From: Sedimenticola sp.
GTDB lineage: Bacteria > Pseudomonadota > Gammaproteobacteria > Chromatiales > Chromatiaceae
Direction: 5' to 3'
Length of the DNA stretch: 50,164 nt
Assembly: GCA_011051655.1 (NCBI GenBank)
Contig: DRKS01000090.1
Span: 1 to 50,164 of the forward strand
Under the pieces are notes generated by a model, which did no database searches, was not told the DNA's origin, and saw only the letters and a program-made list of their open reading frames with translations. Below, in pieces: positions 1 through 50,164 of the stretch; position 1 is the first letter of the stretch, and each line of letters begins with the position of its first letter. The translations under genes and the position numbers were made by a program.

Positions 1-1028
1 AAAACCCGCAGGCGGTTGCCGGCGGTATGCCCGGCCAGGTCCACCAGGATATCGATGCGGTCATGCTGGATCCGGTCGGCCAGCCGGGTGTCCGACCAGC
101 CCTTGACCGTCCGCCAGTGATGGGCGCTGGCACGCATGCGCTCGGTGATCTGGTCGCCCTGGACCAGGTCGGCATAGCAGAACACCTCCACGGCCGTCCG
201 GTCATGGGATGCGATGAGGGGCTCGGAGAAATACCCCACCGGGTGCATTCTGAAATCGGGGGAGACATAGCCGATCCTCAGGCGGCGTTCGGGATCAGGC
301 ACGTTGTGGCAGACCCGGGGATGCCTGACCCGTCCCGCCCCGTGAAGACGGTCCCATTCCCGGGCCTCGGCCAGCATGGCCCAGGCGCTCACCCCGGCGG
401 GATAATTCATGCCCAGGATGAGATTGCTGTGGGCCTCGGCGTAACCGGGCCTCAGCCGCAGCGCCTCCCGGTAGGCGGCCTCCGCTTCTTCCGGGCGGCC
501 GAGTATCTTGAGCACATTGCCCAGGTTGTTATAGGCCTCCGGAAAGTCCGGCTGTTGCTCCAGCGCCTTTCGGTAACTGGCCTCCGCCTCCGCGGCATGG
601 CCGAGTTCCTGCAGCAGCGTTCCCAGGTTGTTGTATGCCTCGGGATAATCCGGCTTGAGTTCCAGGGCCCGGCGGTAGCTCGCCTCCGCCTCCTCCGTGC
701 GGCGCAGCTCCTTGAGGATGTTGCCCAGGTTGCCATGGGCCTGGGCAAAGTCCGGCCTGGCCTGGACCGCCTTTCCCACCAGCCCGGCCGCCATCTCATA
801 GTCCCCCGCGCCGTAGGCCAGCATGCCCAGCAGGTGGTTGGCATCGGCATGCCCCGGATCGACAGCCAGTATCTGCCGGTAGATCTGCCCGGCCTGTTGC
901 AGCCGCCCCGCTTGATGATGCATCAGCGCCATGCGGATATCGGGGATGGGCTGTGAGGGCGTCTTGACTTTCGCAGGCGCGGGCCGGGCGGCCTTGCGTT
1001 TGTTCTTTTTTGGTTTTTTTCGGGACAT
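1..1028 (-). CDS. TPR protein with SPINDLY/OGT-type glycosyltransferase domain (C-terminus beyond window)
   Basis: The reading frame is open from an ATG at 1028 to the window edge, giving 342 residues without a stop, so the C-terminus is missing. A Lys/Arg-rich start (SRKKPKKNKRK) is followed by about five TPR repeats at residues 33-205; the middle ones are near-copies of each other (EAYNNLG, EEAEASYRRALE). From about residue 248 the sequence enters the glycosyltransferase family 41 fold (RIGYVSPDFRMHPVGYF, then DILVDLAGHTAGNRL), as in O-GlcNAc transferase and SPINDLY. In that family the TPRs bind protein substrates and the C-terminal domain uses a UDP- or GDP-sugar. Bacterial homologues are often linked to glycosylation of flagellin or surface proteins; the substrate here is unknown. 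No good Shine-Dalgarno precedes 1028, so the exact start is less sure than the frame. It lies downstream of recC on the same strand. Confidence 0.85.
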   Translation of the reverse strand, partial: MSRKKPKKNKRKAARPAPAKVKTPSQPIPDIRMALMHHQAGRLQQAGQIYRQILAVDPGHADANHLLGMLAYGAGDYEMAAGLVGKAVQARPDFAQAHGNLGNILKELRRTEEAEASYRRALELKPDYPEAYNNLGTLLQELGHAAEAEASYRKALEQQPDFPEAYNNLGNVLKILGRPEEAEAAYREALRLRPGYAEAHSNLILGMNYPAGVSAWAMLAEAREWDRLHGAGRVRHPRVCHNVPDPERRLRIGYVSPDFRMHPVGYFSEPLIASHDRTAVEVFCYADLVQGDQITERMRASAHHWRTVKGWSDTRLADRIQHDRIDILVDLAGHTAGNRLRV

Positions 1029-1065
1029 TAGGAAGGTTATTTGTCTGAGAGATTTTATTTCGGCT

Positions 1066-4000
1066 TTATCGCGGCGAGGGCGCCGCTCCTACTCCAGGCT
1101 CGAACAAGGGCAAAAAGACCTTGCTGCTTAATTCTTTGAACTCCTCGTCCAATACGTCGCCCGTGGGAAAGGCCAACTGGTAATAGGGATTGCCGTATTC
1201 CGGATTGGGGTTACGCTCCCCCGCCCATCTGTCCCTGGCCTTGTTCAGGGCGTACTCCTCGTCCTTGCCGCTGCTGAGATGCCGCGCGTACTCCAGGCCG
1301 CTCTTGGGGAAGAGGCGCAGGGGATGCGACAGGCCCTGCCAGTAGATAGCCAGCAGCTCGCCGAGACGGTCCATCGCCTGCTCCACGGGTCCGAAGCGGT
1401 AGAGTCTCTCCTTGTCCAGCCAGCGGCTGACGGGGTCCACGCCGGCCGGGTCCAGGGCGTTGAGCACCAGATGGCGCAGCCAAAGCCCCAGCAGTTGATG
1501 GTCCCAGATGCCGTGGACGCTGTAGCCGAACAGCCCGCCCCGTCCCACGTCCAGCCGGCCCCGCAACCGCATGTCCCCCAGTTCCAGATCCACCTCAAGG
1601 GGTTCCGCCAGGGGGGGCTCGTAATGGGTTTTCAGCCCGGCGGCGAAGTTGACGGCGGCGCCCCTTACCCGCTCGAAGATACGCGCGCCCACCCGTCCGT
1701 GGGGCAGCTCACCGGCGGCACGCATGCAGGCGAAAAGCTGCCCCGCGTCCCGCCCCGCCAGCTCCGCCTCCACCAGGCGTTGGGCCAGGCTGTTTTCCGT
1801 AAAGTAATCCAGCTCGAAGGGCTCGCGGTCCTCCAGCAACCCCTCCCCCTCCTCCAGGTAAAGGCCAAGCCGCCGCTGCAACAGGTAGCGCACCGGGTTG
1901 GCGAAGAATCTTGTCAACTGCTCCAGCTCCACCTGGCGCCACTCGGGCTCCGGCTCCGGCAGCGGCCGTTCGATGAAGGGGCGGATCTCATGCCCCTGCT
2001 CCAGCATGGCCCGGCTGGCCCTGCACATGTCCCCGGAATAGCTGAACAGCCCCGTGCCGGGCATGAAGTACCTGCGGCTGAACGGCTGAAGGGGATGGCG
2101 GCTGAGCAGGGCCCGGCGCACACCGCCCTCCTCATCGGTCCGGAAGGCGCGCTCCAGATAATCGAGCAGCTCATCCACCAGCACTGAGGGCGGGATCGGG
2201 CTGTTGTCGCGGATGTCCTGCCCCACATAGCTGATGTAGAGGACCCGGCGGGCGGAGATCAGCGTCTCCAGAAACAGGTACCTGTCATCCGCCCGGCGGC
2301 AGCGGTCGCCCGGTCGGAAGCGCCGCGCCATCAGGTCGAAGCCGGGGGCGCGCCGCTGGCGGGGAAAGCGGCCGTCGTTCATGCCGATAAGGCAGATGAC
2401 TTGGTACGGCAGGCTGCGCATGGGCGCCAGGGCGCAGAAGGTCACGCCGCCACTGAGGAAGCGCCCGCCGTCCAGCCCGGCGGCGAGCTGGGATTCCAGG
2501 TGCCCGCACACCAGGTCCACCGATACCGCCCCGCCGAAACCCGCCCGCCGGACCTGCTCCAGCATGGCCTCGACGGCATCACGCAACCCCTGCGCCTGGG
2601 CCTCCTCGTCCTCCGAGGGCAGGAAGAAGTCGTCGAGCATGGCCAGCAGCTCCCGGCCCCAGGCCTCGACGGGGCGGTCGCATGCCAGCCGGGGCTGCAA
2701 CCCGAACACCGCCCCGGCGAAGGCGTGCAGCCCCCCGAGCACCGAGGCGGCCGCGCCCTCGATCTCGTCATAGGGCAGGATGCCCTGAAACAGCCGTTCT
2801 CCGCCTCCCGGCAGGGCATAGCCCAGCAGCAGCCGGTCCAGGCCCGCGCGCCAACTGTTCTGATCCGTGTCCGGCAGCCCCCGGTCCGCCCGGTCCCCGC
2901 CGTCCCGTCCCCAGCGGATGCCGCTTTGCTCCACCCAGCGGGCAATCAGGCCGAGGTCGCCTTCCGCCAGGCCAAAGCGCCGCCGGATGGCCGGGACCTC
3001 CAGCAGGGCCAGCATGCCGTTGGCGTCGAAACGGCCGCGCCCGGTCTTGAGCAGGTTGAAAAAGGCGGCGATCAGCGGGCTCTCCAGGGCGGCGCTGCGG
3101 TCGGTGATCTGCCAAGGGATGCCCCCCTGGGCGTCGGCCGCCGAAAACACGGCCTCCACATAGGGGGCATAGTCATCGATGTCCGGGGTCATCACCAGCA
3201 CGTCCGAAGGCTCCAGGTCCGGATTCCGCCGGAACAGCTCCAGCAACTGATCCTTCAGCACCTCGACCTCGCGCATGGCGCTGTGGCAACTGTGGAACTG
3301 CAGGGAGGGATCATCCCGGGGCAGAAGTTCCCCGGACCCCGGGCCGCGGTCGCGGAGGTGGAGGATGTCGGACTGGATGCGATGCAGCAGGCTCCCTTCG
3401 CCCGGCGGCTCGAAGGCCTCCAGCGAACCCGGGTCATAATCGAGGATGGCGGCGAAGAAGTCCCGCCCCTGGCGCCCCCATGAGGCCAGCAGCGGATTGC
3501 CGACCTCCAGGTAGGCCTCGGCGCCGCCGCTCTCCTGCTCACGGCGGGCCTTCTGGGCCTCGTCCACGATGTCCGTCCAGTAGCCGGCGCAGGGATTGAG
3601 CAGAAAGAGATGGACATCCATTCGCTCCGACAGCCGGCGGAGGATCTCAAGGTACCCCGGCGAGAGGGTGGGCGTCCCGAACAGGGCCACCCGTGGGGGC
3701 AGGCCCTCCACCGCCTCCCCGCTGTCCAGCAGCCGGTACAGGCGCTGTTGCAGACGGACCCAGTGCGTCCCCGGGCCCTGGGCGGCCAGGCGCCGCCAGA
3801 GTTCGGCCTGCCAGGCATCGCCTTCGACGCCCCGGCCGCCCTGCTCCCAGGCCGTTATCCAGTCCGGGCGGTAGACCAGGTACTGGTCGAAGGCCGCGGC
3901 GATACGCCGGGCCAGCTCATAACGCTTCACGTCATCGCCACCGGCCAGGTAGGCATGCACCGGCGCAAAAGGCCTGCTGTTTTCCAGCCCGTCCAGCAGC

Positions 4001-4287
4001 CCCAGGATGCGCCAGCCCAGCACGGCCGGTTCAAAGCCGTTGTGCTCCGGCACCCCCTCCAGCAGGCCCCTGAAGATCCGCCAGACAAACCCGGCCGGCA
4101 GCGGGAAGCGCACATTGGCGCATATCCCGAGCCGCTCCGCCAGGCGCAGGGAAAGCCAGCGCGCCATGCCGGGATGCTGCACGGCAATGATCTCCGGGGC
4201 CAGGGGGTCGTCCAGGGGTTCCGACACCACGGCGGCCAGCAGATCGACCAACCGCTCCAGGCGGTTGCTTTGGTACAGCTTGAGCAT
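1066..4287 (-). CDS. recC: Exodeoxyribonuclease V gamma subunit RecC
   Basis: RecC is the Chi-recognising subunit of the RecBCD helicase-nuclease, which processes double-strand breaks for RecA loading. The product is 1073 residues, close to the usual 1100 or so. The N-terminus (MLKLYQSNRLERLVDLL, then QHPGMARWLSLRLAERLGI and FVWRIFRG) is a typical RecC start. Later blocks such as DVLVMTPDIDDYAPYVEAVF and VICLIGMNDGRFPR match the inactive-helicase fold of the family. The C-terminal part corresponds to the catalytically dead nuclease-like domain. In many gammaproteobacteria recB and recD follow recC directly; here the next gene on the strand is the TPR glycosyltransferase, so any recBD must lie elsewhere. 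The divergent neighbour at 4404 shares its upstream region. Confidence 0.95.
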   Translation of the reverse strand: MLKLYQSNRLERLVDLLAAVVSEPLDDPLAPEIIAVQHPGMARWLSLRLAERLGICANVRFPLPAGFVWRIFRGLLEGVPEHNGFEPAVLGWRILGLLDGLENSRPFAPVHAYLAGGDDVKRYELARRIAAAFDQYLVYRPDWITAWEQGGRGVEGDAWQAELWRRLAAQGPGTHWVRLQQRLYRLLDSGEAVEGLPPRVALFGTPTLSPGYLEILRRLSERMDVHLFLLNPCAGYWTDIVDEAQKARREQESGGAEAYLEVGNPLLASWGRQGRDFFAAILDYDPGSLEAFEPPGEGSLLHRIQSDILHLRDRGPGSGELLPRDDPSLQFHSCHSAMREVEVLKDQLLELFRRNPDLEPSDVLVMTPDIDDYAPYVEAVFSAADAQGGIPWQITDRSAALESPLIAAFFNLLKTGRGRFDANGMLALLEVPAIRRRFGLAEGDLGLIARWVEQSGIRWGRDGGDRADRGLPDTDQNSWRAGLDRLLLGYALPGGGERLFQGILPYDEIEGAAASVLGGLHAFAGAVFGLQPRLACDRPVEAWGRELLAMLDDFFLPSEDEEAQAQGLRDAVEAMLEQVRRAGFGGAVSVDLVCGHLESQLAAGLDGGRFLSGGVTFCALAPMRSLPYQVICLIGMNDGRFPRQRRAPGFDLMARRFRPGDRCRRADDRYLFLETLISARRVLYISYVGQDIRDNSPIPPSVLVDELLDYLERAFRTDEEGGVRRALLSRHPLQPFSRRYFMPGTGLFSYSGDMCRASRAMLEQGHEIRPFIERPLPEPEPEWRQVELEQLTRFFANPVRYLLQRRLGLYLEEGEGLLEDREPFELDYFTENSLAQRLVEAELAGRDAGQLFACMRAAGELPHGRVGARIFERVRGAAVNFAAGLKTHYEPPLAEPLEVDLELGDMRLRGRLDVGRGGLFGYSVHGIWDHQLLGLWLRHLVLNALDPAGVDPVSRWLDKERLYRFGPVEQAMDRLGELLAIYWQGLSHPLRLFPKSGLEYARHLSSGKDEEYALNKARDRWAGERNPNPEYGNPYYQLAFPTGDVLDEEFKELSSKVFLPLFEPGVGAAPSPR

Positions 4288-4403
4288 CTCCGCAGTCTAA
4301 CATCAGCAACCCCTCCCAGGTGAGATTGCCGGCTTCGGCAGCGGCTTGACGCCGGGGGGAGAGACCGCCAACATCGGCACAGACACATAAAGGAGAAAAC
4401 AGC

Positions 4404-5204
4404 ATGCCGGAGAACAATCCCTATTCGCCCCCGACATCGGATGTCAAAGAGCCCCCGCCGGAACCCGGCGGGCTTTCCCCCCCGCGCAGGCTGAGCGGCG
4501 AGCGCGGCTGGGGCTGGATAACGGAGGGTTATGACTATTTCAAGGAGAGCCCGGGCGTCTGGGTCCTCATGACGCTGATCTTCCTGCTGATCATTATAGG
4601 GTTCTCCGCCGTCCCATTCGGCTCGGTTCTCACCAATCTTTTCATGCCCGTCTTTTTGGGCGGCATGATGCTGGCCTGCCACGCCAGCGACGAGGGGAAG
4701 GCGATCCGCCTCTCCCACCTGTTCGCCGGCTTTCAGGTCCACACCGGCAAACTGGTGGGGGTCGGCGGCCTGTACCTGCTGGGCGGCATGGGCGTCGGCC
4801 TCGCCATGTTTGTCATCATGGCGCTCTCGGGCGGGCTGGGGGCGTTCACGGCCTCCGCCGGCAACGGCTACGAGCTGAATCCGGCGGCGCTGGGGATAGG
4901 CGGGATGCTGGCCATGCTGGTGGCGCTGTTGCTGATGACCCTGCTGATAATGGCCTTCTGGTTCGCGTCGCCGCTGGTGGCGCTGCATGGCCTTTCCGCC
5001 CCCCGGGCCATGCAGCTCAGCTTCAGGGGCTGCATGAAAAACCTGCTGCCTTTCTCGGTGTACGGGCTGGCCGTCATGGCGCTGGGCATCATCGCGGCCA
5101 TTCCCCTCTTCCTTGGCTACCTGGTGTTGTCGCCCGTTCTCATCGCCTCGGCCTACGCGGCCTATAAAGACATCTTTCTCCAGGGGCGGGAGCCCGGCCC
5201 GTAA
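4404..5204 (+). CDS. Multi-pass membrane protein, BPSS1780-like family
   Basis: This is a 266-residue protein of unknown biochemical function. The N-terminal 34 residues are Pro-rich and cytoplasm-like (PENNPYSPP). The motif around GWGWITEGYDYFKESPGVWV, ahead of the first membrane span, resembles the BPSS1780/YciC-like integral membrane family. Hydrophobic segments lie at about residues 51-70, 74-92, 117-140, 164-188 and 213-250 (probably two spans). A strong ribosome binding site (AAGGAG, 8 bases before ATG) fixes the start at 4404. It is the only plus-strand gene among its close neighbours, divergent from recC and convergent with the comEA-like gene. A perfect GC palindrome directly after the stop probably ends its transcript. 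The family assignment is by overall pattern and is moderate. Confidence 0.75.
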   Translation: MPENNPYSPPTSDVKEPPPEPGGLSPPRRLSGERGWGWITEGYDYFKESPGVWVLMTLIFLLIIIGFSAVPFGSVLTNLFMPVFLGGMMLACHASDEGKAIRLSHLFAGFQVHTGKLVGVGGLYLLGGMGVGLAMFVIMALSGGLGAFTASAGNGYELNPAALGIGGMLAMLVALLLMTLLIMAFWFASPLVALHGLSAPRAMQLSFRGCMKNLLPFSVYGLAVMALGIIAAIPLFLGYLVLSPVLIASAYAAYKDIFLQGREPGP

Positions 5205-5209
5205 CGGGC

Positions 5210-5231
5210 GCGGGCGCCGGCCGGCGCCCGC
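5210..5231. terminator. Perfect 22-bp GC palindrome between convergent genes
   Basis: Two 11-base arms (GCGGGCGCCGG and its complement) abut without a loop gap and follow the stop of the plus-strand membrane protein by 5 bases. Only a weak T-containing run (TTCT) follows on the plus strand. Its place between convergent ends suggests a bidirectional terminator; the missing U-tract keeps confidence moderate. Confidence 0.5.
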
Positions 5232-5245
5232 TTCTGCATGACAAC

Positions 5246-5521
5246 CTATTCGCTGTCTTCTTTCACCGTCATCCTGCCCTTGTTTTTTTCGATGATCTTT
5301 TCACCGATGCCTTTGACATTGCTCAAATCGGCCACCGATTGAAAGGGGCCATGCTCGGCCCGGTAGGCGACGATGGCCTCGGCCTTGGCGGGACCGACGC
5401 CGTTCAGCATGTCGGCAAGGCTCTGGGCATCCGCCGTGTTGAGGTTGACGGGGCCGCCGAGGGCCAGGCCGGAGAACAACAGGAACAACAATGCAATGAG
5501 GATCCTTGTGGGACGCGCCAT
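5246..5521 (-). CDS. ComEA-like secreted helix-hairpin-helix DNA-binding protein
   Basis: A 91-residue protein with a clear signal peptide (MARPTRILIALLFLLFSGLALGG, cleavage near residue 22) and then one ComEA-type helix-hairpin-helix domain. The diagnostic parts are VNLNTADAQSLADMLNGVG, PAKAEAIVAYRAEHGPF and DLSNVKGIGEKIIEKN, covering residues 24-80. Proteins of this family bind double-stranded DNA in the periplasm during natural transformation; many gammaproteobacteria keep a short, single-domain copy like this one. It lies about 100 bases downstream of pyrF on the same strand and may be read from that operon. No other competence gene is visible nearby apart from the solitary pseudopilin at 21755. 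Confidence 0.88.
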   Translation of the reverse strand: MARPTRILIALLFLLFSGLALGGPVNLNTADAQSLADMLNGVGPAKAEAIVAYRAEHGPFQSVADLSNVKGIGEKIIEKNKGRMTVKEDSE

Positions 5522-5625
5522 GTCTCTGACTCCTATGGTTGGGTTCGTTCAGGGTTGCGGGCGCATGACTCCACCCGCGGCCGCCAGCATATCCTGAGAC
5601 GACAACCCGGCCTGTATGCCTGCGC

Positions 5626-6360
5626 CTACAAGGCTGTAGGCGAATGCCGCACCTGCTGTGCGATCTCCTCCCGGATATCCCGCAGGCTCTGCAGGGGGTC
5701 GGCGGCGGCGGTGATGGGCCGGCCGATGACCAGAAAGTCGGCGCCGCCGGCAATGGCGTCCGCAGGGGTCATGACCCGCTGCTGATCGTCAAGGGCGGCC
5801 CGGGCGGGCCGGACGCCGGGGGTGACGAGCAGAAAATCAGCGCCGACTTCGGGCCGCACATCGGCGGCCTCGCGGGGGGAGCAGACGATGCCGTCCATGC
5901 CGCTGCCACGGGCCAGCCTGGCCAGCCGCAGCACATTCTCCCGGGGCGCGCCCCTGAAGCCGACCTCGGCGATGTCCTCCCGGGTCAGGCTGGTGAGGAT
6001 GGTCACCGCCACCAGCAACGGCCGGCGGGCGGCGCCGTCCAGCCGCTCCCGGGCGGTCTCCATCATGCGGCGGCCGCCGGATGCGTGCAGATTGATCATC
6101 CAGACCCCCAGGTCCGCCGCCGCCACGCAGGCCGCCGCCACCGTATTCGGGATGTCGTGAAACTTGAGGTCCAGGAAGACATCGAACCCCTTTCCGGCCA
6201 GCTTCTCCACGAAGGCGGGGCCGAAACGGGTGAACATCTCCTTGCCCACCTTGAGGCGGCACAGGGCCGGATCGAGTGCGGAGACCAGGTCCAGGGCCGG
6301 ACCGGCCGAAGGAAAATCCAGCGCGACGATCACGCGCGGTTCTTTGTCAGGCATTGTCAT
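5626..6360 (-). CDS. pyrF: Orotidine 5'-phosphate decarboxylase
   Basis: PyrF decarboxylates OMP to UMP, the last step of de novo pyrimidine synthesis, in the cytoplasm. The TIM-barrel landmarks are complete: VALDFPS near the N-terminus, LKVGKEMF, the catalytic [10 protein letters not shown] block carrying the Asp-Lys-x-x-Asp tetrad, VTPGVRP and VIGRPIT near the C-terminus. The length (about 244 residues) is normal. A TTG at 6366 extends the frame by two codons, but ATG at 6360 or 6354 is the more likely start. It follows lapB with a gap of about 22 bases, the conserved lapA-lapB-pyrF order of gammaproteobacteria. A 7-bp inverted repeat (5624-5641) overlaps its stop codon. Confidence 0.96.
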
Positions 6361-6382
6361 ATGCAAATCCGGGGAGTGTGGG

Positions 6383-7564
6383 TCAGTCCTTGGGGCCGTC
6401 GCCGGCCAGCCCCAGCAACGGCTTGATGCTGTCCCAGGACTTGCAGCCGGGGCACTGCCAATGCATGGTCTTCACGGCAAGGCCGCACTGCTTGCACTGG
6501 TAGGAGGGCCGCTTCTTCAGGAGCTGGCCGATCTGCTGATGCAGGATGGAGAAGAGACCGGCGGCGGACTCCGGGGCGTTCTTTTGATTCAGCAAAATCA
6601 ACTGGTTGAGCCCGTCGAGACTCGGATGATTGCGCAGATAACCGGTGATGAATTCCGCCGCCGCCTGATCGCCTTCATCCTCCTGGATGAGGGCAGCCAG
6701 GGCCAGCATGGTGGCGATGCTCTTTTGGCGATCGAACAGCGCGCGCAGATAGGTGAGCAATTCCTTCCGGCTGTCCAGCTTTTTGTAGCATTCGATCAAA
6801 GAGGGCAGGATTTCGGAAATGAGTTCAGGATCCTGCCGCTCCACCCCCTTATAGGCCTGGATGGCCATTTTGTAGTCCTGCCTTTCCGCTTCCATGTCGG
6901 CCTGGGCGATGGTCGCGCGCACGCAGTCCGGGTCGCACTCCTGGGCCTTCTTCAGCATGCTGGCGGTGCGGGTGTAATCCTTGTAGCTGCGGGCTATCTT
7001 GGCCAGTTCACAATAATAGTGGGCCCTTTCCGTATGCAGGGCCTCGCCCGTCAGCGATTCCAGCTTGGACGCCACCTCCAGGCACTTGAACCAGTCCTTC
7101 TCCTGCTGGTAGATCACCCGCAGGTTGCGCAGGGCCTGTTCCGAATACTGGTTCATTTCCGTCAGTTCGATGAACAGGCTCTCGGCCCGGTCGAACACGC
7201 CGGCGCGCATATAGTCCTTGCCCAGCTCCAGCAGCGCCTGGGCCCGTTGGTTCCTGCCCAGCGTTTGCCGGGCGACGAGATTCTGATGGATGCGGATGGC
7301 CCGTTCCACTTCGCCCCGCCGGCGAAACAGCGCCCCCAGGGCCAGGTGGGTCTCGACGGTTTCGCCGTCCACCTCGAGCATCTGGACAAAAACGTCGATC
7401 GCCTTGTCCGGCTGCTCATTCAGCAGATAGTTGAGTCCTTGAAAATAATCGGGATTTTTGTCTGTTTCAGCGGAATCCGCCCGCTGTTTTCTGTCGCTGC
7501 GTTTCGCGGCCAGCCAGCCGGAAACCGCCGCCACGGGCAGCAGCAACAATGCGATTTCCATCAT
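6383..7564 (-). CDS. lapB: Lipopolysaccharide assembly protein LapB (YciM)
   Basis: LapB is an inner-membrane-anchored TPR protein that controls LPS synthesis by promoting FtsH degradation of LpxC. The 393-residue product has the expected N-terminal anchor ([20 protein letters not shown]), a series of TPR-like helices (residues about 35-330, for example [20 protein letters not shown]) and the C-terminal rubredoxin-like metal-binding domain. Its four Cys ligands are visible at about 357, 360, 371 and 374 (QCKQCG and CPGCKSWD). Length and domain order match the Escherichia coli protein. It sits between lapA and pyrF, the standard arrangement. Confidence 0.96.
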
Positions 7565-7598
7565 GGATGGTTACCGGCCCTTGGCGGCCGCACGGGAA

Positions 7599-7862
7599 TC
7601 AAGACCCGTGGGTGATGACCTGGACCTTGCCCACCTCCCGTTGCAGCTTGGCGTTTTTATACTTCAGCCGCAGCAGCAGCACACCGCTCACGATCATGCC
7701 CAGCACCGCACCCAGGCCGATGGCGCCGATCAGAACGAGAGACAGCGGCACCTCTTTGGTCCCCAGGCCATAGTTCAGCACGACTGTTCCCGGGTTCATC
7801 TCCGCAATCACGACACCCAGTATCATCACCACCAAAACAATCAACAATTTTAGAAATCGCAC
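7599..7862 (-). CDS. lapA: Lipopolysaccharide assembly protein LapA
   Basis: A small inner-membrane protein that works with LapB in regulating LPS assembly. The 87-residue form has two hydrophobic spans (FLKLLIVLVVMILGVVIA and VLIGAIGLGAVLGMIVSGVLLL) separated by the family's short extracytoplasmic loop with NPGTVVLNYGLG. A basic, coiled-coil-like tail follows (LKYKNAKLQREVGK). I chose the GTG at 7862, which is preceded by a purine-rich GGGGGAG at good spacing and aligns with the usual LapA N-terminus; a longer frame opening at 7928 adds 22 residues unlike the family. It lies directly ahead of lapB. Confidence 0.88.
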   Translation of the reverse strand: MRFLKLLIVLVVMILGVVIAEMNPGTVVLNYGLGTKEVPLSLVLIGAIGLGAVLGMIVSGVLLLRLKYKNAKLQREVGKVQVITHGS

Positions 7863-7978
7863 GCTCTGCTCCCCCTGTCTCTTTGGATGAATCGGCATAT
7901 GATATTGAACTATGTCCCGATATGCCACAGGTGCGTGGCGGGTGGAGGAGCAGGGCGCGGGCCTTTGATCAGGGGGCG

Positions 7979-9103
7979 TCAGGCAAAATCATCCACCAGC
8001 CCATCGCTGCGGTAGAAGCGCACGGCTTCCGCCACCGGCGGCTCTTCATCGGCGCCGTATGGGCCTGCGTTGCCTCCCCCGCCGGAAGAGGACCGGTGAG
8101 GTAAATCGGAGGCCGCCTGCTGACCGCCCCCGTCACGCTGGTTTATGTCCACATTGACCAGTTGCAGGTTGTTTTCCCCGAGCATTTCCCGCAGCCGCGG
8201 GACAGCCGCCTCCAAAGCCTCCCGCACCACCGCATGCTGGGCGGCAAAGCTCACGCTGGCCTGGTCATGCTGAATCGAGACGCGGATATCGATGGGGCCG
8301 AGCTGGGGCGGCGTGATTTTCAATTCCGCGCCCTGCACCTGGCGGCCCACCATCCAGAGGATGCGTTCTCCCATGGACTGGTCCCATCCCTTTTCACCCG
8401 GCGGGACCTCCAGCGGCGGCGGGCTTGCCTGGGCCGCGGTCATCCCGCCAATCTGGGCGGGATTCTGCGGATTCGGGGCCACGGCGGGACCGCCGGCGGC
8501 GACCAGTCCCGCTTCCGGCATTGCAGCACCGGCGCGGAAAAGGGCGCCGGCCGGCTCTTTCGGCATGGTCTGGGCCACGGCCGTTTCAACTGTTTGCAAT
8601 CCCTTGTCGGCAAACCTTTGCCTGGGATCTTCCATTCGGCCTTCGAGTTCAAAGGCGGCGGCCGCCTGCCCGCTGACATCGGCCGCCGTTGGGGCGGTGG
8701 GCATGGCCACAGCGCCGGGCGCCACCGCGGTATTGGCGGCTGGCGCCGCGATGAGGGGTATTGGATTTCCCTGGGTCCAGGAGGGCTTCGATTCGCCGGG
8801 GGCGGCCTCTGAGACCGGCAACTCAGAAATCTGTTGCCTCAGGGCGGCAACAATTTCCGCCACCGGCAGGAGATTGCCGTCTTCGACCATGGTCTCCAGC
8901 CGGGAGAATTCTTCCGCCGGAAGCAGGTCCCGCAGCTCCTCCAGCATCTCCGCCAGGGAGGCCTGGGCGTCCAGGAGCTCCGCAAAGGCGCCTGAAAAGG
9001 CCCCTGCCTCAGTGCTTTCCCCGCTCAAAAGCGGCGACCCCGTCCCTGGGGTTGCCTCGGGCACCAACTGGTTGATCAATGCATTTGGAAACAGATTAAA
9101 CAT
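7979..9103 (-). CDS. fliK: Flagellar hook-length control protein FliK
   Basis: A 374-residue protein ending in the conserved FliK C-terminal (Flg_hook) domain at about residues 238-325, with the diagnostic ELKITPPQLGPIDIRV, AQHAVVREALEAAVPRLREML and VNVDINQRD. The first 230 residues are low-complexity, Ala/Pro/Glu-rich, as expected of the secreted ruler part. FliK sets hook length and triggers the switch of the flagellar export gate from hook to filament substrates. No other flagellar gene is visible in the window, which is unusual because fliK normally sits with fliI/fliJ/fliL/fliM. It ends 116 bases before lapA starts, on the same strand. Confidence 0.87.
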   Translation of the reverse strand: MFNLFPNALINQLVPEATPGTGSPLLSGESTEAGAFSGAFAELLDAQASLAEMLEELRDLLPAEEFSRLETMVEDGNLLPVAEIVAALRQQISELPVSEAAPGESKPSWTQGNPIPLIAAPAANTAVAPGAVAMPTAPTAADVSGQAAAAFELEGRMEDPRQRFADKGLQTVETAVAQTMPKEPAGALFRAGAAMPEAGLVAAGGPAVAPNPQNPAQIGGMTAAQASPPPLEVPPGEKGWDQSMGERILWMVGRQVQGAELKITPPQLGPIDIRVSIQHDQASVSFAAQHAVVREALEAAVPRLREMLGENNLQLVNVDINQRDGGGQQAASDLPHRSSSGGGGNAGPYGADEEPPVAEAVRFYRSDGLVDDFA

Positions 9104-9158
9104 GCGCCGGCCGATTGGGTTGGTTCAGGTACCACCCAACTAGCAGGTTGCGTGCCAA

Positions 9159-10470
<1,312 letters not shown>

Positions 10471-10471
10471 T

Positions 10472-10499
10472 TAACTGACAACTGAAAACTGAAAACTGG
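10472..10499. repeat. Heptamer tandem array (NAACTGA units) in the dnaJ-dapB spacer
   Basis: Four consecutive 7-base units read TAACTGA, CAACTGA, AAACTGA, AAACTGG on the plus strand. The array fills over half of the 48-base spacer between dapB and dnaJ. A 25-base stretch (10474-10498) is identical, in opposite orientation, to part of the array at 30762-30791. Confidence 0.8.
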
Positions 10500-10500
10500 A

Positions 10501-11622
10501 CTAAAACCCCATCCCTTCAAAGAATTTCTTCACCCCCGCCAGCCAGGATGTCGAATGGGGGCTGTGCCGCCGCCCTCCGGCCTGCATGGTTTCATCCAGT
10601 TCCTCCAGGAGTTCCTTCTGCCGTTCGGTCAAGTTCACCGGCGTCTCCACGACGACCCGGCAGATGAGATCCCCCACGGGCCCGCCCCGCACCGGCTTTA
10701 TGCCCTTGCCGCGCATACGGAAGGACTTGCCGGTCTGGGTGCCGGGCGGAATCTTCAGCACCACCTTGCCGTCGAGGGTGGGCACTTCCAGCTCACCCCC
10801 CAGGGCGGCGGTGGTAAAACTGATGGGGACTTCGCAGAACAGGTGGCTGTCCTCACGGGTGAAGATTTCGTGATCCTTCACCATGACCTGCACATAAAGA
10901 TCACCGGGCGGTCCTCCGTGCTCGCCCGCCTCGCCCTCGCCGGCCAGCCGGATGCGATCACCGGTATCGACGCCCGGCGGGACCTTTACGGAAAGGGTCT
11001 TGGTCTCCTGCACCCTGCCCTGCCCGCGGCAACTGGGGCAGGGATCCTTGATGATGGTGCCGGCGCCCTGGCAGCGGGGACAGGTCTGCTGAATGGAGAA
11101 GAAGCCTTGCTGCATGCGCACCTGCCCATGGCCGCCACAGGTGGTGCAGGTCTCCGGCTTGCTGCCTTTTTTCGCCCCGGAACCACGGCAGGTCGGGCAG
11201 GTTTTATGGGCCGGCACCCGGATCTTTACCGTGGTGCCCGCCACTGCGCTTTCCAGGCTCAGTTCCAGGTTATAGCGCAGGTCGGCGCCGCGATTCACCC
11301 GCTGGCCGCCGCGGCCGCCCCCAAAGATATCCCCGAAGACATCGCCGAAGATGTCGCTGAAATTCACGCCCCCGCCGGGCCCGCCCGGGCCCCGCCCCAT
11401 GGAGGAATCCACGCCGGCATGGCCGAACTGATCATAAGCGGCGCGTTTCTGGGCGTCCGACAGAACCTCGTAGGCCTCCTTGACCTCCTTGAATTTGGCT
11501 TCGGTTCCCGTATTCCGGTCGGGATGGTATTTCATGGCCAAGCGGCGATAGGACTTCTTAAGCTCGGCCTCGCTGGCGTTTTTGCTGACCCCAAGGACTT
11601 CGTAATAATCGCGTTTAGACAT
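10501..11622 (-). CDS. dnaJ: Chaperone protein DnaJ
   Basis: The Hsp40 co-chaperone that stimulates DnaK ATPase and delivers substrates. The 373-residue product shows all class I domains in order: J domain with HPD at residues 33-35; a Gly/Phe-rich linker (about 77-110, with [16 protein letters not shown]); the zinc-binding domain with four CxxCxGxG repeats ([32 protein letters not shown]) at about 141-200; and the C-terminal substrate-binding barrel. It is the last chaperone gene of the hrcA-grpE-dnaK-dnaJ set. The 146-base spacer from dnaK is unusual for its heptamer array and stem-loop. Confidence 0.98.
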
Positions 11623-11625
11623 TTA

Positions 11626-11702
11626 TTAGCTCTTAGCTCTTAGCTTTTAGCTCTTAGCTTTTGGCTCTTAGCTCTTAGCTTTTGGCTTTTGGCTTTTGGC
11701 TC
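11626..11702. repeat. Heptamer tandem array, 11 units, in the dnaK-dnaJ spacer
   Basis: Seventy-seven bases consist of eleven 7-base units. On the plus strand they are variants of TTAGCTC, TTAGCTT, TTGGCTT and TTGGCTC. The array begins 4 bases upstream of the dnaJ start codon and fills half of the spacer, so it forms most of the dnaJ translation-initiation leader; no ordinary Shine-Dalgarno is seen there. Confidence 0.9.
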
Positions 11703-11714
11703 CTAGACGACAAA

Positions 11715-11742
11715 GCGTGCAGGCACTTTTGCACCTGCACGC
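11715..11742 (-). other. Stem-loop between dnaK and dnaJ
   Basis: Nine-base perfect arms (GCGTGCAGG and CCTGCACGC) enclose a 10-base loop. It lies 26 bases after the dnaK stop on the transcribed strand and is followed only by a short TTTG run. It could be a partial terminator or an mRNA-stabilising hairpin that lowers dnaJ expression relative to dnaK. Confidence 0.55.
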
Positions 11743-11768
11743 CATGCTAACGGCTGACCGCTAACTGC

Positions 11769-13715
<1,947 letters not shown>

Positions 13716-13788
13716 TTTCAGATGTCTCCGGTACGAAAGTCGTAGTTCTTGTTCAGATGAATTCTGCGCTGTGTCAGCTTACTCGTTG

Positions 13789-13816
13789 AGATGGGGCGCA
13801 AACCCCGTATTTCAAG
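13789..13816 (-). promoter_or_regulatory. Sigma-32 (RpoH) heat-shock promoter of dnaK
   Basis: On the minus strand a -35 box CTTGAAA (13810-13816) and a -10 box CCCCATCT (13789-13796) are separated by exactly 13 bases. This matches the sigma-32 consensus (CTTGAAA, N11-15, CCCCATnT) at essentially every position. The -35 overlaps the end of grpE and the -10 lies about 73 bases upstream of dnaK. Confidence 0.85.
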
Positions 13817-14426
13817 CCTGCTCGTCAATATTTCCCTCGGGGGCCTGGGAAACGACCACCATGGCCGGCCGCACCAGGCGTCCGTTCAGGGTGTAGCCCT
13901 TCTGCACCACGTTGATCACCGTGTTCGGCTCCACGTCGTCCCGTGGCTGGGTGGATATGGCCTGATGCAGCTCCGGATCGAAGGGCTGGCCCTGGGGATC
14001 CACCACTGCGACATTGAACTTTTCCAGGGCCGCAGTGAAGAGATTGAGGGTAAGCTCCGTGCCCTCGCGCAGCTTCGCCACGTCCGCGTTGTCATCCTGG
14101 GCGGCGCTCAGCCCCAGCTCGAGGCTGTCGCGCACGGGCAGCAATTCAGCGACGAAGCGCTCCAGGGCAAATTTGTGGGCGTTGGCCAGCTCCCGTTCCT
14201 GGCGCTTGCGCAGGTTTTCCAGCTCGGCCTTGGCCCGCACCAGCTTGCCCCAGTGATCGTCCGCCTTGGCCCTGGCATCCTCCAGCAGCAGTTCCAGATC
14301 TTCTTTGGCTGGAGCCTCGCTTCCGGCCTCGGGGCCGGCGGCCGCCGTCTCCGCTGGTTTCTGCTCTTCCTCGATATCGGTTTCCGCTGCGGGCCTGGCC
14401 TGCTCCGGCTCCTGTTCTTTTGTCAT
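13812..14426 (-). CDS. grpE: Nucleotide exchange factor GrpE
   Basis: GrpE releases ADP from DnaK. The 204-residue product has an acidic, Pro/Ala-rich disordered start (residues 1-50), a long helical part with heptad character (WGKLVRAKAELENLRKRQERELA, then LERFVAELLPVRDSLELGL), and the C-terminal beta domain with the signature VQKGYTLNGRLVRPAMVVVSQ. Length and order match the family. It lies between hrcA (119-base gap) and dnaK (96-base gap). The dnaK sigma-32 -35 box overlaps its last codons. Confidence 0.97.
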   Translation of the reverse strand: MTKEQEPEQARPAAETDIEEEQKPAETAAAGPEAGSEAPAKEDLELLLEDARAKADDHWGKLVRAKAELENLRKRQERELANAHKFALERFVAELLPVRDSLELGLSAAQDDNADVAKLREGTELTLNLFTAALEKFNVAVVDPQGQPFDPELHQAISTQPRDDVEPNTVINVVQKGYTLNGRLVRPAMVVVSQAPEGNIDEQA

Positions 14427-14545
14427 ACCTGGCTTCCTCGGAGATTCATGTCTTTGGTTTTAAAAATGGTTATACCCGCCCCCAGCCTGGCCGTGAGGCG
14501 GAACAATGCCCATAAATCAGGGAATTGCCTCCAAGTTGGGGACGA

Positions 14546-15607
14546 TCAGCGCCGTTTCAAGGCCGCACCGAGCAATTTCGCCGTTACATCCACAATGGGG
14601 ATGACCCGGTCATAGGCCATGCGCGTAGGGCCGATCACCCCCAATACGCCGGCCACTTCGTTATCTATCTCGTAGGGGGCGGTCACTACGCTGCAGTTGT
14701 CCAGTTGCCGGTAGCCGGACTCCTCGCCGATGAAGATCTGAATGCCGTCGGCCTGCATGCACTGGTCCAGCAGGTGCAGGATCTCATGCTTCTCCGCAAA
14801 GGCGTCGAACAACTGCCGCAAAAGGGCCATATCCGCCAGCTCATCGAAATCCATCAGATTGGTCTGCCCCGAAATCAGGCAGTCGCCGTCGGAGTCCCCG
14901 CTCTCATTCCCGAACACCTGGCCCGCCATCTCCACCGCCCGGGCCATGATGCGGTCCAGGTCCGCCCGGGCCTTCTGCATGTCCTGAAACAGCCTTTGGC
15001 GCATTGCCTCCAGGGTCTGGCCCGTGAAGGTCCGGTTGAGATAATTGGCCGCCTGCTCCAGTTCCGCCCTGCTGTAGACCCGCTTGGCGTGAATGATGCG
15101 ATTGTGCACCTCTTCCTCGCTGGTTACCAGGATGGCCAGCACCCGGCTGCCCGACAGCGGCAGGAATTCGATCTGGCGGAATGCAATGCGGTCACGCCGG
15201 GGCAGCATCACCACCCCCGCCATGCGGGTGAGCCCGGAGAGCAGGCGGGAGGCGGATTCCATCAGATCAGACGGCTCCTGCTCCAGGTCCAGCTGCTCCC
15301 GCAGTTGTCCGATCTCCAGCTCCGCCAGGGGCTTGACGGTCAACAGGGAGTCTACGAAAAGCCGGTAGCCGGAAATGGTCGGCACCCGGCCGGCCGAGGT
15401 GTGCGGCGAGGTGATCAGGCCCATGTCTTCCAGGTCGGCCATGACGTTGCGGATGGTGGCGGGGCTCAGATCCAATCCCGCATCCCGGGCCAGGGTGCGG
15501 GACCCCACGGGCAGTCCCTCCGCGATATAGCGCTCGATCAGAACCTTGAGAAAATACTGGGCGCGCTCACCAAGGGCCTTTTCATCAAGCACTTTTTTTG
15601 TCGCCAC
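14546..15607 (-). CDS. hrcA: Heat-inducible transcription repressor HrcA
   Basis: HrcA binds CIRCE operators and represses chaperone operons until it is titrated or misfolded under heat stress. The 353-residue product has the N-terminal winged-helix region (YFLKVLIERYIAEGLPVGSRTLAR, then SPATIRNVMADLEDMGLITSPHTSAGRVPT). The central effector-like domain and C-terminal dimerisation region follow, ending in GVLGVIGPTRMAYDRVIPIVDVTAKLL, the family's closing motif. It heads the chaperone operon and is preceded by a CIRCE element at its own promoter, so it is autoregulated. HrcA coexists here with a sigma-32 promoter downstream. Confidence 0.97.
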   Translation of the reverse strand: MATKKVLDEKALGERAQYFLKVLIERYIAEGLPVGSRTLARDAGLDLSPATIRNVMADLEDMGLITSPHTSAGRVPTISGYRLFVDSLLTVKPLAELEIGQLREQLDLEQEPSDLMESASRLLSGLTRMAGVVMLPRRDRIAFRQIEFLPLSGSRVLAILVTSEEEVHNRIIHAKRVYSRAELEQAANYLNRTFTGQTLEAMRQRLFQDMQKARADLDRIMARAVEMAGQVFGNESGDSDGDCLISGQTNLMDFDELADMALLRQLFDAFAEKHEILHLLDQCMQADGIQIFIGEESGYRQLDNCSVVTAPYEIDNEVAGVLGVIGPTRMAYDRVIPIVDVTAKLLGAALKRR

Positions 15608-15643
15608 TTCCGACTCCCGCCATTGTCCACCCAGAAGATCACA

Positions 15644-15670
15644 TTAGCACTCCAGGCACGGGAGTGCTAA
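15644..15670. promoter_or_regulatory. Perfect CIRCE operator
   Basis: TTAGCACTC, nine bases, GAGTGCTAA: a perfect match to the CIRCE inverted repeat bound by HrcA. It begins 7 bases downstream of the -10 box of the hrcA promoter, covering the probable transcription start, and lies in the hrcA-nadK divergent region. Confidence 0.97.
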
Positions 15671-15677
15671 CAACAAA

Positions 15678-15706
15678 ATTATCGGTTTCACCCGCCCCGG
15701 GGTCAA
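15678..15706 (-). promoter_or_regulatory. Sigma-70 promoter of hrcA-grpE-dnaK-dnaJ
   Basis: On the minus strand TTGACC (15701-15706) and GATAAT (15678-15683) are separated by 17 bases, a near-consensus housekeeping promoter. The CIRCE element sits immediately downstream, the classic layout for HrcA repression. Confidence 0.8.
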
Positions 15707-15815
15707 GCCGCAGAAGCATGCGAAACCAGCGGTTGGCGCTGCCGCGGAACAGTGTTAAGTTAATTCCGGCCTTCATTTGTCTGCACCCCGCGTTATAACA
15801 AAGCGTCATCGCAAC

Positions 15816-16703
15816 ATGAGCAATATATTTCAGTCCATCGGCATGCTGGCCCGGCACCGCGACGAAGCCGTCGGCGACACCCTGCTGCGCCTGGGCGCCT
15901 TTCTGCGGGAGCGGGGACACCGCATCGCCCTCGAGCGGGAGGCCGCGGAACGCCTCGACGGCTGGAGCCAGGCGTCCGCCACCCGGGAGGAGATCGCCCG
16001 CAGCAGCGATCTGGTCATCGTGGTGGGCGGCGACGGCACCCTGCTGCACGCGGCCCGCAGCATGGCGGACCGGGATGTGCCCCTGCTCGGCGTCAACCTG
16101 GGGCGGCTGGGCTTTCTCACCGATATCTCGCCGGACAACATGCTCGACACGCTGGACCGGATTCTCACCGGCGACTACGACGAGGAAAAACGCTTCCTGC
16201 TGCGGGCGGAGGTCGGCCCGCCGGGCCGGCCGGACGCCAGCCGCAAGGCCTTCAACGACGTGGTGATTCACAAGTGGAACATCGCCCGCATGATCGAATT
16301 CGAGACCCACGTGGACGGCCGTTTCGTGGAGACCCAGCGGGCGGACGGCCTGATCGTCGCCACCCCCACCGGCTCCACCGCCTACGCCCTGTCCGGCGGC
16401 GGCCCCCTGCTCGATCCCGCCCTCAACGCCCTGGTGATGGTGCCCATCTGCCCCCACACGCTGAGCAACAGGCCCATCGTGGTGAGCGGCGACTGCGTCA
16501 TCGACATCGCCATCTGCGGCCGCACGGACCCCCGGAACGTGCGCATCACCTGCGACGGCGGCGACAGCCTCAAGGCCTCCCGCGAGGATCGCATCCGCAT
16601 CCGCAAGGACGAGCATCCCATTCGCCTGATCCACCCCTCCGGCCACGATCACTTCAATATCCTCAGGGCCAAGCTGGGATGGAGCGGGCATCCGGTCAAA
16701 TAG
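15816..16703 (+). CDS. nadK: NAD kinase
   Basis: NadK phosphorylates NAD to NADP. The 295-residue product has the family's GGDGT motif (residues 71-75, in VIVVGGDGTLLHAARSM), GVNLGRLGFLTDI, the NDVVIHK segment, and TPTGSTAYALSGGGPLL. ATG at 15816 matches the known N-terminus of the family (SNIFQSIGMLARHRD); a TTG at 15777 would add 13 residues. A TATAAC box at 15794-15799 could be its -10, with a poor -35. It is divergent from hrcA and shares the region containing CIRCE. recN follows after 35 bases. Confidence 0.97.
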   Translation: MSNIFQSIGMLARHRDEAVGDTLLRLGAFLRERGHRIALEREAAERLDGWSQASATREEIARSSDLVIVVGGDGTLLHAARSMADRDVPLLGVNLGRLGFLTDISPDNMLDTLDRILTGDYDEEKRFLLRAEVGPPGRPDASRKAFNDVVIHKWNIARMIEFETHVDGRFVETQRADGLIVATPTGSTAYALSGGGPLLDPALNALVMVPICPHTLSNRPIVVSGDCVIDIAICGRTDPRNVRITCDGGDSLKASREDRIRIRKDEHPIRLIHPSGHDHFNILRAKLGWSGHPVK

Positions 16704-16738
16704 CGGCGAGGCCCGGGCTTCCAGACCATCCGCCCCAG

Positions 16739-18409
<1,671 letters not shown>

Positions 18410-18416
18410 CCGGCGC

Positions 18417-18845
18417 TCAGCGCTTTGCCGCCGCGGCGCAATCGGGATTGCTGCAATAGCCGTAGATGGTCAGGGCATGGTCCTCGACGGTGAACCCCCT
18501 TTCCCGCGCAATCTCCTGCTGCCGCTTCTCGATGGTTTTGTCGAAGAACTCTTCCACCCGGCCACAATGAATGCAGACAAGATGGTCATGATGGCCGCCA
18601 CGGTCCAATTCGAACACCGAATGCCCGCCTTCGAAATGGTGGCGCGTAACCAGGCCGGCGGACTCGAACTGGGTCAGAACGCGGTAGACGGTGGCCAGCC
18701 CGATCACCTCGCCGCGCTCCAGGAGCAGTTTGTACACGTCTTCCGCGCTGACATGATCTCCCCCCGCCTTTTCAAGCACTTCCAAAACCTTGACCCGGGG
18801 CAGCGTCACCTTCAGCCCCGCATCACGAATCTCTTGTCCGCCCAT
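18417..18845 (-). CDS. fur: Ferric uptake regulator Fur
   Basis: Fur represses iron-acquisition genes when loaded with Fe(II). The 142-residue form has the winged-helix DNA-binding domain ([17 protein letters not shown], then [18 protein letters not shown]). The metal-binding region follows, with [12 protein letters not shown], the [13 protein letters not shown] His/Cys cluster and a second Cys pair (CSNPDC) near the C-terminus. I prefer ATG at 18845 because it aligns with the usual Fur start; ATG at 18866 adds seven residues and is possible. It is divergent from bamE, the fur-omlA pairing well known in Pseudomonas and relatives. No clear Fur box is visible in the 68-base intergenic region. 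Confidence 0.96.
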
Positions 18846-18913
18846 CGTGTCTTTTCCAACCCCCATACGGTATGATTCCAGGCCCTTTTTCAGATCGAAG
18901 CGGTTCCGGCAGA

Positions 18914-19411
18914 ATGCGAAAGTCTCTCACTTGTTGGGTAATGGGCGCAAGCCTGTTCATCACGGGTTGTGAAACGCTGAAGGGATGGGGCGAAGCCATA
19001 CCCAGCACCCTCGAGGATGCGCCCCTGATGCACCATGTCGATGTCCAGCAGGGCAACATCGTCACCCAGGACATGATAAACCGCCTGCGCCCCGGCATGG
19101 CCCGGCGCCAGGTGCGCTATATCATGGGCACCCCCATTCTGGTGGACGTGTTTCACCAGGACCGGTGGGATTACATCTACTCCAACAAGCCGGGGGGCGA
19201 CCCCCGCACCCAGAAGACGGTTTCGCTCTTTTTCGAGGATGGGAAGCTGGTCCGGATCGAAGGCGATTTCCGCCCCCGGCCCGTGGCCGACCCCCTGGCG
19301 AATACGAAAGAAACCGTGGTTAGCGTGCCGGATCAGGAGGAAGAGGACAAAGGCTATATTACCCGGACGCTGGAAAAACTGGGCATTACGGACGACAGCG
19401 GCTACGAGTAG
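18914..19411 (+). CDS. bamE: Outer membrane assembly lipoprotein BamE (SmpA/OmlA)
   Basis: BamE is a lipoprotein of the beta-barrel assembly machine. The 165-residue product has a signal peptide with lipobox LFITGC (lipidated Cys19). The SmpA/OmlA domain follows with [35 protein letters not shown] in pieces around residues 56-90. About 50 C-terminal residues beyond the E. coli length are acidic and probably flexible. ATG at 18914 is chosen because it gives the signal peptide directly; an upstream frame from 18872 adds 14 unrelated residues. The last 26 bases overlap the 3' end of convergent rnfH, with a hairpin at the bamE stop. Confidence 0.93.
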
Positions 19412-19673
19412 CCCGCTTCCGGCGGGCCTCCTTGGGATCGGCGATCAAGGGCCGGTAGATCTCGACCCGGTCTCCCGCCGAAACCCGGGCATCCGGCTTC
19501 ACCACCTTTCCGAACACCCCCACCTTGTTCACATCGAGATCGATCTCGGGAAACCGCTCCCGGATCTTCGATGCCTCGATGGCGTCCCGCACCCTCATGC
19601 CGGGCCTGAACGGCACGCTCAGGACCGCCTGCTCATCGGGCCTGGCGTAGGCCACTTCCACCTCAGCGGCCAT
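19386..19673 (-). CDS. rnfH: RnfH family ubiquitin-like protein
   Basis: A 95-residue beta-grasp protein starting [15 protein letters not shown], with [32 protein letters not shown] and [22 protein letters not shown], the full RnfH (UPF0125) signature. The molecular role is not settled; the name comes from linkage to rnf genes in Rhodobacter, and in most gammaproteobacteria it pairs with ratA as a proposed toxin-antitoxin partner. Its ATG overlaps the ratA stop by one base (TGATG), so the two are translationally coupled. An rnf operon lies about 4 kb further along, but no direct link is shown. Confidence 0.93.
19411..19427 (+). terminator. Hairpin at the bamE stop codon
   Basis: GCCCGC and GCGGGC arms enclose a 5-base loop and begin at the last base of the bamE stop. 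A pyrimidine run (CTCCTT) follows. It lies inside the 3' end of convergent rnfH. A plausible terminator for bamE, though the U-tract is poor. Confidence 0.45.
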
Positions 19674-20116
19674 CACTGCGCCCGCTTTCCATACAGCTCG
19701 TTCAGGCGCCCGCAAAAGGCGTCCACCAGGGTGGTGGCGATCTGGCCGAATACCCTGCCGAAGGCGGAATTGATCAGTTTGCCGGAAAACTCGAACTCCA
19801 GCACCAGTTCCACCTTGCAGGCATCCGGGCGCAGCTCCGTCAGCCTCCATTCCCCCTCCAGCTTGCTGAAGGGTCCCTCTTCGAGACGGATCTCGATGCG
19901 CTTGTTGGGATGCAGGCGGTTGCGGGTCGTGAACTTCTGACGAATGCCCGCGCGGGCCACTTCCAACTGCCCGCATTGCTCCCGTTCCGTTTGTGAAATC
20001 AAGCGGCTCGAATGGCACCAGGGCAAAAAATCCGGATAGGACTCAATATCATTGATCACCCCGTACATTTGGGCCGCCGAGTACGGCACCAGGGCGCTTT
20101 TATGGATAACAGTCAT
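19673..20116 (-). CDS. ratA: RatA family protein (START/COQ10-like)
   Basis: A 147-residue single-domain START-like protein: VIHKSALVPYSAAQMYGVINDIESYPDFLPWC, in parts, is the standard N-terminus, and FEFSGKLINSAFGRVFGQIATTLVDAF the standard C-terminal helix. The family includes bacterial RatA (reported to inhibit 70S ribosome association in E. coli) and mitochondrial Coq10, which binds ubiquinone; which role applies here is unknown. It is followed by rnfH with a one-base overlap, and its start overlaps the stop of the upstream transporter gene by one base. Confidence 0.93.
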   Translation of the reverse strand: MTVIHKSALVPYSAAQMYGVINDIESYPDFLPWCHSSRLISQTEREQCGQLEVARAGIRQKFTTRNRLHPNKRIEIRLEEGPFSKLEGEWRLTELRPDACKVELVLEFEFSGKLINSAFGRVFGQIATTLVDAFCGRLNELYGKRAQ

Positions 20117-21495
20117 CAGAAATCAATCACCCCGAGCAGTTGCAGAAACACCACGATCACCGCCACCGGCGTCACATAACGCACCAGGAAAAACCATCCC
20201 CTGAACACCAGGCTGTCGCCCATGCCCAGTTCGTCCATGGTGGAGTCCCGGGACATGAACCAGCCGGCGAAGACCGCCATCGCCAGGCCGCCCAGGGGCA
20301 GCATGATGTTGGCGGTGAGGATGTCCAGGATATCAAACATGCCGCTCCTTTTGGTCTCGCCGGCAAAATCGAACTCAAAGGCCCAGCTGCTGAACGACAT
20401 GATGGTGACGATGCCGAACAGCCAGCCCAGGATCCCCATCAGGGTCGCCGCCCTGACCCGGTTCACCCCCTGGTTCTCCACCAGCCAGGCCACCGCGGGT
20501 TCGAGCAGGGAGATACCCGAGGTCCAGGCCGCGAATACCAGCAGTACGAAAAACAGCGTGCCGAACAGGGTCCCGCCGGGCATGTGGCCAAACGCAAGGG
20601 GCAGGGTCTGGAAAATCAGGCCCGGGCCGGCGCCGGCTTCCAGCCCGTTGGCGAAGACGATGGGGAAAATGGCCATCCCCGCCAACAACGCCACCAGCGT
20701 ATCCATCAAGGCGACCACCACCGACGTCTTCGTAATGGAGGCGCTCTTTGGCAGATAGGAGCCGTAAATCATGATGGCCCCCATCCCCAGGCTGAGGGTG
20801 AAAAAGGCGTGCCCCATGGCCGTCAGCACCGCCCCCGGGGTCAGGGCGCTGAAATTGGGGCTGAACAGAAACGCCAGCCCCTCATCGAACTTATCCGTGT
20901 TCATGGCATAGCCCACCAGGACCAGCAGCAGCATGAACAGCAGGGGCATCAGCACGCGGACGGCCTGCTCCAGGCCGGAACGGACGCCCCGGGAGACCAC
21001 AATGGTGGTCATCACCATAAAGATGGTGTGCCAGGCCAAAAGCCGCTCCGGGTCCGAAACCAGGCTGCTGAAAATACTGCTCACGCCATCGGCCGTCACC
21101 CCTGTAAAGGTTCCCGACGCCGTGCGAAAGACATAGGCCAGGGCCCAGCCGGCGATAACGCTGTAGAAAGAGATAATCAGAAAACCGGCCACCATCCCGG
21201 ACCAGCCGACTATCTGCCAGATGCCGTGCCGGCTCTCCTCATGGGCCAGGAGGCGCATGGTGTTGATGGGGCTCTGGCGCCCCCGCCGGCCGATCAGGAC
21301 CTCGGCCATCATGATGGGGATGCCCACGATAACGACACAAACCAGGTAGACCAGCACAAAGGCGCCACCGCCGTTTTCTCCCGTGATATAAGGGAATTTC
21401 CAGATATTGCCCAACCCCACCGCCGAGCCGGTAGCCGCCAGGATAAACGCCAGGCGGGATGACCATTGGCCGTGAATGGAAGTACGGTCTGTCAT
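20116..21495 (-). CDS. Sodium-dependent neurotransmitter:sodium symporter (SNF/SLC6) family transporter
   Basis: A 459-residue inner-membrane protein of about 12 spans. The opening WSSRLAFILAATGSAVGLGNIWKFPY (in parts) is the diagnostic TM1 of the NSS family, with the unwound Na+/substrate-binding segment GSAVGLGN. Further marks are GENGGGAFVLVYL in TM2 and the motif EVLIGRRGRQSPI. Bacterial homologues such as LeuT, TnaT and MhsT import amino acids with sodium. The substrate cannot be read from the sequence. Its stop overlaps the ratA start, suggesting an unusual transporter-ratA-rnfH transcription unit; smpB, often near ratA, is not here. Confidence 0.93.
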   Translation of the reverse strand: MTDRTSIHGQWSSRLAFILAATGSAVGLGNIWKFPYITGENGGGAFVLVYLVCVVIVGIPIMMAEVLIGRRGRQSPINTMRLLAHEESRHGIWQIVGWSGMVAGFLIISFYSVIAGWALAYVFRTASGTFTGVTADGVSSIFSSLVSDPERLLAWHTIFMVMTTIVVSRGVRSGLEQAVRVLMPLLFMLLLVLVGYAMNTDKFDEGLAFLFSPNFSALTPGAVLTAMGHAFFTLSLGMGAIMIYGSYLPKSASITKTSVVVALMDTLVALLAGMAIFPIVFANGLEAGAGPGLIFQTLPLAFGHMPGGTLFGTLFFVLLVFAAWTSGISLLEPAVAWLVENQGVNRVRAATLMGILGWLFGIVTIMSFSSWAFEFDFAGETKRSGMFDILDILTANIMLPLGGLAMAVFAGWFMSRDSTMDELGMGDSLVFRGWFFLVRYVTPVAVIVVFLQLLGVIDF

Positions 21496-21531
21496 TCAGA
21501 AACCCCCTTTTATTGTTTGAATTTTTCAGCA

Positions 21532-21628
21532 CCGCCCCCTCGGGCGGCAAGCCATTTTCGATGAAAAGCCCTTGCGGAACAAGGCGTGAGCCCGTCCCGC
21601 CCCAAGGCGGGGCGGCTGAAGAGACGGG
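21532..21628 (+). other. Structured intergenic segment upstream of the pseudopilin gene
   Basis: Within the 259-base gap between the transporter and the pseudopilin gene two GC-rich hairpins are clear. The first has arms CCGCCC (21532-21537) and GGGCGG (21542-21547). The second has an inner stem CCGCCCC/GGGGCGG (21597-21603 with 21609-21615) and an outer stem CCCGTC/GACGGG (21591-21596 with 21623-21628). It could be an RNA leader or simply terminators for either flank. I could not match it to a known riboswitch. Confidence 0.35.
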
Positions 21629-21754
21629 GCCGGGCCGGTCCCTTCGAAGGTTTGGGAAAAACCAGAAGCCCCTCTCGGAAAACCCTTACAAAAACGGCGC
21701 AGGAACAGGGTTATGTTTCCTGGCCGACAGCATTGAGCCACAGGGAACATCGAT

Positions 21755-22309
21755 ATGGACAGCCGCCCCCGGGGCCCGGCCAGCCGCCAATCCGGATTCA
21801 GCCTGGTAGAGACCATCACCGTCCTCACGGTCTCCCTTGTCATCCTCGCGGCCGGGGTGCCCGCCATGCGGCTGATCAGCACGAGCAACAGGATGAGCGC
21901 CTCCGTCAGCACCATGGCCAGCCATCTTCATCTGGCCCGCAGCGAAGCGATCAAGCGCGGCCTGCGCGCCGTGCTCTGCCCCAGCCGGGACGGCCGGACC
22001 TGCCTTTCGGGTTCCGAGTGGCGGGAAGGGTATATCCTGTTCGCGGACGCAAACGCCAACCGCAAACGGGATGACGGGGAAGAATTGTTGCGGGTGCACC
22101 GGCCCAAATCCCGGGCCATCCGCATCCTCACCACCAACGGCAGGAAATGGATCAGATATCAGCCTACCGGAGAAGCGCCGGGGAGCAATGTCACCATCAC
22201 CTTCTGCGATCCCGGCAAGAAAATAGCCCCCAAGGCGATTATCATATCCAACACGGGCCGCCCCCGTTTCTCAACAACGAAGCCCAATGGCGACCCCCTG
22301 GAATGCTGA
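21755..22309 (+). CDS. fimT: GspH/FimT family type IV pseudopilin
   Basis: A 184-residue prepilin-like protein. The type III signal is clear: a short basic leader, the cleavage/methylation motif G-FSLVE (Gly14/Phe15, Glu at mature position 5) and the hydrophobic helix TITVLTVSLVILAAGVPAM. The GspH/FimT domain follows, with SEAIKRGLRAVLCPSRDG, WREGYILFADANANRKRDDGEELLRVH and a C-terminal FCDPGKK / IIISNTGRPR block. Such minor pseudopilins prime pilus or type II secretion pseudopilus assembly. No pilV, pilW, pilX or pilE neighbour is present, so it is a solitary copy, a common situation for fimT. Confidence 0.9.
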   Translation: MDSRPRGPASRQSGFSLVETITVLTVSLVILAAGVPAMRLISTSNRMSASVSTMASHLHLARSEAIKRGLRAVLCPSRDGRTCLSGSEWREGYILFADANANRKRDDGEELLRVHRPKSRAIRILTTNGRKWIRYQPTGEAPGSNVTITFCDPGKKIAPKAIIISNTGRPRFSTTKPNGDPLEC

Positions 22310-22337
22310 CATCAGAACAAACCGGGGAAGACAGCGG

Positions 22338-23654
22338 CTAAAATGATTCCTCGCGGCTGATCTTCCAGGCGCCGTTTTCAAAAACGAACTCAAGCCTCTT
22401 TCGGACCCGGTCGGAGTATCGCGGTGATTTGTATGCCTGGTTAAAAACCGCGCTGGCACCGCCATCCTCTGTAATGGTGATTTCAATATCGCTTAACTGG
22501 ATGTCGATGCTGGCGGGAGCCGTAAGCCGCTGCTTCCTCTGTTTTTCCCACGCGCTGCGGTCCAGTTTCCCCGATGGAACGAAATTTCCGGCGTAGTGGC
22601 TGAGATAGGCATTTACATCTTGACCGGACCAGGCCCCGGCCCAGGATGCTATGACTTCACGTATGGCGGCTTCCGGATCCGGGGCCGCAGGCGATGCTTC
22701 CTCATCAATGGCCTCCGTCTCAACAATTTCATCAACATCCTCTGCCCCAGGTTCTTCGGATGGGCCGATGTCGGTTGATATTTCCGGTTCCGAGGGCCGG
22801 GTTGGCTCCTGGGTCACCTCGGATGCAGCAGCTTCCACAGGCGGGGAAGATTCCGTGGATACGGCGGTTTCTTCAGGTACTGCCGGCTCCATCGGCTCAG
22901 AAGGTTGCGTGGATTCTGCGGTTTCCCCGGATACCGCCGGCTCCGTTGGCTCCGGGGATTGCGTAGATTCTACAGCTTCCCCGGATACCGCCGGCTCCAC
23001 CAGCTCAGAAGGCCGGCCAGGCTCCGCCGTTTCCTCGGTTATTGCCGGTTCCAGGGGCATTGCGGGTTCCGTGGCTTCCGTGGTTTCCGCAGCCGCCGGC
23101 GGTTCCGTCGGCGCCATGGGTTTCGCCGTTTTGCAATGTTGAAGTGATGGCATAAGCCAGCAGGGGGGCGGCCCTTTGGGGGGCGCCGGCTCCGCGGGTT
23201 GCGCAACCCCTGCCGTTCCCGCTGGTTCGGCGGGCGCCACGGGTTCTTTGGTTGTCTCTGGCGGCTCTGTGGCCGCCACGGGTTCCTGGGTTGTCTCTGC
23301 CGGTTCCACGGGCGCCATGGGTTTCGGGGTTTCCGCGGTCACCGCCGGCCCGGAGGATTTCACAAATTTGCCGGGCTTCACGAATTTTACGGGTTTTGCG
23401 GGTTTCGCAGGTCTTGGCCGTTTCGCATTCCTGGAGAATTTTATGGGCCTTTCCGGGGAAGTTTGCTCCACCGCCTCAGAGGCCACTACAACCGAGCTGC
23501 TCCAGCTTGGGCGTTCAGGTTCCTGGAGAGAGGGTTCAGCGGGAAAATCCCGGCCGGTTGAAGCCGCTGTCTCTTCCTGGGAGTCGGCCGGTCCGATGGC
23601 GGCAACCGACAAAGCGGCAGTAAAAACGGCTGCACCACCCCATTTAACAAACAT
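22338..23654 (-). CDS. Secreted repeat protein with C-terminal Cds6/SnoaL-like domain
   Basis: A 438-residue protein, starting at ATG 23654 with GAGG 7 bases upstream; a longer frame from 23720 adds 22 residues. A signal peptide (FVKWGGAAVFTAALSVAAIG) leads to a Lys/Pro-rich region (RPRPAKPAKPVKFVKPGKFVK), then Pro/Glu/Thr-rich repeats. Five tandem 18-residue repeats (EPAVSGETAESTQPSEPM type) span residues about 202-291. The last 110 residues form an NTF2-like domain (IREVIASWAGAWSGQDVNAYLSHYA, then LDRSAWEKQRKQRL and a closing VFENGAWKISREE), like the C-terminal domain found after L,D-transpeptidase domains. No catalytic transpeptidase domain is present. The N-terminal part probably spans or attaches to the cell wall; function unknown. 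It follows the rnf operon on the same strand. Confidence 0.8.
   Translation of the reverse strand: MFVKWGGAAVFTAALSVAAIGPADSQEETAASTGRDFPAEPSLQEPERPSWSSSVVVASEAVEQTSPERPIKFSRNAKRPRPAKPAKPVKFVKPGKFVKSSGPAVTAETPKPMAPVEPAETTQEPVAATEPPETTKEPVAPAEPAGTAGVAQPAEPAPPKGPPPCWLMPSLQHCKTAKPMAPTEPPAAAETTEATEPAMPLEPAITEETAEPGRPSELVEPAVSGEAVESTQSPEPTEPAVSGETAESTQPSEPMEPAVPEETAVSTESSPPVEAAASEVTQEPTRPSEPEISTDIGPSEEPGAEDVDEIVETEAIDEEASPAAPDPEAAIREVIASWAGAWSGQDVNAYLSHYAGNFVPSGKLDRSAWEKQRKQRLTAPASIDIQLSDIEITITEDGGASAVFNQAYKSPRYSDRVRKRLEFVFENGAWKISREESF
22782..23051 (-). repeat. Five 54-bp in-frame tandem repeats (18 residues each)
   Basis: Within the secreted repeat protein, five consecutive 18-residue units can be aligned: EPAITEETAEPGRPSELV, EPAVSGEAVESTQSPEPT, EPAVSGETAESTQPSEPM, EPAVPEETAVSTESSPPV and EAAASEVTQEPTRPSEPE. 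The second and third units are nearly identical, which suggests recent duplication. Confidence 0.85.
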
Positions 23655-23726
23655 ACTATTGCCTCGTCGAGGAGATTTCTCATTCAAACTATACATTTCC
23701 ACCCTGCAAAAACGGTTCAAGGCAGG

Positions 23727-23897
23727 TTACTTCGCTGTCTTATTATCCACACACTTCTGCTTGGTGGTATGACAGCCGCAACCCTTGGTCTCGAACTTGG
23801 GCTTGGCGGGATCCTGCTTGTTCAGCCACATCTGGAATACGATCCAGAGGGCGCACAGACCGACCAGACCCAAGAGCGCGAAGAGGTGATTAAGCAT
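23727..23897 (-). CDS. Small Cys-rich single-span membrane protein at the end of the rnf operon
   Basis: A 56-residue protein (59 if it starts at the GTG at 23906, whose GTGA overlaps the rnfA stop). An N-terminal transmembrane helix (LFALLGLVGLCALWIVFQMWL) is followed by a basic linker and a Cys/His cluster, KGCGCHTTKQKC, which could bind a metal or Fe-S centre. It stands where rnfB follows rnfA in clostridial-type rnf operons. I do not recognise the family. It is comparable in size and design to NqrM, the small Cys-rich maturation factor of the related Na+-NQR, but the Cys pattern differs. Translational coupling to rnfA and the compact composition argue for a real gene. Confidence 0.65.
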   Translation of the reverse strand: MLNHLFALLGLVGLCALWIVFQMWLNKQDPAKPKFETKGCGCHTTKQKCVDNKTAK

Positions 23898-23902
23898 GGC
23901 GT

Positions 23903-24481
23903 TCACGAAGAACTGAACAGGCCGGCAAACCCCATAAAGGCCATGGAGAGGATGCCGGAGATGATGAGATTGAAGGCGATGCCCTTCACCAGCACCGGCA
24001 CCTCGGACAGCTCCGTCTCTTCGCGCAGGCCCGCCATCAGGACGATGGCCAGGGTGAAGCCGAGGCCGGCGCCCAGGGCGTAAACCAAGCCTTCCCACAG
24101 GCCGTAGCCCTTGTTGGTGGCGAAAATCGCCAGCCCCAGGATAGCGCAGTTGGTGGTGATCAGCGGCAGGAAAATGCCCAGGGAGCGGAACAGGGCCGGG
24201 CTGAGCTTCTTGATCACCATCTCGATGAACTGCACCACACTGGCGATGACCACGATAAAGCTGATCAGGCGCAGATAGGGTGCGTAGATCAAGACATAGG
24301 TGTTCAGAATCCAGGCGCAGAGCGCCGTAATGACCATGACGAAGACGGTGGCCATGCCCAGGCGGAAGGAGGTCTCCAGCTTGCCGGACACGCCCAGGAA
24401 GGGGCACAGGCCGAGAAAGTACGCCAGTACGAAGTTGTTGATCAGCAGGGCGCTGATAAAGATCCAGCCCAGATCACCCAT
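23903..24481 (-). CDS. rnfA: Rnf electron transport complex subunit RnfA
   Basis: An integral membrane subunit of the ferredoxin:NAD oxidoreductase ion pump. The 192-residue, six-span product has the paired family motifs LLINNFVLAYFLGLCPFLGVSGKLET (in parts) and GIFLPLITTNCAILGLAIF, which are symmetric to those in RnfE and carry the Cys residues thought to hold a membrane Fe-S cluster between A and E. Its start overlaps the rnfE stop by one base. Order here is C-D-G-E-A. Confidence 0.96.
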   Translation of the reverse strand: MGDLGWIFISALLINNFVLAYFLGLCPFLGVSGKLETSFRLGMATVFVMVITALCAWILNTYVLIYAPYLRLISFIVVIASVVQFIEMVIKKLSPALFRSLGIFLPLITTNCAILGLAIFATNKGYGLWEGLVYALGAGLGFTLAIVLMAGLREETELSEVPVLVKGIAFNLIISGILSMAFMGFAGLFSSS

Positions 24482-25131
24482 CAGTCGGCGCCCCCTTCAG
24501 CCGCGGCCAGTTGCGCATCGAGTTTTTTCTTACGCTCCTCGACCCAGTTGAAAAAGAGCAGCATCAGGCCCAGGGTGATGAAGCCGCCGGGCGGCAGGAT
24601 CATGATCACCCAGGGTTCGAAGTTGGGGCCGAACAGGGAGAAGCCGAGCAGCTTGCCCTCCCCCAGGATCTCCCGTATGCCGCCGAGGGAGACCAGCGCC
24701 AGCAGAAAGCCGCTCGCCATGCCCACCGCGTCCAGCATCGCCATGGGGATGGTGTTCTTCGAGGCAAAGGCCTCCTGCCGCCCGAGGATCAGGCAGTTGG
24801 CGACGATCAGCGGAATAAAGGCACCCAGTTCCTTGTGCACCTTGGGAACCAGGGCCAGCAGGGTGTAATCCACCACCGTCACGAAGGTGGCGATAATGAT
24901 AATGAAGCAGGAAATGCGCACCTGCTTGGGGATGAAGCTCTTCAGCAGCGACACGAAAAAGCTGGAGCAGACCAGCACGAAAAAAGTGGCCAGGCCCATG
25001 GCGATGCCATTGATGGCGGAGTTGGTCACCGCCAGCATGGGGCACATGCCCAGCACCTGCACGAAAACCGGGTTTTCGCGCCAGACGCCCTTGATGAATT
25101 CGTCGTATGCTTGTTGCTGGGATTTGGCCAT
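24481..25131 (-). CDS. rnfE: Rnf electron transport complex subunit RnfE
   Basis: A 216-residue membrane subunit paralogous to RnfA. The diagnostic motifs are ENPVFVQVLGMCPMLAVTNSAINGIAMG (in parts) and GAFIPLIVANCLILGRQEAFASKN, with the conserved Cys in each half-helix. Six spans are followed by a charged C-terminal tail (VEERKKKLDAQLAAAEGG). It is separated from rnfG by a 39-base spacer made mostly of a 7-base tandem repeat, while its end overlaps rnfA. Confidence 0.96.
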   Translation of the reverse strand: MAKSQQQAYDEFIKGVWRENPVFVQVLGMCPMLAVTNSAINGIAMGLATFFVLVCSSFFVSLLKSFIPKQVRISCFIIIIATFVTVVDYTLLALVPKVHKELGAFIPLIVANCLILGRQEAFASKNTIPMAMLDAVGMASGFLLALVSLGGIREILGEGKLLGFSLFGPNFEPWVIMILPPGGFITLGLMLLFFNWVEERKKKLDAQLAAAEGGAD

Positions 25132-25140
25132 ATCTGTATA

Positions 25141-25175
25141 GGTTAAAGGTTAAAGGTTAAAGGTCACAGGTTAAA
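25141..25175. repeat. Heptamer tandem array in the rnfG-rnfE spacer
   Basis: Five 7-base units on the plus strand: GGTTAAA three times, GGTCACA, GGTTAAA. The array runs over the rnfG stop codon and fills nearly the whole spacer. Confidence 0.85.
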
Positions 25176-25908
25176 GGCCTTCGTCATTCGCGCCCGGCGG
25201 ATGTTCCTGCCCCTCTTTTCCCTTCTCGCCTTTCTTCTCTTCCACCTTCTCAAAGGCCGGCTCGGAGCCCGGCTCGGGAAGCTTGGACAACCAGCGCTCA
25301 TTTCCCTCGTTGATGATCCGCACCACCGCCTTGGAAGAGATGGTGGCGCCGGTGATGGCGTCTATTTCGTTGGGCTTGGACTTGGTGCCTTTCTTCACCG
25401 CCACGATCTTGGGATCGACCTCCAATCTGTCGAAGTTGGCCACAAAGGCGGCATCCTTGTAGATCTTGTCTCCCAGGCCTGGGGTCTCGCGGCTGTCCAG
25501 GATCCACATGCCGACCACCAGCCGCTCCTTGGGCCGGTAGCCGTAAAGCACGCTGATGGTGTCCTGAAAGCCGGGGCCCGCGCTCGGTATGGCGTAACCG
25601 ATGAAATTCCCTTCCTTGTCATAGCCGGCGTAGATGGGCTCCTCGTCTTTTTCCTCGACATGGGAAACCACCAGCTTGCCATCCTTCAGCAGCAGCTTCT
25701 GCATGTGGGCGACGCCCGGCAGGACCCGGAACACCGCCTCGCGCAACTCCCTGGCCTTGTTCTCCTTGATAGTGTTGAAGGTCGCCAGGTAGACCGCAAT
25801 GATGATGACGCCGGATATGAGGCCGGCCACCGCCAGGGTCCCTACCAGCCGGTTGGGGCTGGGTTCTTCGGCGCCGCCGGCGGGCGCCTGTTGTTCTTGA
25901 TCGCTCAT
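25171..25908 (-). CDS. rnfG: Rnf electron transport complex subunit RnfG
   Basis: The periplasm-facing flavoprotein subunit. The 245-residue product has a single N-terminal span (LVGTLAVAGLISGVIIIAVYLATF, residues 21-44), the FMN-binding domain with GYAIPSAGPGFQDTISVLYGY and DSRETPGLGD, and the flavinylation motif TGATIS (residues 186-191, FMN on Thr189). The C-terminus is an acidic/basic tail. Its start overlaps the rnfD stop (ATGA). An ApbE-type flavin transferase would be needed and is not in the window. Confidence 0.96.
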   Translation of the reverse strand: MSDQEQQAPAGGAEEPSPNRLVGTLAVAGLISGVIIIAVYLATFNTIKENKARELREAVFRVLPGVAHMQKLLLKDGKLVVSHVEEKDEEPIYAGYDKEGNFIGYAIPSAGPGFQDTISVLYGYRPKERLVVGMWILDSRETPGLGDKIYKDAAFVANFDRLEVDPKIVAVKKGTKSKPNEIDAITGATISSKAVVRIINEGNERWLSKLPEPGSEPAFEKVEEKKGEKGKEGQEHPPGANDEGL

Positions 25909-26915
25909 TTGGAGTCTAGCCCGCGTCCGAACACCCGCGGCTGGGTATAACGGTCAATCAATGGGGTCACGGCATTCATGAGCAGGATGGCGTACATCAT
26001 GCCCTCGGGAAAACCGCCGAACACCCGGATCAGGATCACCAGCAGCCCGATGCCGATGGCGAAGATCCAGGTGCCCTTCGGGGTAAGGGGGGAGGTCACC
26101 GGATCCGTCGCCATATAGATGGCGCCCAGCAGCATGCCGCCGGACAGGGCCGAGAAAATGGGACCGGGATACTTGTCCGGATCGATCAGAAACAGAATAC
26201 TGGAAAAGACCATTGCCGCAGCAAGTATTCCAACGGGGATGCGCCAGTCCAGATCACGCCGCCACCAGAGATAGACGCCGCCGAGAATCAGCAGCAGGCC
26301 GCTGGTCTCGCCCAGGGAGCCCGAGGTGTTGCCGAACAGCAGGTCGAAAAACCCCGTCTCCTTATGGGCAAACTTCATGAGGCCCAGGGGCGAGGCCTGG
26401 GTCAGGGCGTCCACCTCCCCTTGCATCAGCGGCAGGGCAAACACCGAGGAGGGAATGCTGAAAAAATCCCCCGGCGCCGTCCAGGTCGTCATGGCGATGG
26501 GGAAGGTGGCCAGCAGGAAGGCCCGGCCCACCAGCGCGGGATTGAACAGGTTGCCGCCCAGTCCCCCCCAGATGGTCTTGCCCAGGCCGATGGCCACCGC
26601 CCCGCCGATGAAGGCCATCCACATGGGCAGGGCCGGAGGCAGGGTCAGGCCCAGCAGCCAGCCCGTCAGGATGGCGCTGCCGTCACCCAGGAAATAGCGC
26701 CGCTTCTCCTGCGGGGAAAAGAACCACTCGACCAGCACGGCGCCCGCAATACTGGCCAGCAGCACCAAAAAGGCGCCCAGACCGAAGAACCAGATGCCCG
26801 CCAGGGTGGCCGGCGTGAGGGCATACCACACATCCCGCATGACCACCGGCGTGGTCATCTCCTGGCGCAGTTGCGGCCCCGGCTGGATTAACAGTTTTGG
26901 GTCCTTCTGAGTCAC
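25905..26915 (-). CDS. rnfD: Rnf electron transport complex subunit RnfD
   Basis: A membrane flavoprotein subunit of about 336 residues with roughly ten spans. Family marks are GDGSAILTGWLLGLTLPPALP, GGLGGNLFNPALVGRAFLLATFP and AIYMATDPVTSPLTPKG. I chose GTG at 26915, which overlaps the rnfC stop (GTGA) and has AGGAAGG just upstream; a frame opening at 27023 lies inside rnfC and is not coding. Its end overlaps rnfG. RnfD is one of the NqrB-like ion-translocating candidates. Confidence 0.95.
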   Translation of the reverse strand: MTQKDPKLLIQPGPQLRQEMTTPVVMRDVWYALTPATLAGIWFFGLGAFLVLLASIAGAVLVEWFFSPQEKRRYFLGDGSAILTGWLLGLTLPPALPMWMAFIGGAVAIGLGKTIWGGLGGNLFNPALVGRAFLLATFPIAMTTWTAPGDFFSIPSSVFALPLMQGEVDALTQASPLGLMKFAHKETGFFDLLFGNTSGSLGETSGLLLILGGVYLWWRRDLDWRIPVGILAAAMVFSSILFLIDPDKYPGPIFSALSGGMLLGAIYMATDPVTSPLTPKGTWIFAIGIGLLVILIRVFGGFPEGMMYAILLMNAVTPLIDRYTQPRVFGRGLDSK

Positions 26916-28264
26916 TTTTCCTTCCTCGTCATAGAGCGCAGGTAATCCTTGGCGGTACGGATGTGCTGCACAATGGGGATGCCGGAAGGACAGGAATAGG
27001 TGCAGCAGCCGCACTCGACACAATCCATCACATTATATTTCTCCGCCATTTCTTCATACAGGCGCGCCCTGGCCAGGCGGGCGAACCGGGCCGGGTTGAG
27101 AAAATAGGGACAGGCCTCGACGCAACGGCCGCAGCGGATGCACGGCCGCTCCTCGGGCCGGCCGGTCTCATTCGCGGTAAGGGCGAGAATGCCGGAGCTG
27201 CCCTTGAGGATGGGTGCGTCCAGATCGGCGATGGAGGCACCCATCATGGGACCGCCCATGACCACCTGGCGGGTCTCCTCCTTCAGGCCGCCGGCGAAGC
27301 GCAACAGGTCGCGAATGGGGGTTCCCAGGGGCGCCAGCAGGTTGGCCGGATAGGCCACGCCCGGGCCGGAGACGGTAACCACGCGCTCGATCAGCGGCAT
27401 GCCCTTCTGAAAATAATCCGCAATGGCGACGATGGTGCCCACATTGTTGACGGCGATCTGCACGTCCCGCGGCAGCTTGCCCGCCGGCACCTCCACGCCG
27501 AAGATGGACTTGATGAGCATCTTCTCCGCTCCCTGGGGATACTTCACCTCCAGGGGGACCACCCGCACCGGCTGCCCCGGCCCGATGGACCTTTGCAGCA
27601 TCTCGATGGCATCGGGCTTGTTCTTCTCGACGCCGATGACGATTTCCTCCGCCCCCAGCTTGCTGCGGACGATCTCCGCGCCATGGAGCAGGGCCTCGGG
27701 GCGCTCCACCATCAGGCGGTGGTCGGTGGTCAGATAGGGTTCGCACTCGGCCCCGTTGATCAGCAGGCAGCGGATCCTGGTGCCCTCCGGCAGGGAATAC
27801 TTGACGTGGCAGGGGAAGGCGGCGCCGCCCATGCCCACGATGCCCGCCTTCTGCACCTCGCCGATGAACGCCTCCAGGGAGAGGGACTCCCAGTCGATGG
27901 GGGCGCCCTCGAACTCCTGGCTGTCGTAGGGATCCGCCTCGATGGCGATGGCCTCGCGGAAGGTGCCGTCGGAATAGCGGTGAGGGCCGACATCCAGCAC
28001 CTTTCCCGTCACCGGGCTGTGCAGCGCCACGGAGACGAAGCCGCCCGGCCCGGCGATGAGCTGGCCGCGCCGCACCGCATCACCGGCCTTCACCACCGGC
28101 ACGGAGGGCGCGCCGATATGCTGCCCCAGGGGCATTACGAAGCGGCTGCCGAAGGGCAGCCGCTGGATCGGCAGATCCTCCGTCCGCTCCTTGTGATGAG
28201 GCGGATGGACGCCGTGATCGAAGCCGCCGAGGGCCCGGCCGGGCAGACGCAATGCTTTCATCAT
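26912..28264 (-). CDS. rnfC: Rnf electron transport complex subunit RnfC (short form)
   Basis: The soluble NADH-side subunit. The 450-residue product has the N-terminal RnfC barrel (GGFDHGVHPPHHKERTEDLPI, in parts, and VVKAGDAVRRGQLIA), a NuoF-like FMN/NADH domain (GIVGMGGAAFPCHVKY, INGAECEPYLTTDHRLM) and two [4Fe-4S] motifs, CIRCGRCVEACP (Cys375-385) and CVECGCCTYSCP (Cys415-425). It lacks the long Ala-rich tail of enterobacterial RsxC (about 740 residues) and so resembles the clostridial form. It follows sucD after 21 bases and overlaps rnfD. Confidence 0.96.
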   Translation of the reverse strand: MMKALRLPGRALGGFDHGVHPPHHKERTEDLPIQRLPFGSRFVMPLGQHIGAPSVPVVKAGDAVRRGQLIAGPGGFVSVALHSPVTGKVLDVGPHRYSDGTFREAIAIEADPYDSQEFEGAPIDWESLSLEAFIGEVQKAGIVGMGGAAFPCHVKYSLPEGTRIRCLLINGAECEPYLTTDHRLMVERPEALLHGAEIVRSKLGAEEIVIGVEKNKPDAIEMLQRSIGPGQPVRVVPLEVKYPQGAEKMLIKSIFGVEVPAGKLPRDVQIAVNNVGTIVAIADYFQKGMPLIERVVTVSGPGVAYPANLLAPLGTPIRDLLRFAGGLKEETRQVVMGGPMMGASIADLDAPILKGSSGILALTANETGRPEERPCIRCGRCVEACPYFLNPARFARLARARLYEEMAEKYNVMDCVECGCCTYSCPSGIPIVQHIRTAKDYLRSMTRKEK

Positions 28265-28285
28265 TTTATTGGCAACCGCCGGGCG

Positions 28286-29161
28286 TCAACCATTGATCAA
28301 CTTCGCCATATGCCCGCCCATGTCGGCGGGGGAGCGGGAGACGGTCACCCCGGCCGCTTCGAGGGCGGCGATCTTGTCGGTGGCGGCCCCCTTGCCGCCG
28401 GAGATGATGGCGCCCGCATGGCCCATGCGGCGTCCCGGAGGCGCGGTCAGCCCGGCGATGTAGGAGACCACCGGCTTGGTGACATTGGCCTTGATGAACT
28501 CGGCCGCCTCTTCCTCCTTGCTGCCGCCGATCTCACCCACCATGATGATGCCCTTGGTCTGGTCGTCCTCCTGGAACAGCTTCAGGCAATCGATGAAGTT
28601 CATGCCGTGGATGGGGTCGCCGCCGATGCCGACGCAGGTGGACTGCCCCAGCCCCGCCAGGGAGGTCTGGCGCACCGCCTCATAGGTGAGGGTGCCGGAG
28701 CGGGAGACCACGCCGACGCAGCCCGGCTGGTGTATGGCGCCCGGCATGATGCCGATCTTGCACTCGCCCGGGGTGATGACGCCGGGGCAGTTGGGGCCGA
28801 TGAGATAGGGCTTGTTGTGCCCGCGCAGGGCGGCCTTCACTCTCAGCATATCCAGCACCGGAATGCCTTCGGTGATGCAGACGATGACCTTGATGCCGGC
28901 GTCCGCGGCCTCCAGGATGGCGTCCGCGGCGAAGGCCGGCGGCACGTAGATCATGCTGGCGTCGGCGCCGGTGGCGTCCACGGCGTCACGCACCGTGTTG
29001 AACACGGGACGGTCCAGGTGGGTCTGGCCGCCCTTGCCCGGGGTCACGCCGCCGATGATGTTGGTGCCGTATTCGATGGCCTGGCCGGCATGGAAGGTGC
29101 CCTGCTTGCCGGTAAATCCCTGGACGACGACCTTGGTCTCTTTGTTGATCAAAATACTCAT
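28286..29161 (-). CDS. sucD: Succinyl-CoA synthetase (ADP-forming) alpha subunit
   Basis: With SucC it interconverts succinyl-CoA and succinate plus ATP (or GTP). The 291-residue product has the CoA-binding Rossmann domain ([31 protein letters not shown]), [19 protein letters not shown] and the phosphohistidine site [10 protein letters not shown] (His248). Here sucD is separated from sucC by a lipoprotein gene; normally the two abut or overlap. It lies directly upstream of rnfC, placing the thiokinase within the oxidoreductase/Rnf gene series. Confidence 0.96.
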
Positions 29162-29208
29162 TGTTCGGATTCCTGTATCAGCATTCAGCTAAAACCGTAG
29201 CTGGATGG

Positions 29209-29574
29209 TCAAAAGGTCTTGACCACCGTCCAGCCATTATCTTGTTTCGCCATGCGCACCCTTGAGGCCAGCTTGCGGCGTTGCGCCGGCGGCGCCGTGA
29301 TATCCACCTCGATGCCGCAAACATAGGCGTCACCGCCCTCCTCCTTCACACAGCCGAGCTTATCGAGGCCGTGTATCCGGGTCGCCGTCCTGGCCGCGGC
29401 CTCCGGCCCCAGCATGGAGGCCGCCAATGCGTTGGCCCGGTCCATTTCCGCCCGGATGGCCGCGGTCAGCTCCGCCTCCGTGGGCCCGGCGGTGCAGCCA
29501 CCGAGGAGCGCGAGGGCAGCGCCCAAAGCCAGCGCCCGCGGGGGGGTTCTCAACACCGGGGACGGCACCGGCAA
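29209..29574 (-). CDS. Small putative lipoprotein between sucC and sucD
   Basis: A 121-residue protein with a signal peptide ending in lipobox LLGGC (lipidated Cys27). The mature part has a helical stretch (TEAELTAAIRAEMDRANALA) and a beta-rich C-terminal half with two Cys residues (KLGCVKEEGGDAYVCGIEVDI) that could form a disulfide, closing with VRMAKQDNGWTVVKTF. I do not recognise the family. The gap to sucC is 12 bases and to sucD 47, so it is almost certainly co-transcribed with them; its role there is not evident. Confidence 0.75.
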   Translation of the reverse strand: MPVPSPVLRTPPRALALGAALALLGGCTAGPTEAELTAAIRAEMDRANALAASMLGPEAAARTATRIHGLDKLGCVKEEGGDAYVCGIEVDITAPPAQRRKLASRVRMAKQDNGWTVVKTF

Positions 29575-29586
29575 TCAGCGATTGCC

Positions 29587-30747
<1,161 letters not shown>

Positions 30748-30761
30748 AGGCTTTAACCCAA

Positions 30762-30791
30762 GTTGTCAGTTTTCAGTTTTCAGTTGTCAGT
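30762..30791. repeat. Heptamer tandem array upstream of sucC
   Basis: Four 7-base units on the plus strand: GTTGTCA, GTTTTCA, GTTTTCA, GTTGTCA, then GT. On the minus strand these are TGACAAC/TGAAAAC units. Positions 30767-30791 are the exact reverse complement of 10474-10498. Confidence 0.85.
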
Positions 30792-30843
30792 GGGCCGGGA
30801 AATACCTATCCACCCTCTACCCTGCCTCCAGACGACCGCTCCC

Positions 30844-33800
30844 TTATTTGTATCCCGCTATCTTCAGCAACTGCTCGCGCACCTGCGCCGCCGCCTGGGC
30901 CTGGGCGCTGCTCTGCACGGCTCCGATCTGCTGTTCATACTCTTTCTTCAGCGCCACCAGCACGGCCTCGTGGGCCTGCTCCAGGCGCGCCTCGGTGGCC
31001 TGCTCGACGGCGGCGGCGAAGGGCGTCTCCACACCGGCCAGTTCCTGCAGGGTGCGCCAGACCTGGCCGCGCTCCGCGATCTGGTCCGCCAGCTCCGGGT
31101 CGATGCGGTAACGCACCTCCCCGGCGCCGTCCTCTTCCGTCACGGAGATGAAGGGGGTCTTGCCCCGGCGGGCGGGCGCGTCCAGCTCCAGCCAGGCGTC
31201 GAGGGCGGTGGGCGCCGGATCCTCGTCGCCGACGGGGGCGAAACGGGCGGCGAAACGCCGCTCGGTAATGGCCCAGTGGGCCGGCGTGAACGGCGTGCCA
31301 TCCTCGTTGGACAGCCAGGCCTCGCCGGGCTCCGGGTTGCCCTCCAGGCTGATGCGGGAACCGAATACCCCCTCCCCTTGTGGGTCGTAGCGGAACAGGG
31401 GGAAGGCCCGGCTGTCCAGCGCCAGCCGGGCCTGCCGCATGGCCTGGTTCACGTGGAAGCCATGGCGCCCGGGGCTGGGGACATGGACATGTATCAGCGC
31501 CGGCCCTTTGTACTTGAGGGCCTCGCGCATGCTCTGGCGCAGATGAGCCGCCGCGGCCACGGAGGTCTGGGCCACATAGGCGCTGCGCTGGGCGACGGCC
31601 AGCAGGCCCAGGTCCGCCTTGGGATCCCGGGCGGCCGCCAGGGGGGCGTCCGCCAGGCCGGCCCCGTCCAGGCCGAGATCGAGATCCGCCAGCACCAGCA
31701 CCTTGACCGGCAGGCCGGATTTCAGCAGCCAGGCCACCTGGGCGAAACCGCGGCCGCCCAGGGTCTCGTCGTTGCCCACCAGCAGCAGCGGCGGGCAAAG
31801 GGCGCGCTCCTCGTCGGTGAGATCCCGCCAGCCCAGGGTCTCCAGCTCCTGGCGCTTCTGCTCGATGCCGCTGGGCTGATCCAGCTCCAGCCGGGCCCGG
31901 CGCATGAGGGCGTGGGCGGCCACGGCCTCCCGCAGCTGGCCCTCCAGCAGGCCGGCGGCCATCTGGGCCGTGTCTCCGGTCATGTCCACGGCCACCGGGA
32001 CCTGGAAGGGATTGTTCGGGAAGACCCCCGCCCAGGTCGCGACCGGCCCCGGCGCAACCGCCAGCCCGAAGCGCGCCCGGCCCAGGCCGTGCCCGCCTTC
32101 GGCCAGATGCCAGCGCAGTTGTGTCAGTTCCTTGGCCAGGTTCGCCAAGCGGCGCAACTGGGCCACGTGCACGGCCTCGCCCTCGCCGGCCGCCTCGATC
32201 TTGCCGGTCAGTTCGGCGATATCCACCAGGCCGCCCCTGACCTGGTCCAGTCCGGCCAGGATGGCGTCCAGGTCATCCGCCGGCAGGGCCGCGGCCATGA
32301 TTTCCCGAATCCGTTCCCTGACCGCATCCAGGGTCTCGCCCACCTCCCGGGTAAATCCGTGAACCAGGGGCTGCTGCTGGTACTCGGTGGCGGCCAGGGC
32401 CAGGCGCACGGCGATCTTCTCTCCCGATCCGGCCTCGGCGCCGTCGCCGCCGGCAACCGCCATGGCGCAGAAGCGGGACAGCAGGACGGCGGCCATGGGC
32501 CCCACTTCGGGGTTGGCGCCCACCCGCTCGATAACCTCGGATGGGGTGTCCGGGGTCGCTTCCCAGATATTCCAGATCTCCCTTGCCTGTTCCAGCCGCT
32601 TGGCGTCCTGCTTCTCCGCCTTCAGGGCGCCGGGCTCGCAAACGGCGATGCAGATGCCGCAGCTCTTGCAGGCGTCCGGATTGATGGCCAGGGAGAGCAG
32701 CGCCCCGCTGTCCTTGCGCTCGGCCTCCAGATCCTTGAAAAAGTGCCCGGTCAGCACCACGGGCAGGGCGGCGAGCTTCCCGTGGACGCTGTCGAAGGCC
32801 TCGTCCATCGCCTGCTTGCGGTCCGCCGGCAGGGGCGCCTTCTCCTGCAGCCAGGCGTAGGCGTCCTTGAGCAGGGTCCCGGCAGTACCGCTGCCGGCCT
32901 TGCCGCTGCGGCCCTGGCTGCTGATGCGCCCGGCGATCTTGGAGCCCATCTGGCGCAGGGTGCCGGCGCCGGTGGCGGAGATCCCGGCGTCGATCAGGGC
33001 GCCCGGGGTCAGGGCGACGGCCCCGATGGCGCCGTCCGGGCAGCCGGTCCAGCACTTGCCGCAGCCGGTGCACTCCTTGGGATCGAACGCCGGCAGCATG
33101 CGCCTGGCGCCGCTGAAATCGCGGAAGGTGGAGGTCAGCGGCGGCACCGTGCCTGCCGCCATGTAGGGGTCGGCGGTCAGGTCGTCCGTCTCGCCCTTGC
33201 GGTAGAGGATGCCCACCTGGTCCCAGAACCGGGGCAGGCTGTCATGGCGTTCACCATCGCCCCCGAGGCGGCGCACGGCCATGGGGACATGGTCGGCTCC
33301 GGCGGCGGTCCGCGCGGGTTCGCCCAGGGCGCTGTGGTCTATCTTGCGCACGGCGGCGATGCCGTTCTGGAAGGAGGCCAGCAGGGCGGCGGCCTCCTGA
33401 TTCGGCAGGCCTTCCAGGGCCTCCTGCCGCGCGGGTATGAGCCGGCGCGCCTTGACGTCCACCCGGCCCGCATCCAGCAGGGCCTTGAACAGCGCGCCCA
33501 GCAGGTGTTCCCGGGCCAGATCGGCCCCGGCCACGCCCGGCGTCCTGGCATTGCGCTTGCGCGGGGTCACGGCGTAGAGGGTCAGGTTTCTCCGGCGGAT
33601 GGCGGCGCGGGTTTCGGCGGAAAGCCCCTGCCACAGGGCATCGTCCGTGCCGGCGCCCACTATCATCAGGGCGCCGCCATCACGCAGCCCGGCATGGGGT
33701 TTGAGCAGGGGATTGGGGCGTTTGGCCGCCATGATGGCAAAGTCCACCGGCGCATCGTCGCCGACGTCTTGCAGCCCCTCCGGGGCATGGGTCAGGAGGT

Positions 33801-35475
33801 CGGTGCAGCAGGCGCCCCAGCGCTCCCAGGCCAGCCCCGGCCGGCTGCGCAGATGGCCGCCCACCAGCCGGTGCAGATAATTGCCGGCCTCCACGGCCAA
33901 CCCCTCGGCGCCCTGCCCGGTCACCCGGTGCACGGCGATGCTGAGGGCCCCGGCGGGACGCAGGTCAGGGGCCTCCGCAGCCGCCCGCACGCCCTGGTCC
34001 GCAATCTCGGGATAGGCGCGCCGCAGGCTGTCCAGCAGCACCTGGCGTTTCGGATATTTACTGGTGCTGCGCGCCAAATCGACGCCGAGATAGAGGCGGG
34101 GCGCATTCCTGCCATCCAGCTCATTGCACAGGGCGATCAGATCCGCCGCCCGTAGCGGCTGGCCGCCCAGGCCATAGATCACGGAGCGCAGGCGCGGCCG
34201 CTGGTTTTCCTTGATGGCCGGGTAGCCCGGATGGGTCTGCTCCCCATGGCGGCTGTTCTCCCGGGCCCGGTCCAGGGCGGCGCGCAGTTCGCGCATCAGC
34301 GGCGCATCGCCGGCCAGCGGCGTATCCGCCCGCTCCAGCACCACCACGTTTTTGCGGCCCGCCAGAAGGCCGGCCATCTGTTCGGCCGGGAAGGGGCGCA
34401 CGCAGTGGATGCCGATCACGCCCACATGTTCTTCCCACTCGCGGGCCAGATGCCCGGCCACCGACCTGGCGGTCTCGATGGCGGCCCCTTGGGCCACCAG
34501 CACCAGCTTGGCGTTATCTTCGGAATAGTGCGGCCACTCGGACGGATCCGGGCCCAAATCATGGGTGGACAGCGCACCATACTGCCGGCCCGCCTGCCGG
34601 GCGAATTCGGCAAAGGCCTGTTCGAGCATGCCGGCCACCTGTTGTTCAAAACAGGCGGCCTGGGCCACCGCACCCAGGGGCGAACTCTCCGGTCCCTGCA
34701 GCGCGCCGTGCATGACCGGGTTGTCCAGGTCATGCCAGATCGGCACCCTGCGGCGGGTCTCGCCGAACAGCAGCCTTTGCGCATCGGTGGGGACCGGAAT
34801 CTGTTCGTCGGCCGGCCCGATGAAGCGCTCGGCCAATCTCAGGGAAGGCAGCAGGACATCCTGGACCGCCTGCGCCGTCTGCTCCCCATCCATGGCGACC
34901 AGGCCGGGAACCAGGGCCTGCTCGGCCACGCGGCGGGCGATGAGGGTGAAATCCACCGCTTCCTGGACATTGGAGGCGACCAGGGTAAAGAAACCGGAAT
35001 CGGCGCTCAGATGAATCGCCTCATGGCCGCTGCCAAGGGAGCCGCCCTGGGCGGCCAGGGTGCGGTTCTCCAGGTGCAACACCAGGGGCAGATGCCTGCC
35101 GGCGGCGGCCCGCAGCAGATCCTGGGCGGCGGCGATGTCCTGTCCGGAGACAAAGGCGGTGGCCCGGCTGCCGGCCATGGCCAGCCCGCTCGCGGCGGCC
35201 AGCGCGCCACGGGGACCCTCGGTTTCGCAAGTGGCGATCAGGCCGCCGAAGGCATCCGTATCACGCTGCTCCTGCTCACAGCGCCAGGCCTGGTTGGCGC
35301 CGTCTCCGGGGAAAGAGGTCCCCAGGGCGCTGGCGCCGGCGATGCCGGCCTCGGTGACGGCGACGGCACTGTTGCCGTCCAGCACCGCCTCCACTCCATC
35401 TTCCCGCCGTTCCCCGGCCGAAGACGCGAATAAACGCCGGTACAGGCGAATGGCCATGGTGTTTAAACTAGGCAT
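30844..35475 (-). CDS. Giant PFOR-like protein with degenerate thiamine sites and intact ferredoxin domain
   Basis: A 1543-residue protein laid out like pyruvate:ferredoxin oxidoreductase (NifJ, about 1200). Residues 30-260 match the PFOR alpha domain (VLDGNSAVAVTEAGIAG), but the expected YPITP site reads TSFPGDG. Residues 320-460 match domain II (VAQGAAIETARSVAGHL, VIYGLGGQPL). Residues about 500-720 match the gamma domain (FAIMAAKRPNPLLKPHAGL, GGALMIVGAG). An intact two-cluster ferredoxin domain follows (CTGCGKCWTGCP near 800, CKSCGICIAVCEPGAL near 935). After a helical insert, about 1225-1390 resembles the TPP domain, but the GDG Mg-TPP motif is replaced (LLLVGNDETLGG). The end is helical. 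It is probably an electron-transfer and scaffold subunit rather than an active oxidoreductase. Its start overlaps the rnfB stop; an alternative ATG lies at 35457. Confidence 0.85.
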   Translation of the reverse strand: MPSLNTMAIRLYRRLFASSAGERREDGVEAVLDGNSAVAVTEAGIAGASALGTSFPGDGANQAWRCEQEQRDTDAFGGLIATCETEGPRGALAAASGLAMAGSRATAFVSGQDIAAAQDLLRAAAGRHLPLVLHLENRTLAAQGGSLGSGHEAIHLSADSGFFTLVASNVQEAVDFTLIARRVAEQALVPGLVAMDGEQTAQAVQDVLLPSLRLAERFIGPADEQIPVPTDAQRLLFGETRRRVPIWHDLDNPVMHGALQGPESSPLGAVAQAACFEQQVAGMLEQAFAEFARQAGRQYGALSTHDLGPDPSEWPHYSEDNAKLVLVAQGAAIETARSVAGHLAREWEEHVGVIGIHCVRPFPAEQMAGLLAGRKNVVVLERADTPLAGDAPLMRELRAALDRARENSRHGEQTHPGYPAIKENQRPRLRSVIYGLGGQPLRAADLIALCNELDGRNAPRLYLGVDLARSTSKYPKRQVLLDSLRRAYPEIADQGVRAAAEAPDLRPAGALSIAVHRVTGQGAEGLAVEAGNYLHRLVGGHLRSRPGLAWERWGACCTDLLTHAPEGLQDVGDDAPVDFAIMAAKRPNPLLKPHAGLRDGGALMIVGAGTDDALWQGLSAETRAAIRRRNLTLYAVTPRKRNARTPGVAGADLAREHLLGALFKALLDAGRVDVKARRLIPARQEALEGLPNQEAAALLASFQNGIAAVRKIDHSALGEPARTAAGADHVPMAVRRLGGDGERHDSLPRFWDQVGILYRKGETDDLTADPYMAAGTVPPLTSTFRDFSGARRMLPAFDPKECTGCGKCWTGCPDGAIGAVALTPGALIDAGISATGAGTLRQMGSKIAGRISSQGRSGKAGSGTAGTLLKDAYAWLQEKAPLPADRKQAMDEAFDSVHGKLAALPVVLTGHFFKDLEAERKDSGALLSLAINPDACKSCGICIAVCEPGALKAEKQDAKRLEQAREIWNIWEATPDTPSEVIERVGANPEVGPMAAVLLSRFCAMAVAGGDGAEAGSGEKIAVRLALAATEYQQQPLVHGFTREVGETLDAVRERIREIMAAALPADDLDAILAGLDQVRGGLVDIAELTGKIEAAGEGEAVHVAQLRRLANLAKELTQLRWHLAEGGHGLGRARFGLAVAPGPVATWAGVFPNNPFQVPVAVDMTGDTAQMAAGLLEGQLREAVAAHALMRRARLELDQPSGIEQKRQELETLGWRDLTDEERALCPPLLLVGNDETLGGRGFAQVAWLLKSGLPVKVLVLADLDLGLDGAGLADAPLAAARDPKADLGLLAVAQRSAYVAQTSVAAAAHLRQSMREALKYKGPALIHVHVPSPGRHGFHVNQAMRQARLALDSRAFPLFRYDPQGEGVFGSRISLEGNPEPGEAWLSNEDGTPFTPAHWAITERRFAARFAPVGDEDPAPTALDAWLELDAPARRGKTPFISVTEEDGAGEVRYRIDPELADQIAERGQVWRTLQELAGVETPFAAAVEQATEARLEQAHEAVLVALKKEYEQQIGAVQSSAQAQAAAQVREQLLKIAGYK

Positions 35476-36331
35476 GTCGTTTCAGGCTCTTGTGTTGATC
35501 TTGGCTGTCTTGTTCAAACTGGTTGCCTTCCAGCCAGACGATGGCGTTGGTGGGGCAGCGGAAGGTGGCCTCGGGCTTGAGCGGCCCGGCCTGGAAGTGC
35601 ACCACCGGCAGATTGTTCTCCATGGTGACCACGCCGGGAGCCGAATCGGCGGAGCAGCGGCCGCAGGCGTCGCAGGCCACGCTGCACAGGGCCACGGCGT
35701 CGTCGCCGGCCAGGGGGGAATTGCACTGGACGTAGAGGTGCTCGTTGAGGGGCCTGATCTCGAACAGGTCCCGCGGGCAGGCCTCCACACAATCGCCGCA
35801 GGCGGTGCAGAGGTCCACGTCCACCTTGGGCAGCCCGTCTTCGTTCATCTTGATGGCATCGAAGGTGCAGGATATCTCGCAATCGGCGAGCCCCAGGCAG
35901 CCCCAGGGACAGCCCTTGCCGCCACCGGATACCACATCCGCGGCGCGGCAGCCGTCGAAGCCCTGGTATTCCGCAATCTGGGCGGCCTCCGCCCTGCCGC
36001 CGGCGCAGCGCAGCCGCGCCACCTGCTTGACCTGCTCGCCCGCATCGACACCGAGGTACTCGGCAATGCTTTCAAGGGCCTCGGGACTGGCCACGGTGCA
36101 TTTGCTGGGCTGGACTTCGCCCGCCACCAGTTTCTCGGAAAAGGCGCGGCAGCCGGGCTCTCCGCAGGCCCCGCAATTGGTGCCCGGCAGCAGCTCTTCC
36201 GTATCGTCGATCCTGGGGTCTTCTTCAACCTTCAGGAAACGGTAGGCCACCGCCAGCACGATACCGAAAAACAGTCCCAGCCCGAGCATGATGCCCGGTG
36301 CGGAGAAGATTGTCTCTAGATCGAAGGACAT
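35468..36331 (-). CDS. rnfB: Long-form RnfB ferredoxin-type Fe-S membrane protein
   Basis: A 287-residue protein with one N-terminal transmembrane helix (residues 11-33) and the RnfB four-Cys Fe-S domain (GTNCGACGEPGC, then C78). The extended multi-cluster region follows: GGKGCPWGCLGLADCEISCTF, CTACGDCVEACP (Cys175-185), and a third group CSVACDACGRC (216-226). This is the long RnfB of clostridial and Bacteroidetes Rnf, not the short 190-residue enterobacterial RsxB. In the Rnf complex RnfB takes electrons from ferredoxin. Here it lies between two PFOR-like subunits, overlapping the giant gene by 8 bases and starting 7 bases after the 836-residue subunit ends, and 7 kb from the rest of rnf. 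Confidence 0.88.
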   Translation of the reverse strand: MSFDLETIFSAPGIMLGLGLFFGIVLAVAYRFLKVEEDPRIDDTEELLPGTNCGACGEPGCRAFSEKLVAGEVQPSKCTVASPEALESIAEYLGVDAGEQVKQVARLRCAGGRAEAAQIAEYQGFDGCRAADVVSGGGKGCPWGCLGLADCEISCTFDAIKMNEDGLPKVDVDLCTACGDCVEACPRDLFEIRPLNEHLYVQCNSPLAGDDAVALCSVACDACGRCSADSAPGVVTMENNLPVVHFQAGPLKPEATFRCPTNAIVWLEGNQFEQDSQDQHKSLKRHA

Positions 36332-36338
36332 AAAAAAA

Positions 36339-38849
36339 CTAGTTATACGCCTCGGCCCGTTTGATCAGCTCTTCCAGTCCAGGCTCATCCGGATTCAGCG
36401 GCTTGCCGGGATGGATGCAGTTGGCGGGACAGAACTCGGCCGCCTCGACCAGCTGGGCATAGGTTCCGGCCTTGGGGTCTGCGATATAGGCCTGCTTGTC
36501 GTCGTTGTAGACGAACATCTGCGGGTTGAGGTTGATACAGTCGTTACAACTGGTGCACAGGATGGTTTCGATCCAGGGCTCGTCGAAGCTGACCTCTTCC
36601 TCTTCAGGTTCCGGAGCGGCCTCAGGGGCGGCCTCCGGTTCGGGCGCCGCTGCTTCTTGTGCCGGGGCGGCGGCCGGCGCCTCCGCCGGAGCGGCCTTCG
36701 GGGCCGCCGCCGAAGCGGCCGGCGCCATGGCGGAGAGGTCCAGGCCGACCAGGGCGTCGGCCAGGCGGCCCAGCGCCTCGCCGGCGGTCTCGGTGCGGAC
36801 CCGCTCCAGCTCCTCGGCGTGTTCCTTCAGTATGCTCTCGATCTCGGCGGCGGCGGCGGCCTGGGCCTCTTCGGTGGCCTTTTGGGCCGCCAGTTCGGCA
36901 TAGCGGTTGCGCACGCCGGCCAGCTCCTGCAGGGTCCGCCAGAAGTTGCGGCGATCCTGACAGGCCATCACCAGGGCCCGGGTAATGGCCAGCCGGTGAA
37001 GGACGCCCTTGCCGTCGACGGCCCACACGAAGGGGATGCAGTCGTTGGCCTGCTCTTCGGACATGGCGAGCCACTGGGCCACCGGCACCAGGTTGTCCGA
37101 TACGCAGCCGGCCGGAATCAGGCCAAAATGGCTGTGCAGGCGCGACACCACCAGCGCATAGTCGGCGAAGGTGAAGACCAGCTCCGAATCGACCACTTCG
37201 CCGCTGGCCTCCTGGTAGCTGTAGCTGTGCAGGGGCCAGTCCTGCTCCGGCTGCGGGTTGCAGCTGAAGTCCATGCGTGAGGCGGCATCGTCACCGGCCT
37301 GGGGGTCCACCCGGAAGAAGGGATGGGCACGGCCTTCCAGCGCGGCGCTGGCGACGAACCAGGGGTCCAGGGCGTCATCGCTGGCCGGCTGGGCGCCGGT
37401 GCTGAGCAGGTGAAGCCCGCTGCGGGTGGCCTCCAGGGCCAGGTCGTACTGGGCCAGCAGGTGGTCATAGCGGGCCGCGGAGGACTGGGAGACCACCGCC
37501 TGGCGATGACTGATGCCGAGGTAGCCCAGTTCGAGGCGGTAGCTCTTGAACGGGTCCTCATCGTCCCGCGCGCCCGGGTTGTTGTGGGGCTGCACGCGGG
37601 CAAGCACCTGCACGTGCCGGCCTGAATTCAGCAGCCGGGAAAGGGACGGCAGCCCTTCCCCGCCGATGCGGGCGGCGTTCTCCAGGGCGGCGATGGTGGG
37701 GACCAGCAGCAGTTCCTGCCGGGAGAAGCCCTCCCAGCCGAAGTCCTTGAACCAGGGATCATGCACGGCGGCGTCATATTTGCCGGCGATTTCGAGCCGG
37801 GCGATGCGCGCGGCGGCAAAGACCTTGGCCAGCCTGGCCGCTTCCCTGTCGAAAATGGCGGCCGCCGCCTGGCAGGGGTCCGCATCCTGGACCGTCTCGA
37901 ATTCGGGGGCCTCGTCCAGCCAGGTGTCGGCCAGCTTGTCCACGTGCACGAAGTGGATCAGGATGGGGTCTTCCTGGTAGCCCTCGAGCGCCTTCAACGC
38001 CCCCTCGATGCGCTTGCGCCGTTTCGGCGCCATGGCGATGGAGCCCTGGGCGTGGCTGATCATTTTCGAGAAGGCGCTGGCGTCGAAATAAGAGCTGGCG
38101 GCGCCGACGCTGCCCTTGATGGCCCCCGGCTTCCTGGCGCTGGCGGACTTTTCCTTTTCCACCTCCAGCAGGGCCTTCAGGCTGCCCTTGAGCTCCTGGA
38201 TCTCCTCCCGGAAGGCGGCGCGCCTGGGGGCGGTTTTGCTGCGGACCGTATGGATCAACAGGTGAATGGCCGCATAGCGGCCGTAGCCGAGGAGCTGGCT
38301 GCCGGGCTCCACCGCGGCCATCAGCTTGTCCAGATCGGCCTGCAGGCGCTCCCGGTGTTCCTCGGACAGATTGAGATGCTCCTGCAGGGCGCTGGCGGCA
38401 TCGGCGAACAGGGGGGCGGCCTCCGCCGGCCGCTCCCGGCCATGCATTTTTCCGCACAGCTCACGCTCCAGCCAGGCCAGGTTGTCCTTCAGGATACGGG
38501 CGCTTTCGGCGCCGGGGGCGAAGCCCTCCACCGCATCCCCGAGAAAGCGTGAAAGCGGCTTGGCCAGGGGGCCGTCTTGGGCCTTTTCCGCCGGGGACAG
38601 GAACAGCGGATAGTCATACCGCACCCTGGAAACATCCCGGAAACTGTTAAGCGAGACGGGCAGGAAATCACTGTTGACCTCGCCTACCTTCGCCCTCGCC
38701 CCCGGCTCACCCAGGTGGAAGCGGCGCAAGATGCCCATCAGTTCCTCGGAAGCGGCCGCATCCGCGATAACGGCGGGCAGGACCGGCAGGCCCGCCGCCT
38801 TGTTTTCAGCTTCCTGCGCCGGCTGCTCTTTAATGGCTCGTGCTGTCAT
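36339..38849 (-). CDS. PFOR-related large subunit with C-terminal [4Fe-4S] ferredoxin
   Basis: An 836-residue protein of no clear named family. Residues 1-370 are mostly helical (SEEHRERLQADLDKLMAAVEPG; EEIQELKGSLKALLEVEKEK). From about 370 to 700 it parallels the end of the giant neighbour: SRLLNSGRHVQVLA matches VAWLLKSGLPVKVLV, HPFFRVDPQ matches FPLFRYDPQ, and WRTLQELAGV is identical. This region derives from a PFOR thiamine domain but keeps no GDG motif. An Ala/Pro/Glu-rich linker (about 709-752) leads to a ferredoxin with CTSCNDC (near 763) and FCPANCIHPG. Gene order puts it 21 bases after korB. Most likely an electron-carrier subunit of the KorAB complex. Confidence 0.82.
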   Translation of the reverse strand: MTARAIKEQPAQEAENKAAGLPVLPAVIADAAASEELMGILRRFHLGEPGARAKVGEVNSDFLPVSLNSFRDVSRVRYDYPLFLSPAEKAQDGPLAKPLSRFLGDAVEGFAPGAESARILKDNLAWLERELCGKMHGRERPAEAAPLFADAASALQEHLNLSEEHRERLQADLDKLMAAVEPGSQLLGYGRYAAIHLLIHTVRSKTAPRRAAFREEIQELKGSLKALLEVEKEKSASARKPGAIKGSVGAASSYFDASAFSKMISHAQGSIAMAPKRRKRIEGALKALEGYQEDPILIHFVHVDKLADTWLDEAPEFETVQDADPCQAAAAIFDREAARLAKVFAAARIARLEIAGKYDAAVHDPWFKDFGWEGFSRQELLLVPTIAALENAARIGGEGLPSLSRLLNSGRHVQVLARVQPHNNPGARDDEDPFKSYRLELGYLGISHRQAVVSQSSAARYDHLLAQYDLALEATRSGLHLLSTGAQPASDDALDPWFVASAALEGRAHPFFRVDPQAGDDAASRMDFSCNPQPEQDWPLHSYSYQEASGEVVDSELVFTFADYALVVSRLHSHFGLIPAGCVSDNLVPVAQWLAMSEEQANDCIPFVWAVDGKGVLHRLAITRALVMACQDRRNFWRTLQELAGVRNRYAELAAQKATEEAQAAAAAEIESILKEHAEELERVRTETAGEALGRLADALVGLDLSAMAPAASAAAPKAAPAEAPAAAPAQEAAAPEPEAAPEAAPEPEEEEVSFDEPWIETILCTSCNDCINLNPQMFVYNDDKQAYIADPKAGTYAQLVEAAEFCPANCIHPGKPLNPDEPGLEELIKRAEAYN

Positions 38850-38870
38850 GTCGTGGAGTGCCTGTAGCTG

Positions 38871-39824
38871 TTAGATCGAGAAGGAATCCAGCGCCTTGTT
38901 GATACCGGCGATCTTTTCCTCGTCGGACATCCCCATGCCCACGCTGCTCCAGTCGTCATACACCGGGGCGTCCGGGTTGTGATACAGCAGGCCGCAGGGC
39001 ACCTGCAGTTCATTCCGGGCGATCTCCATGGCGGCGTTCCAGTCGGACGGATCATGCTCCCGCTGGTTGGGATAGATGCGCTCCACCGCCTCGTTGGTGG
39101 GGATGCCGTTTTCGTGTTTCAACAGCAGGATCTGGGACGGGTCGTTCTGGAGATCCTTGTGCACCTCTTCCACGAACACGGGGCAACGCTGAATGATGCG
39201 GACAAAGCTGGTGCCGCGGTGGGCGTGGGCCTTTTTGATGGTTTCGTACACCAGCAGCGGGTTCCAGTCCACCACCTGGGCCACGAAGGAGACGTTGCTC
39301 ACGCCCAGGGTGACGGTCAGGGGGTTCAACGGCGGCAGGAAGGCTCCCGTCGGGTGGGTGTTGGTCTTGAGACCCACTGGGCTGGTGGGCGAACTCTGCT
39401 TCTTGGTCAGGCCGTAGACGGCGTTGTCGAACACCAGCACGGTCATGTCTATGTTGTAGCGCAGGGCATGCACCCAGTGGCAGCCGCCGATGGAGAAGCA
39501 GTCACCATCGCCGGTGGCGACCCAGACGTCCAGGTCAGGACGGCGGGCCTTTACGCCGGAGGCGAAGGGCAGCGCCCGGCCGTGCAGGCCGTGAAAGCCA
39601 TAGGTGCCCATGTAGTGCGGCAGGCGGCTGGAGCAGCCGATGCCGGATACGGCGACGATCTTCTCCGGTGGCAACTGGGCCTCGCGGCACACCTTATGCA
39701 CGGCGGTCAGTACGCCGTGATCACCACAGCCGGTGCACCAGCGGGGCTTGGCGCCCTCGTAATCTTCAATCGTGAAATAGCGGTCTTGAACGTCAAGTGA
39801 CCAGTCTGCTTTAAGTCCAAACAT
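38871..39824 (-). CDS. korB: 2-oxoacid (2-oxoglutarate):ferredoxin oxidoreductase beta subunit KorB
   Basis: The thiamine-diphosphate and Fe-S subunit. The 317-residue product has the cluster ligands RWCTGCGDHGVL (Cys30, Cys33) and GIGCSSRLPHY (Cys64), plus a later Cys in QRCPVFVEE. The TPP-Mg motif GDGDCFSIGG (106-115) is intact, with NAVYGLTKKQSSPTSPVG. All catalytic marks are present, unlike the two PFOR-like neighbours. A perfect AGGAGGT Shine-Dalgarno overlaps the end of korA. Substrate is inferred as 2-oxoglutarate from subunit type and the sucCD neighbourhood; pyruvate or another 2-oxoacid cannot be excluded. Confidence 0.94.
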   Translation of the reverse strand: MFGLKADWSLDVQDRYFTIEDYEGAKPRWCTGCGDHGVLTAVHKVCREAQLPPEKIVAVSGIGCSSRLPHYMGTYGFHGLHGRALPFASGVKARRPDLDVWVATGDGDCFSIGGCHWVHALRYNIDMTVLVFDNAVYGLTKKQSSPTSPVGLKTNTHPTGAFLPPLNPLTVTLGVSNVSFVAQVVDWNPLLVYETIKKAHAHRGTSFVRIIQRCPVFVEEVHKDLQNDPSQILLLKHENGIPTNEAVERIYPNQREHDPSDWNAAMEIARNELQVPCGLLYHNPDAPVYDDWSSVGMGMSDEEKIAGINKALDSFSI

Positions 39825-39836
39825 CGGCGGAACCTC

Positions 39837-41741
<1,905 letters not shown>

Positions 41742-41905
41742 AGGCCTTCCCGTGAAATGCTTTCAAGGATAGATTTTCAGTAAACAACCTGGCCGCACGC
41801 AATGAAAAACACTCTCTCACGCACCGCCTGAAACTATGTTTTCCCGTTTATATTGGAGGGGAGAATAATACGCCTGAAAGGGGGTAAGAATTCTCAAAGG
41901 GCAGA

Positions 41906-41935
41906 ACTATAGTCAAAAGAGGGTTCCAAGGTCAA
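41906..41935 (-). promoter_or_regulatory. Candidate sigma-70 promoter upstream of korA
   Basis: On the minus strand TTGACC (41930-41935) and TATAGT (41906-41911) are separated by 18 bases, in a notably AT-rich 281-base gap (41742-42022) between the NuoF-like gene and korA. Nothing else coding is seen in the gap. The leader to the korA start would be about 160 bases. No convincing FNR or CRP site was found. Confidence 0.5.
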
Positions 41936-42022
41936 ATGATATATCTTATCCGAAGAGATCATTGGTTTTTCTTTATGATATCAATAACCCTTTGATTGAC
42001 AATGAAAAGACAAAGCAAATCA

Positions 42023-43270
42023 CTATGTCTTTAGCGCCTGTTTATATTCATCCATGAAGTGATAGAGGGAGCTCTCCAATACCTTGACTGCACCATCCAG
42101 CAGATGACAGCGGCCGCTGCCCGGCAGGATCTCACACAGGTTCACCAGCGACTCAAGGTCGGCCTGCCGCCCCTGGCCCGTGTCGATCTTGCCCAGCAGC
42201 TGGGAGATGTAGTAGGTGCCGGTCTTGCAGGGCGGGCACTGGCCGCAGGAGGAGTGGGCGAAAAAATCCACATATTCCGACACCCGCTTTACAATCCCCG
42301 TCCCTTCGGAGATGACGATCATGGCCCCCGTTCCCAGGCTGGAGCGGCGCTCACGCACTGAATCGAAATCCAGCGGCACATCCAGATCCTTGGGGGTGAG
42401 AATGGTGTTGGAAGGCCCGCCGGTGAACACCGCTTTCAGCTCCTTGCCCAGCAGCACCCCGCCACCATACTTATATATAAGGTCCTTCAGGGGAGTACCC
42501 ATGGGCAGTTCATAAGGGCCCGGCTTGAGCACATCCCCGCTGAGGCAGAAGATCTTGGTCCCGCTCGCCTCTCCTATGCCCTGATTCCTGAACCACTCCG
42601 CCCCATTGCGGACAATGTGGGTGACATTGGCCAGGGTTTCCATATTGTTGATCAGGGTTGGATGGCCGTGCACGCCATATTCGGCCGGATATGGCGGCTT
42701 GCCCCGGGGGAAAGGGAACTTGCCCTCCACGGATTCGATGGCCGCGGTCTCCTCCCCGCCGATATAGTGGCCGGAACTCGGCACCACCCGGTATTCCAGC
42801 GGCTTATCGAGTACGGCGGCAGTGCGCTTCGCCAGATCCGACCCTTTCCATTGGGCAACGGCCCGGCGCATGGTTTCCAGGCAATTCTCCAGGTCCGGGT
42901 TGATATAGAAAACGATCCGGTTTATGCCGGTGGCCAGGGCTGCAATGGTGGCCCCTTCGATGACCTGATGGGGCGTCTCCTCCAGCAGGACACGGTCCTT
43001 GAAGGTGCCAGGCTCATCCTCATTGCCATTGCAGATAAGGTATTTGTCCCGCGATGCCTTCTGGGCCGCAACGGCCGCCCATTTGACGTGGACGGGAAAG
43101 CCGCTCCCCCCCAGGCCCCTGAGCCCGGCCTTCTCGATCAATCCGACAAGGGATGAGGGATCCTGCAAGGCGGCCTGCAACCCCTTGCCGCCCGCCTGGG
43201 CCAGCCATGCATCGAGATCCGCACCCACCCGGTTGTTCGGATGCAGCAGCACCTGGTTCAAATGTTTCAT
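42023..43270 (-). CDS. NuoF-like NADH-binding flavoprotein
   Basis: A 415-residue homologue of the 51-kDa subunit of complex I. The FMN/NADH domain is complete (GLRGLGGSGFPVHVKW, ICNGNEDEPGTFKDRVLLEE, YIGGEETAAIESVEG with PYPAEYGVHGHPTLINNMETLANV), followed by a ubiquitin-like part and the [4Fe-4S] domain SCGQCPPCKTG (Cys342, 345, 348) with Cys388. It stands alone without NuoE or NuoG, so it is not the respiratory complex I copy. The position upstream of korAB suggests an NAD(H) module for the oxidoreductase, as in other enzymes that borrow a NuoF-type subunit. A 281-base gap with its own promoter separates it from korA, so membership in the same complex is inference. Confidence 0.88.
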   Translation of the reverse strand: MKHLNQVLLHPNNRVGADLDAWLAQAGGKGLQAALQDPSSLVGLIEKAGLRGLGGSGFPVHVKWAAVAAQKASRDKYLICNGNEDEPGTFKDRVLLEETPHQVIEGATIAALATGINRIVFYINPDLENCLETMRRAVAQWKGSDLAKRTAAVLDKPLEYRVVPSSGHYIGGEETAAIESVEGKFPFPRGKPPYPAEYGVHGHPTLINNMETLANVTHIVRNGAEWFRNQGIGEASGTKIFCLSGDVLKPGPYELPMGTPLKDLIYKYGGGVLLGKELKAVFTGGPSNTILTPKDLDVPLDFDSVRERRSSLGTGAMIVISEGTGIVKRVSEYVDFFAHSSCGQCPPCKTGTYYISQLLGKIDTGQGRQADLESLVNLCEILPGSGRCHLLDGAVKVLESSLYHFMDEYKQALKT

Positions 43271-43469
43271 ATAAAGAATTCACGAAATAGAGAGGGGGAT
43301 GCATTTTAACCCGGAAAATTCAGTCTTTCACAACCGGAAAACTTGGTGATTCAATCAGTGAATGGTGGGGGTAGTGACCCTGCCCATGACAAAGCCTCAA
43401 CAATCGTCCCGGTTTTCCGCCCGGGAAGCCCTTGTTTGCAAACCGCGGGGGCCCGCTTGTCATGGACTA

Positions 43470-44909
43470 TCATCCCTTTTTCATCAGCGGCTTCGAGCCG
43501 CCATCCAATGTAGTGCCTGGCGCTGCTGGTTCAGCCTTCGGGACACGCCGTTTGCCGATGTTTTTCCTGTTTCTGTGGCGCTGTTTCGCCTTGTCGGCAG
43601 CTTTTCTCTTGAGCTGTTTCCTTTTCTTGGAGCCGGCCGCCTTGCCTGATGATTTGAGCTTTTTCGGCCCCTTGTATTTGGCTGTCAGCGCCTCGATAGT
43701 GCGGCGTTCAAATTGCAGCCGCAGATAGCGCCCGATAGCGGACATCAGGTTCCATTCCTGGGGGCTGATCAGGCAAACAGCCAGCCCTTCTTTTTCCCCG
43801 CGCCCGGTACGCCCTATGCGGTGGACGTGCTCCTTGCCGCTGCGGGCCATATCGAAATTGATGACCAGGTCGATGCCCTTTACATCCAGCCCGCGGGCGG
43901 CCACATCGGTGGCCACCAGCACATTGATGCCGCCCTGGCGCAACAGGGTCATGATGCGGTTGCGTTCTTCCTGGTCCAGATCACCATGCAACACGCCGGC
44001 CCGCAGTTCATGACGCCGCAGCAGCAAGCCCAGGCTGTCCGCCTGCGCCTTCGTATTGGTGAAGACCAGGGCCTTTTCAAAGGCCTCATGCTCCAACAGC
44101 CAGACCGCCAGCCTCGCCTTGTGGTCCCGGTCGTCGGCCAGCACTATCTGTTGCCGGATATTGCGGTGGGGGGCCCGAATGCCACCGAGCCTGACCACCT
44201 CGGGTTCGCGCAGCAACGCCTCCGTCATCCCGGCAAGCCCGCGGTGATTGAGGGTGGCCGAAAGCAGCAGGGTCTGGCGCCCGTTATTCGACGCATCCCT
44301 GCGCCTCACCCCTTCGGGGCCGGGGTGAAAATTCGCTCCAGGCGCATTTTTGTTGCAGCAGGCGACGATTTTCAGCACATCCTCCCGCAGGCCCATATCC
44401 AGCATGCGGTCCGCTTCATCCAGGACGAGGATTTCCAGGTCATCGAAATCCGGCGTGCCCTGTTCCAGATGTTCAAGCAGCCGCCCGGGGGTCGCGACAA
44501 TGATTTCCGGGTTTTTGCGAAACAGGGCCCGCTGATACTTGAACGTCTCCCCGCCGCAGATCAGGCCGGATTGCAGGTGAGTGAAAGCAGCCAGTTGCTT
44601 GGCGTGCTTCAAGGTCTGCCGCGCCAGCTCACGGGTTGGCAGCAGCACCAGCATGCGCGTGGCGGAGTTCGGTGCAGAATGCCTCAACAGGCGGTGCAGC
44701 GCCGGCAGCAGAAAGGCGGCCGTTTTGCCACTGCCGGTTTCGGCGCTGATCAGCAGATCCTTCTGAGCCAGGGCCAGCGGAATGACCTGTTGCTGCACCG
44801 GCGTGGCCTGGTCGAAGCCCAGCTTGTCGAGCGCCTTGAGCAAGCGCCCATCAAGCGGAAAATCCGAAAAGGGGGACAGGGCCTGCGCCGGGCCGGGGGT
44901 CCTGGACAA
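43470..44909 (-). CDS. DEAD-box ATP-dependent RNA helicase with an internal insert
   Basis: A 479-residue helicase. All motifs are present: Q-motif region (FSDFPLDGRLLKALDKLGF, TPVQQQ), Walker A SAETGSGKT (about 55-63), PTRELA, TPGRLLEH, DEAD ([13 protein letters not shown], about 161-173), SAT (LLLSATL, 214-220), ATDVAARGLDVKGIDLV and HRIGRTGRG. The C-terminal 90 residues are very basic (SKKRKQLKRKAADKAKQRHRNRKN). Between motif II and SAT there is an extra 25 or so residues (about 186-210, with NFHPGPEGVRRRDASNNG) encoded by a palindromic DNA segment. It resembles SrmB/RhlB-type helicases of ribosome assembly and RNA decay, but I cannot assign the exact subfamily. Confidence 0.92.
   Translation of the reverse strand: MSRTPGPAQALSPFSDFPLDGRLLKALDKLGFDQATPVQQQVIPLALAQKDLLISAETGSGKTAAFLLPALHRLLRHSAPNSATRMLVLLPTRELARQTLKHAKQLAAFTHLQSGLICGGETFKYQRALFRKNPEIIVATPGRLLEHLEQGTPDFDDLEILVLDEADRMLDMGLREDVLKIVACCNKNAPGANFHPGPEGVRRRDASNNGRQTLLLSATLNHRGLAGMTEALLREPEVVRLGGIRAPHRNIRQQIVLADDRDHKARLAVWLLEHEAFEKALVFTNTKAQADSLGLLLRRHELRAGVLHGDLDQEERNRIMTLLRQGGINVLVATDVAARGLDVKGIDLVINFDMARSGKEHVHRIGRTGRGEKEGLAVCLISPQEWNLMSAIGRYLRLQFERRTIEALTAKYKGPKKLKSSGKAAGSKKRKQLKRKAADKAKQRHRNRKNIGKRRVPKAEPAAPGTTLDGGSKPLMKKG
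44306..44328. repeat. Inverted repeat inside the helicase gene
   Basis: Seven-base arms TCACCCC and GGGGTGA flank a 9-base centre that itself contains TTCGGGG. The repeat lies exactly in the segment encoding the extra residues between helicase motifs II and III, consistent with an in-frame palindromic insertion. Confidence 0.6.
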
Positions 44910-44927
44910 GCGACAGCCACTCCTATA

Positions 44928-45632
44928 TCAGGAGCATTTGGACTCGCCGCAGTTCAGGCAGGTCAGACAGCCGTCCATCTGGATCATGGCCTTGGTGTTG
45001 CACTTCTTGCACAGTTGGGCGCCATCGGGGAAATCGCTGTCGTGCTCCTGGTCTTTCATCTGGATGGAGGCCTCATACTGGGCGCGCTTCTCATCCAGCA
45101 CCTTCTTCTGGTGCTCCCCCGGCCCCTCCTCCTTGATCATGCCGATCATCACCATGTGGCAATAGATCACATCGCCGATCTCGGCCACCAGGGAAGGCAT
45201 GAACTTGCCCCCCTTCTTGAAATAGCCGCCGCTGGGGTCGAACACGGAGCGCAGTTCCTCCACCAGAAAGGTGGAGTCCCCCCCCTTGCGGAACACCGCG
45301 GAGATGATCCGGGTCAGGGCCACGATCCACTGGAAGTGGTCCATGTTCTTGGAGTTGATGAAGATCTCGAAGGGCCGCCGGATTTCGTATTCCGTACCGG
45401 GGTTCAGGATGATGTCGTTGATGGTGACGTAGAGGGCATGCTCGGAAAGCGGCGTCTTGATCTTATAGGTGGAGCCGAACAGCATCTCCGGCCGGGCCAC
45501 CTTCTCATGCATATGGATGATATTGCTTTCCTGTTCCTTCTTCTGCTCCTGCTCTTCCTGCGCCCTGGCGTCCTCTTCCTTGACGACGGCGTAGTCGACG
45601 ATTTTCTGTTCAATCTTGATAGCCATTTGCAT
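44928..45632 (-). CDS. nrdJb: Class II ribonucleotide reductase, second polypeptide NrdJb (TSCPD domain)
   Basis: A 234-residue protein corresponding to the C-terminal part of adenosylcobalamin-dependent ribonucleotide reductase. It carries a TSCPD-type domain (YVTINDIILNPGTEYEIRRPFEIFINSKNMD in parts; ALTRIISAVFRKGGDSTFLVEELRSVFDPSGGYFKKGG in parts). The zinc-binding, redox-active Cys tail follows (LCKKCNTKAM, DGCLTCLNCGESKCS). The same split into NrdJa and NrdJb is known in Pseudomonas aeruginosa. The C-terminal Cys pairs would reduce the active-site disulfide of NrdJa. It starts 60 bases after nrdJa. ATG at 45632 or the in-frame ATG two codons later could be the start. Confidence 0.9.
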   Translation of the reverse strand: MQMAIKIEQKIVDYAVVKEEDARAQEEQEQKKEQESNIIHMHEKVARPEMLFGSTYKIKTPLSEHALYVTINDIILNPGTEYEIRRPFEIFINSKNMDHFQWIVALTRIISAVFRKGGDSTFLVEELRSVFDPSGGYFKKGGKFMPSLVAEIGDVIYCHMVMIGMIKEEGPGEHQKKVLDEKRAQYEASIQMKDQEHDSDFPDGAQLCKKCNTKAMIQMDGCLTCLNCGESKCS

Positions 45633-45692
45633 AAACCTTTTCGTTGGGCCTGATCAGCCGTTCCGGCCGAATGGCGCAGGGGAGACCGGCTT

Positions 45693-47846
45693 TCAGAATT
45701 TGCCGTAATAACCCTCTTTCATGGCATCGAAGAGATTGGCGGCGGTGTGAACTTCGCCGTCGTATTCGATCTCTTCGTTGCCCTTGACCTCCACCACCGA
45801 ACCGTCCTCCAGGGTGAAGCGATAAGTGGTGTTCTCCAGGTCCTGCTCCTTGACCAGCACCCCCTGAAAGGCCTCGGGATTGAAACGGAAGGTGGTGCAC
45901 CCCTTGAGTCCCTGCTCGTAGGCGTAGAGGTAGATATCCTTGAACTCCTCATAGGGAAAGTCCGTGGGCACGTTGGCCGTCTTGGAGATGGAGGAGTCGA
46001 TCCACTTCTGGGCGGCCGCCTGCACGTCCACATGCTGCTTGGGGGTGATGTCATCCGCGGAGATGAAATAATCCGGCAATTGTTCGCTCTCATTCTCGGC
46101 GCAGGGCATGGCATCCGGGTTCACCAGCTTGCGGTAGGCCAGCAGTTCGAAGCTGAAGACATCCACCTTCTCCTTGGTCTTCCGGCCTTCGCGGATGATG
46201 TTGCGCGAATAGTGATGGGCGAAGCTCGGCTCGATGCCATTGCTGGCGTTGTTGGCCAGCGACAGGGAAATGGTGCCGGTGGGGGCGATGGAGCTGTGAT
46301 GGGTGAAGCGGCACCCCTGCTCGGCCAGGTCCGCCACCAGCTTTGCGTCCACTTCGGCCAACTGCTGCATATAGCGGCTGTACCTGGAGAACAGCACCTT
46401 GCCCTTGATCTTGTCGCCCACCTGCCAGTCGTCCACGGCCATTTCCGGGCGGCGGGCCAGCATCTCGGCGGTAACGGTGAACTCCTCCTCCATGATCGGG
46501 GCCGGCCCCTTCTCCCTGGCCAGTTCCAGGCCGGTGCGCCAGCCCACCAGCGCCAGCTCCTTGGTGACCTTGCCGGTAAACTCAAGGGACTCCTCGGATC
46601 CGTACTTCATGCCCAGCATGGTCATGGCGGAGCCCAGGCCCAGGTATCCCATGCCATGACGCCGCTTGCGCATGATCTCGTCCCGCTGTTGCGGCAACGG
46701 CAGCCCGTTGATTTCAACCACGTTGTCCAGCATGCGGGTGAAGATGGCGACGACCTTGTCGAAGTTCTCCCAATCGAAATAGGCCTCCGGGGTGAACGGC
46801 TTGCGCACGAACTTGGTCAGATTGACAGAACCCAGCAGGCAGGCGCCGTAGGGCGGCAGCGGCTGCTCGCCGCAGGGATTGGTGGCCCGCACGTTTTCAC
46901 AGAACCAGTTGTTGTTCATCTCATTGACCTTGTCGATGAGGATGAAGCCCGGCTCCGCATAATCATAGGTGGACGACATGATCACATCCCACAGGCGGCG
47001 GGCGCGGATGGTCTTGTAGATCTTGCAGGCCACGGTGCCGGCCTCGTCGGTGATGTAGCCGTTTTTCTCGGGCCACTTGCGCCAGACGATCTGCTCCGGA
47101 TCGCCCAGGTCCAGGCCGTCATCGGCCACTTCCCTTTCCGTCACCGGGAAGGCCAGATTCCACTTGCGGTCATGCTTGACCGCCTCCATGAACTCCTCGG
47201 TGATCAGCAGCGACAGGTTGAACTGGCGCAGGCGGCCGGCCTCGCGCTTGGCCCGGATGAAATCCATCACATCCGGATGGCCCACGTCGAAGGTCGCCAT
47301 CTGGGCGCCCCGCCGCCCCCCGGCCGAAGAGACCGTGAAGCACATCTTGTCATAGATATCCATGAAGGAAAGCGGCCCGGAGGTGTATGCGCCGGCGCCG
47401 CTCACATAGGCCCCCTTGGGACGCAGGGTCGAAAACTCGTAGCCGATGCCGCAGCCGGCCTTCAGCGTCAGGCCCGCCTCGTGCACCTTGGCCAGGATCT
47501 CGTTCATGGAATCCTGGATCATGCCGGAAACCGTGCAGTTGATGGTGGAGGTGGCCGGCTTGTAGGCCTGGGCCCCGGCGTTGGAGATAATGCGCCCGGC
47601 CGGAATGGCGCCATTGCGCAGGGCCCAGAGGAACTTCTCCTCCCACTCCTTCTGCAAGGCCGGATCCTGCTCGATCTTGGCCAATGCCGCGGCGACACGG
47701 CGGTAAGTGCCATCGATATCCGCGTCCACCGGCGTGCCGTCCTTGGTCTTGAGGCGATACTTGGTATTCCAGATATCCTTCGAGGCCTCCTGGAGCGGAA
47801 TCTCAATGGCGGCGGATGGAACAGCTTTAAGATGAGCGGTCTTCAT
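45693..47846 (-). CDS. nrdJa: Adenosylcobalamin-dependent class II ribonucleotide reductase, catalytic polypeptide NrdJa
   Basis: Reduces ribonucleoside diphosphates to deoxyribonucleotides using a radical from adenosylcobalamin, independent of oxygen. The 717-residue product has the 10-stranded barrel landmarks: PAGRIISNAGAQAYKPATSTINC (in parts), GCGIGYEFSTLRP, SSAGGRRGAQMATFDVGHPDVMDFI (in parts), ATNPCGEQPLPPYGACLLGSVNL (active-site Cys) and HSSIAPTGTISLSLANNASNGIEP (in parts). It ends in a short domain with VVEVKGNEEIEYDGEVHTA. Two NrdR-like boxes lie about 185-240 bases upstream. It is followed by nrdJb. Confidence 0.95.
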   Translation of the reverse strand: MKTAHLKAVPSAAIEIPLQEASKDIWNTKYRLKTKDGTPVDADIDGTYRRVAAALAKIEQDPALQKEWEEKFLWALRNGAIPAGRIISNAGAQAYKPATSTINCTVSGMIQDSMNEILAKVHEAGLTLKAGCGIGYEFSTLRPKGAYVSGAGAYTSGPLSFMDIYDKMCFTVSSAGGRRGAQMATFDVGHPDVMDFIRAKREAGRLRQFNLSLLITEEFMEAVKHDRKWNLAFPVTEREVADDGLDLGDPEQIVWRKWPEKNGYITDEAGTVACKIYKTIRARRLWDVIMSSTYDYAEPGFILIDKVNEMNNNWFCENVRATNPCGEQPLPPYGACLLGSVNLTKFVRKPFTPEAYFDWENFDKVVAIFTRMLDNVVEINGLPLPQQRDEIMRKRRHGMGYLGLGSAMTMLGMKYGSEESLEFTGKVTKELALVGWRTGLELAREKGPAPIMEEEFTVTAEMLARRPEMAVDDWQVGDKIKGKVLFSRYSRYMQQLAEVDAKLVADLAEQGCRFTHHSSIAPTGTISLSLANNASNGIEPSFAHHYSRNIIREGRKTKEKVDVFSFELLAYRKLVNPDAMPCAENESEQLPDYFISADDITPKQHVDVQAAAQKWIDSSISKTANVPTDFPYEEFKDIYLYAYEQGLKGCTTFRFNPEAFQGVLVKEQDLENTTYRFTLEDGSVVEVKGNEEIEYDGEVHTAANLFDAMKEGYYGKF

Positions 47847-48029
47847 TAATCACGAATCCTGATCAGTTGATGTTATTTTTGACAGCCGGCGCTTTCCATA
47901 CCGGAACCCCGCGGGGGGGCGGTGACAACCAAATTTCCGGGCTAAGTTCCGCTTCACTTCAAAACAGCGGAAGCTGGTCCTAACTGTCTGTCTCAGATCG
48001 CGAAGAAGGCGGGACAGGGCCCATGCCCC

Positions 48030-48087
48030 ACCCCATATATTGTGCTTTTATCCCCTCCTCCAGGCCGACATCCACAAGATATTGTGT
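48030..48087 (-). promoter_or_regulatory. Paired NrdR-like boxes and promoter upstream of nrdJa
   Basis: Two 16-base sites resemble the NrdR box (consensus acaCwAtATaTwGtgt). Site 48072-48087 (CCACAAGATATTGTGT) matches 14 of 16; site 48030-48045 (ACCCCATATATTGTGC) matches 13 of 16. Their starts are 42 bases apart, a whole number of helical turns, as NrdR pairs are. A GATAAA at 48047-48052 with TTGTGG at 48072-48077 on the minus strand (19-base spacer) could be the controlled promoter. The rest of the 290-base gap shows no gene and no cobalamin riboswitch signature. Confidence 0.55.
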
Positions 48088-48136
48088 TTCGACCGGTTAA
48101 AGACTATGCCCATGCGTCCAGGCTGTCAAGACTGAC

Positions 48137-49528
48137 CTATGCCGCAGTCCGCCGCCTGGCCCTGCCCCCGCCCGATAACGCGGGGACCTCTTTTGCCGGC
48201 CCGCGGCGCTGCTGCGAGGGCTTGCCGCCGGCCTTTGAGGCAGGCCGCTTGCCGGTGGTTTTTTTCCTCGCCGGTTTTGCGCCATGCCTTTTGCCGCGGG
48301 AGGGTCCGCCGGATGCCTGCTGGCGGTTTTGCCTGCCGCCGCCAGGGCCCGCACTTTTTCGGCCGTTGACAATGGGCTCCGGCCGGATGGATGGGTCCGG
48401 TTCAAAATCCGGTACCACCACCCTGGGAAGATCGCGTTTGATCAGGCGCTCGATGTCCCGCAACAGCTTGTGCTCGTCCACACAGACCAGAGAAATCGCC
48501 TCGCCCTCATTGCCGGCGCGGCCGGTGCGGCCGATGCGATGCACATAGTCCTCCGGCACGTTGGGCAGCTCGAAATTCACCACATGGGGCAATTGATCGA
48601 TATCCAGGCCGCGGGCGGCGATGTCCGTCGCCACCAATACCCGCACCGCGCCTTTTTTGAACTCCGCCAGGGCCCGGGTGCGCGCCCCCTGGCTCTTGTT
48701 CCCGTGGATCGCCGCCGCACTGATGCCATCCTTCTCCAACTGTTTGGCAAGACGGTTGGCGCCGTGCTTGGTGCGGGTAAACACCAGCACCTGCCGCCAG
48801 TTTTGAGAGCCGATCAGGTAGGAAAGCAGCGCACGCTTGCGCTCGCGGTCCACCGGATGAATCACCTGGGCCACAAGCTCGGATGAAGTATTGCGGCGGG
48901 CGACCTCTATCAAGACCGGCGCATGCAGCAGGCTGTCGGCAAGCCGCTTGATCTCATTGGAGAAGGTGGCTGAAAACAGCAGGTTCTGGCGCCGCTTTGG
49001 CAACAGGGCAAGGATCTTGCGGATATCCCGGATAAAGCCCATGTCCAGCATGCGGTCGGCCTCATCCAGCACCAGCACCTCCACCTTGGACAGATCAACC
49101 GTCCCCTGTCCTGCATGATCCAGCAAGCGGCCGGGGGTGGCCACCAGGATATCCACCCCCTGGCGCAGCTTCTGGATCTGGGGATTGATCTTCACCCCGC
49201 CAAAGATCACCGTGGAACGGAGGGGAAGATGCAACCCATAGGTCTCGACACTCTCACCCACCTGGGCCGCTAGTTCACGGGTGGGCGTCAGGATCAAGGC
49301 ACGGACAAGACGCCGGCCGCCCGGCCTGGCGCTTACACTCAGCCGTTGCAGCAACGGCAGGGTAAAACCGGCCGTCTTGCCGGTGCCGGTTTGGGCGCCC
49401 GCCATAATATCCCGTCCCTCGAGGATGACGGGGATGGCCTGGCGCTGAATAGGTGTTGGTTCACTGTAACCTTGATCGGAGACAGCACGGAGTAATTCGG
49501 CCGACAGGCCGAGGGTATCGAATGACAT
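48137..49528 (-). CDS. rhlE: DEAD-box ATP-dependent RNA helicase RhlE-like
   Basis: A 463-residue helicase with a start typical of RhlE ([32 protein letters not shown], in parts). It has Walker [22 protein letters not shown] (in parts), [23 protein letters not shown] ([18 protein letters not shown]), SAT ([15 protein letters not shown]), [24 protein letters not shown] and [13 protein letters not shown]. The C-terminal 90 residues are basic and Gly/Lys-rich, an RNA-contacting tail. RhlE-type enzymes act in ribosome maturation and cold adaptation. A stable hairpin and a long leader precede it, suggesting control at the 5' end. Confidence 0.94.
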
Positions 49529-49855
49529 ATATTTAATGTTCCTGATGGCCTTCCAGGGGGCATTTCCCCTGGTACGGTCTAAGGCGGGTTAATGTTGCTT
49601 ATTGTCGGGAATAGCCAGGATGGATATACCGCGAGGTTCTTACAGCGCGCCCATGCTGTTCAGGCGCTAAAGGCGCGGACCGTAGGGCGCCGAGATAAAA
49701 ACTGCATGCATTGTATCAGAAATCAAAAGACCGGCCTCAATCTTAATTTTCAGCATGTCTTTTGTGTATGATGCCGCTTCCCAACGCCCTGCCGGCTATT
49801 ATTCGGAGCCGGGAGCAAGGAACCCGGGTTATTGACCGTAACAAACGAGGCATTC
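49529..49855. other. Intergenic region between divergent rhlE and a small secreted-protein ORF
   Basis: No gene seen in 327 bases. It holds a hairpin 24 bases ahead of the rhlE start (49553-49559 CCAGGGG pairs with 49566-49572 CCCCTGG, loop of 6). A TACAAT box on the minus strand (49710-49715) with TTGAGG upstream (19-base spacer) may be the rhlE promoter, which would give a leader of about 175 bases. Short GCGC-rich inverted repeats lie around 49660-49700. On the plus strand TATGAT near 49770 may serve the small ORF at 49856. Confidence 0.4.
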
Positions 49856-49993
49856 ATGAAAGCACTATCCCTCTTCGCTCTTGCACTGACCCTGATGGCC
49901 GGCAATACCTTTGCCGAAGGCCGTGCCCACCCGGCCGAGTACGGTGACAAGGTTACGCTCAATAAACCCGTATCCGTGGAATACGCCATCTAG
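49856..49993 (+). pseudogene. Truncated secreted-protein ORF (DUF4920-like N-terminus)
   Basis: ATG at 49856 with GAGG 5 bases upstream begins a 45-residue frame: a clean signal peptide (KALSLFALALTLMAGNTFA), then EGRAHPAEYGDKVTLNKPVSVEYAI and a TAG stop. The mature start (YGDKVTLNKPVSV) resembles the beginning of periplasmic DUF4920-type domains, which normally continue with a further 90 or so residues. The reading frame ends where a palindromic element begins, so I read it as a gene interrupted by an insertion, the rest lying beyond the window if it exists. A genuine short peptide is the alternative. Confidence 0.45.
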
Positions 49994-50164
49994 TACTCCG
50001 TCAAGGTAATAACTTAGGGTGCAGAGCTTCCCAGGCCGGCCAAGGCAAGGCGCAGTCCGCAGGGAATGGCATGCCCTTTCCAAGGACTGCAACGCGGCAT
50101 TGGCCGGCCTGGGGCGCTCCCTTCGGGCCAGCCGGAAAGCGGTCATCTGCGTTGTTGCGCTCCC
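49994..50164. mobile_element. Edge of a palindromic repeat or insertion element (incomplete)
   Basis: The segment after the truncated ORF has nested inverted repeats. Outer arms are CCAGGCCGGCCAA (50031-50043) and its complement (50100-50112); inner arms are GCAGTCC (50052-50058) and GGACTGC (50084-50090); a GGCATGCC core lies at the centre. It has no convincing coding capacity in the visible part. The structure and its position at a broken ORF suggest a MITE or the terminal part of an insertion sequence running past the window end. The family is not identified. Confidence 0.45.

Follow-up and report, generated by a model that had tools for sequence, protein, structure and literature searches.

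A PFOR-derived protein with a degenerate thiamine site, encoded in an rnf operon beside KorAB

What can a full-length relative of pyruvate:ferredoxin oxidoreductase (PFOR, NifJ) do when its thiamine pyrophosphate (TPP) site is degenerate and the cysteines of its ferredoxin domain are kept? This question is raised by a gene in the window, by which we mean the whole stretch of 50,164 nucleotides that was analysed. The first-pass annotation saw in its product a dead enzyme retained as an electron conduit and scaffold beside a live KorAB. The Rnf operon setting, the companion protein P836, the intact sister family B and the loss of the proximal-cluster cysteines and of the gamma domain, all described below, go beyond that annotation.

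Relationship to PFOR

The protein, hereafter pseudo-PFOR, is the window's member of a family called A and is encoded as follows.

30844..35475, minus strand: pseudo-PFOR, 1543 aa, ATG start (ORF list, Pfam, profile alignment); domain order: alpha domain, PFOR_II, degenerate gamma region, 2[4Fe-4S] ferredoxin domain, degenerate TPP domain

The profile of 35 family A orthologues matches that of 14 PFORs in a single alignment covering columns 50-1439 of 1552 (E 1.1e-57), so that the initial description of a full-length PFOR-like protein in PFOR domain order holds. The profile search then suggested against PFOR domain families found POR_N (82-223), PFOR_II (322-404) and Fer4 (near 796 and 930), and gave no Pfam match for the gamma domain (POR) or TPP_enzyme_C in pseudo-PFOR. 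The score against TIGR02176 (NifJ) is 131.9 bits, under the cut-off of 911.35. Thus pseudo-PFOR shares with PFOR (PDB 1b0p, 6cin) homology over most of its length, domain order and the 2[4Fe-4S] ferredoxin domain, but lacks the TPP ligands and the proximal-cluster cysteines, and its gamma domain is not recognisable. Its length exceeds that of the 14 PFORs (1190-1232 aa) by 311-353 residues, in agreement with the earlier estimate of about 350 residues. AlphaFold models of residues 1-760 and 745-1543, made from alignments of four sequences (the window's and those of L008-L010), have mean pLDDT values of 37.6 and 38.2, respectively.

Sites lost and cysteines kept in family A

Positions of D. africanus PFOR were placed on pseudo-PFOR via alignments, using residue numbers and roles that we take to be T31, E64, R114, D963, T991, V993 and C812/815/840/1071. 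The resulting features, all on the minus strand, are given below.

35299..35322, minus strand: GTSFPGDG, residues 52-59, replacing YPITPSS; PFOR Thr31 becomes Phe55 (alignment)
35212..35214, minus strand: Pro88 replacing the catalytic Glu (PFOR E64); Glu in 0/35 family A proteins (alignment)
33040..33072, minus strand: ferredoxin motif 1, C802-C812; kept in 35/35
32671..33039, minus strand: 123 residues separating the ferredoxin motifs, a candidate docking element also found in family B (alignment)
32638..32670, minus strand: ferredoxin motif 2, C936-C946; kept in 35/35
32425..32436, minus strand: E1014..S1017 replacing two proximal-cluster Cys (PFOR C812, C815); Cys in 0/35 and 2/35
32047..32424, minus strand: 126 residues between the lost proximal Cys positions, also in family B (alignment)
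32044..32046, minus strand: P1144 replacing the third proximal Cys (PFOR C840); Cys in 0/35
31753..31776, minus strand: GNDETLGG replacing GDGWAY (Mg-TPP motif); GDG in 0/35
31663..31692, minus strand: LADLDLGLDG replacing LDTEVYSNTGG (Mg-TPP motif, second half; alignment)
31474..31476, minus strand: S1334 replacing the fourth proximal Cys (PFOR C1071); Ser in 35/35

The two replacements first noticed are indeed present: SFPGDG occupies residues 54-59, the stretch equivalent to YPITPSS being GTSFPGD (52-58), and GNDETLGG, reported near 1230 in place of GDG, lies at residues 1234-1241. Both ferredoxin [4Fe-4S] motifs are intact as stated (C802/805/808/812 and C936/939/942/946).

The comparison was extended to 66 aligned proteins (frames of 1100-2000 aa, best match per locus), namely 35 of family A, 17 of the sister family B and the 14 PFORs. 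YPITP, the catalytic Glu, GDG and DT..YSNTGG are kept in none of the 35 family A orthologues vs. all 14 PFORs, and the losses are therefore not due to chance. The suggested test of whether catalytic positions are lost across homologues thus shows their loss in all family A rows aligned, and family B retains these motifs in 17 of 17 proteins, apart from NT for DT in L067. At the four proximal-cluster positions, Cys occurs in 0, 2, 0 and 0 of the 35 family A proteins, two rows retaining a single Cys of the four, vs. 17/17 in family B and 14/14 in PFOR. The eight ferredoxin-domain cysteines are invariant in family A (35/35). At an E value of 0.001, Pfam finds POR gamma (PF01558) and TPP_enzyme_C in all 17 family B proteins and in none of the 20 family A rows that were scanned, all 20 of which match POR_N, PFOR_II and Fer4. 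Families A and B also have wider spacings than the 14 PFORs, with 117-124 vs. 45-47 residues between the ferredoxin motifs and 114-141 vs. 24 residues between proximal Cys positions.

In a quick tree (LG+G4, no bootstrap, nine near-duplicate family A rows dropped, with warnings of long branches and uneven composition), family A forms one clade with an SH-aLRT of 100 and a stem of 1.21. An RnfC tree was made from 47 different rows. The dN/dS ratio ranges from 0.057 to 0.200 in nine family A pairs; hence, the family A genes are under purifying selection. The A type is present in several gammaproteobacterial families, the relatives including a MAG labelled Sedimenticola, and many A-type genomes also carry the intact sister form B. 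An additional family A gene, outside the 35 aligned rows, carries an in-frame TAG (G078).

Taken together, the alignments strongly support the loss of catalysis. TPP ligands, Glu and proximal Cys all appear to have been lost on one branch whose genes are under purifying selection, which upholds the term "dead enzyme" as a prediction. By its residues, pseudo-PFOR is a pseudoenzyme, its catalytic positions being lost clade-wide in the sample and its gene being under selection. Could the protein nevertheless be an active 2-oxoacid oxidoreductase that binds TPP via other residues? That most of its sequence is homologous to PFOR would fit, as would an Arg at the PFOR Arg114 position in 20 of the 35 family A proteins and the conservation within family A of some positions of the former TPP site, such as Gly-Leu 1268-1269. 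Against this, neither the Glu at position 64 nor either half of the Mg-TPP motif remains, the proximal cluster is lost and no gamma domain can be recognised; we consider residual activity very improbable. Shifted TPP ligands were rejected on sequence, as the alignments show no substitute motif. Nor is simple decay of a gene without function credible to any useful degree: the loss of catalytic residues and the TAG of the G078 relative would be expected from it, but not the dN/dS values, the invariant cluster cysteines and the frames of full length seen in 35 or more relatives, and its likelihood is next to negligible.

The operon and its conservation

The gene order of the operon is KorA, KorB, P836, rnfB and then pseudo-PFOR. 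KorA, KorB and the NuoF-type gene were assigned by profile scans, with alignment for KorA and KorB.

42023..43270, minus strand: NuoF-type NADH-binding FeS flavoprotein
39837..41741, minus strand: KorA (gamma-alpha fusion), YPITP and EDEIA intact
38871..39824, minus strand: KorB, TPP motif and Cys intact
36339..38849, minus strand: P836, 836 aa, related to the C-terminal part of family B but degenerate, and carrying a ferredoxin domain
36411..36560, minus strand: ferredoxin domain of P836 (Fer4_13), residues 764-813
35468..36331, minus strand: RnfB-type FeS protein, overlapping the start of pseudo-PFOR by 8 bases
29587..30747, minus strand: SucC, succinyl-CoA synthetase beta
28286..29161, minus strand: SucD, succinyl-CoA synthetase alpha
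26912..28264, minus strand: RnfC; no second full RnfC was found in the window's genome
25905..27023, minus strand: RnfD, with the coordinates of the listed ORF; given its overlap with RnfC, translation probably starts further in
25171..25908, minus strand: RnfG-type FMN-binding protein
24481..25131, minus strand: RnfE-type membrane subunit (E and A distinguished by order only)
23903..24481, minus strand: RnfA-type membrane subunit (E and A distinguished by order only)

No gene for a small separate ferredoxin subunit was found among the operon genes scanned, and Rfam at gathering scores found nothing between positions 20000 and 45000 of the window.

KorA scores 514.5 bits, above the TIGR03710 cut-off of 482.75, and KorB 231.6 bits, under the TIGR02177 cut-off of 261.9. 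In alignments that each include one row from Gemmatirosa, YPITP is kept in 11/11 KorA and GDGD in 13/13 KorB, the latter with five invariant Cys. With the TPP motifs of both subunits intact, the KorAB called live at the outset is indeed predicted to be functional. P836 shows the opposite pattern: across 14 rows, proximal Cys and GDG are each found in 0/14 and the ferredoxin Cys in 14/14. By these residues P836 is a second half-PFOR, putatively dead, that bears a ferredoxin domain. Its match to IglI_fam was discarded, the score being far under the cut-off.

The pseudo-PFOR gene has a conserved position inside the rnf operon. RnfB lies upstream in 40 of 41 family A genes (within 0.8 kb in 39, at 1.9 kb in G051), the L089 stretch stopping short. 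SucC or RnfC lies downstream in 37 (within 0.21 kb in 35, at 1.1-1.2 kb in G051 and G056); three other genes are at contig ends, and in G116 neither SucC nor any Rnf gene, RnfC included, follows within 6.3 kb. Family B occupies the same slot between rnfB and rnfC in 15 of 17 cases, mostly with an attached ferredoxin domain. KorB is upstream in 13 of the 14 family A stretches long enough to judge. The exception is G051, where two unrelated frames separate rnfB from pseudo-PFOR, a PDDEXK_2 transposase-family gene lies between pseudo-PFOR and rnfC, and KorA is on a different contig. Even so, orthologous KorA (at least 68% identity) is present in 39/39 tested A genomes, the unlinked G051 included, vs. 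0/30 tested others, counts that ignore phylogeny and set the A genomes against 30 hand-picked ones. Further A-type genomes lie outside these 39 (G078, G101, G203, G207, G295, G299, G363, G415, G514, G538 and, as fragments, G005 and G013).

Pyruvate is the donor that a PFOR gene at this position might call to mind. In the Solemya velum symbiont, a PFOR is located between rnfB2 and rnfC2 and pyruvate was proposed as electron donor to that Rnf (PMC4287430). As described, the slot is the same as that of pseudo-PFOR. Such a donor would suit the intact B type but fails on sequence for the A type. A pyruvate-fed Rnf was thus rejected for pseudo-PFOR: the residues are lost, and two PFORs with intact motifs are encoded elsewhere in the window's genome (L072 and L073).

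The electrons of KorAB might instead be taken by the NuoF-like protein, giving a soluble 2-oxoglutarate:NAD+ oxidoreductase with Rnf served separately. The NuoF-like gene adjoins KorA in the window and in L008, L010, L048 and L049; however, it is absent within 3.0 kb past KorA in L046 and within 1.4 kb in the related L054, the remaining stretches ending too near KorA to judge, and pseudo-PFOR stays beside rnfB instead. This arrangement is decidedly improbable. Pseudo-PFOR could also be purely a scaffold that keeps KorAB and P836 assembled with Rnf, electron transfer being left to a soluble ferredoxin; the two regions shared with family B and far longer than in free PFOR are candidate docking parts. 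A pure scaffold would, however, need none of the eight ferredoxin Cys, which are kept in 35/35 despite the proximal loss, and we regard it as quite unlikely.

A possible role in 2-oxoglutarate oxidation

The reading that we prefer, with a probability of roughly 0.6, is that pseudo-PFOR is a PFOR-derived pseudoenzyme that transfers electrons as a subunit of an Rnf system linked to Kor, for ion-pumping 2-oxoglutarate oxidation. The electron conduit of the first-pass annotation fits the invariant ferredoxin Cys, the KorAB motifs and the KorA co-occurrence; the function as conduit or scaffold we infer, as we do the order of events, protein contacts, electron path, oxidative direction and substrate. 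The substrate of KorAB is assumed to be 2-oxoglutarate from its family and from SucCD.

The ancestor would have resembled family B, whose members are intact PFORs encoded between rnfB and rnfC and in most cases have a ferredoxin domain attached. Along the stem leading to family A, the protein would have lost its TPP site together with the TPP-proximal [4Fe-4S] cluster and any recognisable gamma domain, the attached ferredoxin now being on the companion P836. The catalytic head may have been replaced by KorAB, which would supply exactly the lost TPP and proximal cluster. Electrons from 2-oxoglutarate would pass from KorB to the two clusters of pseudo-PFOR and/or the P836 ferredoxin, then to RnfB and on through the rest of Rnf to NAD+ as ions are pumped, and SucCD would convert succinyl-CoA into succinate with formation of ATP. 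More tentatively, and at somewhat less than even odds, KorAB, pseudo-PFOR, P836 and Rnf may form one ferredoxin-free, membrane-attached, ion-pumping 2-oxoglutarate dehydrogenase supercomplex in which the former enzyme is only a wire.

The same parts could run in reverse, with an ion gradient driving NADH electrons via Rnf and pseudo-PFOR/P836 to KorAB, which would turn succinyl-CoA into 2-oxoglutarate for a reductive TCA cycle or glutamate supply. Kor is reversible, and Sedimenticola, under whose name one of the relatives is labelled, is a sulphur-oxidising genus. SucA (2-oxoglutarate dehydrogenase E1) is over cut-off in 36 of the 39 tested A genomes, where it could serve the oxidative direction, and the Kor-Rnf system is thus not the sole route in most of them. 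Rnf, too, is described as reversible (PMC12174285). On the other side, SucA was not found in the window's genome, which has citrate synthase, one KorA and one full RnfC, such single copies and absences being provisional at a completeness of 95.8%. ATP-citrate lyase gave nothing over cut-off there either, with a weak probe for which 1 of 14 controls exceeded the cut-off. We hold the reverse run to be unlikely, if far from negligible. The absence of SucA was rejected as a discriminator of A genomes, being found in 3/39 of them (G000, G015, G531) vs. 1/30 others (G002).

Oxidation through a Kor-linked Rnf, the preferred reading, has partial parallels. The TPP motifs of the 2-oxoglutarate:ferredoxin oxidoreductase family are present in this KorAB, which differs from known KorAB in sharing a tight operon with Rnf and with two pseudoenzymes derived from PFOR, and in having no small ferredoxin subunit gene visible among the operon genes scanned. 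In the Riftia symbiont, a "PFOR-like" gene and the dimeric OGOR korAB(3) both drop under sulphide limitation (PMC11636981); these are likened to the A cluster by description, and the available part of that paper does not mention catalytic loss. The RNF1 complex of A. vinelandii has an extra cytoplasmic subunit, RnfH, which a review describes as having no redox cofactor (PMC12174285); both RnfH and pseudo-PFOR are additions to Rnf, but pseudo-PFOR keeps the cysteines of two clusters. In the literature covered, mostly outside subscription journals, searches for a dead PFOR or a pseudo-PFOR/Kor/Rnf arrangement turned up no account of the loss.

The findings suggest that an old enzyme was reused as an electric cable, its thiamine centre lost and its FeS wire kept, beside an apparently working 2-oxoglutarate oxidiser. 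At least one genome paper takes a PFOR encoded within an rnf operon to mean that pyruvate may feed Rnf (PMC4287430), an interpretation that would be wrong for the A type. Should the wiring prove correct, the operon would offer a naturally occurring substitute for 2-oxoglutarate dehydrogenase that conserves energy. It would also illustrate cleanly how a large redox enzyme can lose its catalytic head and have its retained wire plugged into another enzyme. If the supercomplex exists, the energy lost by the NAD-linked 2-oxoglutarate dehydrogenase would be recovered.

A PFOR-like protein with altered catalytic sites

30844-35475, minus strand: pseudo-PFOR, reading frame of 1543 amino acids

In the window's pseudo-PFOR, the search of PFOR domain families suggested by the first-pass annotation finds Pfam matches to the alpha domain (POR_N), PFOR_II, and two ferredoxin motifs, and none to the gamma and TPP domains. 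The PFOR-like domain order described in that annotation is borne out by profile-profile comparison, where family A, made up of the pseudo-PFOR orthologues (at least 40% identity to the window's protein; about 1540 aa), aligns with 14 PFORs of relatives as a single stretch covering profile columns 50-1439 of 1552 (E 1.1e-57). With family B, a catalytically intact sister family (about 30% identity to the window's protein; mostly about 1650 aa), columns 32-1540 are aligned (E 1.2e-207). The motif readings and residue numbers proposed earlier (SFPGDG, GNDETLGG, and the ferredoxin motifs) agree with the sequence and the alignment. The protein is indeed longer than PFOR, by 311-353 aa relative to the 14 PFORs (1190-1232 aa); the excess given earlier, relative to NifJ, was about 350 residues.

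Sites were counted in a single alignment of rows picked as long frames, comprising 35 A, 17 B, and 14 PFOR rows. YPITP, the catalytic Glu, and GDG are each present in 17/17 B rows, 14/14 PFOR rows, and 0/35 A rows, the Glu position of A carrying Pro (28), Ala (5), or Val (2). The second Mg-TPP motif is likewise found in 0/35 A rows; YSNTGG occurs in every B and PFOR row, preceded in one B row (L067) by NT in place of DT. The GDG Asp position is not conserved in A, since Asp occurs in just 10/35 rows, including the window's, and Arg is found at the Arg114 position in 20/35. The four cysteine ligands of the TPP-proximal [4Fe-4S] cluster of PFOR are present in 14/14 PFOR and 17/17 B rows; they are kept in 0, 2, 0, and 0 of the 35 A rows. 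Glu replaces the first in 35/35 rows, Ser replaces the second in most (32/35) and the fourth in all (35/35), and the third position is variable. The eight ferredoxin-domain cysteines are kept in 35/35 A rows. At the domain level (Pfam, E 0.001), the gamma domain and TPP_enzyme_C are detected in 17/17 B and 0/20 scanned A proteins, and the C-terminal ferredoxin Fer4_13 in 14/17 B proteins. Thus, family A retains the wire but has lost both its reaction centre and the site where electrons would first stop. The earlier view of a protein that lost its thiamine sites and kept its ferredoxin domain therefore extends to all 35 aligned A rows, and loss of catalysis in the pseudo-PFOR is near certain from sequence. 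No report of a lost catalytic site in a PFOR-like protein was found in the literature searched.

Distribution and descent of families A and B

In the window's order, whole-genome searches find full-length relatives of two groups, family A in 40/195 genomes and A and/or B in 118/195 (E 1e-60). In the wider class, 26/369 genomes match, 11 of them being A-type by the same identity limit; in the wider phylum, 2/299 match, namely the window's own and one carrying a B type. Replicons of Gemmatirosa kalamazoonensis (Gemmatimonadota) and Persicobacter psychrovividus (Bacteroidota) carry family B as well. Its members (L055-L066, L068-L071) are PFORs with intact catalytic motifs lying beside rnf genes in Gammaproteobacteria, one Gemmatimonadota, and one Bacteroidota. 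MAGs labelled Sedimenticola sp., Gammaproteobacteria bacterium, and Candidatus Polarisedimenticolaceae bacterium make up the named relatives at 70% identity; the window most likely comes from a gammaproteobacterium close to Sedimenticola that oxidises sulphur.

A quick 57-row tree recovers family A as a single clade (SH-aLRT 100) with a long stem (1.21), next to B; L067 is a long branch placed outside the rest of B. This protein (genome G060, L067:2827-10679) represents a third, distant lineage, its catalytic motifs intact except for DT to NT; a protein of 951 aa, bearing Pyr_redox_2, Fer4_20, and DHODB Fe-S domains, comes next. dN/dS is 0.057-0.200 in nine A pairs (0.106 for the window versus L018, with dS 1.9), 0.047, 0.064, and 0.153 in three B pairs, and 0.088 in one PFOR pair. 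These data point to catalytic loss in A as one event and to A genes held by selection. A further A gene, in G078 and outside the aligned rows, has an in-frame TAG.

Gene order around the two families

On the minus strand, the window's order is NuoF-like, KorA and KorB (putative 2-oxoglutarate:ferredoxin oxidoreductase subunits), P836, RnfB, pseudo-PFOR, SucC and SucD (succinyl-CoA synthetase subunits), RnfC, RnfD, RnfG, RnfE, and RnfA, Rnf being a membrane ion pump. Gaps from KorA through RnfB are 7-21 bases, and RnfB overlaps the pseudo-PFOR by 8 bases. Among 41 A genes, RnfB lies upstream within 0.8 kb in 39 and at 1.9 kb in G051, the L089 stretch ending short of RnfB. SucC or RnfC follows within 0.21 kb in 35/41; in G051 and G056 the distance is 1.1-1.2 kb. 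Contig ends cut off the downstream side of three genes (L040, L090, L091), and neither SucC nor RnfC is found within 6.3 kb downstream in G116 (L052). KorB is upstream in 13/14 stretches reaching far enough, the exception being G051, whose KorA, on a different contig from the pseudo-PFOR, is retained though unlinked.

In the G051 stretch (L047:2617-9810), a pair of similar frames, each about 200 aa long, separates rnfB from the pseudo-PFOR, a PDDEXK_2 transposase-family gene separates the latter from rnfC, and no RnfD is found downstream within the stretch. In G070 (L053; G070:C1:2094588-2095883), an A-type RnfC lies about 9 kb past SucD, not adjoining it. The window's SucC-SucD gap holds a small frame (29162-29586, minus strand) with a lipobox-like LGGC, probably a lipoprotein gene within the operon; frames of similar sequence occupy this gap in L008, L009, L010, and L043. 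Past RnfA, a sodium:neurotransmitter symporter family gene (20116-21495, minus strand) may hint at a sodium-based economy.

In family B (n = 17), RnfB is upstream in 15 and RnfC downstream in 16; L071 has RnfB at the stretch's far end, and L067 has no Rnf gene across its 14 kb. In L065 (G006), the B protein has its C-terminal ferredoxin portion in a separate frame and RnfB is in two frames, either by frameshift or by a true split. No Kor gene is found in the 14 B stretches of the window's order holding Rnf genes. In Gemmatirosa, RnfB and an intact B gene come after KorA and KorB. In a quick tree, the RnfC of A and B jointly separate from these genomes' other RnfC (100), and that of Gemmatirosa, a long branch, clusters with A (91); its PFOR itself clusters with B in the 57-row tree. 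The Gemmatirosa gene order may resemble a stage preceding loss of catalysis.

A possible electron path and its metabolic place

KorA, at a threshold of at least 68% identity, is found in 39/39 tested genomes with A (18 genera, four families; in G231 as two adjacent frames) and in 0/30 without A, the latter being hand-picked (20 hold B alone, 10 hold neither family) and the counts ignoring phylogeny. A distant KorA only (33-43%) is found in 11 of these 30 at E 1e-60. YPITP and EDEIA are present in 11/11 KorA rows, and GDGD and five cysteines in 13/13 KorB rows, one row of each being from Gemmatirosa. C30, C33, C64, and C214 are presumably the KorB cluster ligands.

P836 (836 aa; 36339..38849, minus strand) is alignable to the C-terminal portion of B, at residues 982-1641 in L055. 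None of 14 P836 sequences has the proximal cysteines or GDG (0/14 each), and all keep the ferredoxin cysteines (14/14). For the P836 ferredoxin domain, a match to D. africanus ferredoxin I is found (E 1.9e-4). Judged by their residues, pseudo-PFOR and P836 jointly keep the ferredoxin-type cluster sites of B and lack its proximal site.

On the favoured reading, KorAB would perform the chemistry, and pseudo-PFOR and P836 would relay electrons to RnfB; Rnf would then hand them to NAD+ while pumping ions, and SucCD would produce ATP. This path from KorAB to NAD+ is likely; its oxidative direction, toward NAD+, is the part of which we are least sure. Two long regions common to A and B are candidate docking sites to Rnf: one between the ferredoxin motifs (spacing 117-124 in A vs. 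45-47 in PFOR), the other between proximal Cys positions (114-141 vs. 24). In published work, the position of a PFOR gene of the Solemya velum symbiont, flanked by rnfB2 and rnfC2, led the authors to infer that pyruvate may feed Rnf (PMC4287430), a "PFOR-like" gene and dimeric korAB of the Riftia symbiont fall together (PMC11636981), and the role of the three rnf clusters of A. vinosum is called "entirely unclear" (PMC3368242).

One KorA (at a threshold of E 1e-10), one full RnfC, and a citrate synthase are found in the window's genome, which is 95.8% complete. No 2-oxoglutarate dehydrogenase E1 was found in it; nor did any ATP-citrate lyase exceed the cut-off, with a model that passes in just 1/14 controls. 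E1 is present in 36/39 tested A genomes, so that in those the cluster is an addition; in the window's genome, it would be the sole route found from 2-oxoglutarate to succinyl-CoA.
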